Source: Sphingopyxis sp. FD7 (GTDB taxonomy: Bacteria > Pseudomonadota > Alphaproteobacteria > Sphingomonadales > Sphingomonadaceae). From it: DNA of 64,000 bases. Made by a program: the position numbers and the translations under genes. Position 1 is the first letter of the stretch, and every line of letters starts with the position of its first letter. This document shows, in pieces, positions 1 through 64,000 of the stretch. The notes beneath the pieces are model-generated. The model saw only the letters and a program-made list of their open reading frames with translations, was not told the origin of the DNA and ran no database searches. The stretch spans positions 3,038,001-3,102,000 of the forward strand of contig NZ_AP017898.1 in NCBI RefSeq assembly GCF_003609835.1, in the 5' to 3' direction.

Positions 1-65
1 GTCGGACGGCTGCGCTATCCGGGGCGTTAGGGACCGGGCGATAAAGGGCTGGCGCCGCGCAGCCG

Positions 66-88
66 TTATTGATAATCGCTCGCAAATG
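66..88 (+). promoter_or_regulatory. Fur-like box and -10 element touching the feoA start codon
   Basis: The 20 bases directly before the feoA ATG contain GATAAT (71-76), a good -10 hexamer, inside an AT-rich stretch (TTATTGATAATCGCTCGCAA) that resembles an alphaproteobacterial Fur/Irr-type iron box. No Shine-Dalgarno sequence lies between it and the ATG at 86. A -10 here would start transcription at or next to the A of the ATG, which suggests a leaderless mRNA with Fur blocking RNA polymerase directly. The -35 is not recognisable. This is inferred from sequence only. Confidence 0.4.
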
Positions 89-331
89 ACTGCTTTGCTC
101 GACAGGACGCCGCTCGGCGTGATGGTGCGGATCGCGCGCATCGACTGGACCGCCATGTCCGACGACGAAGGGCGCCGCCTGCGCGAGTTCGGCCTGATGG
201 AAGGGTGCGAGGTCACCCCGCTCCACCGCGGCAGCATTTTTTCGCGCGACCCGCTCGCGCTCACCGTCGGGCGCATGAAGGTCATCATCCGCGCGCGGCA
301 GGCCGCGGCCATCGAAGTCGAACCCGCATGA
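86..331 (+). CDS. feoA: Ferrous iron transport protein A (FeoA)
   Basis: An 81-residue SH3-like cytoplasmic protein of normal FeoA size. Residues 12-80 show the family pattern: an R-I-x-R-I strand, a leader of the form RLREFGLMEGCEVT, and a final strand ending VIIRARQAAAIEV. In the family FeoA is an accessory factor of the FeoB Fe(II) permease. Its stop overlaps the FeoB start (ATGA at 328-331), so the two are translationally coupled. The ATG at 86 is chosen because the protein begins as in homologues. It has no Shine-Dalgarno sequence and is probably leaderless. Confidence 0.93.
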   Translation: MTALLDRTPLGVMVRIARIDWTAMSDDEGRRLREFGLMEGCEVTPLHRGSIFSRDPLALTVGRMKVIIRARQAAAIEVEPA

Positions 332-2187
332 CCGCCGCCATCCCCTCGATCGCGCTCGTCGGCAACCCCAACGCGGGGAAATCGAGCCTGTTCAACGCGC
401 TGACCGGGGCGCGGCAGAAGATCGCCAATTATCCGGGCGTCACCGTCGAGCGGAAGGCGGGCCACGCAAGCTTCGCCGACGGCCGCCCGCTGTCGCTGAT
501 CGACCTGCCCGGCACCTATAGCCTCACCCCCGCGAGCCTCGACGAGGCGGTGACGCGCGACGTGATCCTTGGGCGGCAGGCGGGCGAGGCGCGCCCCGAC
601 GCGCTGATCATCGTGCTCGACGCCGCGAACCTCGACAATCATCTCTGCTTCGCGCTCGAACTGCTCGCGCTGAACCTGCCGACGGTCATCGCGCTCAACA
701 TGGTCGACCTCGCGACGCGCGACGGGCTGATGCTCGACGCCGAGCGGCTCTCGCGCGATCTCGGCGTGCCTGTCGTGCCGACCGTCGCGGTGCGGCGGCG
801 CGGTCTGGCCGAATTGCTCGAGGCGGTCGATGGCGCGATCCGCGCGCATCAACCGCGTGATACGGTCGCCGGACCGCTGAACGACAGTTCGCTCCACCAG
901 CGCGCGCGCGCGATCGCACGCGCCGCGATCGTCAGCGAAACGCCGGTGCGCCGCTGGACGCAGCGCGTCGACAATATCGTGCTGCACCCCCTGTTGGGCA
1001 TGATCATCCTGCTCGCGCTGATGTTCGTGATGTTCCAGGCGGTCTATGCCTGGGCCGCGCCGCCCGCCGACGCGCTCGAAGGTCTTGTCGGGACGATGCA
1101 GACATGGATGGTCGATCATATCCCGCAGAACTTCCTGCGCGACCTCGTCGTCGAAGGGCTGCTCGCGGGGGTCGGCGCGGTCGTCGTTTTCCTGCCGCAG
1201 ATCCTGATCCTCTTCCTCTTCATCCTGCTGCTCGAGGCGTCGGGCTATATGACGCGCGCCGCCTTTCTGATGGACGGGCTGATGGGCAAGGTCGGGCTGT
1301 CGGGGCGCGGTTTCATCCCGCTCCTTTCCAGCTTCGCCTGCGCCGTCCCCGGCATCATGGCGACGCGCGCGATCCCCGACGAGAAGGACCGGCTGACGAC
1401 GATCCTGATCGCCCCCCTGATGACCTGTTCGGCGCGGCTTCCCGTCTATGCGCTGATCATCGCCGCTTTCATCCCGAATAGCGGGGTCGGCGGCACCGGC
1501 ATCGGCTTGCAGGGGCTGGTGCTGTTCGGCCTCTATATCGCCGGGATCGTCGGTGCGCTCATCGTCGCCTTGGTGCTGCGCCGCACGGTGGCGCGGGGCA
1601 CGGGCGCGGGCTTCATGATGGAAATGCCGCGCTATCAGATGCCGCGATTGCGCGACATCGCGCTCGGCCTGTGGCAGCGCGCGTGGATCTTTCTGCGCCG
1701 CGCGGGCACGATCATCGCCCTGACCACCATCGTCTTGTGGCTGCTCCTCACCTTCCCCAAGGCGCCCGAGGGGCAGAGCCAGGTCGAATATAGCGTCGCC
1801 GGCCGCATCGCGAGCGGGCTGGAGGTCGCGGTCGCGCCGATCGGCTTCAACCACGATATCGCGCTCGCATTGATCCCCGCGATGGCGGCGCGCGAGGTCG
1901 CGGTGTCGGCGATGGCGACCGCCAATGCGATCGACGCGGGCGACGACGAGGAAGCGATGGCGGCGACGCTCGGCGAACGATTGCAGGGCAAGTGGAGCCT
2001 CGCCACCGCGCTCGCCTTCCTCGCCTGGTTCGTATTTGCGCCGCAGTGCATTTCGACGATTGCGATCACGCGCCGCGAAACCAACGGGTGGAAGTGGCCG
2101 CTGTTCATGGTTGGATATTTGTTCGCGCTCGCCTATGCCGCTGCCGGAATCACATACTGGACAGCCGTTGCCTTTGGACTAGGCTGA
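328..2187 (+). CDS. feoB: Ferrous iron transport protein B (FeoB), GTPase-permease
   Basis: A 619-residue inner-membrane Fe(II) transporter. The N-terminal G domain shows the P-loop GNPNAGKSS (residues about 12-20), the G3 motif DLPGTYS and the G4 motif NMVD. The C-terminal half has many membrane helices with two Gate-type segments. The length is somewhat short for FeoB (often 700 or more) but the usual domains are present. The start at 328 overlaps the feoA stop. A longer in-frame reading from 205 is rejected because it would run through feoA. No FeoC gene follows. Expression is probably repressed by iron through the site upstream of feoA. Confidence 0.96.
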   Translation: MTAAIPSIALVGNPNAGKSSLFNALTGARQKIANYPGVTVERKAGHASFADGRPLSLIDLPGTYSLTPASLDEAVTRDVILGRQAGEARPDALIIVLDAANLDNHLCFALELLALNLPTVIALNMVDLATRDGLMLDAERLSRDLGVPVVPTVAVRRRGLAELLEAVDGAIRAHQPRDTVAGPLNDSSLHQRARAIARAAIVSETPVRRWTQRVDNIVLHPLLGMIILLALMFVMFQAVYAWAAPPADALEGLVGTMQTWMVDHIPQNFLRDLVVEGLLAGVGAVVVFLPQILILFLFILLLEASGYMTRAAFLMDGLMGKVGLSGRGFIPLLSSFACAVPGIMATRAIPDEKDRLTTILIAPLMTCSARLPVYALIIAAFIPNSGVGGTGIGLQGLVLFGLYIAGIVGALIVALVLRRTVARGTGAGFMMEMPRYQMPRLRDIALGLWQRAWIFLRRAGTIIALTTIVLWLLLTFPKAPEGQSQVEYSVAGRIASGLEVAVAPIGFNHDIALALIPAMAAREVAVSAMATANAIDAGDDEEAMAATLGERLQGKWSLATALAFLAWFVFAPQCISTIAITRRETNGWKWPLFMVGYLFALAYAAAGITYWTAVAFGLG

Positions 2188-2220
2188 TCCTCCCAACTTA
2201 TTAGCGGAGCGGAGCGGCGG

Positions 2221-2757
2221 ATGGCTGGCAGCGTCAACAAGGTAATTCTCATCGGCAACCTCGGCGCCGACCCCGAAATCAAGTCGTTCCAGAATGGCGG
2301 CAAGATCGCCAATATCCGCATCGCGACGAGCGAGACGTGGAAGGACCGGATGACCGGCGAGCGCAAGGAGCGCACCGAATGGCATAATGTCGTCATCAAC
2401 GGCGAAGGACTGGTCGGCGTCGTCGAACGCTATCTCAAAAAAGGCAGCAAGGTTTATGTCGAGGGCAGCCTGCGCACCCGCAAGTGGCAGGACCGCGACG
2501 GCAACGACCGCTATACGACCGAGGTGGTGATCGCCGGCATGGGCGGCAATCTGACGATGCTCGACGGCGCGCCGGGCGGCGGCTCGCGCGGCGGCGGCGA
2601 CAGCTGGAACCAGGGCGGCGGGTCGTCGGGCGGCTGGGACCAGGGCGGCGGCGCCGGTGGCGGGTCGGGCGGCGGCTGGAACCAGGGCGGCGGCGGATCG
2701 TCGGGCGGCGGACGCGCGCCGTTCGACGACGATCTGGATGACGACGTCCCGTTCTGA
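2221..2757 (+). CDS. ssb: Single-stranded DNA-binding protein
   Basis: A 178-residue SSB. Residues 1-110 form the OB fold, with the typical start [19 protein letters not shown] and the [18 protein letters not shown] segment. A glycine-rich linker (about 115-165) follows, in which [12 protein letters not shown] units recur. The protein ends in the acidic tip [10 protein letters not shown], which recruits replication and repair proteins. It coats ssDNA during replication, recombination and repair. The next gene, mmcB, starts 11 bases downstream and is probably cotranscribed, which puts two DNA-maintenance genes together. Confidence 0.97.
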
Positions 2758-2768
2758 GGCTTTGAGCG

Positions 2769-3239
2769 ATGGTGAGCGACCTGTTGACCGCCGCCGATGT
2801 GGCGCGCGGCGTGTGCCGCCTGTTCGCGCAGCAGGGGCTGGTCGCGATTCCCGAGGTCACGCTGCCCAACGGACGGCGCACCGACCTGACCGCGATCGAC
2901 GCCAGGGGGCAGATCACGATCGTCGAGATCAAGGTCAGCCGCGCCGACCTTATCGGCGACGGCAAATGGCCGGACTATTGCGACTGGTGCGACCGCTTTT
3001 ACTGGGCGCTCGCGGCGGGACTCGACCCCGCGATTCTCGACACGCCCGATTACCGCCCCGAAAGCTCCGGCCTGATCGTCGCCGACCGTTATGGCGCCGC
3101 GGTCGTGCGCGAAGCGGCGAGCCGCAACCTTGCGCCGGCGCGCCGCAAGGCCGAACTGCTGCGGATCGGGCGCCTCGCGATGCGCCGCGCGATGATCGCC
3201 GCCGATCCCGAGCTGGCGGCGGGGTGGAGCGAAGGCTGA
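2769..3239 (+). CDS. mmcB: MmcB-type DNA repair protein, PD-(D/E)XK fold
   Basis: A 156-residue cytoplasmic protein. The nuclease-like core is visible: D39 in the RRTDLTAID strand, then E53-x-K55 in the strand ITIVEIKVS, the usual PD-(D/E)XK arrangement. The conserved PDYCDWCDRFYWAL block follows at about residue 68. This matches the alphaproteobacterial MmcB family, known in Caulobacter for mitomycin C damage tolerance within the SOS response. I see no SOS box in the 11 bases before it, so it may be driven from the ssb promoter. The exact substrate is unknown. Confidence 0.85.
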   Translation: MVSDLLTAADVARGVCRLFAQQGLVAIPEVTLPNGRRTDLTAIDARGQITIVEIKVSRADLIGDGKWPDYCDWCDRFYWALAAGLDPAILDTPDYRPESSGLIVADRYGAAVVREAASRNLAPARRKAELLRIGRLAMRRAMIAADPELAAGWSEG

Positions 3240-3261
3240 ATCGCTGGCGTGGGTGCAGGAA

Positions 3262-3325
3262 AATTATCTCACGCAAAGGCGCGAAGGCGCGAAGAAAAAT
3301 AATCTCACACAAAGACACAAAGATG
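3262..3325. repeat. Two tandem copies of an AAAGGCG-type intergenic repeat
   Basis: Copy 1 starts near 3262 (AATTATCTCACGCAAAGG, then GCGCGAAGGCGCGAAG). Copy 2 starts near 3297 (AATAATCTCACACAAAG, then ACACAAAGATGG). Within each copy a short unit of about 8-9 bases repeats. It lies between convergent mmcB and ribE and codes for nothing visible. Confidence 0.6.
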
Positions 3326-3364
3326 GCGTGACGTTGTGCGGCCGTCGCCTGTTGCCGCGGCCGA

Positions 3365-3979
3365 TCATCCCCGCGCCTGCATCCGCGCCAGATAGCGCGC
3401 GAGGATGTCGATCTCCAGATTGACCGGCCGCCCCGCGGCGACCTCGTCCAGCGTCGTCATCGCCTGCGTATGCGGGATGATGTTGAGCGTGAAATGCGCG
3501 CTGCCATCGGGCTGGTCCGTCACTTCGTTAACGGTCAGCGACACGCCGTCGAGCGTGATCGATCCCTTGGGCGCGATATGCGGCGCGAGCGCGGCGGGCG
3601 CCTCGACCGTCAGCTTCACGCTGTCGCCCACGCGTTCGGCGGCGACGATCCGGCCCACCGCGTCGACATGGCCGGTGACGATATGCCCGCCCAGCTCGTC
3701 GCCGACCTTGAGCGCGCGTTCCAGGTTCAACCGGCGGCCCGCGTCCCACATGCCCGGCGCGGTGCGCGCCAGCGTTTCGGCACTGGCGTCGATTGCGAAC
3801 CAGTTGCCGTCACCGTCGCGCCCCTTGTCGACGACGGTCAGGCACGCGCCCGAACAGGCGATCGAGGCGCCCAGGTCGATCGTCGCCGTGTCATAGGCGG
3901 TTCCGATGACCAGCCGCGTATCGCCGCGATCCTCATGGGCCAGGATGGTGCCGATATCGGTGATAATGCCGGTGAACAT
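3365..3979 (-). CDS. ribE: Riboflavin synthase, alpha subunit type
   Basis: A 204-residue enzyme that dismutates two 6,7-dimethyl-8-ribityllumazines to riboflavin. It has the two homologous barrels of the family: the first starts MFTGIITDIGTI with CSGACLTVVD, the second carries SITLDGVSLTVNEV. The length is normal. The start at 3979 gives the canonical MFTGI beginning; a longer reading to 4051 would overlap ribD and is rejected. It lies 7 bases after ribD, so the two form one transcript. No FMN riboswitch is seen. Confidence 0.96.
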   Translation of the reverse strand: MFTGIITDIGTILAHEDRGDTRLVIGTAYDTATIDLGASIACSGACLTVVDKGRDGDGNWFAIDASAETLARTAPGMWDAGRRLNLERALKVGDELGGHIVTGHVDAVGRIVAAERVGDSVKLTVEAPAALAPHIAPKGSITLDGVSLTVNEVTDQPDGSAHFTLNIIPHTQAMTTLDEVAAGRPVNLEIDILARYLARMQARG

Positions 3980-3986
3980 GCGTCGC

Positions 3987-4982
3987 TTATCCTTCTCTGA
4001 CGCGCTCGTAGACGTCGAGGCGGTCGCTGCCAAGCATCCGGCTGTCGGCAAGGCGCCAGCGGCCGTGCGCGGCGGCGAGATCAGAAAGCCCGATGTCGCC
4101 GAGCGCCGGTTTGCCGTCGCCGATCAGGATCGGCGCGCGGTAAAGGAGCAGCCGGTCGACGCGGTCGGCGGCGAGGAATGCCGATGCCGCGCCCGCGCCG
4201 CCTTCGACGAGCAGCGAATCGACGCCCTCGATGGCGTCGGGCGTAGCCACGGCCGTCCATCCCTCGGGCGCCGCGCCGCGGGTGAGCACATATTTTTCCG
4301 GGCTGCGATCCTCCAGCCCCGGCAGCCGCACGTCGAGCCGCGGCGCGTCGGTATCGAGCGTCGCGCGCCCGACGAGGATCGCCTCGTGGCTCGCGCGCTC
4401 CAGATGTCCGTGCGCGCGCGCGCGGTCGCCCGTGATCCAGCGGCTCGACCCGTCGGCGCGGGCGATGCAGCCGTCGAGCGAGGTCGCGAGCTTGAGCGTT
4501 ACATAGGGACGCCCGGCGGTCAGCCGCGTCCACCAGGGCGCCATCGCGGCGCGCGCCTCGGCGGGCAGGACACCCACCTCCACCTCCAGCCCCGCGGCCC
4601 GCAACCGCGCAATTCCCTTGCCGTCGGTGCGCGGATCGGGGTCCTGCGCCGCGATGACGACGCGCGCGACACCCGCTTCGATCAGTAAATCGCTGCACGC
4701 GGGTCCGCGCGCGCTGGCATGGGCGCATGGTTCGAGCGTGACATAGGCGGTCGCGCCGCGCGCAGCACTGCCCGCCGCCGCGATGGCCATCGCTTCGCCG
4801 TGCGGGCGGCCGCCCGGTTGAGTCCAGCCGCGCGAGATCAACCGCCCCCCCGCCTCCGCGGGGGCAGGCTGGACGATCAGGCAGCCGACATTGGGGTTGG
4901 GCGCCGAGGCCGGTCGTCCGCGCCGCGACAGCGCGACGGCGGCCGCCATCCAGTCGGAATCGCCAGGCGCGCAGGGGGTCAC
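3987..4982 (-). CDS. ribD: Bifunctional pyrimidine deaminase/reductase RibD
   Basis: A 331-residue enzyme for two consecutive riboflavin steps. The N-terminal zinc deaminase domain has the HGEAMAI motif and the zinc-ligand stretch TLEPCAH followed by a second Cys (about residues 60-95). The C-terminal reductase domain (from about 155) begins RPYVTLKLATSLDG. The GTG at 4982 follows the upstream stop by one base, so translation is coupled. The deaminase precursor motif APNPNVGCLIV is intact. Operon order is hypothetical membrane protein, ribD, ribE. Confidence 0.95.
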   Translation of the reverse strand: MTPCAPGDSDWMAAAVALSRRGRPASAPNPNVGCLIVQPAPAEAGGRLISRGWTQPGGRPHGEAMAIAAAGSAARGATAYVTLEPCAHASARGPACSDLLIEAGVARVVIAAQDPDPRTDGKGIARLRAAGLEVEVGVLPAEARAAMAPWWTRLTAGRPYVTLKLATSLDGCIARADGSSRWITGDRARAHGHLERASHEAILVGRATLDTDAPRLDVRLPGLEDRSPEKYVLTRGAAPEGWTAVATPDAIEGVDSLLVEGGAGAASAFLAADRVDRLLLYRAPILIGDGKPALGDIGLSDLAAAHGRWRLADSRMLGSDRLDVYERVREG

Positions 4983-4983
4983 G

Positions 4984-5448
4984 TCAGTCGGCGGCCTCGG
5001 GCTGCGGCCCGCGCGCCGCGCGCTCGGCCAGCGTCGAGCGCGGCGGCGGCGCAGGCCTTTGCCTGACCGCCTCGGCGGTTTCCTCGCCCAGCGTTTCGCG
5101 CGTTATCCTGTCGGCCTCGGTCGAATCATATTCGATGCCCAGGCTGTCGGCGAAGCGCTGATATTCGGCGCGCTTTTTCGCGTTGCGCAACGTTTCTTCC
5201 CTGGCGCGCGCGATCCAGTCGGCGCGGATCTCCTCGGCGCTGCGGTCGGCTTTCCAATTCTCGAAATAGATGATCTGCGCCTTGGGCTTGTCGACGGGGA
5301 TCAGATATTGTTCGACCCCATTGAACACCACCCAGGTGAGCGCCAGCGCAACGCCCCAGATCGCCCAGCGGTGCGGGCGCGGCTCGCGGATATAGGCCCA
5401 GAAATCGGACAGCCCGCCGCCGACATCGACTTTGCCAAACATCTTCAT
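4984..5448 (-). CDS. Hypothetical single-span membrane protein upstream of ribD
   Basis: A 154-residue protein of unknown function. One membrane helix lies at about residues 28-46 (WAIWGVALALTWVVFNGV), followed by a charged C-terminal region rich in Arg, Glu and Ala that probably forms a helix, ending in a Pro/Arg-rich tail. It probably sits N-in/C-out in the inner membrane. It is coupled to ribD (stop at 4984, GTG at 4982), but a riboflavin role cannot be read from it. Either ATG, 5448 or 5442, could be the start; neither has a clear Shine-Dalgarno sequence. Confidence 0.7.
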   Translation of the reverse strand: MKMFGKVDVGGGLSDFWAYIREPRPHRWAIWGVALALTWVVFNGVEQYLIPVDKPKAQIIYFENWKADRSAEEIRADWIARAREETLRNAKKRAEYQRFADSLGIEYDSTEADRITRETLGEETAEAVRQRPAPPPRSTLAERAARGPQPEAAD

Positions 5449-5562
5449 GGCCGCAATTTAGGCGAAGTCGCGACGATTGGCGAGAGGGTCCACATTGGCG
5501 CGCCGCGATCCTCGCCGCGCCAGCGATTGCAAAAAATGCAAACACGGATGCTGATTTCGCAG

Positions 5563-5590
5563 TTGCAACATTCATTGTGCAGTGCAATAT
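5563..5590 (+). promoter_or_regulatory. Candidate promoter of a small RNA
   Basis: TTGCAA (5563-5568) and CAATAT (5585-5590) are separated by 16 bases, a plausible sigma70 pair. The -10 side overlaps the dyad-like TTGTGCAGTGCAA (5575-5587). TGCAA is repeated several times between 5526 and 5587, which could be a regulator site; alphaproteobacterial PhaR sites are similarly TGCA-rich, but this is only a resemblance. Confidence 0.35.
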
Positions 5591-5596
5591 CACCCT

Positions 5597-5657
5597 TGCC
5601 TTTTAGGCATCCTCTCCCAAAACTTTCACGGGCCGCCCTTGGGCGGCCCTTTTTTTT
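5597..5657 (+). ncRNA. Candidate intergenic small RNA, about 60 nt
   Basis: A short transcript could run from the promoter at 5563-5590 to the strong terminator at 5630-5657. It would contain a small hairpin (TGCC TTTTA GGCA, about 5597-5609), then an unpaired pyrimidine stretch CCTCTCCC (5611-5618) complementary to Shine-Dalgarno sequences, then the terminator stem. That layout is typical of alphaproteobacterial trans-acting sRNAs. No plus-strand gene lies upstream that would need this terminator. There is no coding potential worth naming. Confidence 0.42.
5630..5657 (+). terminator. Strong intrinsic terminator
   Basis: A perfect stem GGGCCGCC (5630-5637) with loop CTTG and GGCGGCCC (5642-5649) is followed by eight T residues (5650-5657) on the plus strand. 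The nearest plus-strand gene upstream is mmcB, more than 2 kb away, so it most likely ends a short RNA. Confidence 0.82.
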
Positions 5658-5728
5658 GCGCTTTTCCGGCAGAAAAGCCGACTTTTTCAGTCGAGAAATC
5701 GAATCCGGTTCGAATCGCCTGTCGCGAA

Positions 5729-6190
5729 TCAGTCCTGTACGGGCGTACGCGCTTCGAATCGCCGCACCTCGGCAATGAAGCTACCGGGCAGCGGTGTCGG
5801 CTGGCCGCTGTCGCTGTCGATATGCGCATAGCTGATCTCGATGTCGGTAAGCCGTTCGGAATCACGGAAAATCCCGCAATGCAGCGTGAAACTCGCGCGG
5901 CCGAACGCGCTGATTCGCGCCGCGATCGTGATCAGTTCGTCGAGTCGTGCAGGGGCATGATAGTCGATTTCACAGTGCGTTTCGCGAATGTCTGTGCCAT
6001 ATTGGTTAAAATACGGCCCCGGTTGCCCTTCTCCCAGCGCGCGGAAATACTCGGTGACGCCGATGTCGGCGTAAACGAGATAATTGGCGTTGAAGACGAT
6101 ATTCTGTCCGTCGATCTCGTTGAAGCGCACGCGCACGCGCTCCTGCACGCGGAAATCGGTGAGCGGCACCGTGCTGCGATGATCGGTCAT
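5729..6190 (-). CDS. Acyl-CoA thioesterase, 4HBT hot-dog family
   Basis: A 153-residue hot-dog protein. The sequence FNEIDGQNIVFNANYLVYADIG (residues 23-44) matches the 4-hydroxybenzoyl-CoA thioesterase/YbgC pattern, in which an acidic residue near the start of the long helix is catalytic (here D27 or a neighbour). It probably hydrolyses a short- or medium-chain acyl-CoA in the cytoplasm; the substrate is not predictable. The start at 6190 gives a standard family N-terminus; longer in-frame readings run through the aminopeptidase gene. It follows pepP by 8 bases and is probably in its operon. Confidence 0.85.
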   Translation of the reverse strand: MTDHRSTVPLTDFRVQERVRVRFNEIDGQNIVFNANYLVYADIGVTEYFRALGEGQPGPYFNQYGTDIRETHCEIDYHAPARLDELITIAARISAFGRASFTLHCGIFRDSERLTDIEISYAHIDSDSGQPTPLPGSFIAEVRRFEARTPVQD

Positions 6191-6198
6191 CGGGGGGC

Positions 6199-8025
6199 TC
6201 AGGCGGCGAGCGCGGCGGGGGTGCGGTCGAGCGGCGCGCAGGCGACGGCGAGCCAGTCGCGCGTCGCCTCGTCCATCCCCGGCGCCAGCTTCTCGAACAC
6301 CTTCGCATGATAGGCGTCGAGCCAGTCGGCCTCGGCGGACGAGAGCAGCGCCGTGTCGACCAGATCTCTCGCGATCGGCGCAAAGGTGATCGTCTCGAAC
6401 CCCAGCATCTCCTCTTCGGCGCCGTCGATGTTCTGCGGCACGACGACGACCAGATTTTCGATGCGGATGCCGAAATGCCCCGCCTTGTAATAGCCGGGCT
6501 CGTTCGACAGGATCATGCCCGCGTGCAGCGGCTCCTCGGTCCCCGCCTGCCCGCCCGCCGGCTTGGCGATGCGCTGCGGTCCTTCGTGGACCGCCAGATA
6601 GGCGCCGACGCCGTGCCCCGTGCCATGCGCATAATCGACCCCGTCGGCCCACAGATATTGGCGCGCGAGGATGTCGAGCTGGCTGCCGCGCGTGCCCTTC
6701 GGAAAGCGCGCGGTGGCGAGCGCGATATGGCCTTTCAGCACCTGCGTGAAGCGGCGGCGCATTTCGGCGGTCGGCGTGCCGATCGCGATCGTGCGCGTGA
6801 TGTCGGTCGTGCCGTCGGCATATTGGCCGCCCGAATCGACGAGGTAGAGCGTGCCCGTCTCGATTGCCCGGTTGGTGGTTTCGTCGACCTTGTAATGCGG
6901 TAGCGCGCCATTCGGCCCCGCGGCCGAGATGGTGTCGAACGACAGATCCCTGAGCCCGCCGTTCTCCTCGCGAAACGCACGCAGCTTCGCCGCCGCGCCC
7001 AGCTCGTCGAGTCCGCCCTGCGGTGCGACCTCCTCCATCCATTTGAGGAAGCGCGCCACGGCCCGGCCGTCGCGGACATGCGCGGCGCGCGTGCCGTCCA
7101 GCTCGACCTCATTCTTGATGGCCTTGGGCAGCACCGCCGGATCGCGGTGCCGTTCGATCTGCGCGCCCGCGCGTTCGAGCGCGGTGAAGATGGCGGCGAC
7201 CGCGCGATCGGGATCGACGGCAACCCTCCTGCCGGCGAGCCCCGCCAGCGCGCCTTCAAAGGCGCCACGATCGTGAATCCGCACGCTGTTGCCCAGATGC
7301 GCGCGCACCGCGTCGCTGACCTTTTCGGGCGCGATGAACATGTCGGCGGTGGCGTCGGCGTGGAGCAACGCAAAGGCGAGGCCGACCGGCGTGTGGCTGA
7401 CGTCCTCTCCGCGGATATTGAAGGTCCAGGCGATCGAATCGAGCGCGGTCATCACCGTCGTATCGAGGCCTCTGGCTTTCAGCCAGTCGGCGATCACGTC
7501 GCGTTTTTCGACCGCACTCTGCCCGGCGAGCGCCGTATCATAAACGCTGACCGGCGCATCGCTCGGCGCGGGCTGGTCGTCCCAGGCGGCGTCGATCGGG
7601 TTGGCATCGACCGCAACCAGGTGCGCGCCCTTCTCCGCCAGCGCCTTTTCCAGCCCGCGGACCCAGTCGATGCCGTGGAGCCAGGGGTCGTAACCCACCT
7701 TCTGTCCGGCGCCGACGTTCGCGCCGAGCCATTCGGCGACGCTTGACTGCGGCACGCTGACATAATCGAACAGCGAGCCGTCGACCTGGCCCCGCACCTG
7801 CACCGTATAGCGTCCGTCGACGAACACCGCCGCCTTTTCGGGCAGCACCGCCGCGGCGCCGGCCGACCCGCCAAAGCCCGTCAGCCACGCCATGCGCTGC
7901 GCATAGGCGCCGACATATTCGCTCATATGCTCGTCGCTGATCGGCACGATGAAGCCGTCGAGGCCGCGCGCTTTCAGTTCGGCGCGGACGCGGGCGAGGC
8001 GCTCGATGTGGACGGGGCTGGACAT
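6199..8025 (-). CDS. pepP: Xaa-Pro aminopeptidase (M24B, large form)
   Basis: A 608-residue metallopeptidase removing an N-terminal residue before proline. The layout is that of the large aminopeptidase P form: two N-terminal creatinase-like domains (about 1-310), then the pita-bread catalytic domain. Metal ligands are visible: two Asp in LVDSGGQYADGTTDITRT, His in GTGHGVGAYL, Glu in LSNEPGYY and Glu in IRIENL. There is no signal peptide, so it is cytoplasmic. The start at 8025 gives MSSPVHIERLARVR, the usual beginning. It diverges from the S9 peptidase gene with about 70 bases between. Confidence 0.95.
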   Translation of the reverse strand: MSSPVHIERLARVRAELKARGLDGFIVPISDEHMSEYVGAYAQRMAWLTGFGGSAGAAAVLPEKAAVFVDGRYTVQVRGQVDGSLFDYVSVPQSSVAEWLGANVGAGQKVGYDPWLHGIDWVRGLEKALAEKGAHLVAVDANPIDAAWDDQPAPSDAPVSVYDTALAGQSAVEKRDVIADWLKARGLDTTVMTALDSIAWTFNIRGEDVSHTPVGLAFALLHADATADMFIAPEKVSDAVRAHLGNSVRIHDRGAFEGALAGLAGRRVAVDPDRAVAAIFTALERAGAQIERHRDPAVLPKAIKNEVELDGTRAAHVRDGRAVARFLKWMEEVAPQGGLDELGAAAKLRAFREENGGLRDLSFDTISAAGPNGALPHYKVDETTNRAIETGTLYLVDSGGQYADGTTDITRTIAIGTPTAEMRRRFTQVLKGHIALATARFPKGTRGSQLDILARQYLWADGVDYAHGTGHGVGAYLAVHEGPQRIAKPAGGQAGTEEPLHAGMILSNEPGYYKAGHFGIRIENLVVVVPQNIDGAEEEMLGFETITFAPIARDLVDTALLSSAEADWLDAYHAKVFEKLAPGMDEATRDWLAVACAPLDRTPAALAA

Positions 8026-8095
8026 GGTTGCTTCCTTGTTCCTACATCGCAGCCGTTCCGGCCCATGCGGCCGATGCTGCGGGGGGGGTCTTCTG

Positions 8096-10258
8096 ATGCG
8101 CGCTATTTGGATGTTTCTGGCTGCAATTACCACCCCGCTTGTCGCGTCCCCCATCGCCCCCGCCCAAGAGAAAGAGAATGAATTGACCGAACGCCCCGCG
8201 CTGCCCGCCGCTCCCGTTGCCGAGCAGCGGCCCCATATCATCACGCTCCACGGCAAGACGCTGTCCGATCCTTATTTCTGGCTCCGCGACCAAGGCTATC
8301 CGACGATCGACGACGCCGACATCCTCGCCTATGTGAAGGCTGAGAACGCCTATTTCGACGCGGCGATGAAGCCCCATGCCGATCTGGTCGAAACCTTGTT
8401 TCAGGAGATGAAGGGCCGCATCAAGGAGGCCGACAGCTCGGTCCCGCAAAAGGATGGCGACTGGCTCTATTGGGTCGAATATGAAGAGGGCGCCGAGTAT
8501 AAGAAATGGTATCGCAAGCCCGCGGCGGGTGGCGAGACTCAACTGATCCTCGACGAGGTCGCGATGGCGGAGGGCAAGGATTATTTCCGCCTCGCCGAAC
8601 TATCGGTCAGCCCGAACGGCAAGCTGATGGCCTATTCGTTCGACGACAATGGATCCGAACGCTTTGAAGCGCGCATCCGCAATCTGGAGACGGGCGAGCT
8701 GCTGCCCGACACGATTCCCGGCACCTTGTCGTCGCTCGTCTGGACGTCGGGCAGTGACGCGATCCTTTATGGTCTCGCGAATGAGAACTGGCGCACCGAC
8801 AATGTCCGGCTGCACAGGCTCGGCACGCCGGTGAGCGAGGACAAATTGCTCTACAAGGAGGCCGACATCGGCTTCGGCGTCGGCATCGGCAAGACCGCCG
8901 CCGACAATTATATCGTCATCGCGACGGGCGATAACGAGACGAGCGAGGTCTACCTCCTCCCCGCCGACAATCCCGAAGCGCCGATGCAGCTCGTGTCGGC
9001 GCGCCAGAAGGGGCGTGAATATAGCGTCGACGAGCGCGAGGGCATTCTCTACATCCACACCAACGACGAACATCCCAATTTCCGCATCGCGACCGCGAGC
9101 ATCGACAGGCCCGGCGAATGGCAAACGCTGATCCCCGGATCGGATCACAGCTACATCACCGGCCTGTCGATCTTCCGCGACTATTTCGTGCTGGAAGCGC
9201 GCGAGGACGGGCTCGATCAGGTCGATGTCCGCCGATATGACGCGCCGCTGACCCCCGGCCGGATCCGGTTTCCCGAGGCGACCTATGTGGCGGGACTCGG
9301 CGACAATCCCGAATATCACCAGGACAAGCTCCGCCTCGACTATGAATCGATGGTCACCCCCGACACCGTCTATGACTATGACGTCGCGAGCGGCACGCTC
9401 GAAACGCTGAAGGTGCAGGAAATCCCTTCGGGTTATGATTCGTCACAATATGTCACCGAATGGGTGAATCTGCCGAGCCGCGACGGCCAGACGATGATCC
9501 CCGCCTCGCTCGTCTACAAAAAGGGCACCAGGCTCGACGGCAGCGCGCCGCTGCACCTCTATGCCTATGGCTCCTACGGCTATCGCGTGCCGCCGGGCTT
9601 TTCGACGACGCGGCTCAGCCTCGTCGATCGCGGGATGATCTATGCCATCGCGCATGTCCGCGGTGGCGACGATCTGGGGCGCGCCTGGTATCTCGCGGGC
9701 AAGACGACCCAGCGCACCAACACGTTCAACGACTTCATCGACGTCGCAAAGGGGTTGATCGCCAGAAAATATACGAGCGCCGGCAGGATTTCGATCGAGG
9801 GCCGCTCGGCGGGCGGGCAGGTGATGGGGGTCGTCTATAATCAGGCGCCCGAATTGTGGGGCGCGGTGCTCGCGGGCGTGCCCTTTGTCGATGTCATCAA
9901 CACGATGATCGACGAAACGCTGCCGCTGACCCCCGGCGAATGGCCCGAATGGGGCAATCCGATCACCGACAAGGCGGCTTTCGACTATATGCTGAGCTAC
10001 AGTCCCTATGACAATGTCACCGCCAAGGCCTATCCGCCGATGCTGGTGTCGGCCGGCCTCAACGACCCGCGCGTGACCTATTGGGAACCCGCCAAATGGG
10101 TCGCCAGGCTCCGCGCGACGCGCACCAACGACTCGCTGCTGCTGCTCCGCACCAACATGGGCGCGGGCCATGCCGGAAAGTCGGGTCGCTGGGGCGCGCT
10201 GCGCGAGGATGCGGAGGAATATGCCTTCGTGCTGACGCAGCTGGGGGTGGAAAAGTAA
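8096..10258 (+). CDS. Exported prolyl oligopeptidase-family serine peptidase (S9A, oligopeptidase B-like)
   Basis: A 720-residue protein: N-terminal signal peptide (about 1-26, ending near SPIAPAQ), a seven-bladed propeller domain, and a C-terminal alpha/beta-hydrolase. The catalytic Ser lies in GRSAGG (about residue 570), the Asp in LNDPRV, the His in MGAGHAGKSG. The segment GEWPEWGNP is typical of oligopeptidase B, which cuts after Arg/Lys in small peptides. Classical E. coli PtrB is cytoplasmic, so the signal peptide implies periplasmic work here. The ATG at 8096 is chosen because it yields the signal peptide. Confidence 0.9.
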   Translation: MRAIWMFLAAITTPLVASPIAPAQEKENELTERPALPAAPVAEQRPHIITLHGKTLSDPYFWLRDQGYPTIDDADILAYVKAENAYFDAAMKPHADLVETLFQEMKGRIKEADSSVPQKDGDWLYWVEYEEGAEYKKWYRKPAAGGETQLILDEVAMAEGKDYFRLAELSVSPNGKLMAYSFDDNGSERFEARIRNLETGELLPDTIPGTLSSLVWTSGSDAILYGLANENWRTDNVRLHRLGTPVSEDKLLYKEADIGFGVGIGKTAADNYIVIATGDNETSEVYLLPADNPEAPMQLVSARQKGREYSVDEREGILYIHTNDEHPNFRIATASIDRPGEWQTLIPGSDHSYITGLSIFRDYFVLEAREDGLDQVDVRRYDAPLTPGRIRFPEATYVAGLGDNPEYHQDKLRLDYESMVTPDTVYDYDVASGTLETLKVQEIPSGYDSSQYVTEWVNLPSRDGQTMIPASLVYKKGTRLDGSAPLHLYAYGSYGYRVPPGFSTTRLSLVDRGMIYAIAHVRGGDDLGRAWYLAGKTTQRTNTFNDFIDVAKGLIARKYTSAGRISIEGRSAGGQVMGVVYNQAPELWGAVLAGVPFVDVINTMIDETLPLTPGEWPEWGNPITDKAAFDYMLSYSPYDNVTAKAYPPMLVSAGLNDPRVTYWEPAKWVARLRATRTNDSLLLLRTNMGAGHAGKSGRWGALREDAEEYAFVLTQLGVEK

Positions 10259-10349
10259 AGCTGCGGCCTCGCGACAGGATTGCGACATTTCGGCACATTG
10301 ATGCGACGTCCCCGGTCGATGTCTCCCGAACGCTGAAGGGAGGGGTCTG

Positions 10350-11792
10350 ATGTCCCGAATATCGTCGATTGCGGTCCTGCTTGCCATTCTCGCCTTCGAT
10401 GCCGACGCCGCGTCGGCCAGAGCCGAAGACAGCCCCGATGGGGGCAGGATTGCGCAGCGTCTGCTCGACACATTGCGCGAAACCAATGGCGTGCCCGGCA
10501 TGGCGGCGGCGGTGTGGCGGGACGGGCGGATCATATGGGATGGTGCGAGTGGACAGCGCGACCTCGCCAGCGGCGCGCCGGTCACGCGCGACACCTTGTT
10601 CCGGCTGGCGAGCGTATCGAAGGTCTTCACGGTCGCCGCGGTGGCGCGACTCGCCGAACAGGGGCGGATCGACCTCGACGCGCCGGTGCAGCGTCAGTTG
10701 CCGTGGCTTGGGGCAAACTGGCCGGCGATCACCCCGCGCCAGCTCGCCGCGCATGTTTCCGGCTTGCCGCATTATCAGCCGGTCGATGCGACCCGCGGAT
10801 CGCGCCGCTATGCCACCGGGCGCGACGCCGTCGCGATCTTCGCCGGACGCGACCTGCTCAGCCCGCCGGGAACCGCCTACAGCTATTCGTCGTGGGGCTA
10901 TACGCTGCTCGGCGCAATGGTGGAGCAGGCGGCAGGGCGTTCTTTTCCCGACCATGTGGCGGCCGAGGTCGCGCCGGGGCTGGCGATCCGCGCCGACGCG
11001 ACGGACAGCGGCGATGCTCATGCTGCGCGTGCCTATGGCTTCGACCAGGGCCGCGTCATCGAAGCGCCGCGTCACGACTACAGCTACACCTGGGGCGGCG
11101 GGGGGCTGGGCGGCACCGCAAGCGCGGTCGCCGCTTTCGGCGGGCGGATGATCGACGGTCGCGTGGTGCGCCCCGAAAGCTTCGACGCGATGCTGGTGCC
11201 GGTGCGGCTCGCTGACGGCAACCTCGCCGGCGAGGACGGCTACAGTGTCGGCTTCGGCTGGCGCATCGGCGTCGATTCGGACGGCGCGGCTTTCGTGCAC
11301 CACAATGGCGTCACGCTTGGCGCGCGCAGCACGATCGGCCTGTGGCGCGGCGAACGCACCGCGGTCAGCCTGCTTTCCAACGCCTCCTGGGTGTCGCGCA
11401 TGGAGCCCACCGCGCAGATGATCGCCGCGCCTTTCCGTGCTGTTCCCGCCGGGCTCGTTTCGGCCCCCTGTCCGCGCGGCGCGCGGCGTTACAGCGGCAC
11501 GTTCGGCGATTCGGCGGTCGCGGGCGTCGTCCGCTTTCGGCTCGAACAGGGGCTGTGCATCGGGATCGCCGAGCAGCATCCGGCCATGCGCGCCTATTTC
11601 GGAACCGCGCCGCAGCGCACCGACGCCGCGCTCACGATCGTCGGGCTCGATGCCAGGGGAGGTTTGGCGCGCGCGGGACTCGTCAACCCCTTCGGCATAG
11701 CCGATCTTCGCGCGCAGGCCGACGGCAGTTTTGCCGCCGACGTCACCGCGACACGGCGGCTGGTTCTGCGCTTCGATCAGCCGGGCAGATAG
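10350..11792 (+). CDS. Exported serine hydrolase, beta-lactamase/transpeptidase-like fold
   Basis: A 480-residue protein with a signal peptide (about 1-26). Residues 30-370 form a class C beta-lactamase-like domain: SxxK as SVSK (about 88-91), the Tyr motif in YSYSSWGYTLLG, and an HxG-type third motif in FVHHNGVTLG. A C-terminal domain of about 110 residues follows. Enzymes of this group are esterases, D-amino-acid peptidases or penicillin-binding-protein relatives more often than resistance enzymes; substrate unknown. A strong Shine-Dalgarno (GGGAGGGG) lies 5 bases before the start. Its end overlaps the convergent HAD gene by 16 bases. Confidence 0.85.
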   Translation: MSRISSIAVLLAILAFDADAASARAEDSPDGGRIAQRLLDTLRETNGVPGMAAAVWRDGRIIWDGASGQRDLASGAPVTRDTLFRLASVSKVFTVAAVARLAEQGRIDLDAPVQRQLPWLGANWPAITPRQLAAHVSGLPHYQPVDATRGSRRYATGRDAVAIFAGRDLLSPPGTAYSYSSWGYTLLGAMVEQAAGRSFPDHVAAEVAPGLAIRADATDSGDAHAARAYGFDQGRVIEAPRHDYSYTWGGGGLGGTASAVAAFGGRMIDGRVVRPESFDAMLVPVRLADGNLAGEDGYSVGFGWRIGVDSDGAAFVHHNGVTLGARSTIGLWRGERTAVSLLSNASWVSRMEPTAQMIAAPFRAVPAGLVSAPCPRGARRYSGTFGDSAVAGVVRFRLEQGLCIGIAEQHPAMRAYFGTAPQRTDAALTIVGLDARGGLARAGLVNPFGIADLRAQADGSFAADVTATRRLVLRFDQPGR

Positions 11793-12388
11793 GCACGCGC
11801 CCGAAGCTCTTGTTCGAGCGCCGCTGCGCCCGCGAAAACATGCCCCGCCATGCCAACCGATTCGGCGGCAGCGACATTGGCCGGCACATCGTCAATGAAC
11901 AGCGCGCCCGCTGGGTCGATGCCGAATCGCTCGATCGCAAGGCGGTAGATTGCGGGATCGGGCTTCGTCAATTTCTCGGCGCCCGACACGACAATGCCCT
12001 GAAAGCGGTCGAACACCGGCTGGGTCGGGCGGAAGCCTTCCCAGAACTCATGGCCGAAATTGGTGATCGCGAACAACGGCACAGCCGCATCGTCAAGCCG
12101 TTCGACCAGTTCGAGGCTGCCCGGCACCGGCCCCGGGATCGTCTCGTTGAAGCGCGCGGCATAGGCGTCGATCAGCGCGGCATGATCGGGAAAGTCGGCC
12201 TTGAGCTCGGGCAGCATATCGGCGAGCGGACGGCCCGCGTCGTGCTGGTAATGCCACTGCGGCGTCACGACGTTGGTCAGGAACCATTCCAGTTCGGCCT
12301 CGTCGTCGATCAGCTTGGCGAACAGATGGCGCAGATCCCAGTCGAACAGGACGCGACCGACATCGAAGATCACAGATCGGCGAATCAT
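11777..12388 (-). CDS. HAD-superfamily phosphatase, YihX-like
   Basis: A 203-residue hydrolase. Motif I is FDVGRVLFDWD (nucleophile D9); the second Asp position is Gly, as in the YihX group of sugar-phosphate phosphatases. Motif II is in FAITNFGHE, motif III Lys in KLTKPDP, motif IV FIDDVPAN. The cap domain is helical, between about 20 and 90. It probably dephosphorylates a small phosphorylated sugar or metabolite in the cytoplasm. It is convergent with, and overlaps by 16 bases, the upstream serine hydrolase gene. Confidence 0.88.
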   Translation of the reverse strand: MIRRSVIFDVGRVLFDWDLRHLFAKLIDDEAELEWFLTNVVTPQWHYQHDAGRPLADMLPELKADFPDHAALIDAYAARFNETIPGPVPGSLELVERLDDAAVPLFAITNFGHEFWEGFRPTQPVFDRFQGIVVSGAEKLTKPDPAIYRLAIERFGIDPAGALFIDDVPANVAAAESVGMAGHVFAGAAALEQELRARAYLPG

Positions 12389-12485
12389 GGCTGCTCCACA
12401 CGCGCGAAAGCGCCGCCGGAAGCATCCGACGGCGTCACGCTGACTCGCAAATGCACGCGGGGCGACAAAAGCCCCGGCAGGACAA

Positions 12486-12611
12486 TCAGCCCTGGCGCGC
12501 CTTGAAGCGGCGGTTGGTCTTGTTGATCACATAGGTCCGGCCACGGCGGCGGATCACGCGGTTGTCCCGGTGGCGGTCCTTCAGCGACTTCAGGCTGTTG
12601 CGAATCTTCAT
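12486..12611 (-). CDS. rpmJ: 50S ribosomal protein L36, zinc-free form
   Basis: A 41-residue very basic protein, starting [18 protein letters not shown] and ending FKARQG. It is the L36 form without the CxxC/CxxxxH zinc ligands. That version is common as the sole L36 in alphaproteobacteria. It stands alone, not with the large ribosomal operons. The rpmJ reading frame is closed by TGA at 12486-12488. A good promoter lies at 12654-12682. Confidence 0.95.
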
Positions 12612-12653
12612 CGTTCTTGTCCGTAAATCTTGGCGTGTTGACGCGAAGCGGCG

Positions 12654-12682
12654 CAACTATGGGGATGAGCCGAAAAAGTCAA
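12654..12682 (-). promoter_or_regulatory. Promoter of rpmJ
   Basis: On the minus strand, TTGACT (12682-12677) and TAGTTG (12659-12654) are separated by exactly 17 bases. This is a plausible sigma70 promoter placing the start of the RNA about 35 bases before the rpmJ ATG. Confidence 0.6.
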
Positions 12683-12712
12683 CCGTCGCATGAAGTGCTA
12701 ACGGCTCAAAAG

Positions 12713-12879
12713 TTCACGCGGAGACGCGGAGGCGCGGAGAAGAGGATATTAGCGTAGAGATCGCAGAGTGTGCAGAGACGAGAAAAAAGGGCGGTAAAGC
12801 CGCCAATCTCCTTTTTCCTCCGCGTCTCCGCGGCTCCGCGTGAACAAAAATCTCTGCGCTCTCTGCGCTCTCTGCGCGA
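12713..12879. repeat. Composite inverted repeat of GCGGAG units with CTCTCTGCG tandem tail
   Basis: The left arm 12713-12739 (TTCACGCGGAGACGCGGAG, then GCGCGGAG) is the near-perfect reverse complement of the right arm 12818-12844, with two mismatches in 27. Inside are the rpoN terminator and a second, weaker complementary pair (GCAGAG units near 12763-12778 against CTCTCTGCG repeats at 12850-12879). The whole resembles a miniature inverted-repeat or REP-type element; no ORF is present. Confidence 0.65.
12783..12804 (-). terminator. Intrinsic terminator after rpoN
   Basis: On the minus strand, GGCGG (12804-12800), loop CTTTA, and CCGCC (12794-12790) are followed by C and a run of six T (12788-12783). 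It lies inside the inverted repeat at 12713-12879 and would end the lptB-rpoN transcript. Confidence 0.7.
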
Positions 12880-12887
12880 ATCAATGT

Positions 12888-14345
12888 CTAACCGGCCAGC
12901 GCCTTCTGTCGTCGCCTTTGCACCGATGAGCCATAGCCCATCGCCTCGCGATATTTGACGACGGTGCGCCGCGCAATGTCGAATCCTTCGGCCGCCAGCT
13001 TCTGCGCGATGGTCTCGTCGGACAGGATCGCGCGCGCATCCTCGCCTTCGATCATCGCCTTGATCCGGCTCTTGACCGCCTCGGCCGACACCGCGCCGTC
13101 GCCTTCGGTCGCCGCGATGCCCGACGAGAAGAAATATTTGAGTTCGAACAATCCGCGCGGGCAGGAGAGATATTTGTTGCTGGTGACGCGGCTGACGGTC
13201 GATTCGTGCATCCCGATCGCCTCGGCGACCTGGCGCAGGGTCAGCGGGCGCATATGCGCGACGCCGTGGAGGAAAAATCCCTCCTGCTGTTTGACGATCT
13301 CGCTCGCGACCTTGACCATCGTGCGCTGCCGCTGGTCGAGCGCGCGCACCAGCCAGTTGGCGCCCGCGAGCTGCTCGGACAGCCACGCCTTGTTTTTCGC
13401 CGCCGCGCCCGCGGCCAGCTCGTTATAATAACGGCGGTTGACGAGCAGGCGCGGCAAGGTGCCGCTGTTCACTTCGACCGCCCAGCCCGCCGCCGTCCGC
13501 CGGACATACAGGTCGGGGACGACCGCCTGCGCGGGCGCGCCGTCGAACTTGAGGCCCGGTTTGGGATCATAGCCGCGAAGCTCGCGGATCATGTCGGCCA
13601 GATCCTCGTCATCGACGCCGCAGATGCGCTTCAATTGCGCGAAGGCGCCCTTGGCGACAAGGTCGAGATGCGCGATCATCGTCGCCATCGCCGGATCATA
13701 GCGGTCGGCCTCGCGCGCCTGGATCGCGATACATTCGGCGAGGTCGCGCGCGCCGACGCCCGCGGGATCGAAACCGTGGATCACGTCCAGCACCGCCTCG
13801 ACCAGCGCCAGCGGCACGCCGAGCTGCGCGGCAAGTTCGGCCAGGTCGGCGCGCAGATAGCCGGCCTCGTCGATCAGCGCGACGAGCTGACCCGCGACGA
13901 TCGCCTCGATCCCGTCCAGCCGCTCGCCGACCTGCGCGAGCAGATGGTCGTGGAGCGTCCCCTGGGCCTCGGCGAAACTGTCGAAATCGACATCCTCGCC
14001 CGCCCCCGACAGGCCGACGCTGTCGCTCGCGCTGTCGTGGTGGAAACGCTCCTCGGCGAAATCGACGTCGAGCTCGTCGGCGGTGCCGCTATCGGACGTC
14101 ATCGCCTGGTCGGTGTCGGCGGGCGTTTCGGCAACCGGCGGCGCGTCGTCGCCCGGTTCGTCGGCGCCATTGTCGCCGTCCGCCGCGCCCGTGTCGAGCA
14201 GCGGATTGCCCTCGAGCGCCTCGGCCAGATAGGCTTCAAGCTCGAGGTTCGACAGGGCGAGCAGTTTGATCGCCTGCTGGAGCTGCGGCGTCATCACCAG
14301 CGATTGCGACTGGCGGAGATCGAGGCGCGGACCCAACGCCATCAA
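12888..14345 (-). CDS. rpoN: RNA polymerase sigma-54 factor
   Basis: A 485-residue sigma-54. Region I is Gln/Leu-rich (LRQSQSLVMTPQLQQAIKLL, residues about 10-29). Region II is long and acidic (about 50-125). The core-binding domain follows. The C-terminal RpoN box is ARRTVVKYRE (about 463-472). It directs activator-dependent transcription from -24/-12 promoters; such a site stands before fliE at 51554-51570. It follows lptB in the same direction, a common arrangement in proteobacteria. The enhancer-binding activator for flagella is not in this window. Confidence 0.97.
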   Translation of the reverse strand: MMALGPRLDLRQSQSLVMTPQLQQAIKLLALSNLELEAYLAEALEGNPLLDTGAADGDNGADEPGDDAPPVAETPADTDQAMTSDSGTADELDVDFAEERFHHDSASDSVGLSGAGEDVDFDSFAEAQGTLHDHLLAQVGERLDGIEAIVAGQLVALIDEAGYLRADLAELAAQLGVPLALVEAVLDVIHGFDPAGVGARDLAECIAIQAREADRYDPAMATMIAHLDLVAKGAFAQLKRICGVDDEDLADMIRELRGYDPKPGLKFDGAPAQAVVPDLYVRRTAAGWAVEVNSGTLPRLLVNRRYYNELAAGAAAKNKAWLSEQLAGANWLVRALDQRQRTMVKVASEIVKQQEGFFLHGVAHMRPLTLRQVAEAIGMHESTVSRVTSNKYLSCPRGLFELKYFFSSGIAATEGDGAVSAEAVKSRIKAMIEGEDARAILSDETIAQKLAAEGFDIARRTVVKYREAMGYGSSVQRRRQKALAG

Positions 14346-14370
14346 AGCCGTTCTATCTTGTCACACACCC

Positions 14371-14458
14371 CCGTGCTCCCGCGAAGGCGGGAGCCCATCT
14401 CCGGTCGGCGCTATTTTGAACCCACCGGCGATGAACCCCCGCCTTCGCGGGGACACAC
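14371..14458. repeat. Paired REP palindromes between lptB and rpoN
   Basis: The hairpin GCTCCCGC-GAAG-GCGGGAGC (14375-14394) and the oppositely oriented CCCCGC-CTTC-GCGGGG (14437-14452) flank a partly complementary core with CCCATCTCCGGT on the left and ACCGGCGATG on the right. This gives a two-headed inverted element inside the lptB-rpoN operon. A relative lies at 43616-43791, and single heads lie at 42330-42345 and 48444-48459. Confidence 0.7.
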
Positions 14459-14489
14459 GGATTTTCTTTACGGAAAAAGTCCCCGGCCG

Positions 14490-15305
14490 TCACAGCGAGA
14501 AGCCCTCGCCCAGATAGAGGCGCCGCACTTCGGGATCGGCGACGAGTTCGGCGGGCGATCCCGCCAGCAGCACCTTGCCGTCATAGATGATGCACGCGCG
14601 ATCGACGAGGTCGAGCGTCTCGCGCACATTATGGTCGGTGATGAGCACGCCGATGCCGCGCGTCTTCAAATCGGCGACAAGGTCGCGAATATCGCTGATC
14701 GACAGGGGGTCGATGCCCGCAAAGGGTTCGTCGAGCAGGATGATCGAGGGGTTGGCGGCGAGCGCGCGGGCGATTTCGGCGCGGCGCCGTTCGCCGCCCG
14801 ACAGCGCCATCGCCGCCGCATCGCGCAGCCGCGTGAGGCCGAACTCGTCGAGCAGCTCCTCGAGCCGCCGTTCGCGTGCGATCCTGTCGGGCTCGGCCAG
14901 CTCGAGCACCGCCTCGATATTCTGCGCCACCGTCATGCCGCGAAAAATCGACGTTTCCTGTGGCAGATAGCCAAGGCCGAGGATCGCGCGGCGATACATG
15001 GGCAGCGCGGTGATGTCGGCGCCGTCGAGCATGATGCGCCCCGCGTCGGGCTTTACCAGCCCCATGATCGAATAGAAGCAGGTGGTTTTGCCCGCGCCAT
15101 TGGGGCCGAGCAGCCCGACGACTTCGCCCTTGCCGACCGACAGCGAGACGTCCGACAGCACGACGCGTCTGTCATAGCTTTTGGCGATCGAAATGACCGC
15201 CAGGCCATTGCCCGCCGCGGCGTCGTCGCGGACGTGCGCGCGATGCTCGGCGACGCCATGATCATTTTCGGTCAGCGTGCCCGCAATGGATTCGTCGTCG
15301 GTCAT
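14490..15305 (-). CDS. lptB: LPS export ABC transporter ATP-binding protein LptB
   Basis: A 271-residue ABC ATPase that powers LPS extraction from the inner membrane with LptFG. It has Walker A GPNGAGKTTCFY, a Q-loop in YLPQETSIFRG, the signature LSGGERRRAEIARAL, Walker B IILLDEPFAG and the H-loop ITDHNVRETL. An N-terminal extension of about 30 residues exceeds E. coli LptB (241). Adjacency to rpoN supports LptB over a generic ABC ATPase. lptA/lptC, often directly upstream, are not seen here; the upstream gene is a phosphohexomutase. Confidence 0.94.
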   Translation of the reverse strand: MTDDESIAGTLTENDHGVAEHRAHVRDDAAAGNGLAVISIAKSYDRRVVLSDVSLSVGKGEVVGLLGPNGAGKTTCFYSIMGLVKPDAGRIMLDGADITALPMYRRAILGLGYLPQETSIFRGMTVAQNIEAVLELAEPDRIARERRLEELLDEFGLTRLRDAAAMALSGGERRRAEIARALAANPSIILLDEPFAGIDPLSISDIRDLVADLKTRGIGVLITDHNVRETLDLVDRACIIYDGKVLLAGSPAELVADPEVRRLYLGEGFSL

Positions 15306-15395
15306 AAAGCGGTCGGTTCCCGTCTGGCTTCGCTGCCGCGTTACCCCAGCGGCGGCGCCATGGTCAATCTGGCAAGCTTATTGCATCTCTGAAGC

Positions 15396-15415
15396 CCCTC
15401 CCCTTCAGGGGAGGG
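15396..15415. repeat. CCCTCCCC-TTCA-GGGGAGGG palindrome
   Basis: A perfect 8-bp stem with a TTCA loop between lptB and the phosphohexomutase gene. There is no T run on either strand, so it looks like a short extragenic palindrome rather than a classical terminator. Confidence 0.5.
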
Positions 15416-15425
15416 CGTCATCCCG

Positions 15426-16808
15426 CTAATGCCCCACGCTTTCCCCGCGCACGACACCCGACAGCGCCAGCTGCTCGTCGATCGCCGCCAGCAGCCGCGC
15501 CAGCGCCTCCTCGTCGGTCGCCTCGGCGCGCGCGACGAGCACGTCCTGCGTGTTCGAGGCCCGGAGCAGCCACCAGCCGTCGCCCGTCATCACGCGCGCG
15601 CCATCGGTGCGGTCGACGCGCGCGCCCGCCGCGGTCAGGCGCTCCAGAACTTCCTCCACAATGGCGAATTTGCGGACCTCGTCGACCTGAAAGCGCATTT
15701 CGGGGGTGTTGACCATCGGCGCCATGGAACCGCGCAGGTCGGTGACGCTCTTGCCCAGCTTCGTCGCCGCCTCGATCAGCCGCACCGCCGCGTAGGGCGC
15801 GTCGTCATAGCCAAAATAGCGGTCGGCGAAAAAAATATGTCCGCTCATCTCGCCCGCGAGCGGGCTGCCCGTTTCCTTCATTTTCGCCTTGATGAGACTG
15901 TGGCCGGTTTTCCACATCAAGGGCGTGCCGCCAAGCTCGGCGACGCGGTCGAACAGCGCCTGGCTCGCCTTCACATCGGCGATCACCGTCGCGCCGGGCA
16001 GGTCCTTCAGCACCGCGGCGGCATAGATTTGCAGCAGTTGGTCGCCCCAGATCACCCGGCCCTGGCCGTCGATCGCGCCGATGCGGTCGCCGTCTCCATC
16101 GAAAGCGACGCCGAAATCGAGATTCTTCTCGGCGACGAGCCTTTTGAGATCGGCGAGGTTCTTCTCCTCGGTCGGATCGGGATGATGGTTCGGGAAATGC
16201 CCGTCAATGTCGGTGAAAAGCAGGTGGTGCTCGCCCGGAAGCCTGGCGGTGAGCTTTTCGATGACGGCGCCTGCCGCGCCGTTACCCGCATCCCAGCCGA
16301 TGCGGAACGCGCCCCCGGCAAAGCCCTCGATCAGCCGGTCGACATAGGCGTCGACGACGTCGATGCTCTCCGCCGCGCCTTCGCCCGCCTCCCAGTCGCC
16401 CGCCGCGGCCATTTCGCCGATCCGCCGGATGTCGGCGCCGAAGAAGGGACGCCCCTGAAACACCATCTTGAAGCCATTATAGTCGGGGGGATTGTGGCTG
16501 CCGGTTATCTGTATGCCGCCATCGACCTGCTCGGTTGACGCGGCATAATAGAGCATCGGCGTCGGCCCCAGCCCGACGTTCAGCGCATCGACCCCGGCGG
16601 CATTGATCCCCGCGACCAGCGCCTCGGCGAGCATCGGCGATGAAAGCCGCCCGTCATAGCCGACCGCGATACGCCGACCGCCTGCACGGCGGATCAGCGT
16701 CGCGAAGCTCCGGCCGATGGCATAGGCATCCTTGTCGGACAGCGTGTCGCCGACGACGCCGCGAATATCATATTCGCGCAGCATCGTCGGATGGAAATCA
16801 TGGCTCAT
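15426..16808 (-). CDS. Phosphomannomutase/phosphoglucomutase (AlgC/ManB type)
   Basis: A 460-residue alpha-D-phosphohexomutase interconverting hexose 6- and 1-phosphates, feeding LPS and exopolysaccharide sugar nucleotides. It starts [14 protein letters not shown], shows the phosphoserine loop [15 protein letters not shown] (about 100-114), the metal loop [10 protein letters not shown], and the sugar-binding loop GEMSGHIFF. The length matches AlgC-type enzymes. Its neighbour lptB fits a cell-envelope theme. Whether mannose, glucose or both is the main substrate cannot be read from sequence. Confidence 0.93.
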
Positions 16809-16835
16809 CGTCGATCCTCTTTGCGGGAGAGAAGG

Positions 16836-17645
16836 TCAGGCGGCGGCGAAGAGATCGCCGTCGGGGTGCAGCCGCTCGCGCGCGGGCAGGTTGAGGCCGC
16901 CCATCGCCTCGCGAAGTTCCTGCCGTGCGACGACATGGCCGATCCCCATGCCGCCAAGATGCGCCTTGTCGAGCAGGGTGAGGCCGGCCGGGAAAAGCTC
17001 GCGATAGATGACGCGCTCGCCGAGCCCCGGGATGACGCGAAAGCCGACGCGGCGCGACAACTGGTTCAGCGCCTCGCCGACGCGGCGCATATTGTGCGCG
17101 TCGACATGCTGGAGGCGGTTGCGCAAAATGATCCAGTCGATCGTCCGCCCGTCGCTCTTCGCGCGCGCCTTGCGCGTGTCCCAGATGAGTTCGGAATAGA
17201 AGCTCGGCCGCGTCACCTGAAACGTTTCGGGATCGACCTGGCCGATCAGGTCGAAATCGATGAAGCTGTCGTTGATCGGCGTGATCAGCGTGTCGGCGCT
17301 GGTGGCGAGATGGCGTGCGAAGACATCGTCGCGCCCCGGCGTGTCGGCGATGAAATAATCGACCCCTTCCGACAATCGCGCGACCTGCGCGTCGAGTTCT
17401 TCGATCGTCGATCCCTCGAACACCTCGAACTGCGGGGTCGGCAGCACGATGTCGCGCCGCTTCGCGGTCTGTTCGCGATTCTCCAGATAGCGGTGAAAGG
17501 TGCGCTGGCGCGGGTCGAGGTCGATCCCCGCGACGCGCCAGCCCTGGCTCGCCAGCGCAACCGCGAAATGCACGGCGCAGGTCGATTTGCCCGTCCCGCC
17601 CTTTTCATTGGCAAAGATGATGCGGTGCGGTGCGGGCGTCGTCAT
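16836..17645 (-). CDS. mipZ: Division-plane positioning ATPase MipZ
   Basis: A 269-residue ParA/MinD-type ATPase with the deviant Walker A motif KGGTGKST (about 16-23), DLDPRQRTFHRYLENR, and the conserved ADTPGRDD segment. In Caulobacter, MipZ binds ParB near the poles and inhibits FtsZ, which restricts division to midcell. The size is normal for MipZ. The start at 17645 gives MTTPAPHRIIFANEKGGTGKS; longer in-frame readings run antisense through panC. It is divergent from panC, with 84 bases between start codons. Confidence 0.94.
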   Translation of the reverse strand: MTTPAPHRIIFANEKGGTGKSTCAVHFAVALASQGWRVAGIDLDPRQRTFHRYLENREQTAKRRDIVLPTPQFEVFEGSTIEELDAQVARLSEGVDYFIADTPGRDDVFARHLATSADTLITPINDSFIDFDLIGQVDPETFQVTRPSFYSELIWDTRKARAKSDGRTIDWIILRNRLQHVDAHNMRRVGEALNQLSRRVGFRVIPGLGERVIYRELFPAGLTLLDKAHLGGMGIGHVVARQELREAMGGLNLPARERLHPDGDLFAAA

Positions 17646-17729
17646 GAGCGTTGCGATTTTCCTGTTGGCGGCGCATGGGGGCCGCATCGGTGGTGTCTCA
17701 GCGCCGCCAATATCGGAGGGCGCCCGGCC

Positions 17730-18569
17730 GTGCAAATCATCCGTGACATCGCAATGCTCCACCGTGCCGTTACGGCACTGAAACAGGGCGGCAGGAGCGT
17801 CGCGCTGGTGCCGACCATGGGCGCGCTGCACGACGGCCATCTTTCGCTCGTCCGCATGGCAAGGCGCGTCGCCGATCACGCCGTCGTGTCGATTTTCGTC
17901 AATCCGACGCAATTCGGGCCGAATGAGGATTTTGCCGCCTATCCGCGCGACGAGGCGCGCGACGCCGCGCTGCTCGTCGACGCCGGGACGAGCCTGCTCT
18001 GGGCGCCCGACGTCGGCACCATGTATCCGGGCGGGCACAGTACGCATATCGAGGTTGCCGAACTCGGCGCCGATTATTGCGGCGCCGCGCGTCCGGGCCA
18101 TTTCGACGGCGTTGCGACCGTCGTTGCCAAATTGTTCAACCAGGTGCGCCCCGACATCGCGATCTTCGGCGAAAAGGACTGGCAGCAGCTCGCGATCATC
18201 CGCCGCATGGCGCGCGACCTCGATTTCGGCATCGATATATTGGGCGCGCCGATCGCGCGCGACACCGACGGCCTCGCGCTGTCGTCGCGCAACACCTATC
18301 TGTCGGACGGGCAGCGCGCGGCGGCGGCCGCCTTCCCGGCGGCGCTGAGCGCGGCGGCGAAGGCGATCGCGGGCGGCGCCGACGTTGGCGAAACGCTCGC
18401 CAAGGCCGAGGCCGCGATCGTCAGCGGCGGGTTCGACAGCGTCGACTATGTCGCGCTCGCCGATGCCGATAGCCTCGAACGGCTGATCAGCTTTCGCAAG
18501 CCCGCCCGCCTGCTGGCGGCCGCGCGGATCGGCAAGACGCGGCTGATCGACAATTGGCCGGTAGGCTAG
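17730..18569 (+). CDS. panC: Pantothenate synthetase
   Basis: A 279-residue enzyme joining pantoate and beta-alanine with ATP in coenzyme A synthesis. It shows the nucleotidyltransferase motif PTMGALHDGHLSLV (about 29-42), FVNPTQFGPNEDF, the FGEKDWQQL stretch and LSSRNTYLS. The start is a GTG at 17730, supported by GGAGGG at 17715-17720 with 9-base spacing and by the usual beginning (M)QIIRDIAMLH. panB is not adjacent. Confidence 0.95.
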   Translation: MQIIRDIAMLHRAVTALKQGGRSVALVPTMGALHDGHLSLVRMARRVADHAVVSIFVNPTQFGPNEDFAAYPRDEARDAALLVDAGTSLLWAPDVGTMYPGGHSTHIEVAELGADYCGAARPGHFDGVATVVAKLFNQVRPDIAIFGEKDWQQLAIIRRMARDLDFGIDILGAPIARDTDGLALSSRNTYLSDGQRAAAAAFPAALSAAAKAIAGGADVGETLAKAEAAIVSGGFDSVDYVALADADSLERLISFRKPARLLAAARIGKTRLIDNWPVG

Positions 18570-18613
18570 ACCCTGTTTGGTGCCAAAGCCGTAAACCCAG
18601 AAATCGACGCCAA

Positions 18614-19117
18614 TTACCCCCGGCAATCCTCGATCACCCGGCCGATTTCGGACTGCACCGGCAAGGTCAGCGCACCGCCACCCGGCGTTTCGAGCGCGAA
18701 GCGGCCGCGGCTGAAGGCGATGCGGTCGAGGCGCGGGTCGCGGCTGGGCAGCGTCGCGCTGCCGCGCTCGAAGCGGAGCTGGTCGGTGCCCGCGCTGGTG
18801 CGCAGGCTGACCGCCCCGTCGAGCGCCGAGGTCAGGCGGATGCCGCCGCCGCTGCACGCCATCGTCAGCAGCGGGTTGGCGCTGCCCGTCGGCACAAAGG
18901 CCGCGGTGCGACTGGCGGCGTCATAACGCCACGCGCCGCGATCCACCGCGCGGTCTTCCCATCCCAGCGTCGGGGTCGGCAGCGGCGCGGGGGGCGGCGC
19001 GGGCGCGACGGGCCGCGGCGCGGGGGGCGGGGCTTCGGGTTGCGGGATGGCGGCGCAGCCAGCGAGCACCAGAACGCCCGCCGCTACCGTCGCGTGGCGT
19101 AATCTCGTCCTGCTCAT
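18614..19117 (-). CDS. Lipoprotein of unknown function at the end of the MoxR operon
   Basis: A 167-residue predicted lipoprotein. The signal ends in the lipobox LVLAGC (Cys21), followed by a Pro/Ala-rich linker (about 26-50) and a beta-rich domain with two Cys, near residues 88 and 164, that could form a disulfide. The residue after Cys is Ala, so outer-membrane sorting is expected. It starts 2 bases after the nitroreductase stop and ends the long minus-strand operon; panC converges on it. I do not recognise the family. Confidence 0.7.
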   Translation of the reverse strand: MSRTRLRHATVAAGVLVLAGCAAIPQPEAPPPAPRPVAPAPPPAPLPTPTLGWEDRAVDRGAWRYDAASRTAAFVPTGSANPLLTMACSGGGIRLTSALDGAVSLRTSAGTDQLRFERGSATLPSRDPRLDRIAFSRGRFALETPGGGALTLPVQSEIGRVIEDCRG

Positions 19118-19119
19118 CC

Positions 19120-19821
19120 CTAAAATCCCTTCCAGTCGATCACTTCACCCAGCGGCGCGCGCGGCACCGGCCACTGGTTCACCGCGGCCGCTTCGTCGGC
19201 ATGGCCGATCGCGAGCCCGGTGAACAAAATCTGGTCGTCGCCCAGCCCGATCGACCGGCGCACGGTTGCCCCATACATGGCCCAGCATTCCTGCGGGCAA
19301 CTGGCAAGGCCCTGCTCGACGAGCAGCAGCATCACCGATTGCAGCCACATGCCCATGTCGGCCCATTGCGGCGGCCCCATGATGCGCGAGCAATGCAGGA
19401 AAAGCATCACCGGTGCGCCGAAACCCCGGTAATTGTCCATGAACCGAGCGAGCCGCCCCCTCTTGTCCTCGCGCGGGATGCCGAGCGAGGCATAGAGCGC
19501 CTCGCCGACGCCGAAGCGGCGGTCGGTCCACGGCGCGGTCAGTTCGGGCGGATAGATGTCATATTCGGGTTCCTGCCCCGCGCGTCCCATCGCGATCCGC
19601 GCGGCCACCGCATCCTTGACCGCCTGCCAGGGTTCGCCGGTCAGCACCGTCGCCTGCCACGGCTGGAGGTTGCCGCCCGACGGCGCGCGCTGCGCCGCCG
19701 CAAAAACCTGTTCGAGCAGCGCGGGGTCGACCGGCCGGTCGGTGAAGGCGCGGACCGAGCGCCGCCGGTGCAGCGCCTGCGTCACGCTCATGTCCGTCGC
19801 TGGCATGTCAGTCGCTGGCAT
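19120..19821 (-). CDS. Nitroreductase family protein
   Basis: A 233-residue FMN-dependent oxidoreductase. It has the FMN-phosphate motif RRRSVRAFTD (about 17-26), QRAPSGGNLQPWQ, and the C-terminal GLAIGHADEAAAVN loop. It probably reduces nitroaromatics or quinone-like substrates with NAD(P)H; substrate unknown. The start at 19821 has AGAGG 6 bases upstream in the minus direction and overlaps the RDD gene by 14 bases. A 15-base direct repeat gives the N-terminus MPATDMPATDMSV, with three candidate ATGs (19821, 19806, 19791). Why a soluble reductase is part of this membrane operon is unknown. Confidence 0.85.
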   Translation of the reverse strand: MPATDMPATDMSVTQALHRRRSVRAFTDRPVDPALLEQVFAAAQRAPSGGNLQPWQATVLTGEPWQAVKDAVAARIAMGRAGQEPEYDIYPPELTAPWTDRRFGVGEALYASLGIPREDKRGRLARFMDNYRGFGAPVMLFLHCSRIMGPPQWADMGMWLQSVMLLLVEQGLASCPQECWAMYGATVRRSIGLGDDQILFTGLAIGHADEAAAVNQWPVPRAPLGEVIDWKGF

Positions 19822-20674
19822 ATTTATCCTCTCGCCTTTTTCCGAACAGCAGGCCGCGTTCGAGCCGTGCTTTGAGCTGGCGGTAATAGGAAAGCAGGAA
19901 GACGTCATCCTCTTCGGCGACCGGGCGGCCGATCTTGGCGCGGATCGTGTCGGCAACCTCGCGCATCGCGCGCGCGTCGCGGTGACGCAGCACGCGCTCG
20001 AGCTCCTGCAGCTCGAAAATGCCGTAGACCGAAAGCTCGGCGTCGGTGAAGACCATCGCCTCGCCCGCGGCATCGACCGCGATGTCGGCGTCGAGCTTCG
20101 CGCGCTCGGCCATCACCACCCATGTCCCGGCGATCAGGTCGCCCATTCGCATCCGGTCGCGGTTGAACAGCAGGAACAGGCTCAAGGTCAGCGACCAGAG
20201 CACGCCCGCGAGCATCGTCCAGCCCGACACCATATCCTCCGCCGCGCCGACGCCGAGCATCATCAGCGGCAGGAACAGTTCGAGCTCGCGGATCAAATTG
20301 CGCGCGACCACCGCGTCGGCGGTGAGGCGTCCGCCGTCGCGCGCGACGACGCGAATGCCCATCAGCCTTTTGCCCGGCGTCGCCGCGCGCGCGCCGAGCT
20401 CGAAGCCGATGAACCAGAAGGTGCGCAGCACAAAGGCGCCGAGCATCCACACGACGACGGCGACGTCCGACTGCGACGCGATGCCGACCCACAGCATGAA
20501 CAGCGAGAAGAGAATGAGCGCCGCCAGGATCAGGAGCAGGTCGACGAGCAGCGCGCCGAAGCGCAGCCCCGCGCCCGCGATGCGCAGTTCGAGGTCGACG
20601 CCCTCGGGCGTCACGAACTGGCGGGTCTTTTTCGCCCTTGCGGCGCGCGCTTTGGCGTTGGCGGCCGCGGTCAT
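19808..20674 (-). CDS. RDD-family integral membrane protein
   Basis: A 288-residue protein with a basic N-terminus and 3-4 membrane helices. The RDD pattern is visible in AGLRFGALLVDLLLI (conserved Arg and Asp in helix 1, about 34-50) and around GKRLMGIRVVARDGGRLT. The C-terminal 90 residues are cytoplasmic and charged. RDD proteins have been linked to transport (some as Na+/H+ antiporters), but no specific role can be assigned. It overlaps the SpoIIM-like gene by 4 bases. It lies within the MoxR/DUF58 operon, where RDD proteins are frequent partners. Confidence 0.85.
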   Translation of the reverse strand: MTAAANAKARAARAKKTRQFVTPEGVDLELRIAGAGLRFGALLVDLLLILAALILFSLFMLWVGIASQSDVAVVVWMLGAFVLRTFWFIGFELGARAATPGKRLMGIRVVARDGGRLTADAVVARNLIRELELFLPLMMLGVGAAEDMVSGWTMLAGVLWSLTLSLFLLFNRDRMRMGDLIAGTWVVMAERAKLDADIAVDAAGEAMVFTDAELSVYGIFELQELERVLRHRDARAMREVADTIRAKIGRPVAEEDDVFLLSYYRQLKARLERGLLFGKRREDKYASD

Positions 20675-21711
20675 GCCGCGTCCCCGCGCCGCGGAATATA
20701 ATAATGGCCGAGCCAGAGCAGCAGCATGAGCGACCCGATCGCATAGCGCAGCATCGTGTCGGTGATGAGCTGGCGCCCGAAGCCTTCGAGCAGGCCCGCG
20801 GCGAGCAGCATCAGGATGACGCCGATCATCACCTTGCCCGCGGTGCGCCCTGCGGCGGCGGCGGCCTCCAGCCGCCCGCGCGCGCCGGGAAAGACGACCG
20901 CGGTTCCGATGCGCAGCCCCGCGGCGCCCGACAGCGCCGCCGCGAACAGCTCGGTCGTGCCATGGATGAACAGCCAGCCACCGAAATCGAATCCCAGCCC
21001 CTTGGCCGCAAAGACCGCCATCATCGCGCCGAGCCCGATGCCCTGGTAGAACTCCAGCATCATCGTCGGCACGCCGAAAGCGAAGCCGAGCGCAAAGGAA
21101 AGGATCGACACGCGGCTGTTGTGCGTGAACAAATAGGTGGCGAAGATGTGGAGGCCGCTTTCGCCCTCGCCCGCGTCCCTGCCATGGCCGAGCGTCGATT
21201 GCAGATATTCGGCGCTGGCGCGCGGGTCGCGGCCCGACGCCATGCCTTCGTCGACGAAATTATAATACCATTCGGGGTTGCTCGACACGAGCGAATAGCT
21301 GGTGAGCGCGCCGAGCAGGATGATAAGCGCGATGACGACCGTTTCCTTCCACACCGACCGCACGGCGGCGGGCCAGTCGGTGAGGAAGAAGCGGCGGAGG
21401 CGGTTCCAGCGGCTTTCGCGTACGCCATAGATGAGGAAATAGCCGCGGATCGACAGCGCCTCGAGATGCGCCAGCAGCGCCCTGTCGAGGCTGGTCGCGC
21501 GCGCGATCGACAGCGACGACAGGGTGGCGCGATAGAGGATCGGCAGTTGCAGCAATTCGTCGCTCGACAGCCCCTTCGCGCCCTTTTTTTCCAATTTGGT
21601 CAGCAGCCGGTCGAAGGCGATCCAGTCGGCTTCGCGCTCGGCGCGAAAGCGGCTGGTCGAGAAACTCGGCGCGTCGAGCGCGCGCGGCGCGGGAGGCGGC
21701 GGCGGGATCAC
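20671..21711 (-). CDS. Stage II sporulation protein M-like membrane protein
   Basis: A 346-residue protein: a soluble N-terminal region (about 1-110), then a SpoIIM/DUF95-type domain with 4-5 helices (for example VVIALIILLGALTSYSL, ILSFALGFAFGVPTMML, VMIGVILMLLAAGLLEGF). In Bacillus, SpoIIM acts with SpoIID/P in septal peptidoglycan remodelling. In non-sporulating bacteria the family typically sits beside MoxR and RDD genes and its role is unknown. ATGA overlap with the DUF58 gene (21708-21711). Confidence 0.85.
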   Translation of the reverse strand: MIPPPPPAPRALDAPSFSTSRFRAEREADWIAFDRLLTKLEKKGAKGLSSDELLQLPILYRATLSSLSIARATSLDRALLAHLEALSIRGYFLIYGVRESRWNRLRRFFLTDWPAAVRSVWKETVVIALIILLGALTSYSLVSSNPEWYYNFVDEGMASGRDPRASAEYLQSTLGHGRDAGEGESGLHIFATYLFTHNSRVSILSFALGFAFGVPTMMLEFYQGIGLGAMMAVFAAKGLGFDFGGWLFIHGTTELFAAALSGAAGLRIGTAVVFPGARGRLEAAAAAGRTAGKVMIGVILMLLAAGLLEGFGRQLITDTMLRYAIGSLMLLLWLGHYYIPRRGDAA

Positions 21712-23018
21712 AGGCTGCCCTGCCTTTTGATGCCCAGATAGGCCTCGACCGCGCGCGCCGCCATCGCATCGGCAGGAACCTCGATGACATCGGCACCGAG
21801 CCGCCGCAGCCGCGCGATCACCAGCTGGCGGTCGGTCAGCATCGCCGCGGCGACATTCGCGCGCGTGACGTCGGCGGCGCTGTCGGGGTGGCGGCGCTCC
21901 TCCGCCTCGACCTCCTCGTCGCGCATGGCGACGAAGAGCAGCCGATGTTTGCGCGCCAGCCGTCCCGCGGCGCGGATCATCAGGTCGGCGCTCGTCGCGT
22001 CGGCAAATTCGGTGAACAGGATGATCAGCGAGCGGCGGTTGAGCTGCGCGCTGAGCGTCGTCAGCGCGAGGGTGAAATTGCTCTCGACGGGCGCATAGTC
22101 GATCAGGCTCGCCGCGCGCTGCAACGCCGGAAAATCCTGCACATGCATATAGGCGGGGGTCAGCGCCTGCGGACTGGCGGCAAAGGAGAAGAGGCTGATC
22201 CGGTCGTTCAGTTTGAGCCCGACATAGGCGAGCAGCAGCGCCGCCGACACCGCGCGGTCGACGCGCGGCATCCCGCCGACCGGCTCCGCCATTGTCCGCC
22301 CCGCGTCGATCGCAAGCACGACGCGATTGTCGCGTTCGACGCGATATTCCTTGGCGAGCAGCCTGACGTGGCGCGCCGAGGCGTTCCAGTCGATCGCGCG
22401 GCGATCCATACCCGGCTGATATTCGGCGAGCGCCTCATACTCGCTGCCTTCGCCGCGCAGGCGCTGCTGGCGCAGCCCGAACCAGCTGTTCCGCTGGAAC
22501 AGCCGGCTGCCCTCGTCGGTCACCGCGCGCAGGCTGGGCACGACGGCGATCGCGCCATCGACCTGGAACCGGCGCTGTTTCCACACCAGCCCGAGCGGCC
22601 CCGCCCAGCGCACCCACAGCGCCATTATCCCTGCCTGCCCCCGCCGCTTTGCGGCGAGCGACAGCGTGCGGACGAGCGCATCGCCCGCACGGCGCATCTC
22701 GCCCGCAAGCCGCCCGCCTTCGGCCAGCCGCTCGTCGAGCGACAGCGCGATCTCGGCACGCGGCGGCAGGGCGCGGCCGCGTGCGACGAGCGACAGGTCG
22801 AAGGGGTCGCCGACGCCGACCTGCGCCGGAAAGCGCGCGTCGAGTGTGAGGTGGCGCGGATTGGCGCCCGTTATGGTGTCCAGAATCAGGCAGGCGACAA
22901 TGACCCCGATCCAGCCGGGCGCGACCAGCCACAGCTCGGGCCGCACCAGCCCGAGCGCGAGCGCCAGCGGCGCGCCCGCGAGCAGCAGATAGATGGCGCG
23001 GCGGGTGGGGTAGATCAT
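21708..23018 (-). CDS. DUF58 protein with von Willebrand-like domain
   Basis: A 436-residue protein with two N-terminal membrane helices (about 8-45) and a cytoplasmic DUF58/vWA domain. The hallmark EYQPGMDRRAIDWNASAR lies near residue 205-225. The MIDAS strand near residue 240 reads IDAGRTM, so the usual DxSxS is altered to D-x-G-x-T and metal binding may be weakened. DUF58 proteins are standard partners of MoxR ATPases. The start at 23018 has GGGAGG about 10 bases upstream. A 165-base inverted repeat separates it from moxR. Confidence 0.88.
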   Translation of the reverse strand: MIYPTRRAIYLLLAGAPLALALGLVRPELWLVAPGWIGVIVACLILDTITGANPRHLTLDARFPAQVGVGDPFDLSLVARGRALPPRAEIALSLDERLAEGGRLAGEMRRAGDALVRTLSLAAKRRGQAGIMALWVRWAGPLGLVWKQRRFQVDGAIAVVPSLRAVTDEGSRLFQRNSWFGLRQQRLRGEGSEYEALAEYQPGMDRRAIDWNASARHVRLLAKEYRVERDNRVVLAIDAGRTMAEPVGGMPRVDRAVSAALLLAYVGLKLNDRISLFSFAASPQALTPAYMHVQDFPALQRAASLIDYAPVESNFTLALTTLSAQLNRRSLIILFTEFADATSADLMIRAAGRLARKHRLLFVAMRDEEVEAEERRHPDSAADVTRANVAAAMLTDRQLVIARLRRLGADVIEVPADAMAARAVEAYLGIKRQGSL

Positions 23019-23022
23019 CGCA

Positions 23023-23187
23023 AAAGATCCTCCCTGTGCCGCAGGCATGGGGGAGTCGCAGACGGCGCGCAGCGCCAGCGGGACCGCCGCCGCAGGCGGT
23101 GGTGGAGGGGCCGCGACGGTAGCGCCATGGCCCCTCCGTCAGCCCTGCGGGCTGCCACCTCCCCATCGCTGCGCGACAGGGAGGATT
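23023..23187. repeat. Nested inverted-repeat element inside the MoxR operon
   Basis: The outer arms match: ATCCTCCCTGTGCCGCAGGC near 23026 against the reverse complement of the right edge (CAATCCTCCCTGTCGCGCAG read from 23177 leftward). Nested inside, GGAGGGGCC (about 23105-23113) faces GGCCCCTCC (about 23130-23138), and CCGCCGCCGCAGGCGGTGG forms its own hairpin. No ORF is credible. It looks like a non-autonomous REP/MITE-like element, with GGGAGGAT at its end doubling as the DUF58 ribosome-binding region. Confidence 0.65.
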
Positions 23188-23202
23188 GAATGCAGCCCCC
23201 AA

Positions 23203-24165
23203 TCACCGCGGCACATCCTCGCGTTCGAGCAGCGCGGCGACGACCTGTTCGACGCTGCGCCCCTCGATCTCGGCCGCCGCCGACAGGATGACGCGGTGGC
23301 GCAGCACCCCGGCGGCGAGGCGCTGGACATCGTCGGGGATCGCATAGTCGCGCCCGTCGAGCGCCGCCGCCGCGCACGCCGCGCGCGCGAGCAACGTCGC
23401 GGCGCGCGGGGACGCGCCGCATTCGAGGTCGGCGCTGGCGCGCGTCGCGCGGACGAGGCGGACGATATAATCGACAATCTCGTCGGCGAGCCGGACGGTT
23501 GCGATCGTGTCGATCGCCGCGCCGATCGCCGCGGCATCGGCGACCTGCGCGACACCGAAATCGCCGACCGCGGGACTTTTGAAGCGCCCGCCATGGTCGG
23601 CGACGATCCGCCGTTCCTCGTCGGCCGCGGGATAATCGACGACAAGCTTGAAGAGGAAGCGGTCGAGCTGCGCCTCGGGCAGCGGATAGACGCCCTGCTG
23701 CTCGATCGGGTTCTGCGTCGCGAGCACGGTGAAGCGCGGGCTCATCATATGCGGCTCGCCGTTGATGGTGACGCGGCGTTCCTGCATCGCTTCGAGCAGC
23801 GCCGCCTGCGTCTTGGGCGGGGTGCGGTTGATTTCGTCGGCGAGCAGCAATTCGGTGAAGATCGGCCCCTTGGTCAAGGTGAAACTGGACGTCTGGAAAT
23901 TGAACAGGTTGGACCCCAATATGTCGCCGGGCATCAGATCGGGCGTGAACTGGATGCGCCCGAAATCGAGCCCCGTCGCGCGCGCGAAGGCCTGCGCGAG
24001 CAAGGTCTTGGCGGTGCCTGGCGGGCCTTCGAGCAGCACATGGCCGCCCGCGAGCAGCGCAATCGTCACCATGCGCGTGAGCGGTTCCTGCCCGAACACG
24101 GCCTTGGCGACCTCGCCCTCGATCGCGGCGCCGAGCGCCTGAACGCTCTGGATATCAGCTGTCAC
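23203..24165 (-). CDS. MoxR-family AAA+ ATPase
   Basis: A 320-residue AAA+ ATPase with Walker A GPPGTAKT (about 47-54), [12 protein letters not shown], Walker [20 protein letters not shown], sensor 1 [12 protein letters not shown] and the LPEAQLDRF arginine-finger stretch. MoxR ATPases act as chaperones that remodel vWA-domain partners, here presumably the DUF58 protein. The GTG at 24165 is chosen because AGGAAGGA lies 8 bases upstream and the protein then begins [12 protein letters not shown]. It overlaps the DUF4350 gene by 11 bases. A longer ATG reading to 24333 is rejected. Confidence 0.93.
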
Positions 24166-25384
24166 GGAGTAGATCCTTCCTGATGGCGTGCAGCGCCTGG
24201 GCGTCTGCAAGAAATTCATGGGTGCTGCGCGCGAGCGGCAGGCGCCGCGCGAGGGCGGAAAAAGGCTCGCCGCCGCGCTGGTGCCGGTCGATCCAGGCGT
24301 CGGTCGCTTCGTCATCCAGCCCTGCGGGCGCATGCAGCCGCCGGGCGATCGCGCTGCGCTGGCTCTTCACATAGGCGGCGGCGCCGTCGATTTCGCGGCG
24401 CGCCTGTTTGATAAGGTCGGCGCTGTTCGCGATCAGCGCCGCCTTCGACACCGGGATCGCGCGACCGGGCCTCAGCGCCGGGCCGAAACGCGCCCACGCC
24501 TGCCACAGCGCGAACAGCCCCGCGGCGATCAGGCAGAGCGTGATGCCGATGAAGGGCGGGACGAAAGCGAAGCGCAGCAGCGAGCGCTGCGCGCCAAAGC
24601 CATTCAGCGTCAGGTCGAACGCCAGGCCGTCGGCGCCCGCATCCTCGGCGATCGCATCGAGCAGCGTCGCGGCGGCGGCGGCCCTGGCGCCGTTCGCAAA
24701 GGCCAGATTATTGACGAGGTCGGGGTCGGCGAGGATGTAGAGATTGCGATCGCGCACCCGCGCGAGCAGCGCCGATCCGTCCGATGCGGCGATCAACGGC
24801 TCCAGACGCGCGCCGCGTATCGTGTGCAGCTGACCAGGTTCGACAAGGCGGATGTCGCGTCCGCCGATGCGTCCGCGCGCATCGTCATTGCCCCACCGTG
24901 CGCGGCCCGCCTTGACGGGGCCGAACATATCCTCGGGCAGCAGCCGCGTCGGCGGCAGGAGCGCGATGCCGCTGCCGACCCAGCCGGGCTTCGGCGCCCT
25001 GGCGCCCGCGCGGCCCGCGGCCCATTTGGGGAGGATGACGAGAATCGGCGCGTCGCCCTGCGCCGTCAGAAGGTCGCGTATATCCTGCGCCCGCGTGCGC
25101 ATCGTCGGGGTCAGGATGACGAGCGAATCTGGCCCGTCATGGCGGCCCGGTTCCACCTTGCGCCGCAGTTCGACCGTGGCGCCCGCGCGCTCGGCGAGGT
25201 CGACGATCGCGGCATAGCCCGGCGCCGCCTTCGACAGCGCATGGCCGCCGCCGTCGTTGCCGCCGCCGATCTGCGGCCCCAGCGCGATCAGCGCCCAGAG
25301 CGCGATGAACGCGACGACGCCGATCGCGACGACCGCCGCGATCAGCCGCGCGTTGAAGCCCTGGTCGGCGGCGGCATCGGTCAT
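24155..25384 (-). CDS. DUF4350 membrane protein
   Basis: A 409-residue protein with an N-terminal helix (about 12-33), a large extracytoplasmic domain resembling GATase/ThuA-like DUF4350 (blocks [38 protein letters not shown]), a second helix ([20 protein letters not shown], about 277-296) and a cytoplasmic C-terminal tail. DUF4350 proteins regularly accompany MoxR and DUF4129. Function unknown. ATGA overlap with the upstream gene (25381-25384). Confidence 0.8.
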
Positions 25385-26091
25385 GCGCGCGTCCAGTTTC
25401 TGGCGACGGTGAGGTCAGCATAGGCGGCGCGGCACTGGTCCCACGCGCCGGCGTCGATCGCGCGCCCGCCGAACAGGCTGATTTCGACCGCGCGCGCGAT
25501 GCGGCTGAATGCGCCGCGCGCGACCGGCGGCAGGTCGCGCGCCTCGGCAAGGTCGCGCGAGGTGATCGCGGGTTTGACGAGGCCGGGGCGGCGCGTCTCG
25601 ATATCCTCGACGCTGCGATGGAGGAGCAGGTGCACCGCCTCGGCAAAACGGCCCGCGGCGGCGAGCGCGTCGGCCTCGGCGAGCAGCGCCCGCGCCGCGC
25701 CCGCCTCGGCCGCGCCCGCCCTGTCCGCGTCATCGGCATCGCTTCGGCGAGCGCGGAAACGCAATGCGTCGACCCAGCGCGCAAAGGCGGGAACGAAATG
25801 ATAGAGGAGGTACAGCGCGACGAGCGCCACCGCGACCCACATCAGCGGCTTCGCCGCGGGGGCGCTCCAGTCGAAAAAGCGGCCGATCGCCTCGTACAGC
25901 GACGTCAGCCATTCGGGCGGCGGCGCGGGCGGCGGAGGCGGCGGTGGAAAGGCCGTCTGGATCTCGCCCCCGGCAACAGTCTGGCTGAAGGCGGGGTCGA
26001 CCAGTTCGGGATCGAGCAGCCAGCCCCCCTCTCCCGCGCCGCGCGACGCGTCGGCCACGGCCGACGTCTGGGCGATCCACATGGATATCAT
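25381..26091 (-). CDS. DUF4129 membrane protein, first gene of the MoxR operon
   Basis: A 236-residue protein: an N-terminal extracytoplasmic part with a Pro run (about 49-59), one helix (PLMWVAVALVALYLLYHFVPAF, about 82-103), and a cytoplasmic DUF4129 domain with the typical ADALAAAGRFAEAVHLLLHRSVEDIETRRPGL-like block described here by its ends (residues about 140-171). It is the promoter-proximal gene of the eight-gene operon running to 18614. Start 26091 or 26082. Function unknown; in this gene family it is always found with MoxR-type neighbours. Confidence 0.78.
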   Translation of the reverse strand: MISMWIAQTSAVADASRGAGEGGWLLDPELVDPAFSQTVAGGEIQTAFPPPPPPPAPPPEWLTSLYEAIGRFFDWSAPAAKPLMWVAVALVALYLLYHFVPAFARWVDALRFRARRSDADDADRAGAAEAGAARALLAEADALAAAGRFAEAVHLLLHRSVEDIETRRPGLVKPAITSRDLAEARDLPPVARGAFSRIARAVEISLFGGRAIDAGAWDQCRAAYADLTVARNWTRA

Positions 26092-26257
26092 GTTGATAGG
26101 TCGATCTCGCCCCGCTCGGTCATCACCGAAGTTGGTAGCGCGAGCGTGCGTGGCAAGGCAAGAGATGCTTGCGCGCCGCGCGGCCCCGTTCTAGCGCCCG
26201 GCAAAATCGGTCGGGTGGTTACAACGGCAACCAGCGATCGAACGACAGGAGAGACAG

Positions 26258-28465
26258 GTGGACGCGGCGCAGGCGGTACATGAAAAATTCCTTGGCGCGC
26301 TGGCCGAAGGGCGATTGCCCGGCCGCGCCGATGCCCCCGACCCCGGCGCGATCGGCTTGTCGCGGGCAGAGGCGACCGACATCTTCCTGTCGCAGCTGAC
26401 CAGCCGCCAGATGGACCGGCTGTCGCGCCACCTGCAAGCGCGCGGCGAAGGATTCTACACGATCGGCTCGTCGGGGCATGAGGGCAATGCCGCGGTCGCC
26501 GCGGCGCTGCGCGTCACCGACATGGCCTTCCTCCACTATCGCTCGAACGCCTTTCAGCTGCATCGCGCGCGCCAGCTTCCCGGCGGGACGCCGACGTGGG
26601 ACATGCTGCTGAGCTTCGCGGCCTCGTGCGAAGACCCGATTTCGGGCGGACGGCACAAGGTCATCGGGTCGAAGCCGCTCAACATTCCCCCGCAGACCTC
26701 GACGATCGCCTCGCATCTGCCGAAAGCGGTCGGCGCCGCCTTTTCGATCGGCATTGCCCGCCGCCTTGGCATGAACGATCTGCCGCTGCCGGGCGACGCG
26801 GTCGTGCTCGCGAGCTTCGGCGATGCGTCGGCGAATCATTCGACCGCGCAGGGGGCGTTCAACACCGCGGGCTGGGCGGCGTTCCAGGGTTCTCCCATGC
26901 CGCTGATATTTCTGTGCGAGGACAATGGCATCGGCATTTCGACGCGCACCCCGACGGGCTGGATCGAGGCGCAGTTCGAGCGCCGCGCCGGACTCCATTA
27001 TATCCGGTGCGACGGCACCGACCTCGCTTCGGCATATAAAGGGGCGCGGGAAGCCGCCGATTACGCCCGCCGCACCCGCAAGCCCGTGTTCCTCCATATG
27101 GCGACGGTGCGCCTCTATGGCCACGCCGGGTCGGACGTGCAGGGGGCCTATCTCCCCAAGGCGCTGATCGAAGCCGACGAGGCGCGCGATCCGCTGCTGA
27201 AAGGCGCCGCGCTGATGATCGAGCAGGGGTGGATGAGCGCGGCGGACATCGCCGACGCCTATGAAACGATTGGCGCGACGCTGGCGCGGCAGGCCGAAGA
27301 CGCGATCCGGCGGCCCAAGATCACGAGCGCGGCGGGGGTGATGGCGAGCCTCGTCCCGCCCAGGCGCGAGGTGGCGCGCGCCAACGCGCCATCGGGCGAC
27401 GATCGCAAGGCGATGTTCGGCAGCGACTGGGGCCAGATGGACAAGCCGATGCACATGGCGCGGCTGCTGAGCTGGGCGCTCGCCGACCTGATGCTCGCGC
27501 ACAAGGAGATCGTCGTCGCGGGCGAGGATGTCGGGCCGAAGGGCGGCGTCTATAATGTCACCGCCAGGCTCCACCAGCGTTTCGGGTCGGCGCGCGTCGT
27601 CAACACATTGCTCGACGAACAGGCGATCCTGGGGCTCGCGATCGGCATGGCGCATAACGGCTTTCTGCCGATGCCCGAAATCCAGTTCCTCGCCTATGTC
27701 CATAATGCCGAGGACCAGATCCGCGGCGAAGCGGCGACCCTGAGCTTCTTTTCCAACGGGCAATATACCAACCCGATGGTGATCCGCGTCGCGGGGCTGG
27801 GCTACCAAAAGGGCTTTGGCGGCCATTTCCACAATGACAACAGCCTGGCCGTGTTCCGCGACATTCCGGGGGTGATCCTTGCGGTGCCGTCGAACGGGCG
27901 CGACGCGGTGCAGATGCTGCGCGAATGCGTCCGGCTGGCGCGCGAGGAACAGCGCGTCGTCGTGTTCGTCGAACCGATCGCGCTCTATATGACCCGCGAC
28001 CTGCACGAAGAGGGCGATGGGCTGTGGACGAGCGTTTACGAAGCGCCGGGCGAGGGCGCGCCGATCCGCCTCGGCGATGTCGGCGTCCATGGCGACGGCA
28101 CCGACCTCGCGATCGTCACCTATGGCAATGGATATTATCTGTCGCGGCAGGCCGAGAAACTGCTCGCCGAGGGCGGCGTCAAGGCGCGCGTGATCGACCT
28201 GCGCTGGCTGGGGCCGGTCGATGCCGACAGGCTGGTTGCCGCGGTCGGCGATGCGGGGCGCATCCTGATCGTCGACGAATGCCGCATCACCGGGTCGCAG
28301 AGCGAGGCGCTGATGGCGCTGTTCGTCGAGCGCACGCCGGAGAAGCGGCTGAAGCGCATCGCGGCGGACGACAGCTTCATCCCGCTGGGGCGGGCGGCGA
28401 CGCTGACCCTGCCCAGCCGCGATTCGATTGTCGCCGCGGCTCGCGAACTCCTCGCCCGGCGCTGA
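26258..28465 (+). CDS. Fused alpha-beta 2-oxoacid dehydrogenase E1-like TPP enzyme
   Basis: A 735-residue fusion. The N-terminal half resembles branched-chain 2-oxoacid dehydrogenase E1 alpha (TPP/Mg motif ASFGDASANHSTAQGAFN, then CEDNGIGIS). The C-terminal half (from about 395) resembles E1 beta (VAGEDVGPKGGVYNVT, VNTLLDEQAILGLAIGMA, GGHFHNDNS). It should decarboxylate a 2-oxoacid with thiamine diphosphate. No lipoyl E2 or E3 gene is near; the next gene is a FabD-like acyltransferase. The start is a GTG at 26258 preceded by AGGAGAG. Substrate unknown. Confidence 0.85.
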   Translation: MDAAQAVHEKFLGALAEGRLPGRADAPDPGAIGLSRAEATDIFLSQLTSRQMDRLSRHLQARGEGFYTIGSSGHEGNAAVAAALRVTDMAFLHYRSNAFQLHRARQLPGGTPTWDMLLSFAASCEDPISGGRHKVIGSKPLNIPPQTSTIASHLPKAVGAAFSIGIARRLGMNDLPLPGDAVVLASFGDASANHSTAQGAFNTAGWAAFQGSPMPLIFLCEDNGIGISTRTPTGWIEAQFERRAGLHYIRCDGTDLASAYKGAREAADYARRTRKPVFLHMATVRLYGHAGSDVQGAYLPKALIEADEARDPLLKGAALMIEQGWMSAADIADAYETIGATLARQAEDAIRRPKITSAAGVMASLVPPRREVARANAPSGDDRKAMFGSDWGQMDKPMHMARLLSWALADLMLAHKEIVVAGEDVGPKGGVYNVTARLHQRFGSARVVNTLLDEQAILGLAIGMAHNGFLPMPEIQFLAYVHNAEDQIRGEAATLSFFSNGQYTNPMVIRVAGLGYQKGFGGHFHNDNSLAVFRDIPGVILAVPSNGRDAVQMLRECVRLAREEQRVVVFVEPIALYMTRDLHEEGDGLWTSVYEAPGEGAPIRLGDVGVHGDGTDLAIVTYGNGYYLSRQAEKLLAEGGVKARVIDLRWLGPVDADRLVAAVGDAGRILIVDECRITGSQSEALMALFVERTPEKRLKRIAADDSFIPLGRAATLTLPSRDSIVAAARELLARR

Positions 28466-28474
28466 GATTCAAAA

Positions 28475-28562
28475 CCGTTCGCCCTGAGCTTGTCGAAGGG
28501 CCATCCCATATTTTGACGACGCAGAAGGAAGAACAGTGCTTCGACAGGCTCGGCACGAACGG
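28475..28562. repeat. GTTCG/TGTCGAAG inverted-repeat element
   Basis: The left arm 28475-28498 (CCGTTCGCCCTGAGCTTGTC, then GAAG) and right arm 28539-28562 (CTTCGACAGGCTCGGCACGA, then ACGG) are inverted copies with few mismatches. This is a well-known style of extragenic palindrome in many proteobacteria. It separates the E1 gene from the acyltransferase gene. Confidence 0.75.
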
Positions 28563-28576
28563 ATGAGGGGGTTGTG

Positions 28577-29632
28577 ATGACCGCAGCGAAGAAAACCGCG
28601 ATCGTCGTCGCGCCCGGCCGCGGCACCTATGGCAAGGGCGAACTCGGCAGCATCGCGCGGCTCCATGGTGCGCGCTTCGCCGAGCTGATCGCCGATTTCG
28701 ATGCCCAGCGCCGGATGCGCGGCCAGCCGACGGTGAGCGAACTCGACGGCGCCGAGCGCTTCAGCGTCGCGACGCACATGCGCGGCGATGTCGCGGCGCC
28801 GCTGATCTATAGCGCGACCGCGCTCGATTACCTCAGCATCGACCGCGACAAATATGACGTCGTCGCCGTCGCGGGCAATTCGATGGGCTGGTACAGCGCG
28901 CTCGCGCTGGGCGGCGCGGTGTCGATCGAGGACGGGTTCCGCATCGCCAATGCCATGGGGCTCAACAGCCAGACGCACGGCCCTGGCGGGCAGATCCTGC
29001 TGCAAGTCGTCGACGAAGACTGGCGACCGGTGCCGGGGCTGCGCGACCGGCTGCTGGGCCTCGTCGCGGCGATCGACGCGCGGCCGGGGCACGACCTCGC
29101 GCTGTCGATCGACCTTGCCGGGATGCTGGTGCTCGCGGGCAACGAGCAGGGTCTTGCCGCGCTGCTCGCCGAAGCGCCGCCGACGCCGGGGCGCGATCCG
29201 CTGCGCCTGGCGGGGCACGGCCCCTTCCATACGCCGCTGATGGTCGGCAGTTCGGACAAGGCGAAGGCCGAGCTGCCTGCGTCGCTGTTCGGCGGTCCCG
29301 CAATCCCGATGATCGACGGGCGCGGCCATGTCTGGCGGCGCTTTTCATCCGATCCGACAGAGCTATGGGATTACACCTTCGGCCACCAGATCCTCGCGCC
29401 CTATGATTTCGCCCTTTCGGTGCAGGTCGCGGTCAGGGAGTTCGCCCCCGACGTCATCATCCTGCCCGGCCCCGGCGACACGCTCGGCGGCGCGATCGCG
29501 CAGGCGCTGATCGGCATCAGCTGGCAGGGAATCGCCAGCAAGGCCGAGTTCGTGGCGCGGCAGGCGGCGGACCCGATCCTTCTGTCGATGGGGCGCGCCG
29601 AGCAGCGCGCGCTGGTCACCGCCAAGGAATAG
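28577..29632 (+). CDS. FabD-like acyltransferase (malonyl-CoA:ACP transacylase family)
   Basis: A 351-residue protein with the acyltransferase nucleophile motif AGNSMGWYSALALGG (Ser about 97) and the catalytic His in GHGPFHTPLM (about residue 215-220). The N-terminus starts IVVAPGRGTYGKGELG instead of the FabD FPGQGSQ pattern, so it is a distinct subgroup, not the housekeeping FabD. It may move an acyl group between CoA and a carrier. Pairing with the fused E1 enzyme suggests a shared pathway. The ATG at 28577 is preceded by GAGGGGG; a GTG one codon earlier is possible. Confidence 0.75.
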   Translation: MTAAKKTAIVVAPGRGTYGKGELGSIARLHGARFAELIADFDAQRRMRGQPTVSELDGAERFSVATHMRGDVAAPLIYSATALDYLSIDRDKYDVVAVAGNSMGWYSALALGGAVSIEDGFRIANAMGLNSQTHGPGGQILLQVVDEDWRPVPGLRDRLLGLVAAIDARPGHDLALSIDLAGMLVLAGNEQGLAALLAEAPPTPGRDPLRLAGHGPFHTPLMVGSSDKAKAELPASLFGGPAIPMIDGRGHVWRRFSSDPTELWDYTFGHQILAPYDFALSVQVAVREFAPDVIILPGPGDTLGGAIAQALIGISWQGIASKAEFVARQAADPILLSMGRAEQRALVTAKE

Positions 29633-29661
29633 GGCCGACAGGGAGCTTTCCCTGCCGGCCC
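29632..29661. terminator. Strong hairpin between convergent genes
   Basis: GGGCCG-A-CAGGGA (29632-29644), loop GCTT, TCCCTG-C-CGGCCC (29649-29661): a 12-bp stem with one mismatch directly after the acyltransferase stop. There is no T run, so termination is probable but not certain. Confidence 0.5.
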
Positions 29662-29799
29662 CGCCGTGCGCGCACAGCCAGGTGGGGTTGACCGGACGCG
29701 AATGAACGGACGCGCCAATGGGGACCAACACAAGGGCGCCATGCCGTTCCCGATCCTTATAGCGCAGACCGCGCAAGAACGGCCGCCGCGGCCGCGCGA

Positions 29800-30453
29800 T
29801 CATGCGCCGAAATGGACCCGATTGCCCGGCGCCGCGCGCGCCGCTTCGGCGACGAAGCGCAGGTGCAGCAGCTCGGCGACATTGCCCGCGCCCGCGCGGC
29901 GCATGATGTTCGCGCGGTGGACCTCGACCGTGCGCGGGCTGAGGTCGAGCCGCCGCGCGATCGCCTTGTTGCCGAGCCCGGCGGCGATGCCGTCCAATAT
30001 GTCGCGCTCGCGCGGAGTGAGCGCGGCGAGCCGCGCCGCGGCCGCGCGCTGACGATCGCGCGCCGCCTGCCACGCCGCGCGCTCGGCAAGCGCGGCGTCG
30101 ATCGCGCGGCGGACAAGGTGCGGGTCGAGCGGCGCGGGCAGCAGGTCGCGCGCGCCTGCCAGCAGAATAGCGCGCGATTCGGCGACGCTGAGCCGTTCGG
30201 CGGCGACGAAGGCGGCGATGCCGTCGCGCGCGGCTACGTGCGAAAGCAGCGTCGCGCCATCGCTCACCCCCGGCTGTTCCCAGCGCAGCAGCAGCACCGC
30301 GCAGCTTTGATCGTCGCCCGCCGCGAGCCAGTCATCGCCGCTCGCAAAGCCGCGCACGACGCGCGCCGCGCCCGCCGCCAGCACGCGAAAACAGGCCGCG
30401 CGCTCGACCGGGTCGGGAAGGATCAGGTGGATATGGCCGCAGGTTCCGGTCAC
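29800..30453 (-). CDS. FixJ/NarL-type regulator with degenerate receiver
   Basis: A 217-residue two-domain protein. The C-terminal LuxR helix-turn-helix is clear (LTPRERDILDGIAAGLGNKAIARRL, then SPRTVEVHRANIMRR; about 144-190). The N-terminal region has the receiver layout, but the beta-3 strand reads CAVLLLRWEQPG, with no phospho-acceptor Asp, and the acidic pocket residues are missing. It is therefore probably not controlled by phosphorylation. The GTG at 30453 gives a receiver-like start. Longer starts (GTG 30525 with GAGGGA, or 30573) are possible but approach the terminator at 30577-30606. Targets unknown. Confidence 0.7.
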   Translation of the reverse strand: MTGTCGHIHLILPDPVERAACFRVLAAGAARVVRGFASGDDWLAAGDDQSCAVLLLRWEQPGVSDGATLLSHVAARDGIAAFVAAERLSVAESRAILLAGARDLLPAPLDPHLVRRAIDAALAERAAWQAARDRQRAAAARLAALTPRERDILDGIAAGLGNKAIARRLDLSPRTVEVHRANIMRRAGAGNVAELLHLRFVAEAARAAPGNRVHFGA

Positions 30454-30576
30454 CCGGCGATGCTGCCTGCACGGCGGCGCGCGCGACAGCGCAACAATGT
30501 CGGCGATGGCGTCATAATGGAGCACGTCCGTCCCTCGCCGACGATCATGCCGACCGGCACGGCGCTCCGCCAACGC

Positions 30577-30606
30577 AAAGGGGCGGGCCGTGTGGCGGCC
30601 CGCCCC
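30577..30606 (-). terminator. Intrinsic terminator after the Gly-rich protein gene
   Basis: On the minus strand a perfect 11-bp stem GGGGCGGGCCG / CGGCCCGCCCC with a 5-base loop is followed by TTTG. It lies 20 bases after the stop of the 30626-31600 gene. Confidence 0.65.
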
Positions 30607-30625
30607 GATCCTTATCCAGCCAGCG

Positions 30626-31600
30626 TCAGTTGTTGCGGACGTGATTCCGCGGTTCGTGAGGGCGTCCGCCCGCGGCCTGCCGACCCGAGGCCGGTTGCGC
30701 GGCGGCGGGCTGTCCCGACGAGGCGGCGGGCTGCCCGGCCGATCCCGCTTCCTCCTGCGCCTTCGCCATATCCTTGAGCTGGCCCTTGGTCATGCCGCTG
30801 ACGAGCACGTCGCCTGAACCGGCAAAGCTGGCGGCGGGAAGCGTCGCGACGCGATCACCGACCTCGACGGTCACCGCCTCGACCACGCCGCGGCCCGTCT
30901 GGCGCACGTCCTGGACATAACCGATCACCTTGCCGCGCGGGTCGGTGACGGGCATTCCCGGCGCGACGGCGAACATGCCGCTGCCGCTGGCCGCGCCGCT
31001 GCCGGCGGCGGCAAGCTGGCCAAGGCTGCCCTGAAAGCTGCCCGCGGCCGAACCGGCGGCGCTGGCGCTGCCCGAGACGTTCGACAGCGCACCGCCAGCC
31101 CGGTCGCGGACAGCCCCGGCCGCGCCCTGCGCGGTCCCGGTGGCGGTGGCGGCAGCGCCGCGCGCGGTGCCGAGCGCGCCGCCGACCGTGTCACCAACGG
31201 TGTCACGAGCAAAATCGGTGCCGACCGCCTGCGCGCCGACGCTGCCGCCGGCCGAGGCCTGGCCCGACCCCTGGGCGCTGCCGCCCAGCGTGCTGCCGAG
31301 CAGATTGCCGCTGGCGTCGGCCGAACCGCTGCCGCGCGCATCGGCGCTGCCGCGGCCTTCGACGCGGCCCGAACGGCGATCGACCTTTGCATCGCCGCGG
31401 CCCGAACCCGCCAGCTCGCCCGCGCTGCCGATCGTGCCGCCGATCGGCCCGGTCGGATTGCCGAGCGTCCCGCCCAGCGTTCCGCCAAGACCGCCGCCAA
31501 GGCCGCCGCTGCCGCCGAGCAGCTGCGCCGCGGCCGGCGCCGAAAAAGCCAGGGCCGACGCGGCAAGCGCGAGGGCCGGAATGAAAATGCGATTTGCCAT
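30626..31600 (-). CDS. Exported Gly/Ala/Ser-rich protein with C-terminal PRC-barrel-like segment
   Basis: A 324-residue protein with a clear signal peptide (cleavage after SAPAAAQ, about 26). Residues 27-205 are low-complexity Gly/Ala/Ser with recurring GGTLGG, GSA and AGS units. A compact segment at about 212-265 (GMPVTDPRGKVIGYVQDVRQ, then VEAVTVEVGDRVATLPAASF) has the strand pattern of PRC-barrel or Gly-zipper envelope proteins. The tail is Gln/Ala/Pro-rich. Probably periplasmic or surface-attached. Function unknown; its own terminator follows. It lies next to an exported protease. Confidence 0.72.
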   Translation of the reverse strand: MANRIFIPALALAASALAFSAPAAAQLLGGSGGLGGGLGGTLGGTLGNPTGPIGGTIGSAGELAGSGRGDAKVDRRSGRVEGRGSADARGSGSADASGNLLGSTLGGSAQGSGQASAGGSVGAQAVGTDFARDTVGDTVGGALGTARGAAATATGTAQGAAGAVRDRAGGALSNVSGSASAAGSAAGSFQGSLGQLAAAGSGAASGSGMFAVAPGMPVTDPRGKVIGYVQDVRQTGRGVVEAVTVEVGDRVATLPAASFAGSGDVLVSGMTKGQLKDMAKAQEEAGSAGQPAASSGQPAAAQPASGRQAAGGRPHEPRNHVRNN

Positions 31601-31696
31601 TGTCCTTACTCCTGCATTGGGGCCCGGAGGGGATGGGCCTGAAGCAAGAACGATGGCGCCGCGGATATTCTTCCAAAAAAATCGCCCTGGGGGCGT

Positions 31697-32968
31697 TCAG
31701 CCGCCGCAATCGCCGCAAACCAGGCCGTGACCGTAGATTTTGTCGCGCCCTTTGCGGCCAAGGTCGCGCGCTTCCATCACCAGCGCCGCGATCGCCGGGC
31801 CGATCGCCGCGATCGACGCCGCGGGATAGCGGCGCGCAAGGCGACCGGCGACGAGCGGCGCGGCGAAGGACGTTCCGCGCAGCCGTTCGACGCTGGCCGG
31901 GCCCGTCGCCGCGCGCACGGCATCGCCGGGCGCGGCAAAGTCGACATGCAGCGCCCGCCCCGCTTCGGGAAGCGCGCGGCCGCGGGCGTCGACGCCGGTG
32001 ACCGCGAGCACGCCGCGATAGGAGGCGGGATAGGCAGGCGGCGCGGCAGGACCGTCATTGCCGACCGCCGCGACGATCAGCATTCCCTTGCGCTGCGCCG
32101 CCGCCACCGCCGCCGCGAGCAGCCTGTTGTCGGGACCGACGAGGCTGATCGTCGTCACCGCGACGCGGCGCGCCGCGAGCCAGCCGAGGGCGCGGGCGAT
32201 CGCGCTGGCGCTGCCGCCCGCGGGGTCGGCGCCATAGACGTCGGCGGCGAGCAGGCGCTGCCCCGACGCGGCGCCCCGCACCGCGCCCTCGCCGACGAGC
32301 AGCGAGGCAACCGCCGTCCCGTGACGGCTCGCGGCGGGAGCGCCGCGGGCAAATCCCCGTTGTTCGACGCGCCCCGCCACCGACGGATGCGCGGCGACGC
32401 CCCCGTCGATCAGGCCGAGCGGCGCGGCCCCGCCGTCCGCCCCCGCGGCCGTCGCGAGCGCAGCCCCCGGCAGCGCGCCGCCCGGCCCGCTCGCAAAATA
32501 GATGTGATCGACGTCGACCTCGACATCAGGCAATAATCGGGCGAGCTGTTTCTGCGCGCGTTTCAGGCTGCGGCCGTCGGGCACGCGGAAACGCACGATG
32601 TCGAGATCGAGCGCGTCGAGCCGTTCGCGGTCGATGAGTGCAAAGCCCGCCGCGCGTGCGCGCGCGATCATCGCGGCGTCGGCGCCGATGGCGACGAGCA
32701 CGCCGCGCACCGCGGGTTCGCCGCGCGCGTCGCGCTCGATATGCGCGCGACGGGCGCCGACCAGCGCGGCGATCCGGTCGAGCCGCAGGCGGCGCAACTC
32801 ATCCCCCGCCGTCGCCAGCGGCTCGGCGGCCAGGTCGGGCACGTCCGGCAGCAGGCGCCCCGTGTCGGGAAGCGCGACCGGCGGCAGCGCAACCTGCGCC
32901 GCGACGCGCGGGCCCGCCGCAACGGACAGGAGGCATAGCGCCAGCATGGCTGCGATCACATGTCTCAT
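31697..32968 (-). CDS. Exported subtilisin-family serine peptidase (S8)
   Basis: A 423-residue protease: signal peptide (about 1-25), a prodomain-like region (about 26-170), then the S8 domain with Asp in LGLIDGGVAAHPSV, His in SRHGTAVASLL, oxyanion Asn in VAAVGNDGPAAPP and Ser in LRGTSFAAPLVAG. It ends with an unusual CGDCGG, two Cys near the C-terminus. Small for an S8 protein and without extra domains. The start at 32968 gives the signal peptide and has GGAAAGG upstream. It diverges from the ECF sigma gene, with which it appears to share a symmetrical promoter. Confidence 0.9.
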   Translation of the reverse strand: MRHVIAAMLALCLLSVAAGPRVAAQVALPPVALPDTGRLLPDVPDLAAEPLATAGDELRRLRLDRIAALVGARRAHIERDARGEPAVRGVLVAIGADAAMIARARAAGFALIDRERLDALDLDIVRFRVPDGRSLKRAQKQLARLLPDVEVDVDHIYFASGPGGALPGAALATAAGADGGAAPLGLIDGGVAAHPSVAGRVEQRGFARGAPAASRHGTAVASLLVGEGAVRGAASGQRLLAADVYGADPAGGSASAIARALGWLAARRVAVTTISLVGPDNRLLAAAVAAAQRKGMLIVAAVGNDGPAAPPAYPASYRGVLAVTGVDARGRALPEAGRALHVDFAAPGDAVRAATGPASVERLRGTSFAAPLVAGRLARRYPAASIAAIGPAIAALVMEARDLGRKGRDKIYGHGLVCGDCGG

Positions 32969-33022
32969 CTCGGCCTTTCCGGGCGCGCAGCGCCCGCCTT
33001 CGCGAAAAAAATAGCACGATAG

Positions 33023-33054
33023 GGAAGAAACGATAGAAGGACATCGTTTCGTCC
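33023..33054. promoter_or_regulatory. Symmetrical, bidirectional ECF-type promoter
   Basis: The dyad GAAACGAT (33027-33034), 8 bases, ATCGTTTC (33043-33050) creates an ECF-like promoter in both directions. Plus: GGAAG (33023-33027), 17 bases, CGTT (33045-33048). Minus: GGACG (33054-33050), 17 bases, CGTT (33032-33029). Predicted 5' leaders are about 20 bases for the sigma gene and about 55 for the subtilase. The pattern is close to the alphaproteobacterial EcfG consensus GGAAC-N16/17-CGTT. Confidence 0.5.
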
Positions 33055-33076
33055 ACAGGCAATCGAAAAGGCGACG

Positions 33077-33565
33077 ATGCGCTTTGAAGAGGAACTGATC
33101 GAGCTGCTGCCGCGGCTGCGCCGTTTCGCGCGCGGCCTGACGCAAAGCGCGCCCGACGCCGACGATCTGTGCCAGGCGGCGATCGAGCGCGCGCTGAAGT
33201 CGCGCGATCAATGGCAGGATGGAACAAGACTGGACAGCTGGATGTATCGCATTACCCGAAATCTGTGGATCGACGAGCGCCGCGCCGCAGGTCGGCGCGG
33301 CGTTCACGCTCCGATCGACGAGGCGGCAACGCAGGTCGCGGGCGACGGCGCCGCCGAGGTCGAGGCCGGCGCGCTGCGCGGCGACGTCGACGGTGCGATG
33401 GCGCGCCTGCCCGACGAGCAGCGCGAGGTCGTCATGCTCGTCCTCGTCGAAGGCTATGCCTATCGCGAGGCCGCCGAAATCCTCGACGTGCCGGTCGGCA
33501 CCGTCACCTCGCGCCTCGCGCGCGGCCGCGACACGTTGATGCAGCTTTTGGGAGAAGCGGCATGA
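33077..33565 (+). CDS. ECF-type RNA polymerase sigma factor
   Basis: A 162-residue sigma factor with sigma2 (FARGLTQSAPDADDLCQAAIERAL, then SWMYRITRNLWIDERR, residues about 18-75) and sigma4 (LPDEQREVVMLVLVEGY, YREAAEILDVPVGTVTSRLARG, about 112-155). It has no receiver or other extra domain. Its stop overlaps the anti-sigma start (ATGA, 33562-33565), a strong sign of a sigma/anti-sigma pair. It probably controls its own promoter and the divergent exported protease. Confidence 0.92.
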   Translation: MRFEEELIELLPRLRRFARGLTQSAPDADDLCQAAIERALKSRDQWQDGTRLDSWMYRITRNLWIDERRAAGRRGVHAPIDEAATQVAGDGAAEVEAGALRGDVDGAMARLPDEQREVVMLVLVEGYAYREAAEILDVPVGTVTSRLARGRDTLMQLLGEAA

Positions 33566-34272
33566 GGTTCGATCCCGCCACCATTACCGCCTATGTCGAC
33601 GGCGAGCTCGACGACCTCACCGCGCGCCGCATCGAGCGCGAGGCGGAGGCCGACCCGGCGCTTGCCGCCGAAATCGCACGCCACCGCGCGCTGAAGGCGC
33701 GGCTCGTCGCCCATTATGCGCCGGTCGCCGCCGAGGCGGTCCCCGACCGGCTCCGCGCGCTGCTGAACGACGCGGCGAAGGCCCCTGTGGTCGATACCAG
33801 CCTCGCCGCGCGCCGCGAGAGCAGGCGATGGCGCCTTGCACCCGCGCAGATGGGCGCACTCGCGGCGTCGCTGCTGCTCGGCCTGACGATCGGCCTGCGG
33901 CCGTGGGCGCCCGCGGCGGAGGTGACCGAACGCGGCGGCGCACTCGTCGCATCGGGCGCGCTGGCGGCGGCGCTCGATACGCAGCTCGCGTCGACGCAGG
34001 GTGCCGACGCCGCGATCCGCATCGGCCTCAGCTTTCGCGATCGAGAGGGCCGTGTCTGCCGCAGTTTCGAAGGCGCCGCCCTGTCGGGCATCGGCTGCCG
34101 CGACGCGGGCGGCTGGACGCTCGAACGCACGTTGGGCGGGCGGACGACGGACGCCCCCTATCGCCAGGCAAACGCGGGCGCGCTGGCGGCCGACGCGGCG
34201 GCGATGATGGTCGGCGAACCGTTCGACGCCGCCGCCGAACGCGCCGCGCGCGCGCGCGGCTGGCGGCGCTGA
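33562..34272 (+). CDS. Transmembrane anti-sigma factor
   Basis: A 236-residue protein. The N-terminal cytoplasmic region (about 1-75; FDPATITAYVDGELDDLTARRIEREAE pattern by its ends) matches the helical anti-sigma domain but lacks the zinc HxxxCxxC motif. One membrane helix (about 97-113, MGALAASLLLGLTIGL) follows. A periplasmic domain of about 120 residues contains two Cys (in VCRSFEG and GIGCRDAGG) that could form a disulfide or sense redox state. It is expected to hold the ECF sigma inactive at the membrane until a periplasmic signal arrives. Confidence 0.85.
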   Translation: MRFDPATITAYVDGELDDLTARRIEREAEADPALAAEIARHRALKARLVAHYAPVAAEAVPDRLRALLNDAAKAPVVDTSLAARRESRRWRLAPAQMGALAASLLLGLTIGLRPWAPAAEVTERGGALVASGALAAALDTQLASTQGADAAIRIGLSFRDREGRVCRSFEGAALSGIGCRDAGGWTLERTLGGRTTDAPYRQANAGALAADAAAMMVGEPFDAAAERAARARGWRR

Positions 34273-34276
34273 GCTT

Positions 34277-35614
34277 TCACCGGTTCCGCCCGAACGGGTC
34301 TTCGTGGAGCGAACGCCCCGCGGTTTCGGGCATGAAGCGCAGCGCGGCGAGCCCGACGAGGCAGGCAAGCATCATATAATAAGCCGGCATCAGCGGGTCG
34401 CCGGTCAGGCTGATCAGGCCGCTGCCGATCATCGGCGCGGTGCCGCCGAAGATCGAGGTCGAGATATTATAGGCGACGGCAAAGCCCGCGAAGCGCACCG
34501 CGGTCGGGAACATCGCGGGAAAGGTCGCCGAGATCGTCGCGAGCTGCGGCACATAGAGAAGGCCGAGCGCCATGAAGGCGGCGACCGCGCCGGCGAAGCC
34601 CGTGCCGATCAGCATGTAGAGCGGCACGACGAACAGGAAGAGGCCAATCAGCGACCAGCGCCACATCGGCCGCCGCCCGATCCGGTCCGACAGCGCGCCG
34701 GCAAAGGGCAGGAAGCACATCATGAAGAGCATGCCGATGATCGGCACGAGCAGCGCCTCCTCGCTCGACAGGCCGATGCGCCGCTGGAGATAGGTCGGCA
34801 TATAGCTGAGCAGCGAATAGTTGACGACATTGAGCGCCACCACCAGCCCGCCGACGACGAGCAAGGGGCGCCAGTAATCGCGCATCAGCGTCAGCAATCC
34901 CGGCGGTTCGCGCCGCTCGGCCGAGGCCATTTCCGCCCGGAACACCGGCGTATCCTCCATCTTCGAGCGCACATACATGCCGATGAGGCCGATCGGCCCG
35001 GCGATCAGGAAGGGAATGCGCCAGCCCCATTCGTGCATCGCGGCATCGCCGAGATAGAGCGAATAGCCGAGCATCAGCGCCGCGCCGAAGGAAAAGCCCG
35101 CGAGCGTCCCGAACTCGAGGAAGCTGCCGTAAAAGCCGCGCCGGTCGTCGGGGGCATATTCGGCCATGAAGGTCGCCGCGCCGCCATATTCGCCGCCGGT
35201 CGAAAACCCCTGCACCATGCGCAGGACGACGAGCAGCGTCGGCGCCCAGAAGCCGATGCTGTCATAGGATGGAATGAGTCCCACCGCGAAGGTCGCGCCC
35301 GCCATCAACAGGATCGTCATCGCGAGCACCGACTTGCGCCCGATGCGATCGCCGAGCGGACCCCAGAACAGCCCGCCGAGGGGCCGCACGAGGAAGGAGA
35401 TGGCAAAGGTCGCGAGCGCGAACAGCACCGCTTCCTCGGTCTCGCCGGGAAAGAGCGCGGCCGAGATATAGGTCACGCCATAGGCATAGATGCCATAGTC
35501 GAACCATTCGACGGCATTGCCGAGCGCCGACGCACCGACCGCGCGGTGGAGCGGCGAGGGTTCGCGGAACGGCGGCGGGTGTCCGGGGGCGTGAGGGAGC
35601 AGCGTCTTGTCCAT
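34277..35614 (-). CDS. MFS transporter of the metabolite:H+ symporter family (ProP/KgtP-like)
   Basis: A 445-residue permease with 12 predicted helices. Family signatures include SALGNAVEWFDYGIYAYG at the start, GPLGDRIGRKSVL in loop 2-3 and RMVQGFSTGGEYGGA in helix 4. Relatives import proline, glycine betaine, ectoine, 2-oxoglutarate or shikimate with protons. It is the last gene of the ectoine block, 3 bases after the second MFS gene's stop, so uptake of an osmolyte or its precursor is the likeliest role (inferred). It lacks the C-terminal coiled-coil osmosensor of E. coli ProP. Confidence 0.85.
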   Translation of the reverse strand: MDKTLLPHAPGHPPPFREPSPLHRAVGASALGNAVEWFDYGIYAYGVTYISAALFPGETEEAVLFALATFAISFLVRPLGGLFWGPLGDRIGRKSVLAMTILLMAGATFAVGLIPSYDSIGFWAPTLLVVLRMVQGFSTGGEYGGAATFMAEYAPDDRRGFYGSFLEFGTLAGFSFGAALMLGYSLYLGDAAMHEWGWRIPFLIAGPIGLIGMYVRSKMEDTPVFRAEMASAERREPPGLLTLMRDYWRPLLVVGGLVVALNVVNYSLLSYMPTYLQRRIGLSSEEALLVPIIGMLFMMCFLPFAGALSDRIGRRPMWRWSLIGLFLFVVPLYMLIGTGFAGAVAAFMALGLLYVPQLATISATFPAMFPTAVRFAGFAVAYNISTSIFGGTAPMIGSGLISLTGDPLMPAYYMMLACLVGLAALRFMPETAGRSLHEDPFGRNR

Positions 35615-35617
35615 GGG

Positions 35618-36856
35618 TCACCTGTTTTCCGGGTGGGGTTCGGGGCCGGCGGGGTCGAGCAGCGCGGCAACGGGCGTCGTGCGCGGCAGGATCTGGAAAT
35701 CCTGCTGCGCGGCGCCCGGCACGGGGTCGCTGGCGGCGAGGCGCCAGAGGCCGAAGGCGAGCATCATCGCGGCCGCCGATGCGATAAAGAGAAAAAGGCC
35801 GCCCGCCCCCGACGCGCTCATCGCCGCCGCCGCGCCGATCGGGCCGAGCGCGGCGCCGACCGAATAGAGGAGCACGAGCTGGCCGCTCGCGGTGACGCGC
35901 TCCGACGGCAGCAGCCGGTCGTTGGCAAAGGCGACGCACAGCGGATAGAGCGCGAAGCTGAGCCCGCCGAACAGCGCGCCGAGCGCGAAGATCAGCGCGC
36001 CCGTCGGCGCCATGGCGAGCGCGATGCTGACGCCCGCCGTCGCGGCGAAGCAGGCGATGATGACGCGCCGCCGGTCGAAACGGTCGGACAGACGGCCGAG
36101 CGGCCATTGCAGCGCGACGCCGCCGAGGATGACGGTCATCATGAAGGTTGCGGTGTCGCCGAGGCCGAGCCCGATCCGCCGCGCATAAATGGCGGCGAGG
36201 CCATAAAAGGCGCCAAGCAGCAGCCCCGTCATCCCCGCGCCCGCGACGCCGAGCGGCGACGCCTTGAACAGCCGCCGCAGCGGCAGCGACGCCGCATCCT
36301 CGAGCGTCGGCGCGGCGGCGCGGGTCAGGCAGACGGGGATGATCGCGAGCGAGATGAGGACCGAGGCAAGCTCGAAGGGGATTTGGGGCGCGCTATTGCC
36401 CGAACGCAACAGCAACTGCCCGATCGCCTGCCCCGAATAGAGCGCGACCATATAGAAAGCGAGCACCGTCCCGCGCGTTTCGGCCTCGGCGCGGTCATTG
36501 AGCCAGCTTTCGACGCAGATGAACACCCCCGCGATGCACAGGCCGTCGACAAGGCGCAGCGCGCCCCAGAGCAGGGGATGCTGGAACAGCGCATAGGTGA
36601 GCGTGCTCGCCGACAAGAGCGCGACGAAGGCGGCAAAGGCGCGGATATGGCCGACGCGGCGCACGACATCGCCCGCGCGCAGGGCGCCGAGCACCAGCCC
36701 GCCGAAATAGGCGGTGGCGATCAGGCCGATCACCATCGTCCCGCTGCCCGCGCGTTCGAGCCGGAGGCCGATCAGCGTCGACAGGAAGCCGCTGCCCGCC
36801 ATCATCACGAAGATGGCGACGAGCAGGCTGCGAACGGGGGTGATGACAGCGAGCAT
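35618..36856 (-). CDS. MFS transporter, YcaD-like
   Basis: A 412-residue, 12-helix major facilitator protein, with RVGHIRAFAAFVAL in the first half and GRLSDRFDRRRVIIA between helices 6 and 8. It resembles the YcaD/MFS_1 group, whose substrates are mostly unknown. It lies between ask and the ProP-like gene with short gaps (21 and 3 bases), which places it in the ectoine transcript. Export or uptake of ectoine-related solutes is possible but unproven. Confidence 0.82.
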   Translation of the reverse strand: MLAVITPVRSLLVAIFVMMAGSGFLSTLIGLRLERAGSGTMVIGLIATAYFGGLVLGALRAGDVVRRVGHIRAFAAFVALLSASTLTYALFQHPLLWGALRLVDGLCIAGVFICVESWLNDRAEAETRGTVLAFYMVALYSGQAIGQLLLRSGNSAPQIPFELASVLISLAIIPVCLTRAAAPTLEDAASLPLRRLFKASPLGVAGAGMTGLLLGAFYGLAAIYARRIGLGLGDTATFMMTVILGGVALQWPLGRLSDRFDRRRVIIACFAATAGVSIALAMAPTGALIFALGALFGGLSFALYPLCVAFANDRLLPSERVTASGQLVLLYSVGAALGPIGAAAAMSASGAGGLFLFIASAAAMMLAFGLWRLAASDPVPGAAQQDFQILPRTTPVAALLDPAGPEPHPENR

Positions 36857-36877
36857 CGGCGGCGTCGGGTGCGACCG

Positions 36878-38320
36878 TCAGGCGGCGCGTCGCTTTTCGT
36901 GACCCCTCGCGTCGCGCTCGACCAACGCGCGATGCAGCGCCCGCACCGCCGTGTCGAAGTCGCGCGGGTCGACGAGGAACTGGATATCGACGTTGCGGAT
37001 CTGATGCTGCATCGCGATCATCGGGACGCCCGCCGCGTCGAGCGCGGCCAGCGCATCGGGGACGAGACCGGGACGCGCGATGTCGCTGCCGATCACCGAC
37101 ACCATCGCCACCGGCTGCGCCGAAATGGCCGCGTCGGGATATTGGTCCTGCAGGTCGGCGATCACCCTGTTCACCGCGGCGGCGCTTGCCGACAGATAAT
37201 GGGTGATCGTGTTCGCATTCGACGATTTGCTGACGATCCAGATCTTGTGGCGCGTCAGCGTGTCGAGGATCGCGGCGTCATACCCCTTCACCCCGACCAT
37301 ATCCTGTTCGAAGAATTGCAGCGCCTGAACCTGACGCAGCCCGGTGACGATCTCGACGCGCGGGACGTCGGAGACATAGTCGCCGGTGACGAGCGTGCCT
37401 TCGTCCTCGCGGTCGAAGGTGTTGCGGACGCGCAGCGGAATGCCCGACTGGCGCAGCCCGCGCCCGGCGCCGGGATGAATGGCCTCCATCCCCAGATTCG
37501 CCAGCTGGTCGGCGACGTCGTAATTGGTGCGGCCGATCTTGCGCGCCTTGTCCTCGCCGACCAGCTTCGGATCGGCGCTCGAAAGGTGGAACTCCTTGTG
37601 GATGATCGCCTCGCGCGCGCCGGTCAGGACGGCGATGCGCGAAAAGGTCATTTCGGTGTAGCCGCGCGCATAGCGTCGCACCATGCCGCCCTCGCACCCG
37701 GCATAGCCGGTGACGATCGGCAGCGTCGTCGTCAGGTCGATCGCGGCAAAAGCCTCCCCGATCCGTTCGTCAAGGCTGCGAAGATCGTCCTGGTCCCACA
37801 GCGTCAGGTCGATGAAGCGCGCGTCGACGTCGCGGTCGCGCAGCAGCAGCGCGGTGCTGTGCGCGCTGTGCGCTTCGCCGATCCCGGCGAGCAGTTCGCG
37901 CACGGTGGCGAGCTGGTCCTTGAGCCCGAAGCGCCCGTGGCTGCGCAGCCGCGCAAGATCGTCGAGGCAGGCGGTAACGGCGTCTATCCGCGCGTCGACG
38001 AAGCGGTCGGCCTCGGCCCGGCTTTCGCCGCGCACGAACATCTCGGCATTGCGCGCGTGCATCGCGGTGCGCACCGCCGCCATGCCGCGGCGCCACGCAT
38101 CGGCATCATCGTCGTCGACGAAATGGCCATAGACGCCGGGGGCGCCCGTCTTCTTGTTCTCGAGCAGGAGGTCGGTCATCCCGGCATAGGCCGAGACGAC
38201 GAAGATACGGTTATAAAGGTCGGCGCCCGACCGCCCCGCGATCAGCACATTGTCGAACAGGGTCGCCGTCGCGGCCATCGAGGTGCCGCCGATCTTTTCG
38301 ACGCTATGCCGCCCGTTCAT
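36878..38320 (-). CDS. ask: Ectoine-specific aspartate kinase (Ask_ect)
   Basis: A 480-residue aspartokinase making aspartyl phosphate, the entry to aspartate semialdehyde and then ectoine. The N-terminal kinase motif is VEKIGGTSM (about 7-15); FTEMTFSR-like and VRRYARGYTEMTFSRIAVL segments form the active site; two ACT domains follow from about 330. A dedicated kinase lets flux bypass feedback control of the lysine/threonine enzyme. Start overlaps the ectD stop (38317-38320). Placement after ectD identifies it as the ectoine-linked copy. Confidence 0.93.
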   Translation of the reverse strand: MNGRHSVEKIGGTSMAATATLFDNVLIAGRSGADLYNRIFVVSAYAGMTDLLLENKKTGAPGVYGHFVDDDDADAWRRGMAAVRTAMHARNAEMFVRGESRAEADRFVDARIDAVTACLDDLARLRSHGRFGLKDQLATVRELLAGIGEAHSAHSTALLLRDRDVDARFIDLTLWDQDDLRSLDERIGEAFAAIDLTTTLPIVTGYAGCEGGMVRRYARGYTEMTFSRIAVLTGAREAIIHKEFHLSSADPKLVGEDKARKIGRTNYDVADQLANLGMEAIHPGAGRGLRQSGIPLRVRNTFDREDEGTLVTGDYVSDVPRVEIVTGLRQVQALQFFEQDMVGVKGYDAAILDTLTRHKIWIVSKSSNANTITHYLSASAAAVNRVIADLQDQYPDAAISAQPVAMVSVIGSDIARPGLVPDALAALDAAGVPMIAMQHQIRNVDIQFLVDPRDFDTAVRALHRALVERDARGHEKRRAA

Positions 38321-39237
38321 GCCGGCACCGCTTCGATGAGCGGCCCGCGCGCCACCGTCAACGCCTCGGGTTCGTCGCGGTTGGCGAGGAACCAGGGGCG
38401 CGGCTTTTCGACCCCGAAGGGCTTTTCGAGCCGGTTGCTCACCGCATTATAGACGAGGAAGGCGTTGGCGCGCGGAAAGGGCGTGATATTGCCGTTCGAC
38501 CCGTGCATCAGATTGCAGTCGAACAGGATCACCGTCCCCGGCTTGCCCGTCGGCGCGACGATGCCATGCTTGTGCGCCAGCTCGGCAAGGCTTTCCTCGT
38601 CGGGGACGCCATATTCCTGCTTCTTGAGCGAGCTCAGATAATGATCGTCGGGGGTTTCGCCGACGCAGGTGAGGTAGGTGCGGTGCGAGCCCGGAATCAC
38701 CATCAGCGGCCCGTTGTGCGGCGTGTTTTCGGCGAGCAGCACCGACATCGACAGCGCGCGCATCCGCGGCATCCCGTCCTCGACATGCCAGGTCTCGAAA
38801 TCGCTGTGCCAGTAGAACTCCTTGCCCTTGAAGCCGGGTTTATAGTTCAGCCGCGACTGGTGGATATACACCTCGTCGCCAAGCAGGAAGCGCGCGACAT
38901 CGGCCAGCCGCGCGTCGGCGGCTAGGCGCGCCATCACCGGGCTTTGCGCGTGAATCTCGAAGATCGAGCGGATCTCGTTGCTTTGTTGCTCGGTGACGAT
39001 CGTGTCGGCGTCGAGCGCCGCCGGATCGGCGAGCAGGTCGCGCGCGGCGCTTTGCAGGAAGGCGACTTCGTCGGCCGCAAAAATATCCTCGAGCACGATA
39101 TAGCCGTCGCGGTCGAACGCCGCGGCCTGCCGTGCGCTGATCGGCGCGTCGTTGGTCCATTCGCCATGGACGACGGGGTCCAGCCGCGGCCGCATTTCGG
39201 CGTCCGCGCTCTGGCGCGAGGGGTAGAGGTCTTGCAT
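38317..39237 (-). CDS. ectD: Ectoine 5-hydroxylase
   Basis: A 306-residue Fe(II)/2-oxoglutarate dioxygenase converting ectoine to 5-hydroxyectoine. The PhyH-family core shows the iron-binding HxD in FYWHSDFETWH (about 144-154), the conserved QSRLNYKPGFKGKEF just before it, and the distal His in CNLMHGSNGNI. The length is normal. The start at 39237 has GGGAG about 8 bases upstream; a longer reading to 39333 would overlap ectC. It follows ectC by 31 bases. Confidence 0.96.
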   Translation of the reverse strand: MQDLYPSRQSADAEMRPRLDPVVHGEWTNDAPISARQAAAFDRDGYIVLEDIFAADEVAFLQSAARDLLADPAALDADTIVTEQQSNEIRSIFEIHAQSPVMARLAADARLADVARFLLGDEVYIHQSRLNYKPGFKGKEFYWHSDFETWHVEDGMPRMRALSMSVLLAENTPHNGPLMVIPGSHRTYLTCVGETPDDHYLSSLKKQEYGVPDEESLAELAHKHGIVAPTGKPGTVILFDCNLMHGSNGNITPFPRANAFLVYNAVSNRLEKPFGVEKPRPWFLANRDEPEALTVARGPLIEAVPA

Positions 39238-39268
39238 CGGACGTCTCCCTTTCTGGTTCGGGTGAAGG

Positions 39269-39682
39269 TCAGTCGGCGGCGACGGGCTCGCGCGCCAGCT
39301 CCGGGTCGGCCGGATAGGCGCCGCTTTCGTCATGCACTTCGCGACCGGTGACCGGCGGGTTGAAGACGCAGGCGGTCAGAATGTCGGTTTCGGGCCGCAC
39401 GATATGGCGGTCATGGTCGTCGAGCGCGTACATCACGCCGGGGCGCAGCGCGTGAACCTCGCCGGTCGCCAGATCCTCGATCGTGCCCGTGCCCTTCAGC
39501 ACCAGCACCGCTTCCAGATGGTTCTGATAGTGCATCTTGAGCTCGCTGCCCGCGAAGAGGGTGGTGACGTGGAAGGAAAAGCCCATGCCATCGTCCTTGA
39601 GCAGCAGGCGGGCGCTGGCCCAGCCGTCGGAACGGACGTTGCGGTCGGTCTTGCGGATGTCGCCCAGGTTGCGAACGATCAT
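39269..39682 (-). CDS. ectC: L-ectoine synthase
   Basis: A 137-residue cupin closing N-acetyl-diaminobutyrate to ectoine. It starts [21 protein letters not shown], which is almost invariant in EctC, with the cupin blocks [17 protein letters not shown] and [12 protein letters not shown] that hold the metal and substrate. Length normal. Shine-Dalgarno AGGAG lies 8 bases upstream. It lies 17 bases after ectB. Confidence 0.97.
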
Positions 39683-39699
39683 GTCGGTTTCTCCTGTTC

Positions 39700-41007
39700 T
39701 TATTCGGCGGCGACGGCGTAATCGGCGGCCATCGCCTCGCGGATCTTGGTTTCGAGAATGTCGAGCCCGGCGCCGAGCACCGCGTCGTCGATGACGAGCG
39801 GGGCGAGCACCTTGATCACCTCGTCATGCGCGCCGCTGGTCTCGATAATCAGCCCCGCGTCGAAGCAGGCGGCGGTGACGCTCGCGGCGAGCTCGCCCGA
39901 TCCGACATTGACGCCGCGCATCATGCCGCGGCCGCGCACCTCGAACCCATGGTCGGCGGCGATGCGTGCGAGGCGGGTTTCGAGCAGCGCGGCGCGGCGG
40001 CCTATGTCGCGCTGGAAATCGTCGGTCGCCCAGAAATGGCGCAGCGCGGCGGTCGCGGTGACAAAGGCATGGTTGTTGCCGCGGAAGGTGCCATTATGCT
40101 CGCCCGGCGACCATTGGTCGAGCTCGGGGCGGAGCAGGGTCAGCGCAAAGGGCAGGCCCATGCCCGACAGCGATTTCGCCAGCGTGACGATGTCGGGGGT
40201 GAAGCCCATATCCTCGAAGCTGAAGAAGCTGCCGGTGCGGCCGCAGCCCGCCTGAATGTCGTCGACGATCAGCAGCGCGCCATGCGCCTTCGCGATTCCC
40301 GCAATGCGGCGCAGCCATTCGGCCGACGCAGCGTTGAGCCCGCCTTCGCCCTGCACCGTTTCGACGAGGATCGCCGCCGGGGCGTCGAGCCCGCTCGACG
40401 GGTCGGCGAGCCGTTGTTCGAGCAGCTCGGCGGTGTCGACCTCGGGGCCGTAATAGCCGTCATAGGGCTCGTGAGCGACGTGGCTCAGCGGCACGCCCGC
40501 GCCGCCGCGCTTGGTCGCATTGCCGGTGCAGGCGAGCGCGCCCAGGGTCATGCCGTGAAAGCCGTTGGTAAAGGCGATCACCATCTCGCGGCCCGTCACC
40601 TTGCGCGCGAGCTTGATCGCCGCCTCGACGGCATTGGTGCCGGTCGGGCCGGTGAACATGACGCGATAATCAAGCCCGCGCGGTTTCAGGATCAGCGCCT
40701 CGAAAGCGCCCAGGAAATCCCGCTTTGCACCGGTGTGGAGGTCGAGCCCGTGGGCGATCCCGTCGGCGGCGATATAGTCGAGCAGCGCCTGTTTCAGGAT
40801 CGGGTGGTTGTGGCCATAGTTCAGCGTCGAACAGCCCGACAGGAAGTCGAGATAGCGCCCGCCCTGATCGTCGTGCATCCACACGCCCTCGGCCTTGCCG
40901 AACTGGCGCGGCATCGACCGGGCGTAGCTGCGCACCGCCGATTCGCGGCGCTCATAAATGCTCCGATCCGGAAGCGTGCCGGACGGTTGCGGTGTCGTAA
41001 TCATCAT
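39700..41007 (-). CDS. ectB: Diaminobutyrate-2-oxoglutarate transaminase
   Basis: A 435-residue class III aminotransferase forming L-2,4-diaminobutyrate from aspartate semialdehyde. The PLP Lys lies in [15 protein letters not shown] (about residue 269), with the preceding Asp in [15 protein letters not shown]. The [18 protein letters not shown] block is typical of EctB. The start at 41007 follows the ectA stop with no spacer; the second ATG at 41004 has better Shine-Dalgarno spacing. Confidence 0.97.
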
Positions 41008-41586
41008 CTATCCCTGTTCTGCGTCGATTTTCATGCGGTCGAACGGCCCGATGCGGGCCAGATATTCGGTGGCGTGGGCGCCCGCGAAATGCGTCTCGCG
41101 CTCAAACAGCGGCGTGCGCTCCAGCTCGGCATCCCAGTCGCGGGCGAGGCCGCGGAAAAGCCCCCACGACGCCTGATTGTCGGCGGTGATCGTCGTGATC
41201 ATGTGCGTCACGCCCTCCTGCGCGGGCCGCGCGAGCAGCGCGGCGATCATCCGGCTCGCGAGCCGCCGCCCCCGACCTTCGGCCGACACCGCGACCTGCC
41301 AGACGAAGAAGGCATGCCCGTCCGACGGCGGGCGATAACCCGACACCCAGCCGACGATGCGCCCCGCGCGCTCGGCGATGATGCACTGGTCGGCGAAATG
41401 TTCGCACTGGAGCAGGTTGCAATAGCGCGAGTTGCGGTCGAGCGGCGGACAGGCCGCGATCAGCGCGGTGACCGCCGGGCCGTCGGCCGCGACCGGACGG
41501 CGAAAGCGCAGGTCGGACGAAGCGGCCGCCGATGCGTCCGGGTCTTTCGGCGTGGGCAGGGGCTCCGCGTCTTTTGACCGGTCCAA
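41008..41586 (-). CDS. ectA: Diaminobutyrate acetyltransferase
   Basis: A 192-residue GNAT enzyme acetylating diaminobutyrate. It shows the EctA block LDRNSRYCNLLQCEHF (about 50-65), then the acetyl-CoA loop VSAEGRGRRLASRM. The N-terminal 25 residues before LRFRRPVAADG are variable. The reading frame can only start at TTG (41586), with AGGAG 10 bases upstream; an out-of-frame ATG lies at 41596, inside that region. First gene of the ectABCD-ask-MFS-MFS block; the promoter is at 41651-41678. Confidence 0.93.
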   Translation of the reverse strand: MDRSKDAEPLPTPKDPDASAAASSDLRFRRPVAADGPAVTALIAACPPLDRNSRYCNLLQCEHFADQCIIAERAGRIVGWVSGYRPPSDGHAFFVWQVAVSAEGRGRRLASRMIAALLARPAQEGVTHMITTITADNQASWGLFRGLARDWDAELERTPLFERETHFAGAHATEYLARIGPFDRMKIDAEQG

Positions 41587-41650
41587 TATATTTCATCTCC
41601 TGAAACAAATGCTGACGCGTCACGCGCCGATCGAATGATGAATCGCGCGA

Positions 41651-41715
41651 AATATAGGATTGTTGCATCGCGACGCAACCCGTTGCCAGAAATATCTTTC
41701 GTTTATTGAAATAAA
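41651..41715 (-). promoter_or_regulatory. ectA promoter with overlapping palindromes (candidate EctR operators)
   Basis: On the minus strand the -35 TTGCGT (41678-41673) and -10 TATATT (41656-41651) are 16 bases apart. The -35 and half the spacer are covered by an 18-bp near-perfect palindrome (41662-41679, GTTGCATCGCGACGCAAC). A second, AT-rich palindrome TTTATT-GA-AATAAA (41702-41715) lies upstream of ectA and next to the divergent regulator. Both are positioned as operators of the MarR-type protein. Confidence 0.6.
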
Positions 41716-41780
41716 TTGATGATCGCGCGGCACTTGAAAATCGGTTTGGCGCCGCTGCGCCGCCCAGCTAAGTGAAGGCG

Positions 41781-42260
41781 ATGGAAAGCGAGATCGCCAC
41801 TGCCACGCTGAAGGCGCTGCGCCGCGTGCTGCGCGCGGCCGAGGGCGGGACGCGGCGCATCGCCGCCGCCACCGGTCTCACCCCGTCGCAGCTGCTCGTG
41901 CTGCGCGAGATCGACGCGGGCGGCAATGTGACGCCGGGGCTTGTCGCACAGCGGCTGGAGTTCGGCCACGCGACGGTGACGGCGATCGTCGACCGCCTCG
42001 TTGCGCTCGACCTCGCCACCCGGTCGCGCAGCGCCGAGGACAAAAGGCGCGTGCTGCTCGCCGCGACCGACAAGGGCCGCCGCTGCCTCGCCGAAGCGCC
42101 CGACATGTTGCAGGAAATCTTCGCCGCGCGCTTCGCCGCGCTGCCGACGTGGGAACAGGCGATGATTCTTGCGGGCACCGAGCGGCTCGCCGACATCCTC
42201 GGCGCGCGCGAAATGGATGCCGCGCCGCTGCTCGACACGGGCGCGATCGACCGCATCTGA
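41781..42260 (+). CDS. ectR: MarR-family regulator of the ectoine genes (EctR-like)
   Basis: A 159-residue MarR protein with a winged helix-turn-helix (SQLLVLREIDAGGNVTPGLVAQRLEFGHATVTAIVDRL by its ends, about 35-75) and the wing ATRSRSAEDKRRVLLAATDKG. It is transcribed away from ectA, as EctR1 is in methylotrophs, where it represses ectABC. The symbol rests on this context. The start could be ATG 41781 or GTG 41772; the Shine-Dalgarno is poor for both. Confidence 0.82.
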   Translation: MESEIATATLKALRRVLRAAEGGTRRIAAATGLTPSQLLVLREIDAGGNVTPGLVAQRLEFGHATVTAIVDRLVALDLATRSRSAEDKRRVLLAATDKGRRCLAEAPDMLQEIFAARFAALPTWEQAMILAGTERLADILGAREMDAAPLLDTGAIDRI

Positions 42261-42296
42261 TCCGGCGCGGCCCACAGGCCGCGCGTCGCGGACGCG

Positions 42297-42323
42297 AAAA
42301 AGGGCGGCGCCATGGCCGCCCTT
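42297..42323 (-). terminator. Intrinsic terminator, read after rpmG (possibly bidirectional)
   Basis: The stem AAGGGCGGC (42300-42308) / GCCGCCCTT (42315-42323) is followed on the minus strand by a T run (TTTTT counting the end of the stem). It lies about 70 bases beyond the rpmG stop and 37 beyond the ectR stop, so it can serve both convergent genes. Confidence 0.65.
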
Positions 42324-42329
42324 CGGCTT

Positions 42330-42345
42330 CCCCGCCTGCGCGGGG
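42330..42345. repeat. Single REP head CCCCGC-CTGC-GCGGGG
   Basis: A 6-bp stem with CTGC loop followed by ATGACGC, the same head as in the paired elements at 14371-14458 and 43616-43791. Confidence 0.5.
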
Positions 42346-42391
42346 ATGACGCATTTTCAGACCGCGCGGCCCTGCCGCACGGGCGAATGCG

Positions 42392-42559
42392 TCACTTGAT
42401 CTTGGCTTCCTTGAACTCGACATGCTTGCGCGCACGCGGGTCATATTTGCGCACCGTCATCTTCTCGGTCATCGTGCGCGGGTTCTTCTTGGTGACATAG
42501 AAAAAGCCCGTGTCGGCGGTGCTCACCAGCTTGATCTTGACGGTCGTCGGCTTGGCCAT
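42392..42559 (-). CDS. rpmG: 50S ribosomal protein L33, zinc-free form
   Basis: A 55-residue basic ribosomal protein, beginning [20 protein letters not shown] and ending FKEAKIK. The four Cys of zinc-binding L33 are absent. It stands alone. Shine-Dalgarno GAGGAA lies 9 bases upstream of the start. A candidate -35 TTGACA on the minus strand (42719-42714) and a GC-rich leader hairpin (42650-42677) lie upstream. Confidence 0.95.
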
Positions 42560-42649
42560 GGCCTTGTTCCTCGAAGTAATGGCACATCCGCCGGTGGCCC
42601 GGTGGATGCCGCGGGACTAGCGGCCCCGACGTTGGTGTGAAAAACATGA

Positions 42650-42677
42650 AAGGGCCGCGCGACGCCGCGCCGCCCTT
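42650..42677 (-). promoter_or_regulatory. GC-rich hairpin in the rpmG leader
   Basis: AAGGGC-C-GCGCG, loop ACGC, CGCGC-C-GCCCTT: an 11-pair stem with one mismatch. On the minus strand it is followed by TTTCATGTTTTT. It lies between a TTGACA (42719-42714) and the rpmG start, so it could be a stabilising leader hairpin, an attenuator, or a second terminator after tonB. Confidence 0.4.
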
Positions 42678-42723
42678 CGATATCCGCGCGCCTTTGGCGG
42701 GATTCGGCGCTTCTGTCAAGCGA

Positions 42724-42757
42724 AAGGAAGGACGAGCGGCGCATCGGCCGCCCGTCC
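42724..42757 (-). terminator. Intrinsic terminator after tonB
   Basis: On the minus strand, GGACGGGCGGC and GCCGCTCGTCC (42757-42747 and 42740-42730) form an 11-bp stem with one G-T pair, followed by TTCCTTT. It begins 9 bases after the tonB stop. Confidence 0.68.
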
Positions 42758-42765
42758 GGGAGGGG

Positions 42766-43491
42766 TCAGCCATTCCTTATCTGAAAGCGCACGGTCATCA
42801 CTTTCCAGCTTTCCTCGGGCACGCCGTCGCGCGTCGCGGGCCTGAAGCGCCATTTGGAAAGCGCGCGCCGCTTCGTCTCTTCAAAGAAGCCGGGGCTGTC
42901 GCTGCTCACCAGTTCGACCGCCTTCACGCGGCCGTCGGTGCCGATGAGCACGCGCACCTTCACGACCCCCTCGACCCCGCGCCGCTGCTCGCGCGCCGGA
43001 TAGTCGGGCTGGAACGCCCCGGCAAAGCGCGCGTCGAGTTCGGCAAGCACCAGTTTCGGCGCGGGCGGATCGGCGGTGATCGCGGGCGGGCCGGGATCGG
43101 CCGGCCGCGCGTCGGGGATCACCGGCCCGACGACGACGCGGTCGTTGTCCAGCGGCACGGTTTCGACGCGCGGCGCGACCGTTTCGGTCGCCGAGGCGGT
43201 TTTCGGCGTCGGCCTGGCAGCCTCTGCCGGTTCGGGCGGCGGCGGCTTGGGCAGTTCGATCAGCGTGCCGGTGATGGGTTCGGATTTGGGCGGCGGCACC
43301 ACGATCATCGGCGACAGCGCGGCGACGGCGACGAGCGCGGCGGGCAGGGCGACCGCAAGAAGCGCCGCGACCGGATGGCGACGGCGATCGCTGCCATAGA
43401 CGGCGCGGGCCGATGTCGCCGCGCGCGCCGCGGGCGCGGCGGTCGCTTCGGGCGTGGTCATCATCGCCGAAATCAGAGGTATCAGGGTCAT
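42766..43491 (-). CDS. tonB: Energy transducer TonB
   Basis: A 241-residue periplasm-spanning protein passing proton-motive energy from ExbBD to outer-membrane receptors. After an extended N-terminal cytoplasmic part there is one membrane helix (HPVAALLAVALPAALVAVAALS, about 39-60), a Pro-rich region (PKPPPPEPAE), and the C-terminal TonB fold (FQPDYPAREQRRGVEGVVKVRVL, then FFEETKRRALSKWRF). exbB/exbD are not adjacent. A strong regulated promoter precedes it at 43563-43591. Confidence 0.92.
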   Translation of the reverse strand: MTLIPLISAMMTTPEATAAPAARAATSARAVYGSDRRRHPVAALLAVALPAALVAVAALSPMIVVPPPKSEPITGTLIELPKPPPPEPAEAARPTPKTASATETVAPRVETVPLDNDRVVVGPVIPDARPADPGPPAITADPPAPKLVLAELDARFAGAFQPDYPAREQRRGVEGVVKVRVLIGTDGRVKAVELVSSDSPGFFEETKRRALSKWRFRPATRDGVPEESWKVMTVRFQIRNG

Positions 43492-43562
43492 GGCATCTCT
43501 CCTCGCCTTGCGACCCGGCCCCGGCGGCGGTCGACCGCCGCCATCAGCCCGGTCTGGAGATA

Positions 43563-43591
43563 ATAATGTTATAACATCACTTAATTGTCAA
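43563..43591 (-). promoter_or_regulatory. Strong tonB promoter with a perfect palindrome
   Basis: On the minus strand, TTGACA (43591-43586), 17 bases, CATTAT (43568-43563): near-consensus sigma70. A perfect 12-bp palindrome ATGTTATAACAT (43566-43577) overlaps the -10 and spacer, so a repressor bound there would block the promoter. The palindrome resembles Zur-type sites (ATGTTATA half-sites), but other dimeric regulators are possible. Confidence 0.65.
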
Positions 43592-43615
43592 GTTGATTGC
43601 TTGGGTCTGCCCCTT

Positions 43616-43791
43616 GTGCCCCTGCGAGGGCAGGGGCCCATCTCCTGCCGCCGATTTTCAGCGCGGCGCGCGTTAAATCCGCATCATCCCCGAATCCGTT
43701 CGTGTCGAGATGAGGACGATTCAAACCCACGCCAAGCAGCCCGTTACCCAAACCGAAAGCCCGGGTGATGGACCCCTGCCTCCGCAGGGCC
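43616..43791. repeat. Paired REP element between gltX and tonB
   Basis: The left head GCCCCTGCGAGGGCAGGGGC (43618-43637) is followed by CCATCTCC, and the right head GATGGACCCCTGCCTCCGCA (from about 43767, ending 43791) is its inverted counterpart. The 130-base core has no ORF. It is the long form of the element at 14371-14458. The 43492-43807 gap holds only this element and the tonB promoter. Confidence 0.65.
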
Positions 43792-43807
43792 GCAATGGTG
43801 GCCTTCC

Positions 43808-45127
43808 TTACGCCCCCCCGGCCGCCGCCAGTCGCGCGATCGCCTCCTCCTTCGCGATCAGCGGCAACAGCTCGGCCATGTCGGGACCATGGTCGCGCGC
43901 GGTGAGCGCGCGGCGCAGTGGCAGGAACAGCGCGCGGCCTTTCGCCCCCGTCGCTGCCTTCACCGCGGCGGTGAGCGCGCGCCACGGGTCGGCGCTCCAG
44001 TCGATGCCCGGCGCTGCCTTTGCCGCGGCGGCCAGCACCGGACGGTCGACCGCCTCGGCCGCGGGCGGGACGAACGGCCCGTCGAACACCGCCACCCAGT
44101 CGGCCGCCTCGGCAACGGTCGCCAGATTGGGCCGAATCGCGTTCCAGCGAGCCTCGTCGATCGCCGCGGGCAGGCGGTTTGCCACCGCGGCATAATCACT
44201 GTGGTGCAGGATCTTCTGGCCCAGCAGCGCCAGTTCGGCCTCGTCGAAACGCGCCGGCGCGCGGCCGAAGCGCGCGAAGTCGATGCCCGCGATCAGCGGT
44301 GCCATATCGGTCACCGGCTCGACCGGATCGCTGGTGCCGAGCCGCGCGAGCAGCGCGGCGAGCGCGATCGGCTCGATCCCCTGTTCGCGCAGCGCGTCCA
44401 TGCCGAGCGAGCCCAGCCGCTTCGACAATTTGCCCTCGGTTCCGACGAGCAGCGCCTCGTGCGCGAAGGCGGGCGGCGCGGCGCCGAGCGCGGCAAACAT
44501 TTGCACCTGCGCGGCGGTGTTCGACACATGATCCTCGCCGCGCACGACATGGCTGATGCCCATCGCAATGTCGTCGATCACGCTCGGCAACAGGTAAAGC
44601 CAGCTGCCGTCGGCGCGGCGCACGACGGGGTCGGACATCGTCTTCGGCTCGAAGTGCTGCGGCCCACGAATGAGGTCGGTCCATATGATCGGCGCATCAT
44701 GGTCGAGCCGGAAGCGCCAGTGCGGCGCGACGCCTTCGGGCGCCGGCGTCCCCTCGGGCTTGCGCTCATAGACGGGGGGCAGCCCGCGCGAGAGCAGGAT
44801 CTTGCGGCGAATCTCCAGCTCCTCGGGCGTTTCGTAACAGGCATAGACGCGGCCGGTCGCCTTCAGTTTCTCGAACTCGGCCTCGTAGAGCGCGAAGCGC
44901 ATCGACTGCCGCGCCTCGCCGTCCACGTCGAGCCCCAGCCACGCAAGGTCGGCGCGAATGCCCGCGACATATTCCTCCTTCGACCGCTCGAGATCGGTGT
45001 CGTCGATGCGCAGCAGGAAGCGCCCGCCATGCTTGCGCGCCCACAACCAGTTGTGGAGCGCGGTGCGAACGTTGCCGACGTGGAGCCGGCCGGTCGGCGA
45101 AGGGGCGAAGCGGGTCGTGACGGTCAT
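43808..45127 (-). CDS. gltX: Glutamate-tRNA ligase
   Basis: A 439-residue class I synthetase. The HIGH-like motif is FAPSPTGRLHVGNVRTAL (about 7-24) and the KMSKS-like motif EGKLSKRLGS (about 235). The C-terminal anticodon-binding part (about 330-439) is short. Alphaproteobacteria often carry two GltX copies of different specificity; which one this is cannot be decided here. It loads tRNA-Glu (and possibly tRNA-Gln, for later amidation). Confidence 0.93.
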   Translation of the reverse strand: MTVTTRFAPSPTGRLHVGNVRTALHNWLWARKHGGRFLLRIDDTDLERSKEEYVAGIRADLAWLGLDVDGEARQSMRFALYEAEFEKLKATGRVYACYETPEELEIRRKILLSRGLPPVYERKPEGTPAPEGVAPHWRFRLDHDAPIIWTDLIRGPQHFEPKTMSDPVVRRADGSWLYLLPSVIDDIAMGISHVVRGEDHVSNTAAQVQMFAALGAAPPAFAHEALLVGTEGKLSKRLGSLGMDALREQGIEPIALAALLARLGTSDPVEPVTDMAPLIAGIDFARFGRAPARFDEAELALLGQKILHHSDYAAVANRLPAAIDEARWNAIRPNLATVAEAADWVAVFDGPFVPPAAEAVDRPVLAAAAKAAPGIDWSADPWRALTAAVKAATGAKGRALFLPLRRALTARDHGPDMAELLPLIAKEEAIARLAAAGGA

Positions 45128-45168
45128 GGCGCGCGCCTATAGCCGCATTGCCGCCCCGCTGGCGATAT

Positions 45169-45591
45169 TTATCGCGCCGCGCGTTCCCGCGCCGGCCAAT
45201 AGGCCCAGGCGATCGCGAGCAGCGCAACGATCAGCAACACGCTATATTCCATGCCGTTGCGCCCGCCGCCGACGACGAACCAGCCGGCGGGCATATGGAC
45301 GAGGATCATGCCCAATGTCAGGATGAAGGCGTGGCCGAGCGCGGCAAGGCTGGTCCAGCGGCGCGCGAGCATCAACGCGGGACCGACCAGCTCGTAAATC
45401 GTCACCGCCATCGCCCAGCCATAGCCATAAGGAAAGCCAAGGCTGTCGAGCCAGGTGCCGAAGGGGACGACCAGATCGGCCGCGAGCCGGTAGACGCCGT
45501 GAATCAGGATGAGCAGCGCCACCGTGATCCGCAATATGTCGAGCACCCGTTCGGCCCGGTCCGCCGGCGCCTTCGACCCCAATGCCAACAT
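45169..45591 (-). CDS. DoxX-like membrane protein
   Basis: A 140-residue protein with four helices (ILRITVALLILIHGVYRLA, GWAMAVTIYELVGPALML, SLAALGHAFILTLGMILVH, YSVLLIVALLAIAWAY). The pattern fits the DoxX/DoxD family, whose members are linked to quinone or thiol metabolism but mostly lack a known role. It lies 29 bases after nadE in the same direction and may be cotranscribed with it. Confidence 0.75.
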   Translation of the reverse strand: MLALGSKAPADRAERVLDILRITVALLILIHGVYRLAADLVVPFGTWLDSLGFPYGYGWAMAVTIYELVGPALMLARRWTSLAALGHAFILTLGMILVHMPAGWFVVGGGRNGMEYSVLLIVALLAIAWAYWPARERAAR

Positions 45592-45620
45592 GATCCTTAT
45601 CCTCCTCCTCTGTTCCGGCG

Positions 45621-47291
45621 CTATCCCGTCCGGAACCCGTGCGTGATCGGATAGCGCCGGTCGCGACCGAAGTTGCGCGTCGAGAGCTTGACCCCCGGCG
45701 GCGCCTGGCGGCGCTTGTACTCGGCAATGGCGAGCAGCCGTTCGATCCGCGCCACCGCGTCGCGGTCGAAGCCGTGGCGCGCCACGACATCGTCGACGCT
45801 CGCTTCCTCCTCGACGAGCATATGCAGCATCCGGTCGAGATCCTCATAGGGCGGCAGGCTGTCCTGATCCGTCTGGTCGGGGCGCAGTTCGGCGCTCGGC
45901 GGCTTGGTGATGATCGTATCGGGCATCACGGGCGCGCGCCGGTTGCGCGACAGCCGCGGCACATTGTCATTGCGCCACTTCGCGAGCGCAAAGACCGTCA
46001 TCTTGTAAGCGTCCTTCAACGGATTATAGCCGCCCGCCATGTCGCCATAGATGGTCGCATAGCCGACGCTCATCTCGCTCTTGTTGCCCGTCGTCAGCAG
46101 CATCGGACCGAATTTGTTGCTGAGCGCCATCAGCGTCACGCCGCGGATACGCGACTGGACATTCTCCTCGGTGATATCGACGTCGCGGTCGGCGAAGCTG
46201 CCCGCGAGCATCGCGTCGAACGCCTCGACCGCCGGGGCGATCGGGATGGTGTCGAGACGGCAACCGATCATCTTCGCGCACCCTTCGGCATCGGCCAGGC
46301 TTTCGTGACTGGTGAAACGGCTCGGCAGCATCACGCACCAGACCTTGTCGGGGCCGAGCGCGTCGGCGGCGATCGCGGCGCAGAGCGCCGAATCGATCCC
46401 CCCCGACAGGCCGAGCACGACGCCGGGGAAGCGGTTGCGCTCGACATAGTCGCGCAACGACAGGATCATCGCGCTATAGATGTCGGCGGGGCGCGCTTCC
46501 CATTCGGCGATCGCGCCGACGTCGCAGCGCCAGCTTGCTGCGTCTTTTGTCCAGCGCGTGACCCGCTCCTCCGCCTCCCAGTCGGTCAGGCGATGCGCGG
46601 TGCTGCCGTCGCCGTTCAGCACGAAGGAGCAGCCATCGAACACCAGCTCATCCTGCCCGCCGATGCGGTTGAGGAAGATGAGCGGCAGGCCGGTTTCGGC
46701 GACGCGCGCGGCGAACACCTGCGAGAGGCGCCGCTCATCCTTGTCGATCTCATAGGGGCTGCCGTTGACCGAGATCAGCAGTTCGGCGCCCTGTGCCGCG
46801 AGATGGCGGCACACCGTCGGCAGCCAGCCATCCTCGCAGATCGGCAGGCCCAGCTTCACCCCGCGCCATTCGACAATGTCGGGCAGCGGGCCGGGCGCGA
46901 ACACGCGCTTTTCGTCGAAGGTGCCGTAATTGGGCAGTTCATGCTTGCGCCGCGTCGCGATCACGCGGCCGCCATCGAGCAGCGCGACGATATTATAGAG
47001 CTTGCCGTCCGCGTCGCGCTCGACCGATCCCACCAGCATCGCCGGGCCGCCATCGGCGGTCTCGGCGGCCAGTTCGGCGAGCAGCGCGGCGGCGCGTGTC
47101 GCGAGCGCGGGCTTCAGCACCAGATCTTCGGGGGGATAGCCGATCAGTTGCAGCTCGGGATAAAGAATGAGGTCGGCTTGCCCGTGCCGCGCACGAACCG
47201 CGCGCATCGCATCGGCATTGGCCGCGAGGTCGCCGACCGCCTGGGTCATCTGCGACAGGACGATGGTGAGCGTGTCGGCGCGGTCGATCAT
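45621..47291 (-). CDS. nadE: Glutamine-dependent NAD+ synthetase
   Basis: A 556-residue two-domain enzyme amidating deamido-NAD. The N-terminal nitrilase-like glutaminase (about 1-265) has Glu in [16 protein letters not shown], Lys in [16 protein letters not shown] and Cys in GLPICEDGW. The C-terminal synthetase (about 275-556) has the ATP-PPi loop [15 protein letters not shown] and [21 protein letters not shown]. The start at 47291 gives [15 protein letters not shown]; a longer start at 47327 is possible but unneeded. Confidence 0.95.
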
Positions 47292-47470
47292 GGCGGCGAG
47301 CCTTACCCCCGGCGCGCGCGATTGCAACGACCAAGCAGACAGGGATTGCGGCGACGCGAACGCAGACGGCGCCAGCGGGCGGCCGTCGCCCCTTTAACCC
47401 CTTCCCCTTCGCGCCCGCGCTGGCTAAGGGGGCGCGCAATCCCATCCGCCGCGAAAGGGCCCTGCACCCC

Positions 47471-48406
47471 ATGAAACTCATCTCCGGCAACAGCAACCTG
47501 CCGCTGGCCCGCGCGATCGCCGACTATCTCGAACTGCCGCTGACCGACACCAGCGTGCGCCGCTTCGCCGACGAGGAAGTCTTCGTCGAAATCCACGAAA
47601 ATGTCCGCGGACAGGATGTGTTCGTCGTCCAGCCGACCAATTTCCCCGCGAACGACAATCTGATGGAATTGCTCATCATCAACGACGCGCTGCGCCGCGC
47701 GTCGGCGAAGCGCATCACCGCGGTCGTTCCCTATTTCGGCTATGCGCGGCAGGACCGCAAGCCCGGCCCGCGCACGCCGATCTCGGCCAAGCTCGTCGCG
47801 AACCTCATCACCACCTCGGGCGCCGACCGCGTGCTCGCGATCGACCTGCACGCCGGGCAGATCCAGGGCTTTTTCGACATTCCGACCGACAATCTTTACG
47901 CCGCGCCGGTGATGAGCGCCGACATCCAGGCGCGCTTCGGCGACAAGAATCTGATGGTCGTGTCGCCCGACGTCGGCGGGGTCGTGCGCGCGCGCGCGCT
48001 GGCGAAGCGCCTCGACAATGCGCCGCTCGCCATCGTCGACAAGCGCCGCGAGCGCGCGGGCGAATCCGAAGTGATGAACATCATCGGCGATGTCGCGGGC
48101 CGCTTCTGCATCCTCATCGACGATATCGTGGACTCTGCCGGCACCCTCTGCAACGCCGCCTCCGCGCTGAAGGCCGCGGGCGCCGAAGGCGTCGTCGCTT
48201 ATTGCACGCATGGCGTGCTGTCGGGCGGCGCGGTCGCGCGCGTCGATGCGAGCGAACTCACCGAACTCGTCATCACCGATTCGATCCAGCCGACCGACGC
48301 GGTGAACGACAGCGCCAAGGTCCGCACGCTCACCGTCGCGCCGCTGCTCGGCGAAGCGATCAAGCGCATCGCCGACGAAACGAGCGTCTCCTCGCTCTTC
48401 GACTAG
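47471..48406 (+). CDS. prs: Ribose-phosphate pyrophosphokinase
   Basis: A 311-residue enzyme making PRPP from ribose 5-phosphate and ATP for nucleotide, histidine and NAD synthesis. It starts [20 protein letters not shown], shows the flexible-loop [32 protein letters not shown], and the PRPP loop [15 protein letters not shown]. Length normal. It is divergent from nadE, another enzyme of nucleotide-cofactor metabolism, with 179 bases between. The Shine-Dalgarno is weak (GAAAGGG at 11-base spacing). Confidence 0.97.
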
Positions 48407-48443
48407 GCCGGTTGTCATGACGCCGCCTTTGGTTGTTGTGTAC

Positions 48444-48459
48444 CCCCGCCTTCGCGGGG
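48444..48459. repeat. Single REP head CCCCGC-CTTC-GCGGGG
   Basis: A 6-bp stem between prs and the HisN-like gene, flanked by TAC on the left and ATACGGG on the right. It is the same head as at 14437-14452. Confidence 0.5.
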
Positions 48460-48493
48460 ATACGGGATTTATTCCTTGGCCTGGAGCCGCTAG

Positions 48494-49276
48494 ATGAGCC
48501 TCGCCTCCGATCTTGCTCTCGCCAACCGCCTCGCCGACGCCGCCGGCGAAGCGATCCGTCCGCTTTTTCGGTCCCAGTGGACGCACGAAGCCAAGAGCGA
48601 CGCTTCGCCGGTGACCGAGGCCGACCGCGCCGCCGAAGCCGCGATGCGCCGCCTGCTCGGTGCCGAGGCGCCGCGCGACGGCATCGTCGGCGAGGAATAT
48701 GGCGCCGAGCGCCCCGAGGCCGCGCGCCAATGGGTGCTCGACCCGATCGACGGCACGGTCAGCTTCATGGCCGGACGCCCGATCTTCGGCACGCTGATCG
48801 CGCTTTTGCAGGACGGCTGGCCGCTGATCGGGATCATCGACCAGCCGGTCACCGGCGAGCGCTGGGTCGGCGCGACCGGCCATGGGACGCTGTTCAACGG
48901 CAAACCCGCGACGACGCGCAGCTGCCGCAGCCTGTCCGATGCGGTGCTCGCGACGACGGGGCCGCAGTATTTCAGCGACCATGACGGCGAGCATTTCATG
49001 GCGCTCGCCGCAAAGACGTCGCACAGGCGGATGCTCTTCGGCGGCGACTGCTATAATTACGGCCTGCTCAGCTGCGGCCATATCGATCTGGTGGTCGAGG
49101 CAGGGCTGAAGCTCCACGACTTCGCCGCGCTCGTGCCCGTCGTCGAGGGCGCGGGCGGGACGATGTGCGACTGGAACGGCGACCCGCTGCACCGCGAGAG
49201 CCAGGGCCATGTCATCGCATTGGGCGATCCGGCGCGGCTCGAGGATGTGATCGAGGGGCTCGCCTGTCACCACTAG
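48494..49276 (+). CDS. hisN: Inositol-monophosphatase-family phosphatase, HisN-like
   Basis: A 260-residue Mg-dependent phosphatase. The motifs are VGEEYG (metal Glu), VLDPIDGTVSFMAGRP (Asp-Pro-Ile-Asp-Gly-Thr, about 83-98), and the C-terminal LKLHDFAALVPVVEGAGG. This subgroup includes the alphaproteobacterial/actinobacterial histidinol-phosphate phosphatase HisN. Whether the substrate is histidinol phosphate or inositol phosphate cannot be decided from sequence. It follows prs, which feeds histidine synthesis, by 88 bases; this weakly supports HisN. Confidence 0.8.
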   Translation: MSLASDLALANRLADAAGEAIRPLFRSQWTHEAKSDASPVTEADRAAEAAMRRLLGAEAPRDGIVGEEYGAERPEAARQWVLDPIDGTVSFMAGRPIFGTLIALLQDGWPLIGIIDQPVTGERWVGATGHGTLFNGKPATTRSCRSLSDAVLATTGPQYFSDHDGEHFMALAAKTSHRRMLFGGDCYNYGLLSCGHIDLVVEAGLKLHDFAALVPVVEGAGGTMCDWNGDPLHRESQGHVIALGDPARLEDVIEGLACHH

Positions 49277-49293
49277 ATAGGAGAGGAACGGAC

Positions 49294-49644
49294 ATGGCGT
49301 ATGAAGGCAGCTGCCATTGCGGCGCAGTGACCTACACGGTCGAAGGCGACATTCCCGATACGGCGATGAGCTGCAACTGCTCGCACTGCCGCCGCAAGGG
49401 CTTCCTCCTGACCTTCGTTCCGATCGACCGGTTCCGCCTGGAGAGCGGCGCCGAGCGGCTGAAGTCGTACAAGTTCAACAAGCATAATATCGACCATCAG
49501 TTCTGCGACACATGCGGGTGCCAGAGTTTTTCGGTAGGAACCGGGCCCGATGGATCGAAGATGGCGGCGGTAAACCTGCGCTGCGTCCCAGCCGCAGATC
49601 TCGATGCCCTGAATATCCAGAAGGTCGATGGCGCGAGCTTTTGA
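49294..49644 (+). CDS. GFA-domain zinc protein (glutathione-dependent formaldehyde-activating-like)
   Basis: A 116-residue protein with the Cys pattern of the GFA/CENP-V fold: GSCHCGAVTY (C7, C9), SCNCSHCRRKG and CDTCGCQSF, which bind structural and catalytic zinc. The name enzyme Gfa adds formaldehyde to glutathione, but most relatives, probably including this one, have unknown substrates. The ATG at 49294 is preceded by GAGAGGA. It is 17 bases after the HisN-like stop and likely in the same transcript. Confidence 0.85.
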   Translation: MAYEGSCHCGAVTYTVEGDIPDTAMSCNCSHCRRKGFLLTFVPIDRFRLESGAERLKSYKFNKHNIDHQFCDTCGCQSFSVGTGPDGSKMAAVNLRCVPAADLDALNIQKVDGASF

Positions 49645-49760
49645 TCGCCGAATCGCTTGCATTTCCGGGCGAATCCACCTAAGCGCCCCGCTTCCGATTG
49701 TGTCGGCTGGCTGAAAGGGCTGCCAGGTCGACACCAAAGCGGACTTCAAAGGAGACCAAA

Positions 49761-49964
49761 ATGCCCAAGCTGAAGACCAAGAGCGGTGTGAAGAAGCGCT
49801 TCAAATTCACCGCGTCGGGCAAGGTGAAGCACGGCGTCGCCGGCAAGCGCCACCGCCTGATTTCGCACAATTCCAAATATATCCGCACCAACCGCGGCAC
49901 CAGCGTGCTCAGCGATTCGGACGCGGCCCATGTGCGCCTCTGGGCGCCCTACGGCCTGAAATAA
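49761..49964 (+). CDS. rpmI: 50S ribosomal protein L35
   Basis: A 67-residue basic protein, [20 protein letters not shown] at the start and a C-terminal block ending WAPYGLK. Shine-Dalgarno AAAGGAG lies before the ATG. It forms the usual rpmI-rplT pair. infC, common upstream in other bacteria, is not present here, and no classical L20 leader pseudoknot was recognised in the 116-base upstream gap. Confidence 0.97.
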
Positions 49965-49977
49965 GGAGCGCCGGGAT

Positions 49978-50358
49978 ATGTCACGCATCAAACGCGGCAC
50001 GACGACGCGCGCCAAGCACAAGCGCGTATTGGAGCAGGCGAAGGGCTATTATGGCCGTCGCAAGAACACCATCCGCATCGCCAAGCAGGCGGTCGAAAAG
50101 GCCGGCCAATATGCCTACCGCGACCGCAAGGTAAAGAAGCGCAGCTTCCGCGCGCTGTGGATACAGCGGATCAACGCCGCGGTTCGCGCCGAAGGCCTGA
50201 CCTATTCGCAGTTCATGCACGGCGTGAAGCTCGCCGGCATCGAACTCGACCGCAAGGTCATGGCCGATCTCGCGATGAACGAAGGCGGTGTCTTCGCCGC
50301 GATCATCGCGCAGGCGAAGGCGGTCCTGAGCGAAGGCGAAGGGGCCAAGGCCGCCTGA
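49978..50358 (+). CDS. rplT: 50S ribosomal protein L20
   Basis: A 126-residue ribosomal protein needed for early 50S assembly. It begins [20 protein letters not shown] and carries [18 protein letters not shown] and [20 protein letters not shown]. It lies 13 bases after rpmI. A terminator follows at 50385-50414. Confidence 0.97.
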
Positions 50359-50384
50359 CGTTTTTGCGCCAGGGCGAACGAAAC

Positions 50385-50414
50385 AAGGGCGGTCCCGGCG
50401 GGGCCGCCCTTTTC
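50385..50414 (+). terminator. Intrinsic terminator after rplT
   Basis: The stem AAGGGCGG (50385-50392) / CCGCCCTT (50404-50411) with an 11-base loop is followed by TTT on the plus strand, 26 bases past the rplT stop. Confidence 0.7.
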
Positions 50415-50466
50415 ATTTCCCGCCCACCGGCCGCCGATCATGGGCGACCGCACGCGTCACGCGCAC

Positions 50467-50498
50467 AAAGATGCCCCGGCTGTGGGGGCCGGGGCATC
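50467..50498 (-). terminator. Hairpin terminator after flagellin
   Basis: On the minus strand GATGCCCCGGC (50498-50488) pairs with GCCGGGGCATC (50480-50470), a perfect 11-bp stem, followed by TTTG. It lies 56 bases after the flagellin stop. Confidence 0.65.
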
Positions 50499-50553
50499 CG
50501 ATCAGGCTATTTAAGGGACCAACCGAATATAGCCTGAAGTCTTTTGTCCGAAC

Positions 50554-51372
50554 TTAGCGGAGCAGGTTCATCACGCCCTGCGTGCTCTGGTTCGCCTGGG
50601 CGAGCATCGCGGTCGACGCCTGGGCCAGGATTCCGGCAGCGGCGAGATTCGTCGATTCGACCGAGAAATCGGCATCTTCGATCCGCGACTTCGATTCCGC
50701 CAGATTCGTGACGGTCGACGTCAAATTGTCGACAGCCGAAGTCAGACGATTCTGCTGCGCGCCAAGGTTGGCACGCTGCGTCGCCACCGTCTGGATCGCG
50801 GTGTCGAGCGTCGCGAGCGCACCCGACGCACCCGCCGAAGTCGAAATGTCGAGCGTGCTGACACCCAGGGCAGCGGCCTGCATGTCGGCGATCGTGATGT
50901 TCACAACATCGCCCGAATCGATCCCCGTCTGGATATCGAAGCCGGTTGCCGCACTGCCGTTGAGCAGGACATTGCCGTTGAATTCGGTGCGCGTTGCGAT
51001 GTCGCCGATCTGCGAAATGAGCGCGGTAACTTCGGTCTGGAGCGCCGAGCGGTCGGTGGCGCCGTTGGTGCCGTTGGCCGACTGGACGGCCAGTTCGCGC
51101 ATCCGGACGAGGATGTCCGAAATGCTGCCAGCGGCGCTGTCGGCGGTCTGCGCCAGCGAAATGCCGTCATTGGCATTGCGGATCGCCTGAGTCAGACCGC
51201 GCGCGGTGGCGTCCATGCGGGTCGCGATGGCGAGGCCGGCGGCGTCGTCCTTCGCGGCGTTGATGCGCTTGCCGCTCGACAGGCGTTCCATCGCCTGCGA
51301 CTGCATTTGGCTCGCGACACGCGAATTATTCTGGGCGCGCAGCGCGCTCACATTGGTGTTGATGACAGTCAT
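50554..51372 (-). CDS. fliC: Flagellin
   Basis: A 272-residue filament protein. The conserved D0/D1 N-terminus (TVINTNVSALRAQNNSRVAS, ERLSSGKRINAAKDDAAGLA) and C-terminus (AESKSRIEDADFSVES, MLAQANQSTQGVMNLLR) are intact. The surface-exposed D2/D3 region is nearly absent (about 60 residues between the helices), as in many compact alphaproteobacterial flagellins. It is divergent from fliE. A sigma-28-like promoter lies at 51442-51468. No other flagellin is in the window. Confidence 0.97.
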   Translation of the reverse strand: MTVINTNVSALRAQNNSRVASQMQSQAMERLSSGKRINAAKDDAAGLAIATRMDATARGLTQAIRNANDGISLAQTADSAAGSISDILVRMRELAVQSANGTNGATDRSALQTEVTALISQIGDIATRTEFNGNVLLNGSAATGFDIQTGIDSGDVVNITIADMQAAALGVSTLDISTSAGASGALATLDTAIQTVATQRANLGAQQNRLTSAVDNLTSTVTNLAESKSRIEDADFSVESTNLAAAGILAQASTAMLAQANQSTQGVMNLLR

Positions 51373-51441
51373 CTTAGTTCCTTTCCGGCCTCGACGGCCA
51401 TTCCCGTGATGTGAGGGCTCGAGGAGCGGTCACGGAATGCA

Positions 51442-51468
51442 GTAACGGCGGCGCGCGGTCCGGCTTAA
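51442..51468 (-). promoter_or_regulatory. Sigma-28-type flagellin promoter
   Basis: On the minus strand TTAA (51468-51465), 15 bases, GCCGTTAC (51449-51442). This matches the FliA pattern TAAA-N15-GCCGATAA closely and nearly equals the site before fliD (63390-63416). It leaves a 5' leader of about 60 bases. Confidence 0.75.
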
Positions 51469-51553
51469 GCATGTCATGTCAAAAAAACGCCGAAAGCCGC
51501 CGAGCGCGGATCGAGATTCCGATCAAATGTATGAAAAATAACATATTTTAACT

Positions 51554-51570
51554 TTGGCACGGGCTTTGCA
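51554..51570 (+). promoter_or_regulatory. Sigma-54 promoter of the fliE operon
   Basis: TTGGCACGGGCTTTGCA is a near-perfect -24/-12 element (GG at 51556-51557, GC at 51568-51569, correct spacing). Transcription should start near 51582, about 42 bases before the fliE start. The rpoN gene is at 12888-14345. The required enhancer-binding activator is outside the window. Confidence 0.85.
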
Positions 51571-51623
51571 TTCTTCTTTGTGCGTGCGGCGCAATGCCGC
51601 GCATCAGGACGGATGAAGAAGCA

Positions 51624-51965
51624 ATGAGCACGATTGACCCGAGCCGGCTGCTGCAAATGCGCAGCTCGATCCTCAATCAGAATCAGGCGCTGCAGCGCGC
51701 CGCCGGACGCGGCGGCGCCGACGGTGTCGACAACGCGGGAGGCGCCCCCGATTTCGGCGCCGCGATCAACCAGGCGCTGCAACAGGTGAATGCCCAGCAG
51801 GCGAAGGCGAGCGAGCTCAGCGAAGCCTATGAGCGCGGCGACACGCACGACATCGTCAGCGTGATGATCGAACGGCAGAAAGCCTCGCTCGGCTTTGAAA
51901 CGACGTTGCAGGTCCGCAACAAGCTGCTCTCCGCCTATCGCGACATCATGAACATGCCGGTGTAA
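51624..51965 (+). CDS. fliE: Flagellar hook-basal body protein FliE
   Basis: A 113-residue small rod-base protein linking the MS ring to the rod. It has the FliE pattern: FGAAINQALQQVNAQQAKASEL, then HDIVSVMIERQKASLGFETTLQVRNKLLSAY by its ends, closing with DIMNMPV. The start at 51624 (MSTIDPSRLL) is preferred; the in-frame ATG at 51594 would add ten non-conserved residues. First gene of the fliE-flhB operon, driven by the sigma-54 site. Confidence 0.93.
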   Translation: MSTIDPSRLLQMRSSILNQNQALQRAAGRGGADGVDNAGGAPDFGAAINQALQQVNAQQAKASELSEAYERGDTHDIVSVMIERQKASLGFETTLQVRNKLLSAYRDIMNMPV

Positions 51966-51968
51966 CCG

Positions 51969-53624
51969 ATGACCGACGCACAGACCCTGACCCCGATCGA
52001 TCCCGGCGGCGCGAACCGCCTGCCCGCCCCCGTCCTCGGCGGCCGCTTCGCGCCGCTCGCGCAGTTCGTCCGCCAGCCCGCGGTGCAACGCGCGCTGCCG
52101 GCAATCGCCATGACCTCGGCGATCGGCATCGCCGCGCTCGCTTATTTCACGATGCAGGCGGCGCCGCAGGCGCAGCTGTTCGCCGGTCTCGACGACGCCG
52201 ACAAGGCGGCGGTCGCCGAAGCCCTGCAGGCGCAGGGTATCGGGCACAGCATCGACGCAGCGACCGGCGCGCTCACCGTCGATGCCGACAAGCTGCATCA
52301 GGCGCGCATCGCGCTCGCCGGACAGGGTTTGCCGAAAGCGGCGCCGAGCGGCGACAGCCTGATCGCGTCGCTCCCCATGGGGTCGAGCCGCGCGATCGAA
52401 GGCGAAGCGCTACGATCGGCGCGCGAAGCCGATCTGTCGCGGACGATCGAGACGATCGACGCGGTCAAGAGCGCGCGCGTCCATATCGCCGCCGCCGAGC
52501 CCAGCCTGTTCGTGCGCGACGACAAGCCCGCGACCGCATCGGTGATGCTGACGCTGCAGAACGGCCGATCGCTTTCGGACGGCCAGGTGCAGGCGATCCG
52601 CTTCCTCGTCGCGTCGTCGGTCCCCGGCATGAACGCCGATCAGGTGTCGGTGATCGACCAGCGCGGCGCGCTGCTTTCCGACACCGCGACCGGCAGCGAC
52701 ATGAAGGCGTTCCAGTTGCAATTGCAGGTCGAGGACCGGTTCCGCCGCGCGCTCGACACGCTGCTCGGCCCGATGCTCGGCGCGGGCAATTATACGGTCG
52801 AAGTCCATGCCGATGTCGACATGTCCGAAAGCCAGGCGACGCGCGAAAGCTTCCCCGAAAACGACCGCGCGCTGACCAGCGAACAGATCACCCGCTCGGT
52901 CAGCGGCACCGTCGGCGCACCGGCCGTCGGTATCCCCGGCGCGCTCGCCAACCAGCCGCCGCAGGCGACGACGATCACCGCCGAGGGTCCGCAGCCCCTG
53001 CCTGCCAACGCGCCGGCGCCCGGCACCGAAAGCAATGAAAATGCGGCGCGCGCCTATGAAGTCGGGCGCGAGATTTCGGTGACGCATTCGCCGCAGGGCA
53101 GGCTGCGCCGCGTGTCGGTCGCCGTCGCGCTCAATCAGGGCAAGAAAGCGCTGACGCAGGCCGACCTCGCCAAGATCGACGCGCTGGTCAAAGGCGCGAT
53201 CGGCTTTGATGCCGCGCGCGGCGACCTGGTCGCGATCAACCAGCGCCCGTTCGTCGCGGTCGAAGATACCGCGGCCCCCTTCTACGACCAGGGCTGGTTC
53301 CTGCCGCTCGTCAAACAGGTCGGTGCGATCCTCGCCGCGCTGCTCGCTTTCCTGTTCATCGGCCGCCCGATGATCCGCGCCGCGAAACAACGCGCCGCCG
53401 CGCGCGCCGAACAGAATCAGGCGATCGAGGAAACACTTCTCGCCGCGACCGACCGCCCGGCGCTCGCCGGCGGCGCGAACGGCCGCGAAATCACGCTCGA
53501 AATGATCGAGGCGGCGCCGAGCTATGAAGCGCGCGCCAACCTCGTCCGCGCCTTTGTCCGCCAGGATTCGGCGCGCGCCGCGCTCGTCGTGCGCCAGCTG
53601 ATGCAGGAGGGCGCCCGTGGCTGA
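51969..53624 (+). CDS. fliF: Flagellar MS-ring protein FliF
   Basis: A 551-residue inner-membrane ring protein. It has an N-terminal helix (about 48-66), ring-building motifs RBM1/2 with LFAGLDDADKAAVAEALQ, AREADLSRTIETIDAVKSARVHIA and VMLTLQNGRSLSDGQVQAIRFLVASSV (given by their ends), a second helix near residues 440-462, and a cytoplasmic FliG-binding C-terminus. Its end overlaps fliG by 8 bases. Confidence 0.96.
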   Translation: MTDAQTLTPIDPGGANRLPAPVLGGRFAPLAQFVRQPAVQRALPAIAMTSAIGIAALAYFTMQAAPQAQLFAGLDDADKAAVAEALQAQGIGHSIDAATGALTVDADKLHQARIALAGQGLPKAAPSGDSLIASLPMGSSRAIEGEALRSAREADLSRTIETIDAVKSARVHIAAAEPSLFVRDDKPATASVMLTLQNGRSLSDGQVQAIRFLVASSVPGMNADQVSVIDQRGALLSDTATGSDMKAFQLQLQVEDRFRRALDTLLGPMLGAGNYTVEVHADVDMSESQATRESFPENDRALTSEQITRSVSGTVGAPAVGIPGALANQPPQATTITAEGPQPLPANAPAPGTESNENAARAYEVGREISVTHSPQGRLRRVSVAVALNQGKKALTQADLAKIDALVKGAIGFDAARGDLVAINQRPFVAVEDTAAPFYDQGWFLPLVKQVGAILAALLAFLFIGRPMIRAAKQRAAARAEQNQAIEETLLAATDRPALAGGANGREITLEMIEAAPSYEARANLVRAFVRQDSARAALVVRQLMQEGARG

Positions 53625-54648
53625 CGCCGCCGAACTCGACACCGCGCCGACCGAGACCGCGATCGACGGGTCGGCGGCCGCTGCGATCCTGCTGATGCTG
53701 CTCGACGAAAGCGAAGCCGCGACGATCCTGAAGCATCTCGGCCCCGAAGAAGTGCGCCAGCTCGCCAAGGCGATGTTCGACACCGCCAACGCCAGCGAAC
53801 AGCAGATCGGGCAGGCGCTCGACCGGTTCGTGACGCGCAGCCGCGACGTCAGCGCGCTCGCGATCGGCGCCGACACGCGCATCCGCACCGTGGTGACGCA
53901 GGCGGTCGGCAACGTCCGCGCCGACAATATCCTCGCCGCCGTCGCGCCGCAGCGCAGCGCCGCCTCGCTCGAAATGCTGCGCTGGATGGACGTCGACGCG
54001 ATCAGCGCGCTGCTCGCCAGCGAACATCCGCAGGTCGGCGCGCTGATCCTTTCGGTGCTCGTCCCCGACGTCGCCGCGCGCGCGATCGAGACGCTCGACG
54101 ACGTGCTCCAGGCCGATCTCGTACTCCGCGCCGCGATGCTCACCGCGGTGCCTGCCGCCGCGATCGAGGATCTGGAAGCGGTGCTCGCGAGCGCCAATGT
54201 CGACGGTCAGCGCGTCGCCAGGCAGGCGATCGGCGGTCCGAGCGATGTCGCGAAGATCATGAAGAAGATGCCGAAGCAGCTCAGCGAGCGCACGCTGCGC
54301 TCGCTCAAGAAGCATGATCGCATCCTCGCGCAGACGATCGAGGAGGAGATGTTCATCTTTGAAAATCTGCGCGACCTCGACAAGAAAAGCCTCAGCAGCG
54401 TGCTTCGCTCGGTCGATGCGGCGCAGCTTGCGATCGCGCTCAAGGGCGCCGAGGAGGATATGGTCGACATGTGCCTCGCCACCATGTCGCAGCGCGCCGC
54501 CGAAACGATCCGCGACGAAATGGCCGAAATGACGATGGTCAAGCGCGCCGACGTCGAGGATGCGCAAAAGAGCGTGATGCAGATCGTGCGCCAGATGGCC
54601 GCGAACGGCGAAATCATGATCGCGGGCGGAGGCGACGATTATGTCTGA
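53617..54648 (+). CDS. fliG: Flagellar motor switch protein FliG
   Basis: A 343-residue rotor protein that converts stator force into torque. The N-terminal domain includes AAILLMLLDESEAATILKHLGPEEVRQLAKAM (by its ends); the middle domain has the EHPQVGALILSVL motif; the C-terminal torque helix includes RSVDAAQLAIALKGAEEDM with charged residues. The start is a GTG at 53617 with GGAGG upstream, overlapping fliF. Confidence 0.96.
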   Translation: MADAAELDTAPTETAIDGSAAAAILLMLLDESEAATILKHLGPEEVRQLAKAMFDTANASEQQIGQALDRFVTRSRDVSALAIGADTRIRTVVTQAVGNVRADNILAAVAPQRSAASLEMLRWMDVDAISALLASEHPQVGALILSVLVPDVAARAIETLDDVLQADLVLRAAMLTAVPAAAIEDLEAVLASANVDGQRVARQAIGGPSDVAKIMKKMPKQLSERTLRSLKKHDRILAQTIEEEMFIFENLRDLDKKSLSSVLRSVDAAQLAIALKGAEEDMVDMCLATMSQRAAETIRDEMAEMTMVKRADVEDAQKSVMQIVRQMAANGEIMIAGGGDDYV

Positions 54649-55240
54649 CCTCGCCGCCGAAACGGGCTTTGTCCCCGTGCGCCTGGCCGACGCGATGGCG
54701 CAGCATCGCGGCTTTCGTCCGCTGTCCTTCGCGCCGACCGTCGAACCGGCCGCGTCCGCGCCCGAGCCAGCGGCCGAGCAGGGCGAGGACGATCCCTTCG
54801 CGCGCGGCCTGGCCGAAGGGCAACGTATGGCCGAAGCCGCCTATACCGCCGAGCGGCACCAGCTGCTCGCGCTGCTCGCCAGCGCCGAGGCATTGCAGGA
54901 CGAACCGAGCGAGGAGCTGGCGCAGCTGATCGCCGAGACGGTCGAGCGGCTTGTCCGCCAGATCGTCGCCGCCGCGCCGATCGACGCCGAATGGCTGCGC
55001 GCGCAGGCCGAAACCGCCGCCGCGATGGTCGCCGACGCCGACAAGGCGCGCACCCTCTGGGTCCATCCCGACGACGCCGCGCTGCTCGCCGAATGTCCGC
55101 TGGCGCTGGCCGTCGAAAGCGATCCCGCGATGATGCGCGGCACGATCCGCCTCGAAACCTCGACCGGCTGGATCGAGCATGGCCGCGCCGTCTATCTCGA
55201 CGAACTGCGCGCCGCGCTGGGCGAAGGCGCCGCCGCGTGA
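54641..55240 (+). CDS. fliH: Flagellar assembly protein FliH
   Basis: A 199-residue regulator of the FliI ATPase. The Ala/Glu-rich N-terminal half includes FARGLAEGQRMAEAAY, the usual FliH entry to a GxxxG-like helix, and the C-terminal E2-stalk-like domain includes LWVHPDDAALLAECP and GTIRLETSTGWIEHG. It overlaps fliG by 8 bases and fliI by 4. Assignment rests on order and these motifs, because FliH is poorly conserved. Confidence 0.88.
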   Translation: MSDLAAETGFVPVRLADAMAQHRGFRPLSFAPTVEPAASAPEPAAEQGEDDPFARGLAEGQRMAEAAYTAERHQLLALLASAEALQDEPSEELAQLIAETVERLVRQIVAAAPIDAEWLRAQAETAAAMVADADKARTLWVHPDDAALLAECPLALAVESDPAMMRGTIRLETSTGWIEHGRAVYLDELRAALGEGAAA

Positions 55241-56568
55241 CGCGCCGCCTCGCCCTCTCGGCCCAGCAGCTGCTCGGCGGCGTCGATCTGGCGCAGGCCA
55301 GCCCGCGCCGCATCGGCACGCTCGTCGCGCATGAGGGGATCATGCTCGAGGTTTCGGGTTTCCCCCAGCCGCTCGGCAGCAATGTCCGCATCCGCTCGGC
55401 CGACAATGATTATGTCTATGGCGAGGTCGTCGGCTTTCGCGGCCACCGCAGCCTCGTCCTGCCCTTTGACGCGGGCAAGCCGCTCGTCACCGGCGCGCCG
55501 GTCGAGCCGCACGGCGCCTCGTCGATGGTGCCCGTCGGCAAGGCGCTGCTCGGCCGCATCATGGACGCGCAGGGCAATCCGCTCGACGGCCGCCCCGCGA
55601 TCAAGTCGCAGTTCCAGTGGCCGCTCGCCGGGCGCAAGGTCAATCCGCTGCGCCGCGGCCGCGTCACGCGCGCGCTCAACATGGGCGTGCGCGCGATCAA
55701 CGGCCTGCTCACCGTCGGCGAGGGCCAGCGCGTCGCGATCATCGCGGGGTCGGGGGTCGGCAAGTCGGTGCTGATGGGCCAGATGATCGCGGGCACCGAA
55801 TGCGACGTCATCGTCGTCGGGCTGATCGGCGAGCGCAGCCGCGAGGTCAGCGACTTCGTCGAAACCAAGCTGCCCCCCGAAGTGCGCAAGAAATCGGTCG
55901 TCGTCGCGGTTCCCGCCGACCATCCGCCCCTGCTCCGCCTGCGCGCCGCGATGCGCGCGACCGCGATCGCCGAAGCCTTCCGCGCCGAGGGCAAGAAGGT
56001 GCTCCTCCTGATCGACAGCCTGACGCGCGTTGCGCATGCGCAGCGCGAGATCGGGCTGACGCTGGGCGAACCGCCGACGATGAAGGGCTATCCGCCGTCG
56101 GTCTTCGCGCTGATCCCGTCGCTCTGCGAACGCGCGGGTATCGACCGCGAAACCGGCGGGTCGGTCACCGCGCTATACACGGTGCTCGCCGACGGCGGCG
56201 ACATCGACGATCCGGTGGTCGACTCGGCGCGCGCGATCGTCGACGGCCATATCATCCTGTCGCGCGCGCTCGCCGAACAGGGCGTCTATCCCGCGATTGA
56301 CGTCGCGCGCTCGCTGTCGCGCACCATGGCCGATTCGGTCGATCCCGACCACGCTGCCGCCGCCGCGCGCTTCCGCCAGCTCTGGTCGCTCTATGAGGAG
56401 AATCGCGACCTGATGCTGATGGGCGCCTATGTCGCGGGCGCCGATCCCGTGCTCGACGAAGCGATCGCGCGGCGCGCCGACCAGCTCGCCTTTGTGTCGC
56501 AGCCCGCCAGGGCGCAGGTCGATTTCGACATTTCCCGCCAAACCCTGATCGAAGGATATTCCGCATGA
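55237..56568 (+). CDS. fliI: Flagellum-specific ATPase FliI
   Basis: A 443-residue export ATPase related to F1-beta. It has Walker A AGSGVGKSVLMGQM (about 170-183), the GLIGERSREVSDFVE segment, Walker B LLLIDSLTRVAHAQREI and the YPPSVFALIPSLCERAG block. The GTG at 55237 overlaps the fliH TGA and gives VTRRLALSAQQL; longer readings into fliH are rejected. It helps unload export substrates at the flagellar type III gate. Confidence 0.95.
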   Translation: MTRRLALSAQQLLGGVDLAQASPRRIGTLVAHEGIMLEVSGFPQPLGSNVRIRSADNDYVYGEVVGFRGHRSLVLPFDAGKPLVTGAPVEPHGASSMVPVGKALLGRIMDAQGNPLDGRPAIKSQFQWPLAGRKVNPLRRGRVTRALNMGVRAINGLLTVGEGQRVAIIAGSGVGKSVLMGQMIAGTECDVIVVGLIGERSREVSDFVETKLPPEVRKKSVVVAVPADHPPLLRLRAAMRATAIAEAFRAEGKKVLLLIDSLTRVAHAQREIGLTLGEPPTMKGYPPSVFALIPSLCERAGIDRETGGSVTALYTVLADGGDIDDPVVDSARAIVDGHIILSRALAEQGVYPAIDVARSLSRTMADSVDPDHAAAAARFRQLWSLYEENRDLMLMGAYVAGADPVLDEAIARRADQLAFVSQPARAQVDFDISRQTLIEGYSA

Positions 56569-57011
56569 CCGCCCGCATCGCACGCCGCAAACGCATCATC
56601 CGCGTGCGCTCCGTCGAACATCAGCTGGCCGAGGCCAATCTGGCGCGCGCCAATGGCGAGCTTGCAAATCTCGTCGAGCTTGCGCGGCGGCTCGAAACGC
56701 TGCGCAGCGACCTCGCGATGGCGAAGGGCGCGGTCGCGGGCCGCGCGCTCAACACCGTCGGCGAACTCGCGATGCGGCTCGACCTCGCGCAGGAGAATCT
56801 GACCGCGCCGCTCAGCAACGCCAGCGCGCGCCGCGACCAGATGGGGGCGCTGGCGCAGCGCGCGATGGCCAAGGAAGAATCGGCCGTCCGCCTTTATGAA
56901 AAGAGCCGCAAGTCGGCCGAAGCCGAGCAGGAACGCCGCAGCGACGCCAACCGCCCGCACCGCGCGCGCGTCGGTATGCGGCTGCGTCTGATCGAAGGCG
57001 GCGCGGCATGA
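56565..57011 (+). CDS. fliJ: Flagellar export chaperone FliJ
   Basis: A 148-residue, highly charged coiled-coil protein with heptad-like Leu/Ala spacing from about 15 to 125. FliJ sits in the FliI hexamer and links to FlhA. Sequence identity is low in this family; the call rests on size, coiled coil and position between fliI and fliK, with ATGA overlaps on both sides. Confidence 0.82.
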   Translation: MTARIARRKRIIRVRSVEHQLAEANLARANGELANLVELARRLETLRSDLAMAKGAVAGRALNTVGELAMRLDLAQENLTAPLSNASARRDQMGALAQRAMAKEESAVRLYEKSRKSAEAEQERRSDANRPHRARVGMRLRLIEGGAA

Positions 57012-58258
57012 TGAACGCCCCCGCCCTCCCCGCCGCGCCGGGCGCGATGCCCGCAGGCTTCGCCGCCTTCCTCGCCCATATCGGGCAGGTTGCGCCGAAT
57101 GGCAAAGCCGTGGGCTTCGACCGACTGCTTGCCGCGGCGCCGGTGCCGCTGCTCCCCGTGACGACGGACGCGCCCGCCGCACCGGTCGCCCCGCCCGCAA
57201 CGACCATCAAGACCGATGTGGTGCCAGCCGCCGAAACCGGTCCCGACGCCGCCGAGTTGCCCGTCGCACCGACGTCGGACACCGCCACCGTGAAGCTCGA
57301 AACATCGCCCGCGAAACCCGCCCCCGACGCAGGCGATGCGGCGGCGCTCGCCGCGACCCTGCTCGTCGCGCTCAGTGGCGCGCGTCCCGGCCCCGCGCAT
57401 GGCGCGAACAAGCCGACAGACACCGACCCAGCGCCCGACGTCGAGCACCCCGGCGGGGCGCCCGCGGCCCCCGCCATCGAAAATTGGGCGACGATCGTTT
57501 CGGCCGTCCTTCCCGACACCGCGCGCGCGGGCGAACCCAGGGCCGCGAAGCCCGAAACCGCCAAGCCGCACGCCGCCGCATCCGGTATCAACACGCCGGG
57601 CGCCGCTCCCGACAAAGCCGCGACCGATATGCGGGGGCTGCCGCCCGGCACCCTCGCTGCCGCATCACCGCCCACCCGCGACGCTGTCATGTCCGCGCTT
57701 CCGCTTGCCGCCGACCCGCCCGTCGCCCGCGTGGCCGAGGCCGCGCCCGCGATGACGGTGTTGTTCACGCAGGCAGCCGCCCTCACCGCCGCCGCGCCGC
57801 TCGACGCCGCCGCCCCGGCACCGATCGCCGAGCGCGTGCTCGACATGGACAGCGACGGCGCGTGGATCGACCAGCTCGCGCGCGACATCGCCGCGACCAA
57901 ATCGGACAGCGGCGACATCAGCTTTCGCCTGATGCCGCGCCATCTCGGCCGCCTCGACGTCGCGATGCAAATGGGCGACGAGGGCATGTCGCTGAAGATG
58001 GACACCCAGCATGAAGCGACGGCGACGATCGTCACCGCCGCGCAGGGCCGCCTCGTCGACGAACTGCGCCAGCAGGGCGTGCGCGTCGCGGGCGCCGAAG
58101 TCACGCACACGCCGGGCGAGACCGGGCGCCAGTCGCAGGGCCAGAGCCAGGGCCGCGCCGCGACGCCCGACACCGCCCACCTCATCGAAACCGCCACCGA
58201 ACGCGCCGAGCCGCGTGACGAAGCGCGCGCCGCGGATCGCCGCGGCCGCTTCGCCTGA
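57008..58258 (+). CDS. fliK: Flagellar hook-length control protein FliK
   Basis: A 416-residue protein. The first 290 residues are Ala/Pro-rich and disordered, as expected for the molecular ruler. The C-terminal Flg_hook domain (about 300-385) includes ISFRLMPRHLGRLDVAMQMG and ARLVDELRQQGVR-like segments (here GRLVDELRQQGVRVAGAEV), which switch export specificity through FlhB. It starts with two ATGs (57008, 57011). Confidence 0.9.
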   Translation: MMNAPALPAAPGAMPAGFAAFLAHIGQVAPNGKAVGFDRLLAAAPVPLLPVTTDAPAAPVAPPATTIKTDVVPAAETGPDAAELPVAPTSDTATVKLETSPAKPAPDAGDAAALAATLLVALSGARPGPAHGANKPTDTDPAPDVEHPGGAPAAPAIENWATIVSAVLPDTARAGEPRAAKPETAKPHAAASGINTPGAAPDKAATDMRGLPPGTLAAASPPTRDAVMSALPLAADPPVARVAEAAPAMTVLFTQAAALTAAAPLDAAAPAPIAERVLDMDSDGAWIDQLARDIAATKSDSGDISFRLMPRHLGRLDVAMQMGDEGMSLKMDTQHEATATIVTAAQGRLVDELRQQGVRVAGAEVTHTPGETGRQSQGQSQGRAATPDTAHLIETATERAEPRDEARAADRRGRFA

Positions 58259-58274
58259 TCAGAAAGGGTCCGTC

Positions 58275-58880
58275 ATGGCCAAGGATGTTGTCGAAGCCAC
58301 GCCGAAGAAAAAGGGCAAGGTCAAAAAGCTGCTGCTGGTCGGCGTCGCCGCGATCGCGCTGATCGGCGCGGGGGCGGGCGCGGGCATCTATTTCGGCGCG
58401 CTGTCGGCGCACGAAGCCAGGCCCGAGGATCATTATCCCAAGCTCGTCCTTCGCAGCACCGATGACGCCGCGCCCGCGGCCGAGGGCGACGACAAGGAAG
58501 CGCCGCTGAAGGTCGGCACCGTGTCGGTGCCCAACGACCGCTTCAAGGTCGATCCGCGCAAATATGAAATCACCTATTACCCGATCAACGACAGCTTCAC
58601 GACGAACCTCGCCGACGGATCGGGCTTTCTCCAGGTGGGTATCAGCCTTTCGACCTTCTATGACGGGAAGGTTATCAATAATATCAAACGACAGGCGGTG
58701 CCCATCCGCTCGGTCGTCCTTATGGTCCTCGCCGAACAGGATCCGGCTCTGCTCTCCACATCAGAGGGGAAACAGCGGCTTCAGCGTCAGTTGACCGCCG
58801 CGATCAACGATGTGCTGCGCGAGAAGGAAGGTTTCGGGGGCATCGACAATGTATATTTCACGAGCCTGGTGATCCAGTGA
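58275..58880 (+). CDS. fliL: Flagellar basal body-associated protein FliL
   Basis: A 201-residue single-span protein near the stator: a basic N-terminus, one helix (LLLVGVAAIALIGAGAGAGI, about 19-38), and a periplasmic stomatin-like domain with VGISLSTFYDGKVINNIKR and LREKEGFGGIDNVYFTSLVIQ (by its ends). The ATG at 58275 is chosen over longer readings into fliK. It overlaps fliM by 4 bases. Confidence 0.9.
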   Translation: MAKDVVEATPKKKGKVKKLLLVGVAAIALIGAGAGAGIYFGALSAHEARPEDHYPKLVLRSTDDAAPAAEGDDKEAPLKVGTVSVPNDRFKVDPRKYEITYYPINDSFTTNLADGSGFLQVGISLSTFYDGKVINNIKRQAVPIRSVVLMVLAEQDPALLSTSEGKQRLQRQLTAAINDVLREKEGFGGIDNVYFTSLVIQ

Positions 58881-59812
58881 CCGCCAGAGCCAAAACCGTT
58901 CGGGCCGTGAAGGCGCCGGGCGCACCCGCGGCCGCGCCCGCGGAAAGCAAGGAGTCGCTGCTGCTGCGCCGCGCCGCGGCCAGCTATGCCTTTCCCGCGC
59001 TCGAAAGCGTCGCAAATCAGTTCGCGCGGTCCTTGCGCGACCTGATCCGCGCGCTCGGCGCACCGGCGGTTCAGGTCGAACGGTCGGGCGCCGAACAGCT
59101 GAGCTTCGCCGAATGGAGCGCGGCGAGCGCGCCCGCCATTTTCTGGCGCTATCACGCGCCGCCGCTCAAGGGCCCGCTGTTGATCGCCGCGGCGCGACCG
59201 CTTCTCCTCCAGCTCGTCGACATCTTCTATGGCGGGCGCGGCCAGCTCGCCGCCGAGCGCGAGGAGCTGACCGACGCCGAAGACCGTTTCGCCGCGCGCC
59301 TTGGCCGCGACATCGGTATGCAGATCGCCGCCGCGTGGCGCGACAAGCTCGCCATCGAACCCGAACTCGACTGCGTCACCGGCGACCCGGCGAAGCTTGC
59401 CGCCGTGCGCGCCGACGACGAATTGTTCGTCCAGCGCTTCACGCTGCGCGGCGCGCCGCTCGACGGGCGGACGATCGTCTGCGCCTATCCGGTCGCGGCG
59501 CTGCGCGGCATCGCGGACGACGAGCTGCTGCCCGATGCGGCAAGCAGCGGCGCCGACCCGGCGTGGACCGCCGCGCTCGACAAGGCGCTGCGCGGCGTGC
59601 GCCTGCCCGTCCGCTCGGTGCTCGCGCGCCCCGAAATCAGCCTCGTCAAGCTGCTCGCGCTCGAGGTCGGCGACATCATTCCGCTGTCGATGCCGCGCCA
59701 TGTGCCGGTGACCGTCGCCGGGCGCAGCTTCGCCTTCGGCAGCATCGGCGAAGCCAATGGCAACGCCGCCATCCTGATTGACCATATCGAAAAAGGACCC
59801 GACCATGACTGA
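58877..59812 (+). CDS. fliM: Flagellar motor switch protein FliM, without the usual CheY-binding N-terminus
   Basis: A 311-residue C-ring protein. The middle domain (LVDIFYGGRGQLAAEREELTDAEDRFAARL by its ends) and the C-terminal SpoA domain (RLPVRSVLARPEISLVKLLALEVGDIIPL by its ends) are clear. The normal N-terminal LSQxEIDALL peptide that binds CheY-P is not present; the first 35 residues are basic and Ala/Pro-rich. GTG start (58877) coupled to fliL. The switch may receive its signal differently in this motor. Confidence 0.9.
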   Translation: MTARAKTVRAVKAPGAPAAAPAESKESLLLRRAAASYAFPALESVANQFARSLRDLIRALGAPAVQVERSGAEQLSFAEWSAASAPAIFWRYHAPPLKGPLLIAAARPLLLQLVDIFYGGRGQLAAEREELTDAEDRFAARLGRDIGMQIAAAWRDKLAIEPELDCVTGDPAKLAAVRADDELFVQRFTLRGAPLDGRTIVCAYPVAALRGIADDELLPDAASSGADPAWTAALDKALRGVRLPVRSVLARPEISLVKLLALEVGDIIPLSMPRHVPVTVAGRSFAFGSIGEANGNAAILIDHIEKGPDHD

Positions 59813-60140
59813 CATCGCCGACGCGCCCAGGGCGGCGCGCGCCGACCGGCGCGACAAGAGCATCGCGGCCGCGCCCAATTTCGACCTGCTCGCCGGTGTC
59901 TCGCTGCGCGTGTCGGTCGAGGTCGGGTCGACCGCGATGACGCTGTCCGAACTGCTCGCGCTGGGCGAAGGCAGCGTGATCGAGCTCGATCGCGCGGCGA
60001 CCGACCTGCTCGACATCTATGCCAATGGCACGCTGATCGCCAAGGGCGAGATCGTCAGCGTCGACGGCCGCTACGGCATCCAGGTCGCCGAAGTCGTCGC
60101 GCCCGCGCGCGGCCTCGAAGGCCTCGAACGGAGGGCCTGA
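59805..60140 (+). CDS. fliN: Flagellar motor switch protein FliN
   Basis: A 111-residue SpoA-domain protein of the lower C-ring (LRVSVEVGSTAMTLSELLALGEGSVIELDR by its ends, then DIYANGTLIAKGEIVSVDGRYGIQV). The ATG at 59805 overlaps the fliM end by 8 bases, with AAGGA 7 bases upstream. An in-frame ATG at 59778 lies within fliM and is less likely. Confidence 0.94.
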   Translation: MTDIADAPRAARADRRDKSIAAAPNFDLLAGVSLRVSVEVGSTAMTLSELLALGEGSVIELDRAATDLLDIYANGTLIAKGEIVSVDGRYGIQVAEVVAPARGLEGLERRA

Positions 60141-60418
60141 TGCTCGAATATATCCTCCGCTTGGCTCTCCTGCTGCCGCTCGTCGGGGCGATGGCGTGGG
60201 GCAGCCTGTGGCTGTGGAAGCGCGTCCAGATGGGCGTGCCGCTCGTCGGCGGCAATGCAAAGCCGCGCGCGGTCGAGATGGTCGACGTGCTGCCGCTCGG
60301 CCCCGGATCGAAGCTCGCGGTCGTCGAGTTCGCCGGGCAGCGCATCCTCGTCGCCGTGTCGCGCAGCGGCATCACGCGCATCGCCGACGACGCCCAGGGG
60401 GATTTCCATGTCGATTGA
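60140..60418 (+). CDS. fliO: Flagellar biosynthetic protein FliO
   Basis: A 92-residue single-span protein: helix at about 5-25 (ILRLALLLPLVGAMAWGSLW), then a cytoplasmic beta-rich segment with LPLGPGSKLAVVEFAGQRILVAVSRSGI (by its ends). It helps assemble the FliP ring. It shares one base with the fliN stop and overlaps fliP by 11 bases. Confidence 0.88.
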   Translation: MLEYILRLALLLPLVGAMAWGSLWLWKRVQMGVPLVGGNAKPRAVEMVDVLPLGPGSKLAVVEFAGQRILVAVSRSGITRIADDAQGDFHVD

Positions 60419-61178
60419 TCGCCGCTTCTGGCTGCGCGCCGCCGCGCTGGTCGGCGCCGCCGCGCTGCTCACCGCCGCCACTCCGGCGTTCGCGCAAGCC
60501 GCCGACGGACTCAGCCGTGCGGTGAACGAAATCGGCGGCGACGGCCGACCCTTGAGCCTGTCGCTTCAGATCCTCGTCCTGATGAGCCTCTTGACGGTGC
60601 TGCCGTCGCTGCTGCTCATGATGACCAGCTTCACGCGCATCATCATCGTGCTGTCGATCCTGCGCCATGCGCTCGGGCTCCAGCAGACGCCGCCCAACCA
60701 GGTGCTCGTCGGCCTCAGCCTCTTCCTCTCGCTGTTCGTCATGCAGCCCGTAATCAGCGAAGTGAACCGGGTCGCGATCGAGCCCTATGGCCAGGAACAG
60801 ATCGACATCGGCGAGGCCGTGTCGCGTTCGGGCGACGCGCTGCACGGTTTCATGATGAAACAGACGCGCAAGACCGACCTGATGATGTTCGCCAAGATCG
60901 CCAAGGCGCCGGCCTATGCAAGCCCGAAGGACGTGCCTTTCTCGATCCTGCTCCCCGCCTTTGTCACCAGCGAACTCAAGACCGCGTTCCAGATCGGCTT
61001 TCTCATCTTCCTGCCCTTCCTCGTCATCGACCTGATCGTTGCATCGGCGCTGATGTCCTTGGGCATGATGATGTTGTCGCCGACGATCATCTCGATGCCC
61101 TTCAAGCTTCTGCTCTTCGTCCTCGTCGACGGCTGGGCGCTGACGATGGGGTCGCTCGCCTCCTCCTTCGTGGGTTAG
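60408..61178 (+). CDS. fliP: Flagellar export gate protein FliP
   Basis: A 256-residue gate subunit with a cleavable signal sequence (about 1-29, ending PAFAQAA), a feature of flagellar but not virulence-type homologues. Four helices follow, with LLMMTSFTRIIIVLSILRHAL, PPNQVLVGLSLFLSLFVM and SELKTAFQIGFLIFLPFLVID (all by their ends). The ATG at 60408 overlaps fliO. Confidence 0.96.
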   Translation: MSIDRRFWLRAAALVGAAALLTAATPAFAQAADGLSRAVNEIGGDGRPLSLSLQILVLMSLLTVLPSLLLMMTSFTRIIIVLSILRHALGLQQTPPNQVLVGLSLFLSLFVMQPVISEVNRVAIEPYGQEQIDIGEAVSRSGDALHGFMMKQTRKTDLMMFAKIAKAPAYASPKDVPFSILLPAFVTSELKTAFQIGFLIFLPFLVIDLIVASALMSLGMMMLSPTIISMPFKLLLFVLVDGWALTMGSLASSFVG

Positions 61179-61193
61179 CAGGGGTCTGGCAAC

Positions 61194-61463
61194 ATGGAAG
61201 CCGACTATTTCATCGGGGTCGCGCAGCAGTCGCTGTGGATTCTCGCGCTCGCTTCGGCGCCCTTGTTGCTGCCGGTGCTCATCATCGGCGTGCTGCTCGG
61301 CATGGTGCAGGCGGCGACGTCGATCAACGAACAGACGCTGACCTTCGTGCCCAAGCTGATCGTCGCGGCGATCTGTCTCGCGATCTTCGGCGGCAGCATC
61401 CTCGTGCTGCTCACCGATTTCACCCGCGACCTGTTCGCGCAGATTCCGGCGCTGGTGCGCTAA
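61194..61463 (+). CDS. fliQ: Flagellar export gate protein FliQ
   Basis: An 89-residue protein with two helices, including LPVLIIGVLLGMVQAATSIN and EQTLTFVPKLIVAAICLAIF (by their ends). It forms part of the FliPQR export channel. It lies 15 bases after fliP and 7 before fliR. Confidence 0.95.
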   Translation: MEADYFIGVAQQSLWILALASAPLLLPVLIIGVLLGMVQAATSINEQTLTFVPKLIVAAICLAIFGGSILVLLTDFTRDLFAQIPALVR

Positions 61464-61470
61464 ACCGGCC

Positions 61471-62250
61471 GTGAACCCCGCCGACATCCCCAATGTCGAG
61501 GCGATGCTCCAGCTGTGGATGCTGGGGATGATCCGTCCCGGCGCGGCCTTTATCGCCGCACCCGTGTTCGGCGCGGCGAATGTGCCGGTGCAGCTCCGGC
61601 TCGTGATCGCGCTCGCGGTCGGCGTGCCCGCGGTCGCGGCGTCGGGCATGGTGCTGCCCGCCGAAGGGATCGTGTCGGTGCCGGGGCTCTTCTTCATCAT
61701 GGGCGAGGTGGTGATCGGCCTTGCGATCGGCTTTATGCTCCAGATGGGGCTCGCCGCAGCGCTGCTCGCGGGCGAAGTCATCAGCAACGCGATGGGCCTC
61801 GGCTTCGCGTCGATGGTCGATCCCTTGAGCGGCGCGTCGAGTTCGGCGATCGGCCAGTTCCTCGCGATGCTCGCGACCGCGCTCTTCCTCGCCGCCGACG
61901 GCCACCTGCTGCTGATCGACATTGTCGTGGACAGCTACGCCGCCCTCCCCCCCGGCAACGCCTTTCCGTCGTGGGACGCGCTCGGCGGCGTCATCCGTTT
62001 CGGCAGCCTGATGTTCGCCGCCGCGCTGACGATCGCGATGCCCGTGGGGTTCGTGCTGATCCTCGTCCAGATCATCATGGGCGTGATCGGCCGCTCGGCG
62101 CCCGCGCTCAACCTGTTCGCGGTCGGCATCCCCGCGACCTTGCTCGCCGGGATTGTCCTGCTCGGCGTCGCGACGCCCGCGATGGCCGAAGCGATCCTGC
62201 GCATCCTCTCCGACGCGCTCGACGCCGCGCGGATGGTCGCGGGCGTCTGA
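61471..62250 (+). CDS. fliR: Flagellar export gate protein FliR
   Basis: A 259-residue protein with about six helices, including MIRPGAAFIAAPVFGAANVP, GEVVIGLAIGFMLQMGLAAA and MGLGFASMVDPLSGASSSAI. The start is GTG 61471. It completes the FliPQR channel. Directly followed by flhB (3-base gap), with which some bacteria have it fused. Confidence 0.94.
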   Translation: MNPADIPNVEAMLQLWMLGMIRPGAAFIAAPVFGAANVPVQLRLVIALAVGVPAVAASGMVLPAEGIVSVPGLFFIMGEVVIGLAIGFMLQMGLAAALLAGEVISNAMGLGFASMVDPLSGASSSAIGQFLAMLATALFLAADGHLLLIDIVVDSYAALPPGNAFPSWDALGGVIRFGSLMFAAALTIAMPVGFVLILVQIIMGVIGRSAPALNLFAVGIPATLLAGIVLLGVATPAMAEAILRILSDALDAARMVAGV

Positions 62251-62253
62251 GCC

Positions 62254-63393
62254 ATGGCGGAGGGCCCCGACAAGGACCAGAAAACCGAACAGCCGACGGC
62301 GAAGAAGCGCGCCGATTCGATGCGCGAGGGCGATGTGCTGATGTCGCGCGAGCTGGCGACCGCGCTGATGATGCTCGCCGCCGCGGGGTGGATCGTCGCC
62401 GCGGGCGGCTGGTTCGTGCAGTCGGCGGGCGACCTCGTCCGTCGCGGCCTCACCCTGACCGCCGCCGACGTCGCCGATTTCGCCCCCGCGGAGGCGCTGA
62501 TGCGAAACGGCGCCGAAATCCTGCTGCCGCTCGCGAGTCTGTTCGCGCTGGCGCTCGGCGCCGCGGTCGCAGGCCCCGCGATGCTCGGCTCGATGGGCTG
62601 GCGCGGGAAGGCGCTGCATTTCAAGGGCAACCGCATCAATCCGTTGACCGGACTCAAGCGCATGTTCGGAATGCAGGGCGCGACCGAGCTGGCCAAGGCG
62701 ATCGCGAAAGTGCTGCTGCTCGGGACGATCGGTTACTGGCTGGTCGCGAGCAGCCTGCCCGCGATCATGACGATGGCGTCCACCGACCTGATCGCCGCGA
62801 TCGGCCTTGCCGGCAAGGCGATCGGCCATGCGATGCTGGCGCTCGCCGGGGGGCTCGTCGTCATCGCGCTGATCGACGTGCCGGTGCAATGGTTCCAGCG
62901 CAACAAGCGGCTGATGATGAGCAAGCAGGAGGTGAAGGACGAGATGCGCCAGTCCGACGGCGCGCCCGAACTCAAGCAGGCGCAGCGCCAGCGCGCGCAC
63001 GAGATTTTGAGCGGATCGGCGCGCAAGGCGGTGTCCGAGGCGACCGTCGTGCTCACCAACCCGACACATTTTTCGGTCGCGCTGCGCTATAGGCCGGGGA
63101 CCGACGCCGCGCCGGTCGTCGTCGCGCGCGGGCGCGGCGACGTCGCTTTGTCGATCCGCGAACTCGCGCGCACGGCCAATGTGCCGCTGCTCGAATATCC
63201 GCAGCTGACCCGCGCCATCTATTTCACCGCGCGCGCGGGGCGCACCATCCCCGAAGAATTGTTCGTTGCGGTGGCGACCGTGCTCGCCTTCGTCTTCCAG
63301 CTCGAACGCGCGGTCGCCGACGGCATCGCGCCGCCCGCGGTCGATGTGCCGCCCTCGCACCGTTTCGACCCCGAGGGGCGGCGCCAGGCTTAA
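62254..63393 (+). CDS. flhB: Flagellar export switch protein FlhB
   Basis: A 379-residue protein with four helices in the first 210 residues and a cytoplasmic autocleavage domain with the invariant NPTH motif (N269-H272, in TVVLTNPTHFSVALRY). Cleavage after the Asn switches export from rod/hook to filament proteins. It begins with EGPDKDQKTEQPTAKK, the usual FlhB leader. Its TAA stop is also part of the fliD promoter. Confidence 0.96.
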   Translation: MAEGPDKDQKTEQPTAKKRADSMREGDVLMSRELATALMMLAAAGWIVAAGGWFVQSAGDLVRRGLTLTAADVADFAPAEALMRNGAEILLPLASLFALALGAAVAGPAMLGSMGWRGKALHFKGNRINPLTGLKRMFGMQGATELAKAIAKVLLLGTIGYWLVASSLPAIMTMASTDLIAAIGLAGKAIGHAMLALAGGLVVIALIDVPVQWFQRNKRLMMSKQEVKDEMRQSDGAPELKQAQRQRAHEILSGSARKAVSEATVVLTNPTHFSVALRYRPGTDAAPVVVARGRGDVALSIRELARTANVPLLEYPQLTRAIYFTARAGRTIPEELFVAVATVLAFVFQLERAVADGIAPPAVDVPPSHRFDPEGRRQA

Positions 63394-63416
63394 GGTCGCC
63401 CGCCCGCTGCCGTTAA
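63390..63416 (+). promoter_or_regulatory. Sigma-28-type promoter of fliD
   Basis: TTAA (63390-63393, overlapping the flhB stop), 15 bases, GCCGTTAA (63409-63416). This is identical in layout to the flagellin promoter at 51442-51468 and close to the FliA consensus. It puts fliD under late control, though the gene directly follows the sigma-54 operon. Confidence 0.75.
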
Positions 63417-63438
63417 GCAGTGCGAAGGATATTTCGCC

Positions 63439-64000
63439 ATGGTCAATTCCATCGCCAACAGCCTGGGCTTCGGGTCGGGCATCGACATTCCGAAGCTGGT
63501 CGACGACCTGTCGAACGCATCGCGCCAACCCAAGATTGCGCGCCTCACCGAATTGACGCAGGCGAACCAGACACGGATCAGCGCGGTGGCGCAGGCGCGC
63601 GCCGACCTCGACGGATTTGCCGATTCCCTGAGCCAGATGATCGGCGACGGGACGCTGCGCAGCACCCCGACCGTGTCCGACGACAGCGTGCTCGGCGCGA
63701 CCAGCCGCGCGGGCCTGTCGGCCGACAGCTTTGCCGCGACCGTCGTGGTGAACCAGCTTGCGCGCGCGCAGACCAATTATTCGGGCGTCGTCGCCGATCG
63801 CACCGCCGCGATCGGCACGGGAACGATGACGCTGACCGTCGGCGGCGTCGCGCAGGCGATCGCGATCGACGCGGCGGGCAACAGCCTCGACGGGCTTGCC
63901 GAAGCGATCAACGCGAGCGGCGCGGGCGTCACGGCCTCAATCATCGCCGACGAGGGCGGCCACCGGCTGATCCTGAAAGGCCCGACGGGCGAAGCCAATG
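63439..64000 (+). CDS. fliD: Flagellar cap protein FliD (5' part, cut by the window end)
   Basis: The first 187 codons of a filament-cap protein. The start MVNSIANSLGFGSGIDIPKL has the GSGID motif of FliD N-termini, followed by a helical region and a beta-rich segment (VVVNQLARAQTNYSG, VGGVAQAIAIDAAGN). The ATG at 63439 has GAAGGA upstream. The remaining, larger part lies beyond 64000. Confidence 0.9.
   Translation, partial: MVNSIANSLGFGSGIDIPKLVDDLSNASRQPKIARLTELTQANQTRISAVAQARADLDGFADSLSQMIGDGTLRSTPTVSDDSVLGATSRAGLSADSFAATVVVNQLARAQTNYSGVVADRTAAIGTGTMTLTVGGVAQAIAIDAAGNSLDGLAEAINASGAGVTASIIADEGGHRLILKGPTGEAN

Follow-up and report, generated by a model that had tools for sequence, protein, structure and literature searches.

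A conserved six-gene MoxR/DUF58/SpoIIM core with a nitroreductase and lipoprotein tail in Sphingopyxis sp. FD7

We analyzed an eight-gene cluster within a window of 64,000 nucleotides (the whole stretch of DNA analyzed) from Sphingopyxis sp. FD7. On balance, we read the cluster as two modules on one transcription unit: a six-gene core that would form a membrane-protection machine, and a two-gene tail, encoding a nitroreductase and a lipoprotein, that would work on its own. The core looks like an old gene set common to very different bacteria, apparently specifying an ATP-driven inner-membrane machine. By analogy with its Pseudomonas counterpart, its function in Sphingopyxis is most likely ATP-driven protection against membrane damage; we found no experiments on the Sphingopyxis operon in the open-licence literature.

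Results

Eight co-directional genes separated by a single gap

All eight open reading frames lie on the minus strand and run in one direction, from 26091 to 18614 (Table 1). Coordinates and Pfam matches confirmed every reading frame, the order and the shared direction of the eight-gene operon that a first-pass annotation had listed. The Pfam matches all exceeded the curated cut-offs (DUF4129, 29.9 bits; DUF4350, 43.8; AAA_3/MoxR, 205; DUF58, 77.6; SpoIIM, 108; RDD, 69.6; Nitroreductase, 85), and the lipoprotein fell into no family at these cut-offs.

Table 1. Features of the cluster, with positions in the window.
Feature	Position	Strand	Description
DUF4129 membrane protein	25381..26091	-	236 aa; Pfam, found in 26/26 order loci
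DUF4350 protein	24155..25384	-	409 aa; Pfam
MoxR AAA+ ATPase	23203..24165	-	320 aa, GTG start; Pfam
Palindromic repeat element at the MoxR/DUF58 junction	23019..23202	none	RNA fold and genome matches
DUF58 protein	21708..23018	-	436 aa; Pfam
SpoIIM-family integral membrane protein	20671..21711	-	346 aa, GTG start; Pfam
RDD-family membrane protein	19808..20674	-	288 aa; Pfam
Nitroreductase	19120..19821	-	233 aa; Pfam; close relative of NfnB
Lipoprotein	18614..19117	-	167 aa; no Pfam family; signal-like segment
Divergent upstream region	26092..26257	none	shared with dehydrogenase-like gene at 26258

By coordinates, 4-base overlaps join DUF4129 to DUF4350, DUF58 to SpoIIM and SpoIIM to RDD, DUF4350 and MoxR overlap by 11 bases, and 2 bases separate the nitroreductase from the lipoprotein; RDD and the nitroreductase overlap by 14 bases, provided that translation starts at the earliest of three closely spaced in-frame ATGs. 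The tight packing that the first-pass annotation gave for nearly all of the genes holds at these junctions. The exception, which it left unnamed, lies between MoxR and DUF58, where a gap of 184 bases is taken up by a repeated hairpin element. Its RNA fold scored -114.3 kcal/mol with a z of -5.1 (40 of the 182 first-look candidates were scored), and 50 matches were reported in the genome, every other copy being partial.

The divergent region upstream of DUF4129 contains a palindrome, GCAAG-N5-CTTGC, at 26158-26172. A simple scan for sigma-70-like promoters, which is weak evidence, gave no matches on either strand of 18400-26400 against 0.8 expected by chance. No EcfG-type promoter was found upstream of DUF4129 among ten loci of the genus, and no Rfam family matched over 15000-30000.

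The six-gene core is conserved as a unit

The core (DUF4129-DUF4350-MoxR-DUF58-SpoIIM-RDD) was complete, with an identical gene arrangement, at each of the 26 loci read from relatives in the host's order, these being 26 of the 27 genome matches other than the host's own (G023, with a fragmentary SpoIIM match near a contig end, was left out). At four of these loci (L045, L046, L048 and L051) DUF4129 was seen by profile alone, and the profile was trained on 25 of 27 loci, possibly including some of the four. The core is patchy within the order, occurring in 28 of 118 genomes. Across a phylum sample, SpoIIM exceeded the Pfam cut-off in 24 of 200 genomes, which comprise 17 new loci, five same-family loci already among the 26, the host genome and G253, which was left out. 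SpoIIM was clustered with MoxR at every one of the 17 further loci, 14 of them in the Pseudomonas gene order and three in the Sphingopyxis order; DUF58 was listed at 15 and RDD at 14.

MoxR combines AAA_lid_2 with an AAA_3 domain whose Walker A and B motifs are intact, as expected of a MoxR AAA+ protein, and is the host genome's sole AAA_3 match at E<=1e-20. Its Walker A Lys-Thr, Walker B Asp-Glu and TQNP were conserved in 27/27 aligned rows, which, together with the intact core at 26/26 loci, supports the earlier proposal of a membrane-bound MoxR/DUF58 machine. DUF58 begins with a hydrophobic hairpin (residues 7-52) followed by a VWA-like domain. The RavA-ViaA system likewise pairs a MoxR AAA+ protein with a VWA partner, and RavA is a remote relative of the operon MoxR (E 4.7e-6); to our knowledge, no SpoIIM, RDD or DUF4350 gene adjoins RavA-ViaA. 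Known defence systems were considered and rejected: library matches were confined to weak generic AAA hits for MoxR (best E 4.5e-4), with none for the other seven proteins.

In SpoIIM, N198, H250, E254 and E309 were invariant in 33/33 aligned sequences, and this Asn, His-x3-Glu and Glu lie in long helices that are presumably within the membrane. Foldseek matched the predicted SpoIIM fold to nothing in the PDB at E<=0.001, so no solved relative of the fold was found, which does not amount to proof of a new fold; VIA-align returned only rows of the kind usual for helical proteins. The family name raises another reading, that the core has a cell-wall role like Bacillus SpoIIM, which recruits SpoIIP and SpoIID (PMC5898192), and itself recruits peptidoglycan hydrolases. 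We regard this as highly improbable. Neither SpoIID nor SpoIIP is among the eight proteins, which argues against a SpoIIM of the Bacillus DMP-complex type, and PMC5898192 states that SpoIIM of non-spore-formers apparently does something else and that, in several bacteria, its gene has vWA and AAA+ neighbours.

The Pseudomonas version of the core is very probably arc2

A likely function comes from Pseudomonas aeruginosa, in which arc2A-G (PA4317-23) is antagonism resistance cluster 2 (PMC8926400). This 2022 eLife paper reports that arc2 is under Gac/Rsm control and protects against the T6SS toxin ColA: loss of arc2 reduced survival against a T6SS attacker, and survival recovered significantly against an attacker without ColA. 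It also prints knockout primers for PA4320 and PA4323. Translated, these give FGFYIMN from SpoIIM, LTDASV from the beginning of the DUF4129 protein, TQNPIE from MoxR and MKPS from the beginning of DUF58, all matched in related loci. Because the primers encode SpoIIM, DUF4129, MoxR and DUF58 peptides, arc2 is very probably, as judged from sequence, the same system as the core. The identification relies on primer peptides recognised in species other than P. aeruginosa, which is absent from the 104 named genome-scan records; these records were retrieved with the PA4320 primer pattern and so contain that pattern by construction. A Pseudomonas alcaliphila locus (L179) holds all six Pfam families, extending the likeness to RDD and DUF4350. 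The first-pass annotation had described the proteins as uncharacterised and their client as unknown; the function is now partly indicated, since arc2 is very probably the Pseudomonas counterpart.

Sphingopyxis carries all six families in one co-directional cluster, as in an arc2-type system, but not in the arc2 gene order. The Pseudomonas version runs RDD-SpoIIM-DUF4129-DUF4350-MoxR-DUF58, whereas in Sphingopyxis RDD and SpoIIM come last; because the gene blocks are swapped, the Sphingopyxis core would be a related variant rather than arc2 itself. The Pseudomonas-order clusters examined (L145, L137) have a DUF975-like gene in front, with no equivalent in Sphingopyxis-order loci as far as was looked for, and are, as far as seen, without nitroreductase or lipoprotein. 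In a MoxR tree that omits 3 of the 33 MoxR matches (those without a locus), the two gene orders form two deep clades, so function may have diverged between them; their joint split from 19 other MoxRs was supported only at 77/81.

By annotation, mycobacterial Rv3689-Rv3695 looks like a third form of the system. In two papers, Rv3689-Rv3695 and MSMEG_6606-6612 are annotated as DUF4350, MoxR, DUF58, SpoIIM and RDD under neighbouring tags that change together. The cluster is SigF-linked in M. smegmatis, and a table for M. chelonae shows a joint decrease for the homologues of Rv3689 and Rv3691-Rv3695. Three poorly understood operons under different names (arc2, the Rv3692 MoxR cluster and the Sphingopyxis operon) thus appear to be one system, and the arc2 phenotype is therefore directly testable on the alphaproteobacterial copy.

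A model for the core

We propose that MoxR forms rings that bind membrane-anchored DUF58 through its VWA-like domain in the cytosol, and that the pair would spend ATP remodelling the SpoIIM and RDD membrane proteins. Hydrophobicity suggests that DUF4350, whose domain (residues 50-242) is flanked by hydrophobic segments (8-42 and 268-298), may be an outward-facing sensing domain, and that DUF4129, with a Pro-rich N-terminal part, a hydrophobic segment (77-105) and the DUF4129 domain (173-224), may combine a transmembrane segment with a cytosolic adaptor. Given the arc2 genetics, the job of the core would be to shield the inner membrane from breach, for example by rivals' pore-forming toxins. 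A broader version, in which the core is an ancient modular ATP-driven defence against membrane breach across Alpha- and Gammaproteobacteria and mycobacteria, with SpoIIM, gated by MoxR/DUF58, doing the work in the membrane, is more speculative and we put it forward tentatively.

Alternatively, the core could serve a single membrane enzyme as a chaperone that inserts a metal or cofactor, the protection by arc2 being indirect. NorQ/NorD, a well-studied MoxR/VWA pair, act in this way according to PMC9976466. We think this unlikely, with two weak points against it: those flanking genes of the window that we tried were not found again next to the core in other genera, and the first MIDAS motif of DUF58 is degenerate (DxGxxM).

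The tail is linked to the core within the genus

The tail nitroreductase shares 186/231 residues (80.5%) with NfnB of Sphingopyxis sp. HMH (PDB 7DP0), including the wall residue Tyr88, and this close relationship places it in the PnbA subgroup with NfnB. NfnB (PDB 7DP0-7DP2) is a dinitroaniline-herbicide reductase (PMC8484813); that paper's main text gives no gene context for it. The lipoprotein has an N-terminal signal-like segment ending in LAGC, a putative lipobox, then a Pro-rich linker and a beta-rich domain in which C88 and C165 do not vary across 28 rows. Its predicted fold bears a borderline resemblance, in structure only, to IalB of Bartonella henselae (3DTD), and Foldseek gave no match at E<=0.001.

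The first-pass annotation had placed both genes outside the usual core. Beyond the genus, the tail is linked to the core at 0/22 loci. It had also suggested that they could be clients or effectors. The tail would then be part of the machine in this genus, either folded or exported by it or detoxifying a nitro or quinone compound that enters during attack. The gene arrangement favours this: the nitroreductase adjoins RDD in 72/72 genus genomes having both (cut or split RDD in G136, G149 and G171 and a split nitroreductase in G177 were scored as present), the two overlap at 13 of the 14 genus loci whose junctions were fully listed (L035, the exception, has a gap of 32 bases), and the lipoprotein adjoins the nitroreductase in 65/74, six of the nine misses looking like contig breaks. 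No close nitroreductase match was found in genus genomes G151, G153, G159, G181, G182 and G188.

Other observations speak against a shared mechanism, which we consider very unlikely. The tail occurs without a detected core in 2/80 genus genomes (G139, G192); in G085, G114 and G129, as in other genera, lipoprotein relatives lie away from the core; and NfnB functions as a purified homodimer (PMC8484813). Within the family, genomes without the core carry a nitroreductase relative as often (11/16) as those with it (11/19; Fisher p 0.73). Across the whole order, the core occurs together with the nitroreductase in 15/118 genomes, above chance (p 0.0017), and with the lipoprotein in 18/118 (p 9e-7), co-occurrence that comes largely from the family split. 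Linkage in relatives, on which the client or effector proposal had been staked, thus held inside the genus and not beyond it, and the proposal itself was not borne out.

We therefore favour a tail that is independent of the core. The two genes are probably later additions within the genus that share transcription and not mechanism, because elsewhere they are unlinked and two species keep the tail without the core. Lying at the 3' end of the core in this genus and overlapping it, they are probably on the same transcript; the nitroreductase would act as an FMN/NADPH reductase like NfnB and the lipoprotein as an envelope protein. The NfnB herbicide-reductase family now has a usual genomic home in Sphingopyxis, and this location probably does not determine what the family does. 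Where nitroreductases were unlinked, a comparison of their neighbourhoods gave clusters that were mostly shadow frames, and these were set aside. Near the lipoprotein relatives, a gene that is TspO-like by its sequence was present at 10 of 23 loci.

Layout of the operon and its flanks

The first-pass annotation had read an eight-gene operon from sequence, and all eight minus-strand open reading frames were present as described (see table); seven of the eight encoded proteins match Pfam families above cut-off. Its genes had also been called tightly packed, which held in the form of overlaps of 4–14 bases or a 2-base gap, but not at the MoxR/DUF58 junction, where 184 bases intervene. We conclude that the operon is real and conserved, and that it represents a variant of a system already known but still poorly understood.

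Features of the operon and its surroundings (window positions)
Feature	Position	Remark
Eight-gene operon	26091 to 18614	minus strand
Divergent dehydrogenase-like gene	at 26258	upstream of DUF4129
Palindrome GCAAG-N5-CTTGC	26158-26172	between the divergent operons, in the 166 bases upstream of DUF4129; single in the window
MoxR	23203-24165	
Dispersed palindromic repeat	23019-23202	MoxR/DUF58 junction
DUF58	21708-23018	
Pro-rich linker of the lipoprotein gene	18960-19060	
Convergent gene downstream of the operon	ends 18569	putative panC

The repeat filling the MoxR/DUF58 junction has 50 reported matches in the Sphingopyxis sp. FD7 genome (3.94 Mb, two contigs), all others being partial. Among 14 Sphingopyxis loci measured, the two genes share a 4-base stop-start overlap in ten and lie 10 bases apart in one (locus L034). 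The hairpin element of the window recurs at this junction in L033 and L124, and an unrelated palindrome occupies the same spot in L032; the junction therefore seems tolerant of hairpin insertions. Upstream of DUF4129, both arms of the GCAAG-N5-CTTGC palindrome are intact in 9 of 10 aligned Sphingopyxis loci, with a spacer of 6 in L128 and one base off in L125, and no clear copy was found there in the more distant loci of the genus, L034, L035 and L122. The arms could be facing -35 elements or an operator.

Conservation and gene order of the core

SpoIIM was detected in 28 of 118 genomes of Sphingomonadales, and all six core genes (DUF4129, DUF4350, MoxR, DUF58, SpoIIM and RDD) occur in the same order and direction in 26 fetched loci when tblastn and profile searches are combined (DUF4129 was seen by profile only in L045, L046, L048 and L051). 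In a phylum-wide sample, SpoIIM exceeded the Pfam cut-off in 24 of 200 genomes. SpoIIM and MoxR share one cluster in 17 of 17 further phylum loci, SpoIIM preceding MoxR in 14 and the window's order appearing in 3; DUF58 was listed in 15 and RDD in 14 of these, using a filter that discards overlapping frames. A Pseudomonas alcaliphila locus (L179) contains RDD, SpoIIM, DUF4129, DUF4350, MoxR and DUF58 in that sequence, each above the Pfam cut-off. That the core genes stay together despite this two-block rearrangement argues for one machine. In a tree of 35 MoxR proteins, the two gene orders form two firm clades (support 100/100 and 100/99), and a branch of modest support (77/81) separates the pair of them from 19 other MoxRs.

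Two metagenome-assembled contigs labelled Prosthecobacter or Verrucomicrobiales (L202, L207) contain RDD-SpoIIM-MoxR arranged as in Pseudomonas; either the system may extend outside Pseudomonadota, or those bins may be mixed.

Probable relationship to arc2, and comparison with a mycobacterial cluster

A study of P. aeruginosa (PMC8926400, eLife 2022) gives PA4317-23 the name arc2 and refers to an ATPase resembling MoxR and to a protein with a VWF domain. Losing arc2 function lowered survival against a T6SS attacker, and survival was significantly restored when the attacker lacked ColA, which is predicted to form pores in the inner membrane. Four general stresses left survival at normal levels. 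The term DUF58 is absent from that paper, and our search of open-licence literature found no paper naming SpoIIM and DUF58 together with MoxR.

Primers of the study translate to FGFYIMN, LTDASV, TQNPIE and MKPS. In Pseudomonas-order loci, these fall within SpoIIM, at the start of DUF4129, within MoxR and at the start of DUF58, respectively. Among 106 loci of 5–17 kb, often too short to reach every gene, the counts were 104 (by construction), 41, 39 (a general MoxR motif) and 36 (a short peptide that also arises by chance, as in L235). When up to 5–6 mismatches in 28 are allowed, L135 and L137 each hold a site for the PA4323 start primer, ~510 bases away from that of the MoxR primer. Judged by these peptides and this spacing, PA4320 very probably encodes the DUF4129 protein, and PA4323 the DUF58 protein.

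Two further papers extend the comparison to mycobacteria. Homologues of Rv3689, Rv3691 (DUF4350), Rv3692 (MoxR), Rv3693 (DUF58), Rv3694c (stage II sporulation protein M) and Rv3695 (RDD) are tabulated with similar negative values (PMC8191103), and the SigF regulon includes MSMEG_6606-6610 and 6612 (PMC4694148).

Anatomy of the core proteins

Any mechanism we infer for the machine is drawn from the anatomy of its core proteins. MoxR retains its Walker A Lys-Thr, Walker B Asp-Glu and TQNP invariantly across 27 rows. The first MIDAS motif of DUF58 reads D-x-G-x-x-M, Gly replacing the first serine in 26 of 27 rows, a substitution that may alter metal binding by the VWA domain. Hydrophobicity profiles gave an N-terminal hairpin in DUF58, a segment on either side of the DUF4350 domain and one segment in DUF4129. 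In SpoIIM, all 33 aligned rows (29 of the window order, 4 of the Pseudomonas order) share N198, H250, E254 and E309, residues that the predicted structure (mean pLDDT 87.6) places in long helices.

This MoxR is the sole AAA_3-type MoxR of its genome at E<=1e-20; seven genomes searched from other classes of the phylum have three or four each.

The nitroreductase and lipoprotein tail

The last two genes had been proposed as possible clients or effectors of the core. In the 26 Sphingomonadales loci, linkage of the nitroreductase to the core held within Sphingopyxis only (4/26, all of that genus), and the lipoprotein adjoins in 2/26. Across 80 Sphingopyxis genomes, a close nitroreductase match is present in 74, RDD in 73 and both in 72, and the two are neighbours in 72/72. 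Nitroreductase and lipoprotein co-occur in 74 genomes and are adjacent in 65; six of the nine exceptions look like contig breaks (a lipoprotein gene in two pieces, or, in G148, a contig end beside the nitroreductase) and three are real (G085, G114, G129). Two genomes without RDD and SpoIIM retain both tail genes: G139 has its nitroreductase directly facing the dehydrogenase-like gene, and in G192 the pair is located elsewhere.

Among the 118 genomes of the order, 34 have a nitroreductase relative (E<=1e-25). Outside the genus, ten carry both a relative and the core, side by side in none. Across the order, nitroreductase (p 0.0017) and lipoprotein (p 9e-7) co-occur with the core above chance, largely because of the family split: within Sphingomonadaceae, the nitroreductase is found in 11/19 genomes with the core versus 11/16 without (p 0.73), and the lipoprotein in 18/19 versus 12/16 (p 0.16). 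The genus-specific tail is probably transcriptionally coupled to the core but evolutionarily separable.

The nitroreductase is identical to NfnB of Sphingopyxis sp. HMH (PDB 7DP0) at 186 of 231 residues, Tyr88 included. Lipoprotein relatives bearing an organism name, among 120 listed, are from Sphingopyxis except for one metagenome-assembled genome named to class only.

In G177 (L130), a stop accompanies a nitroreductase match that is broken into two pieces, and the same two-piece state affects DUF4129, DUF4350 and the dehydrogenase-like gene, reflecting either decay or sequencing errors. In 6 of the 80 Sphingopyxis genomes the lipoprotein gene is either split or truncated; its Pro-rich linker seems to break assemblies. 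G138 (L134) has an inverted two-copy contig around this gene.
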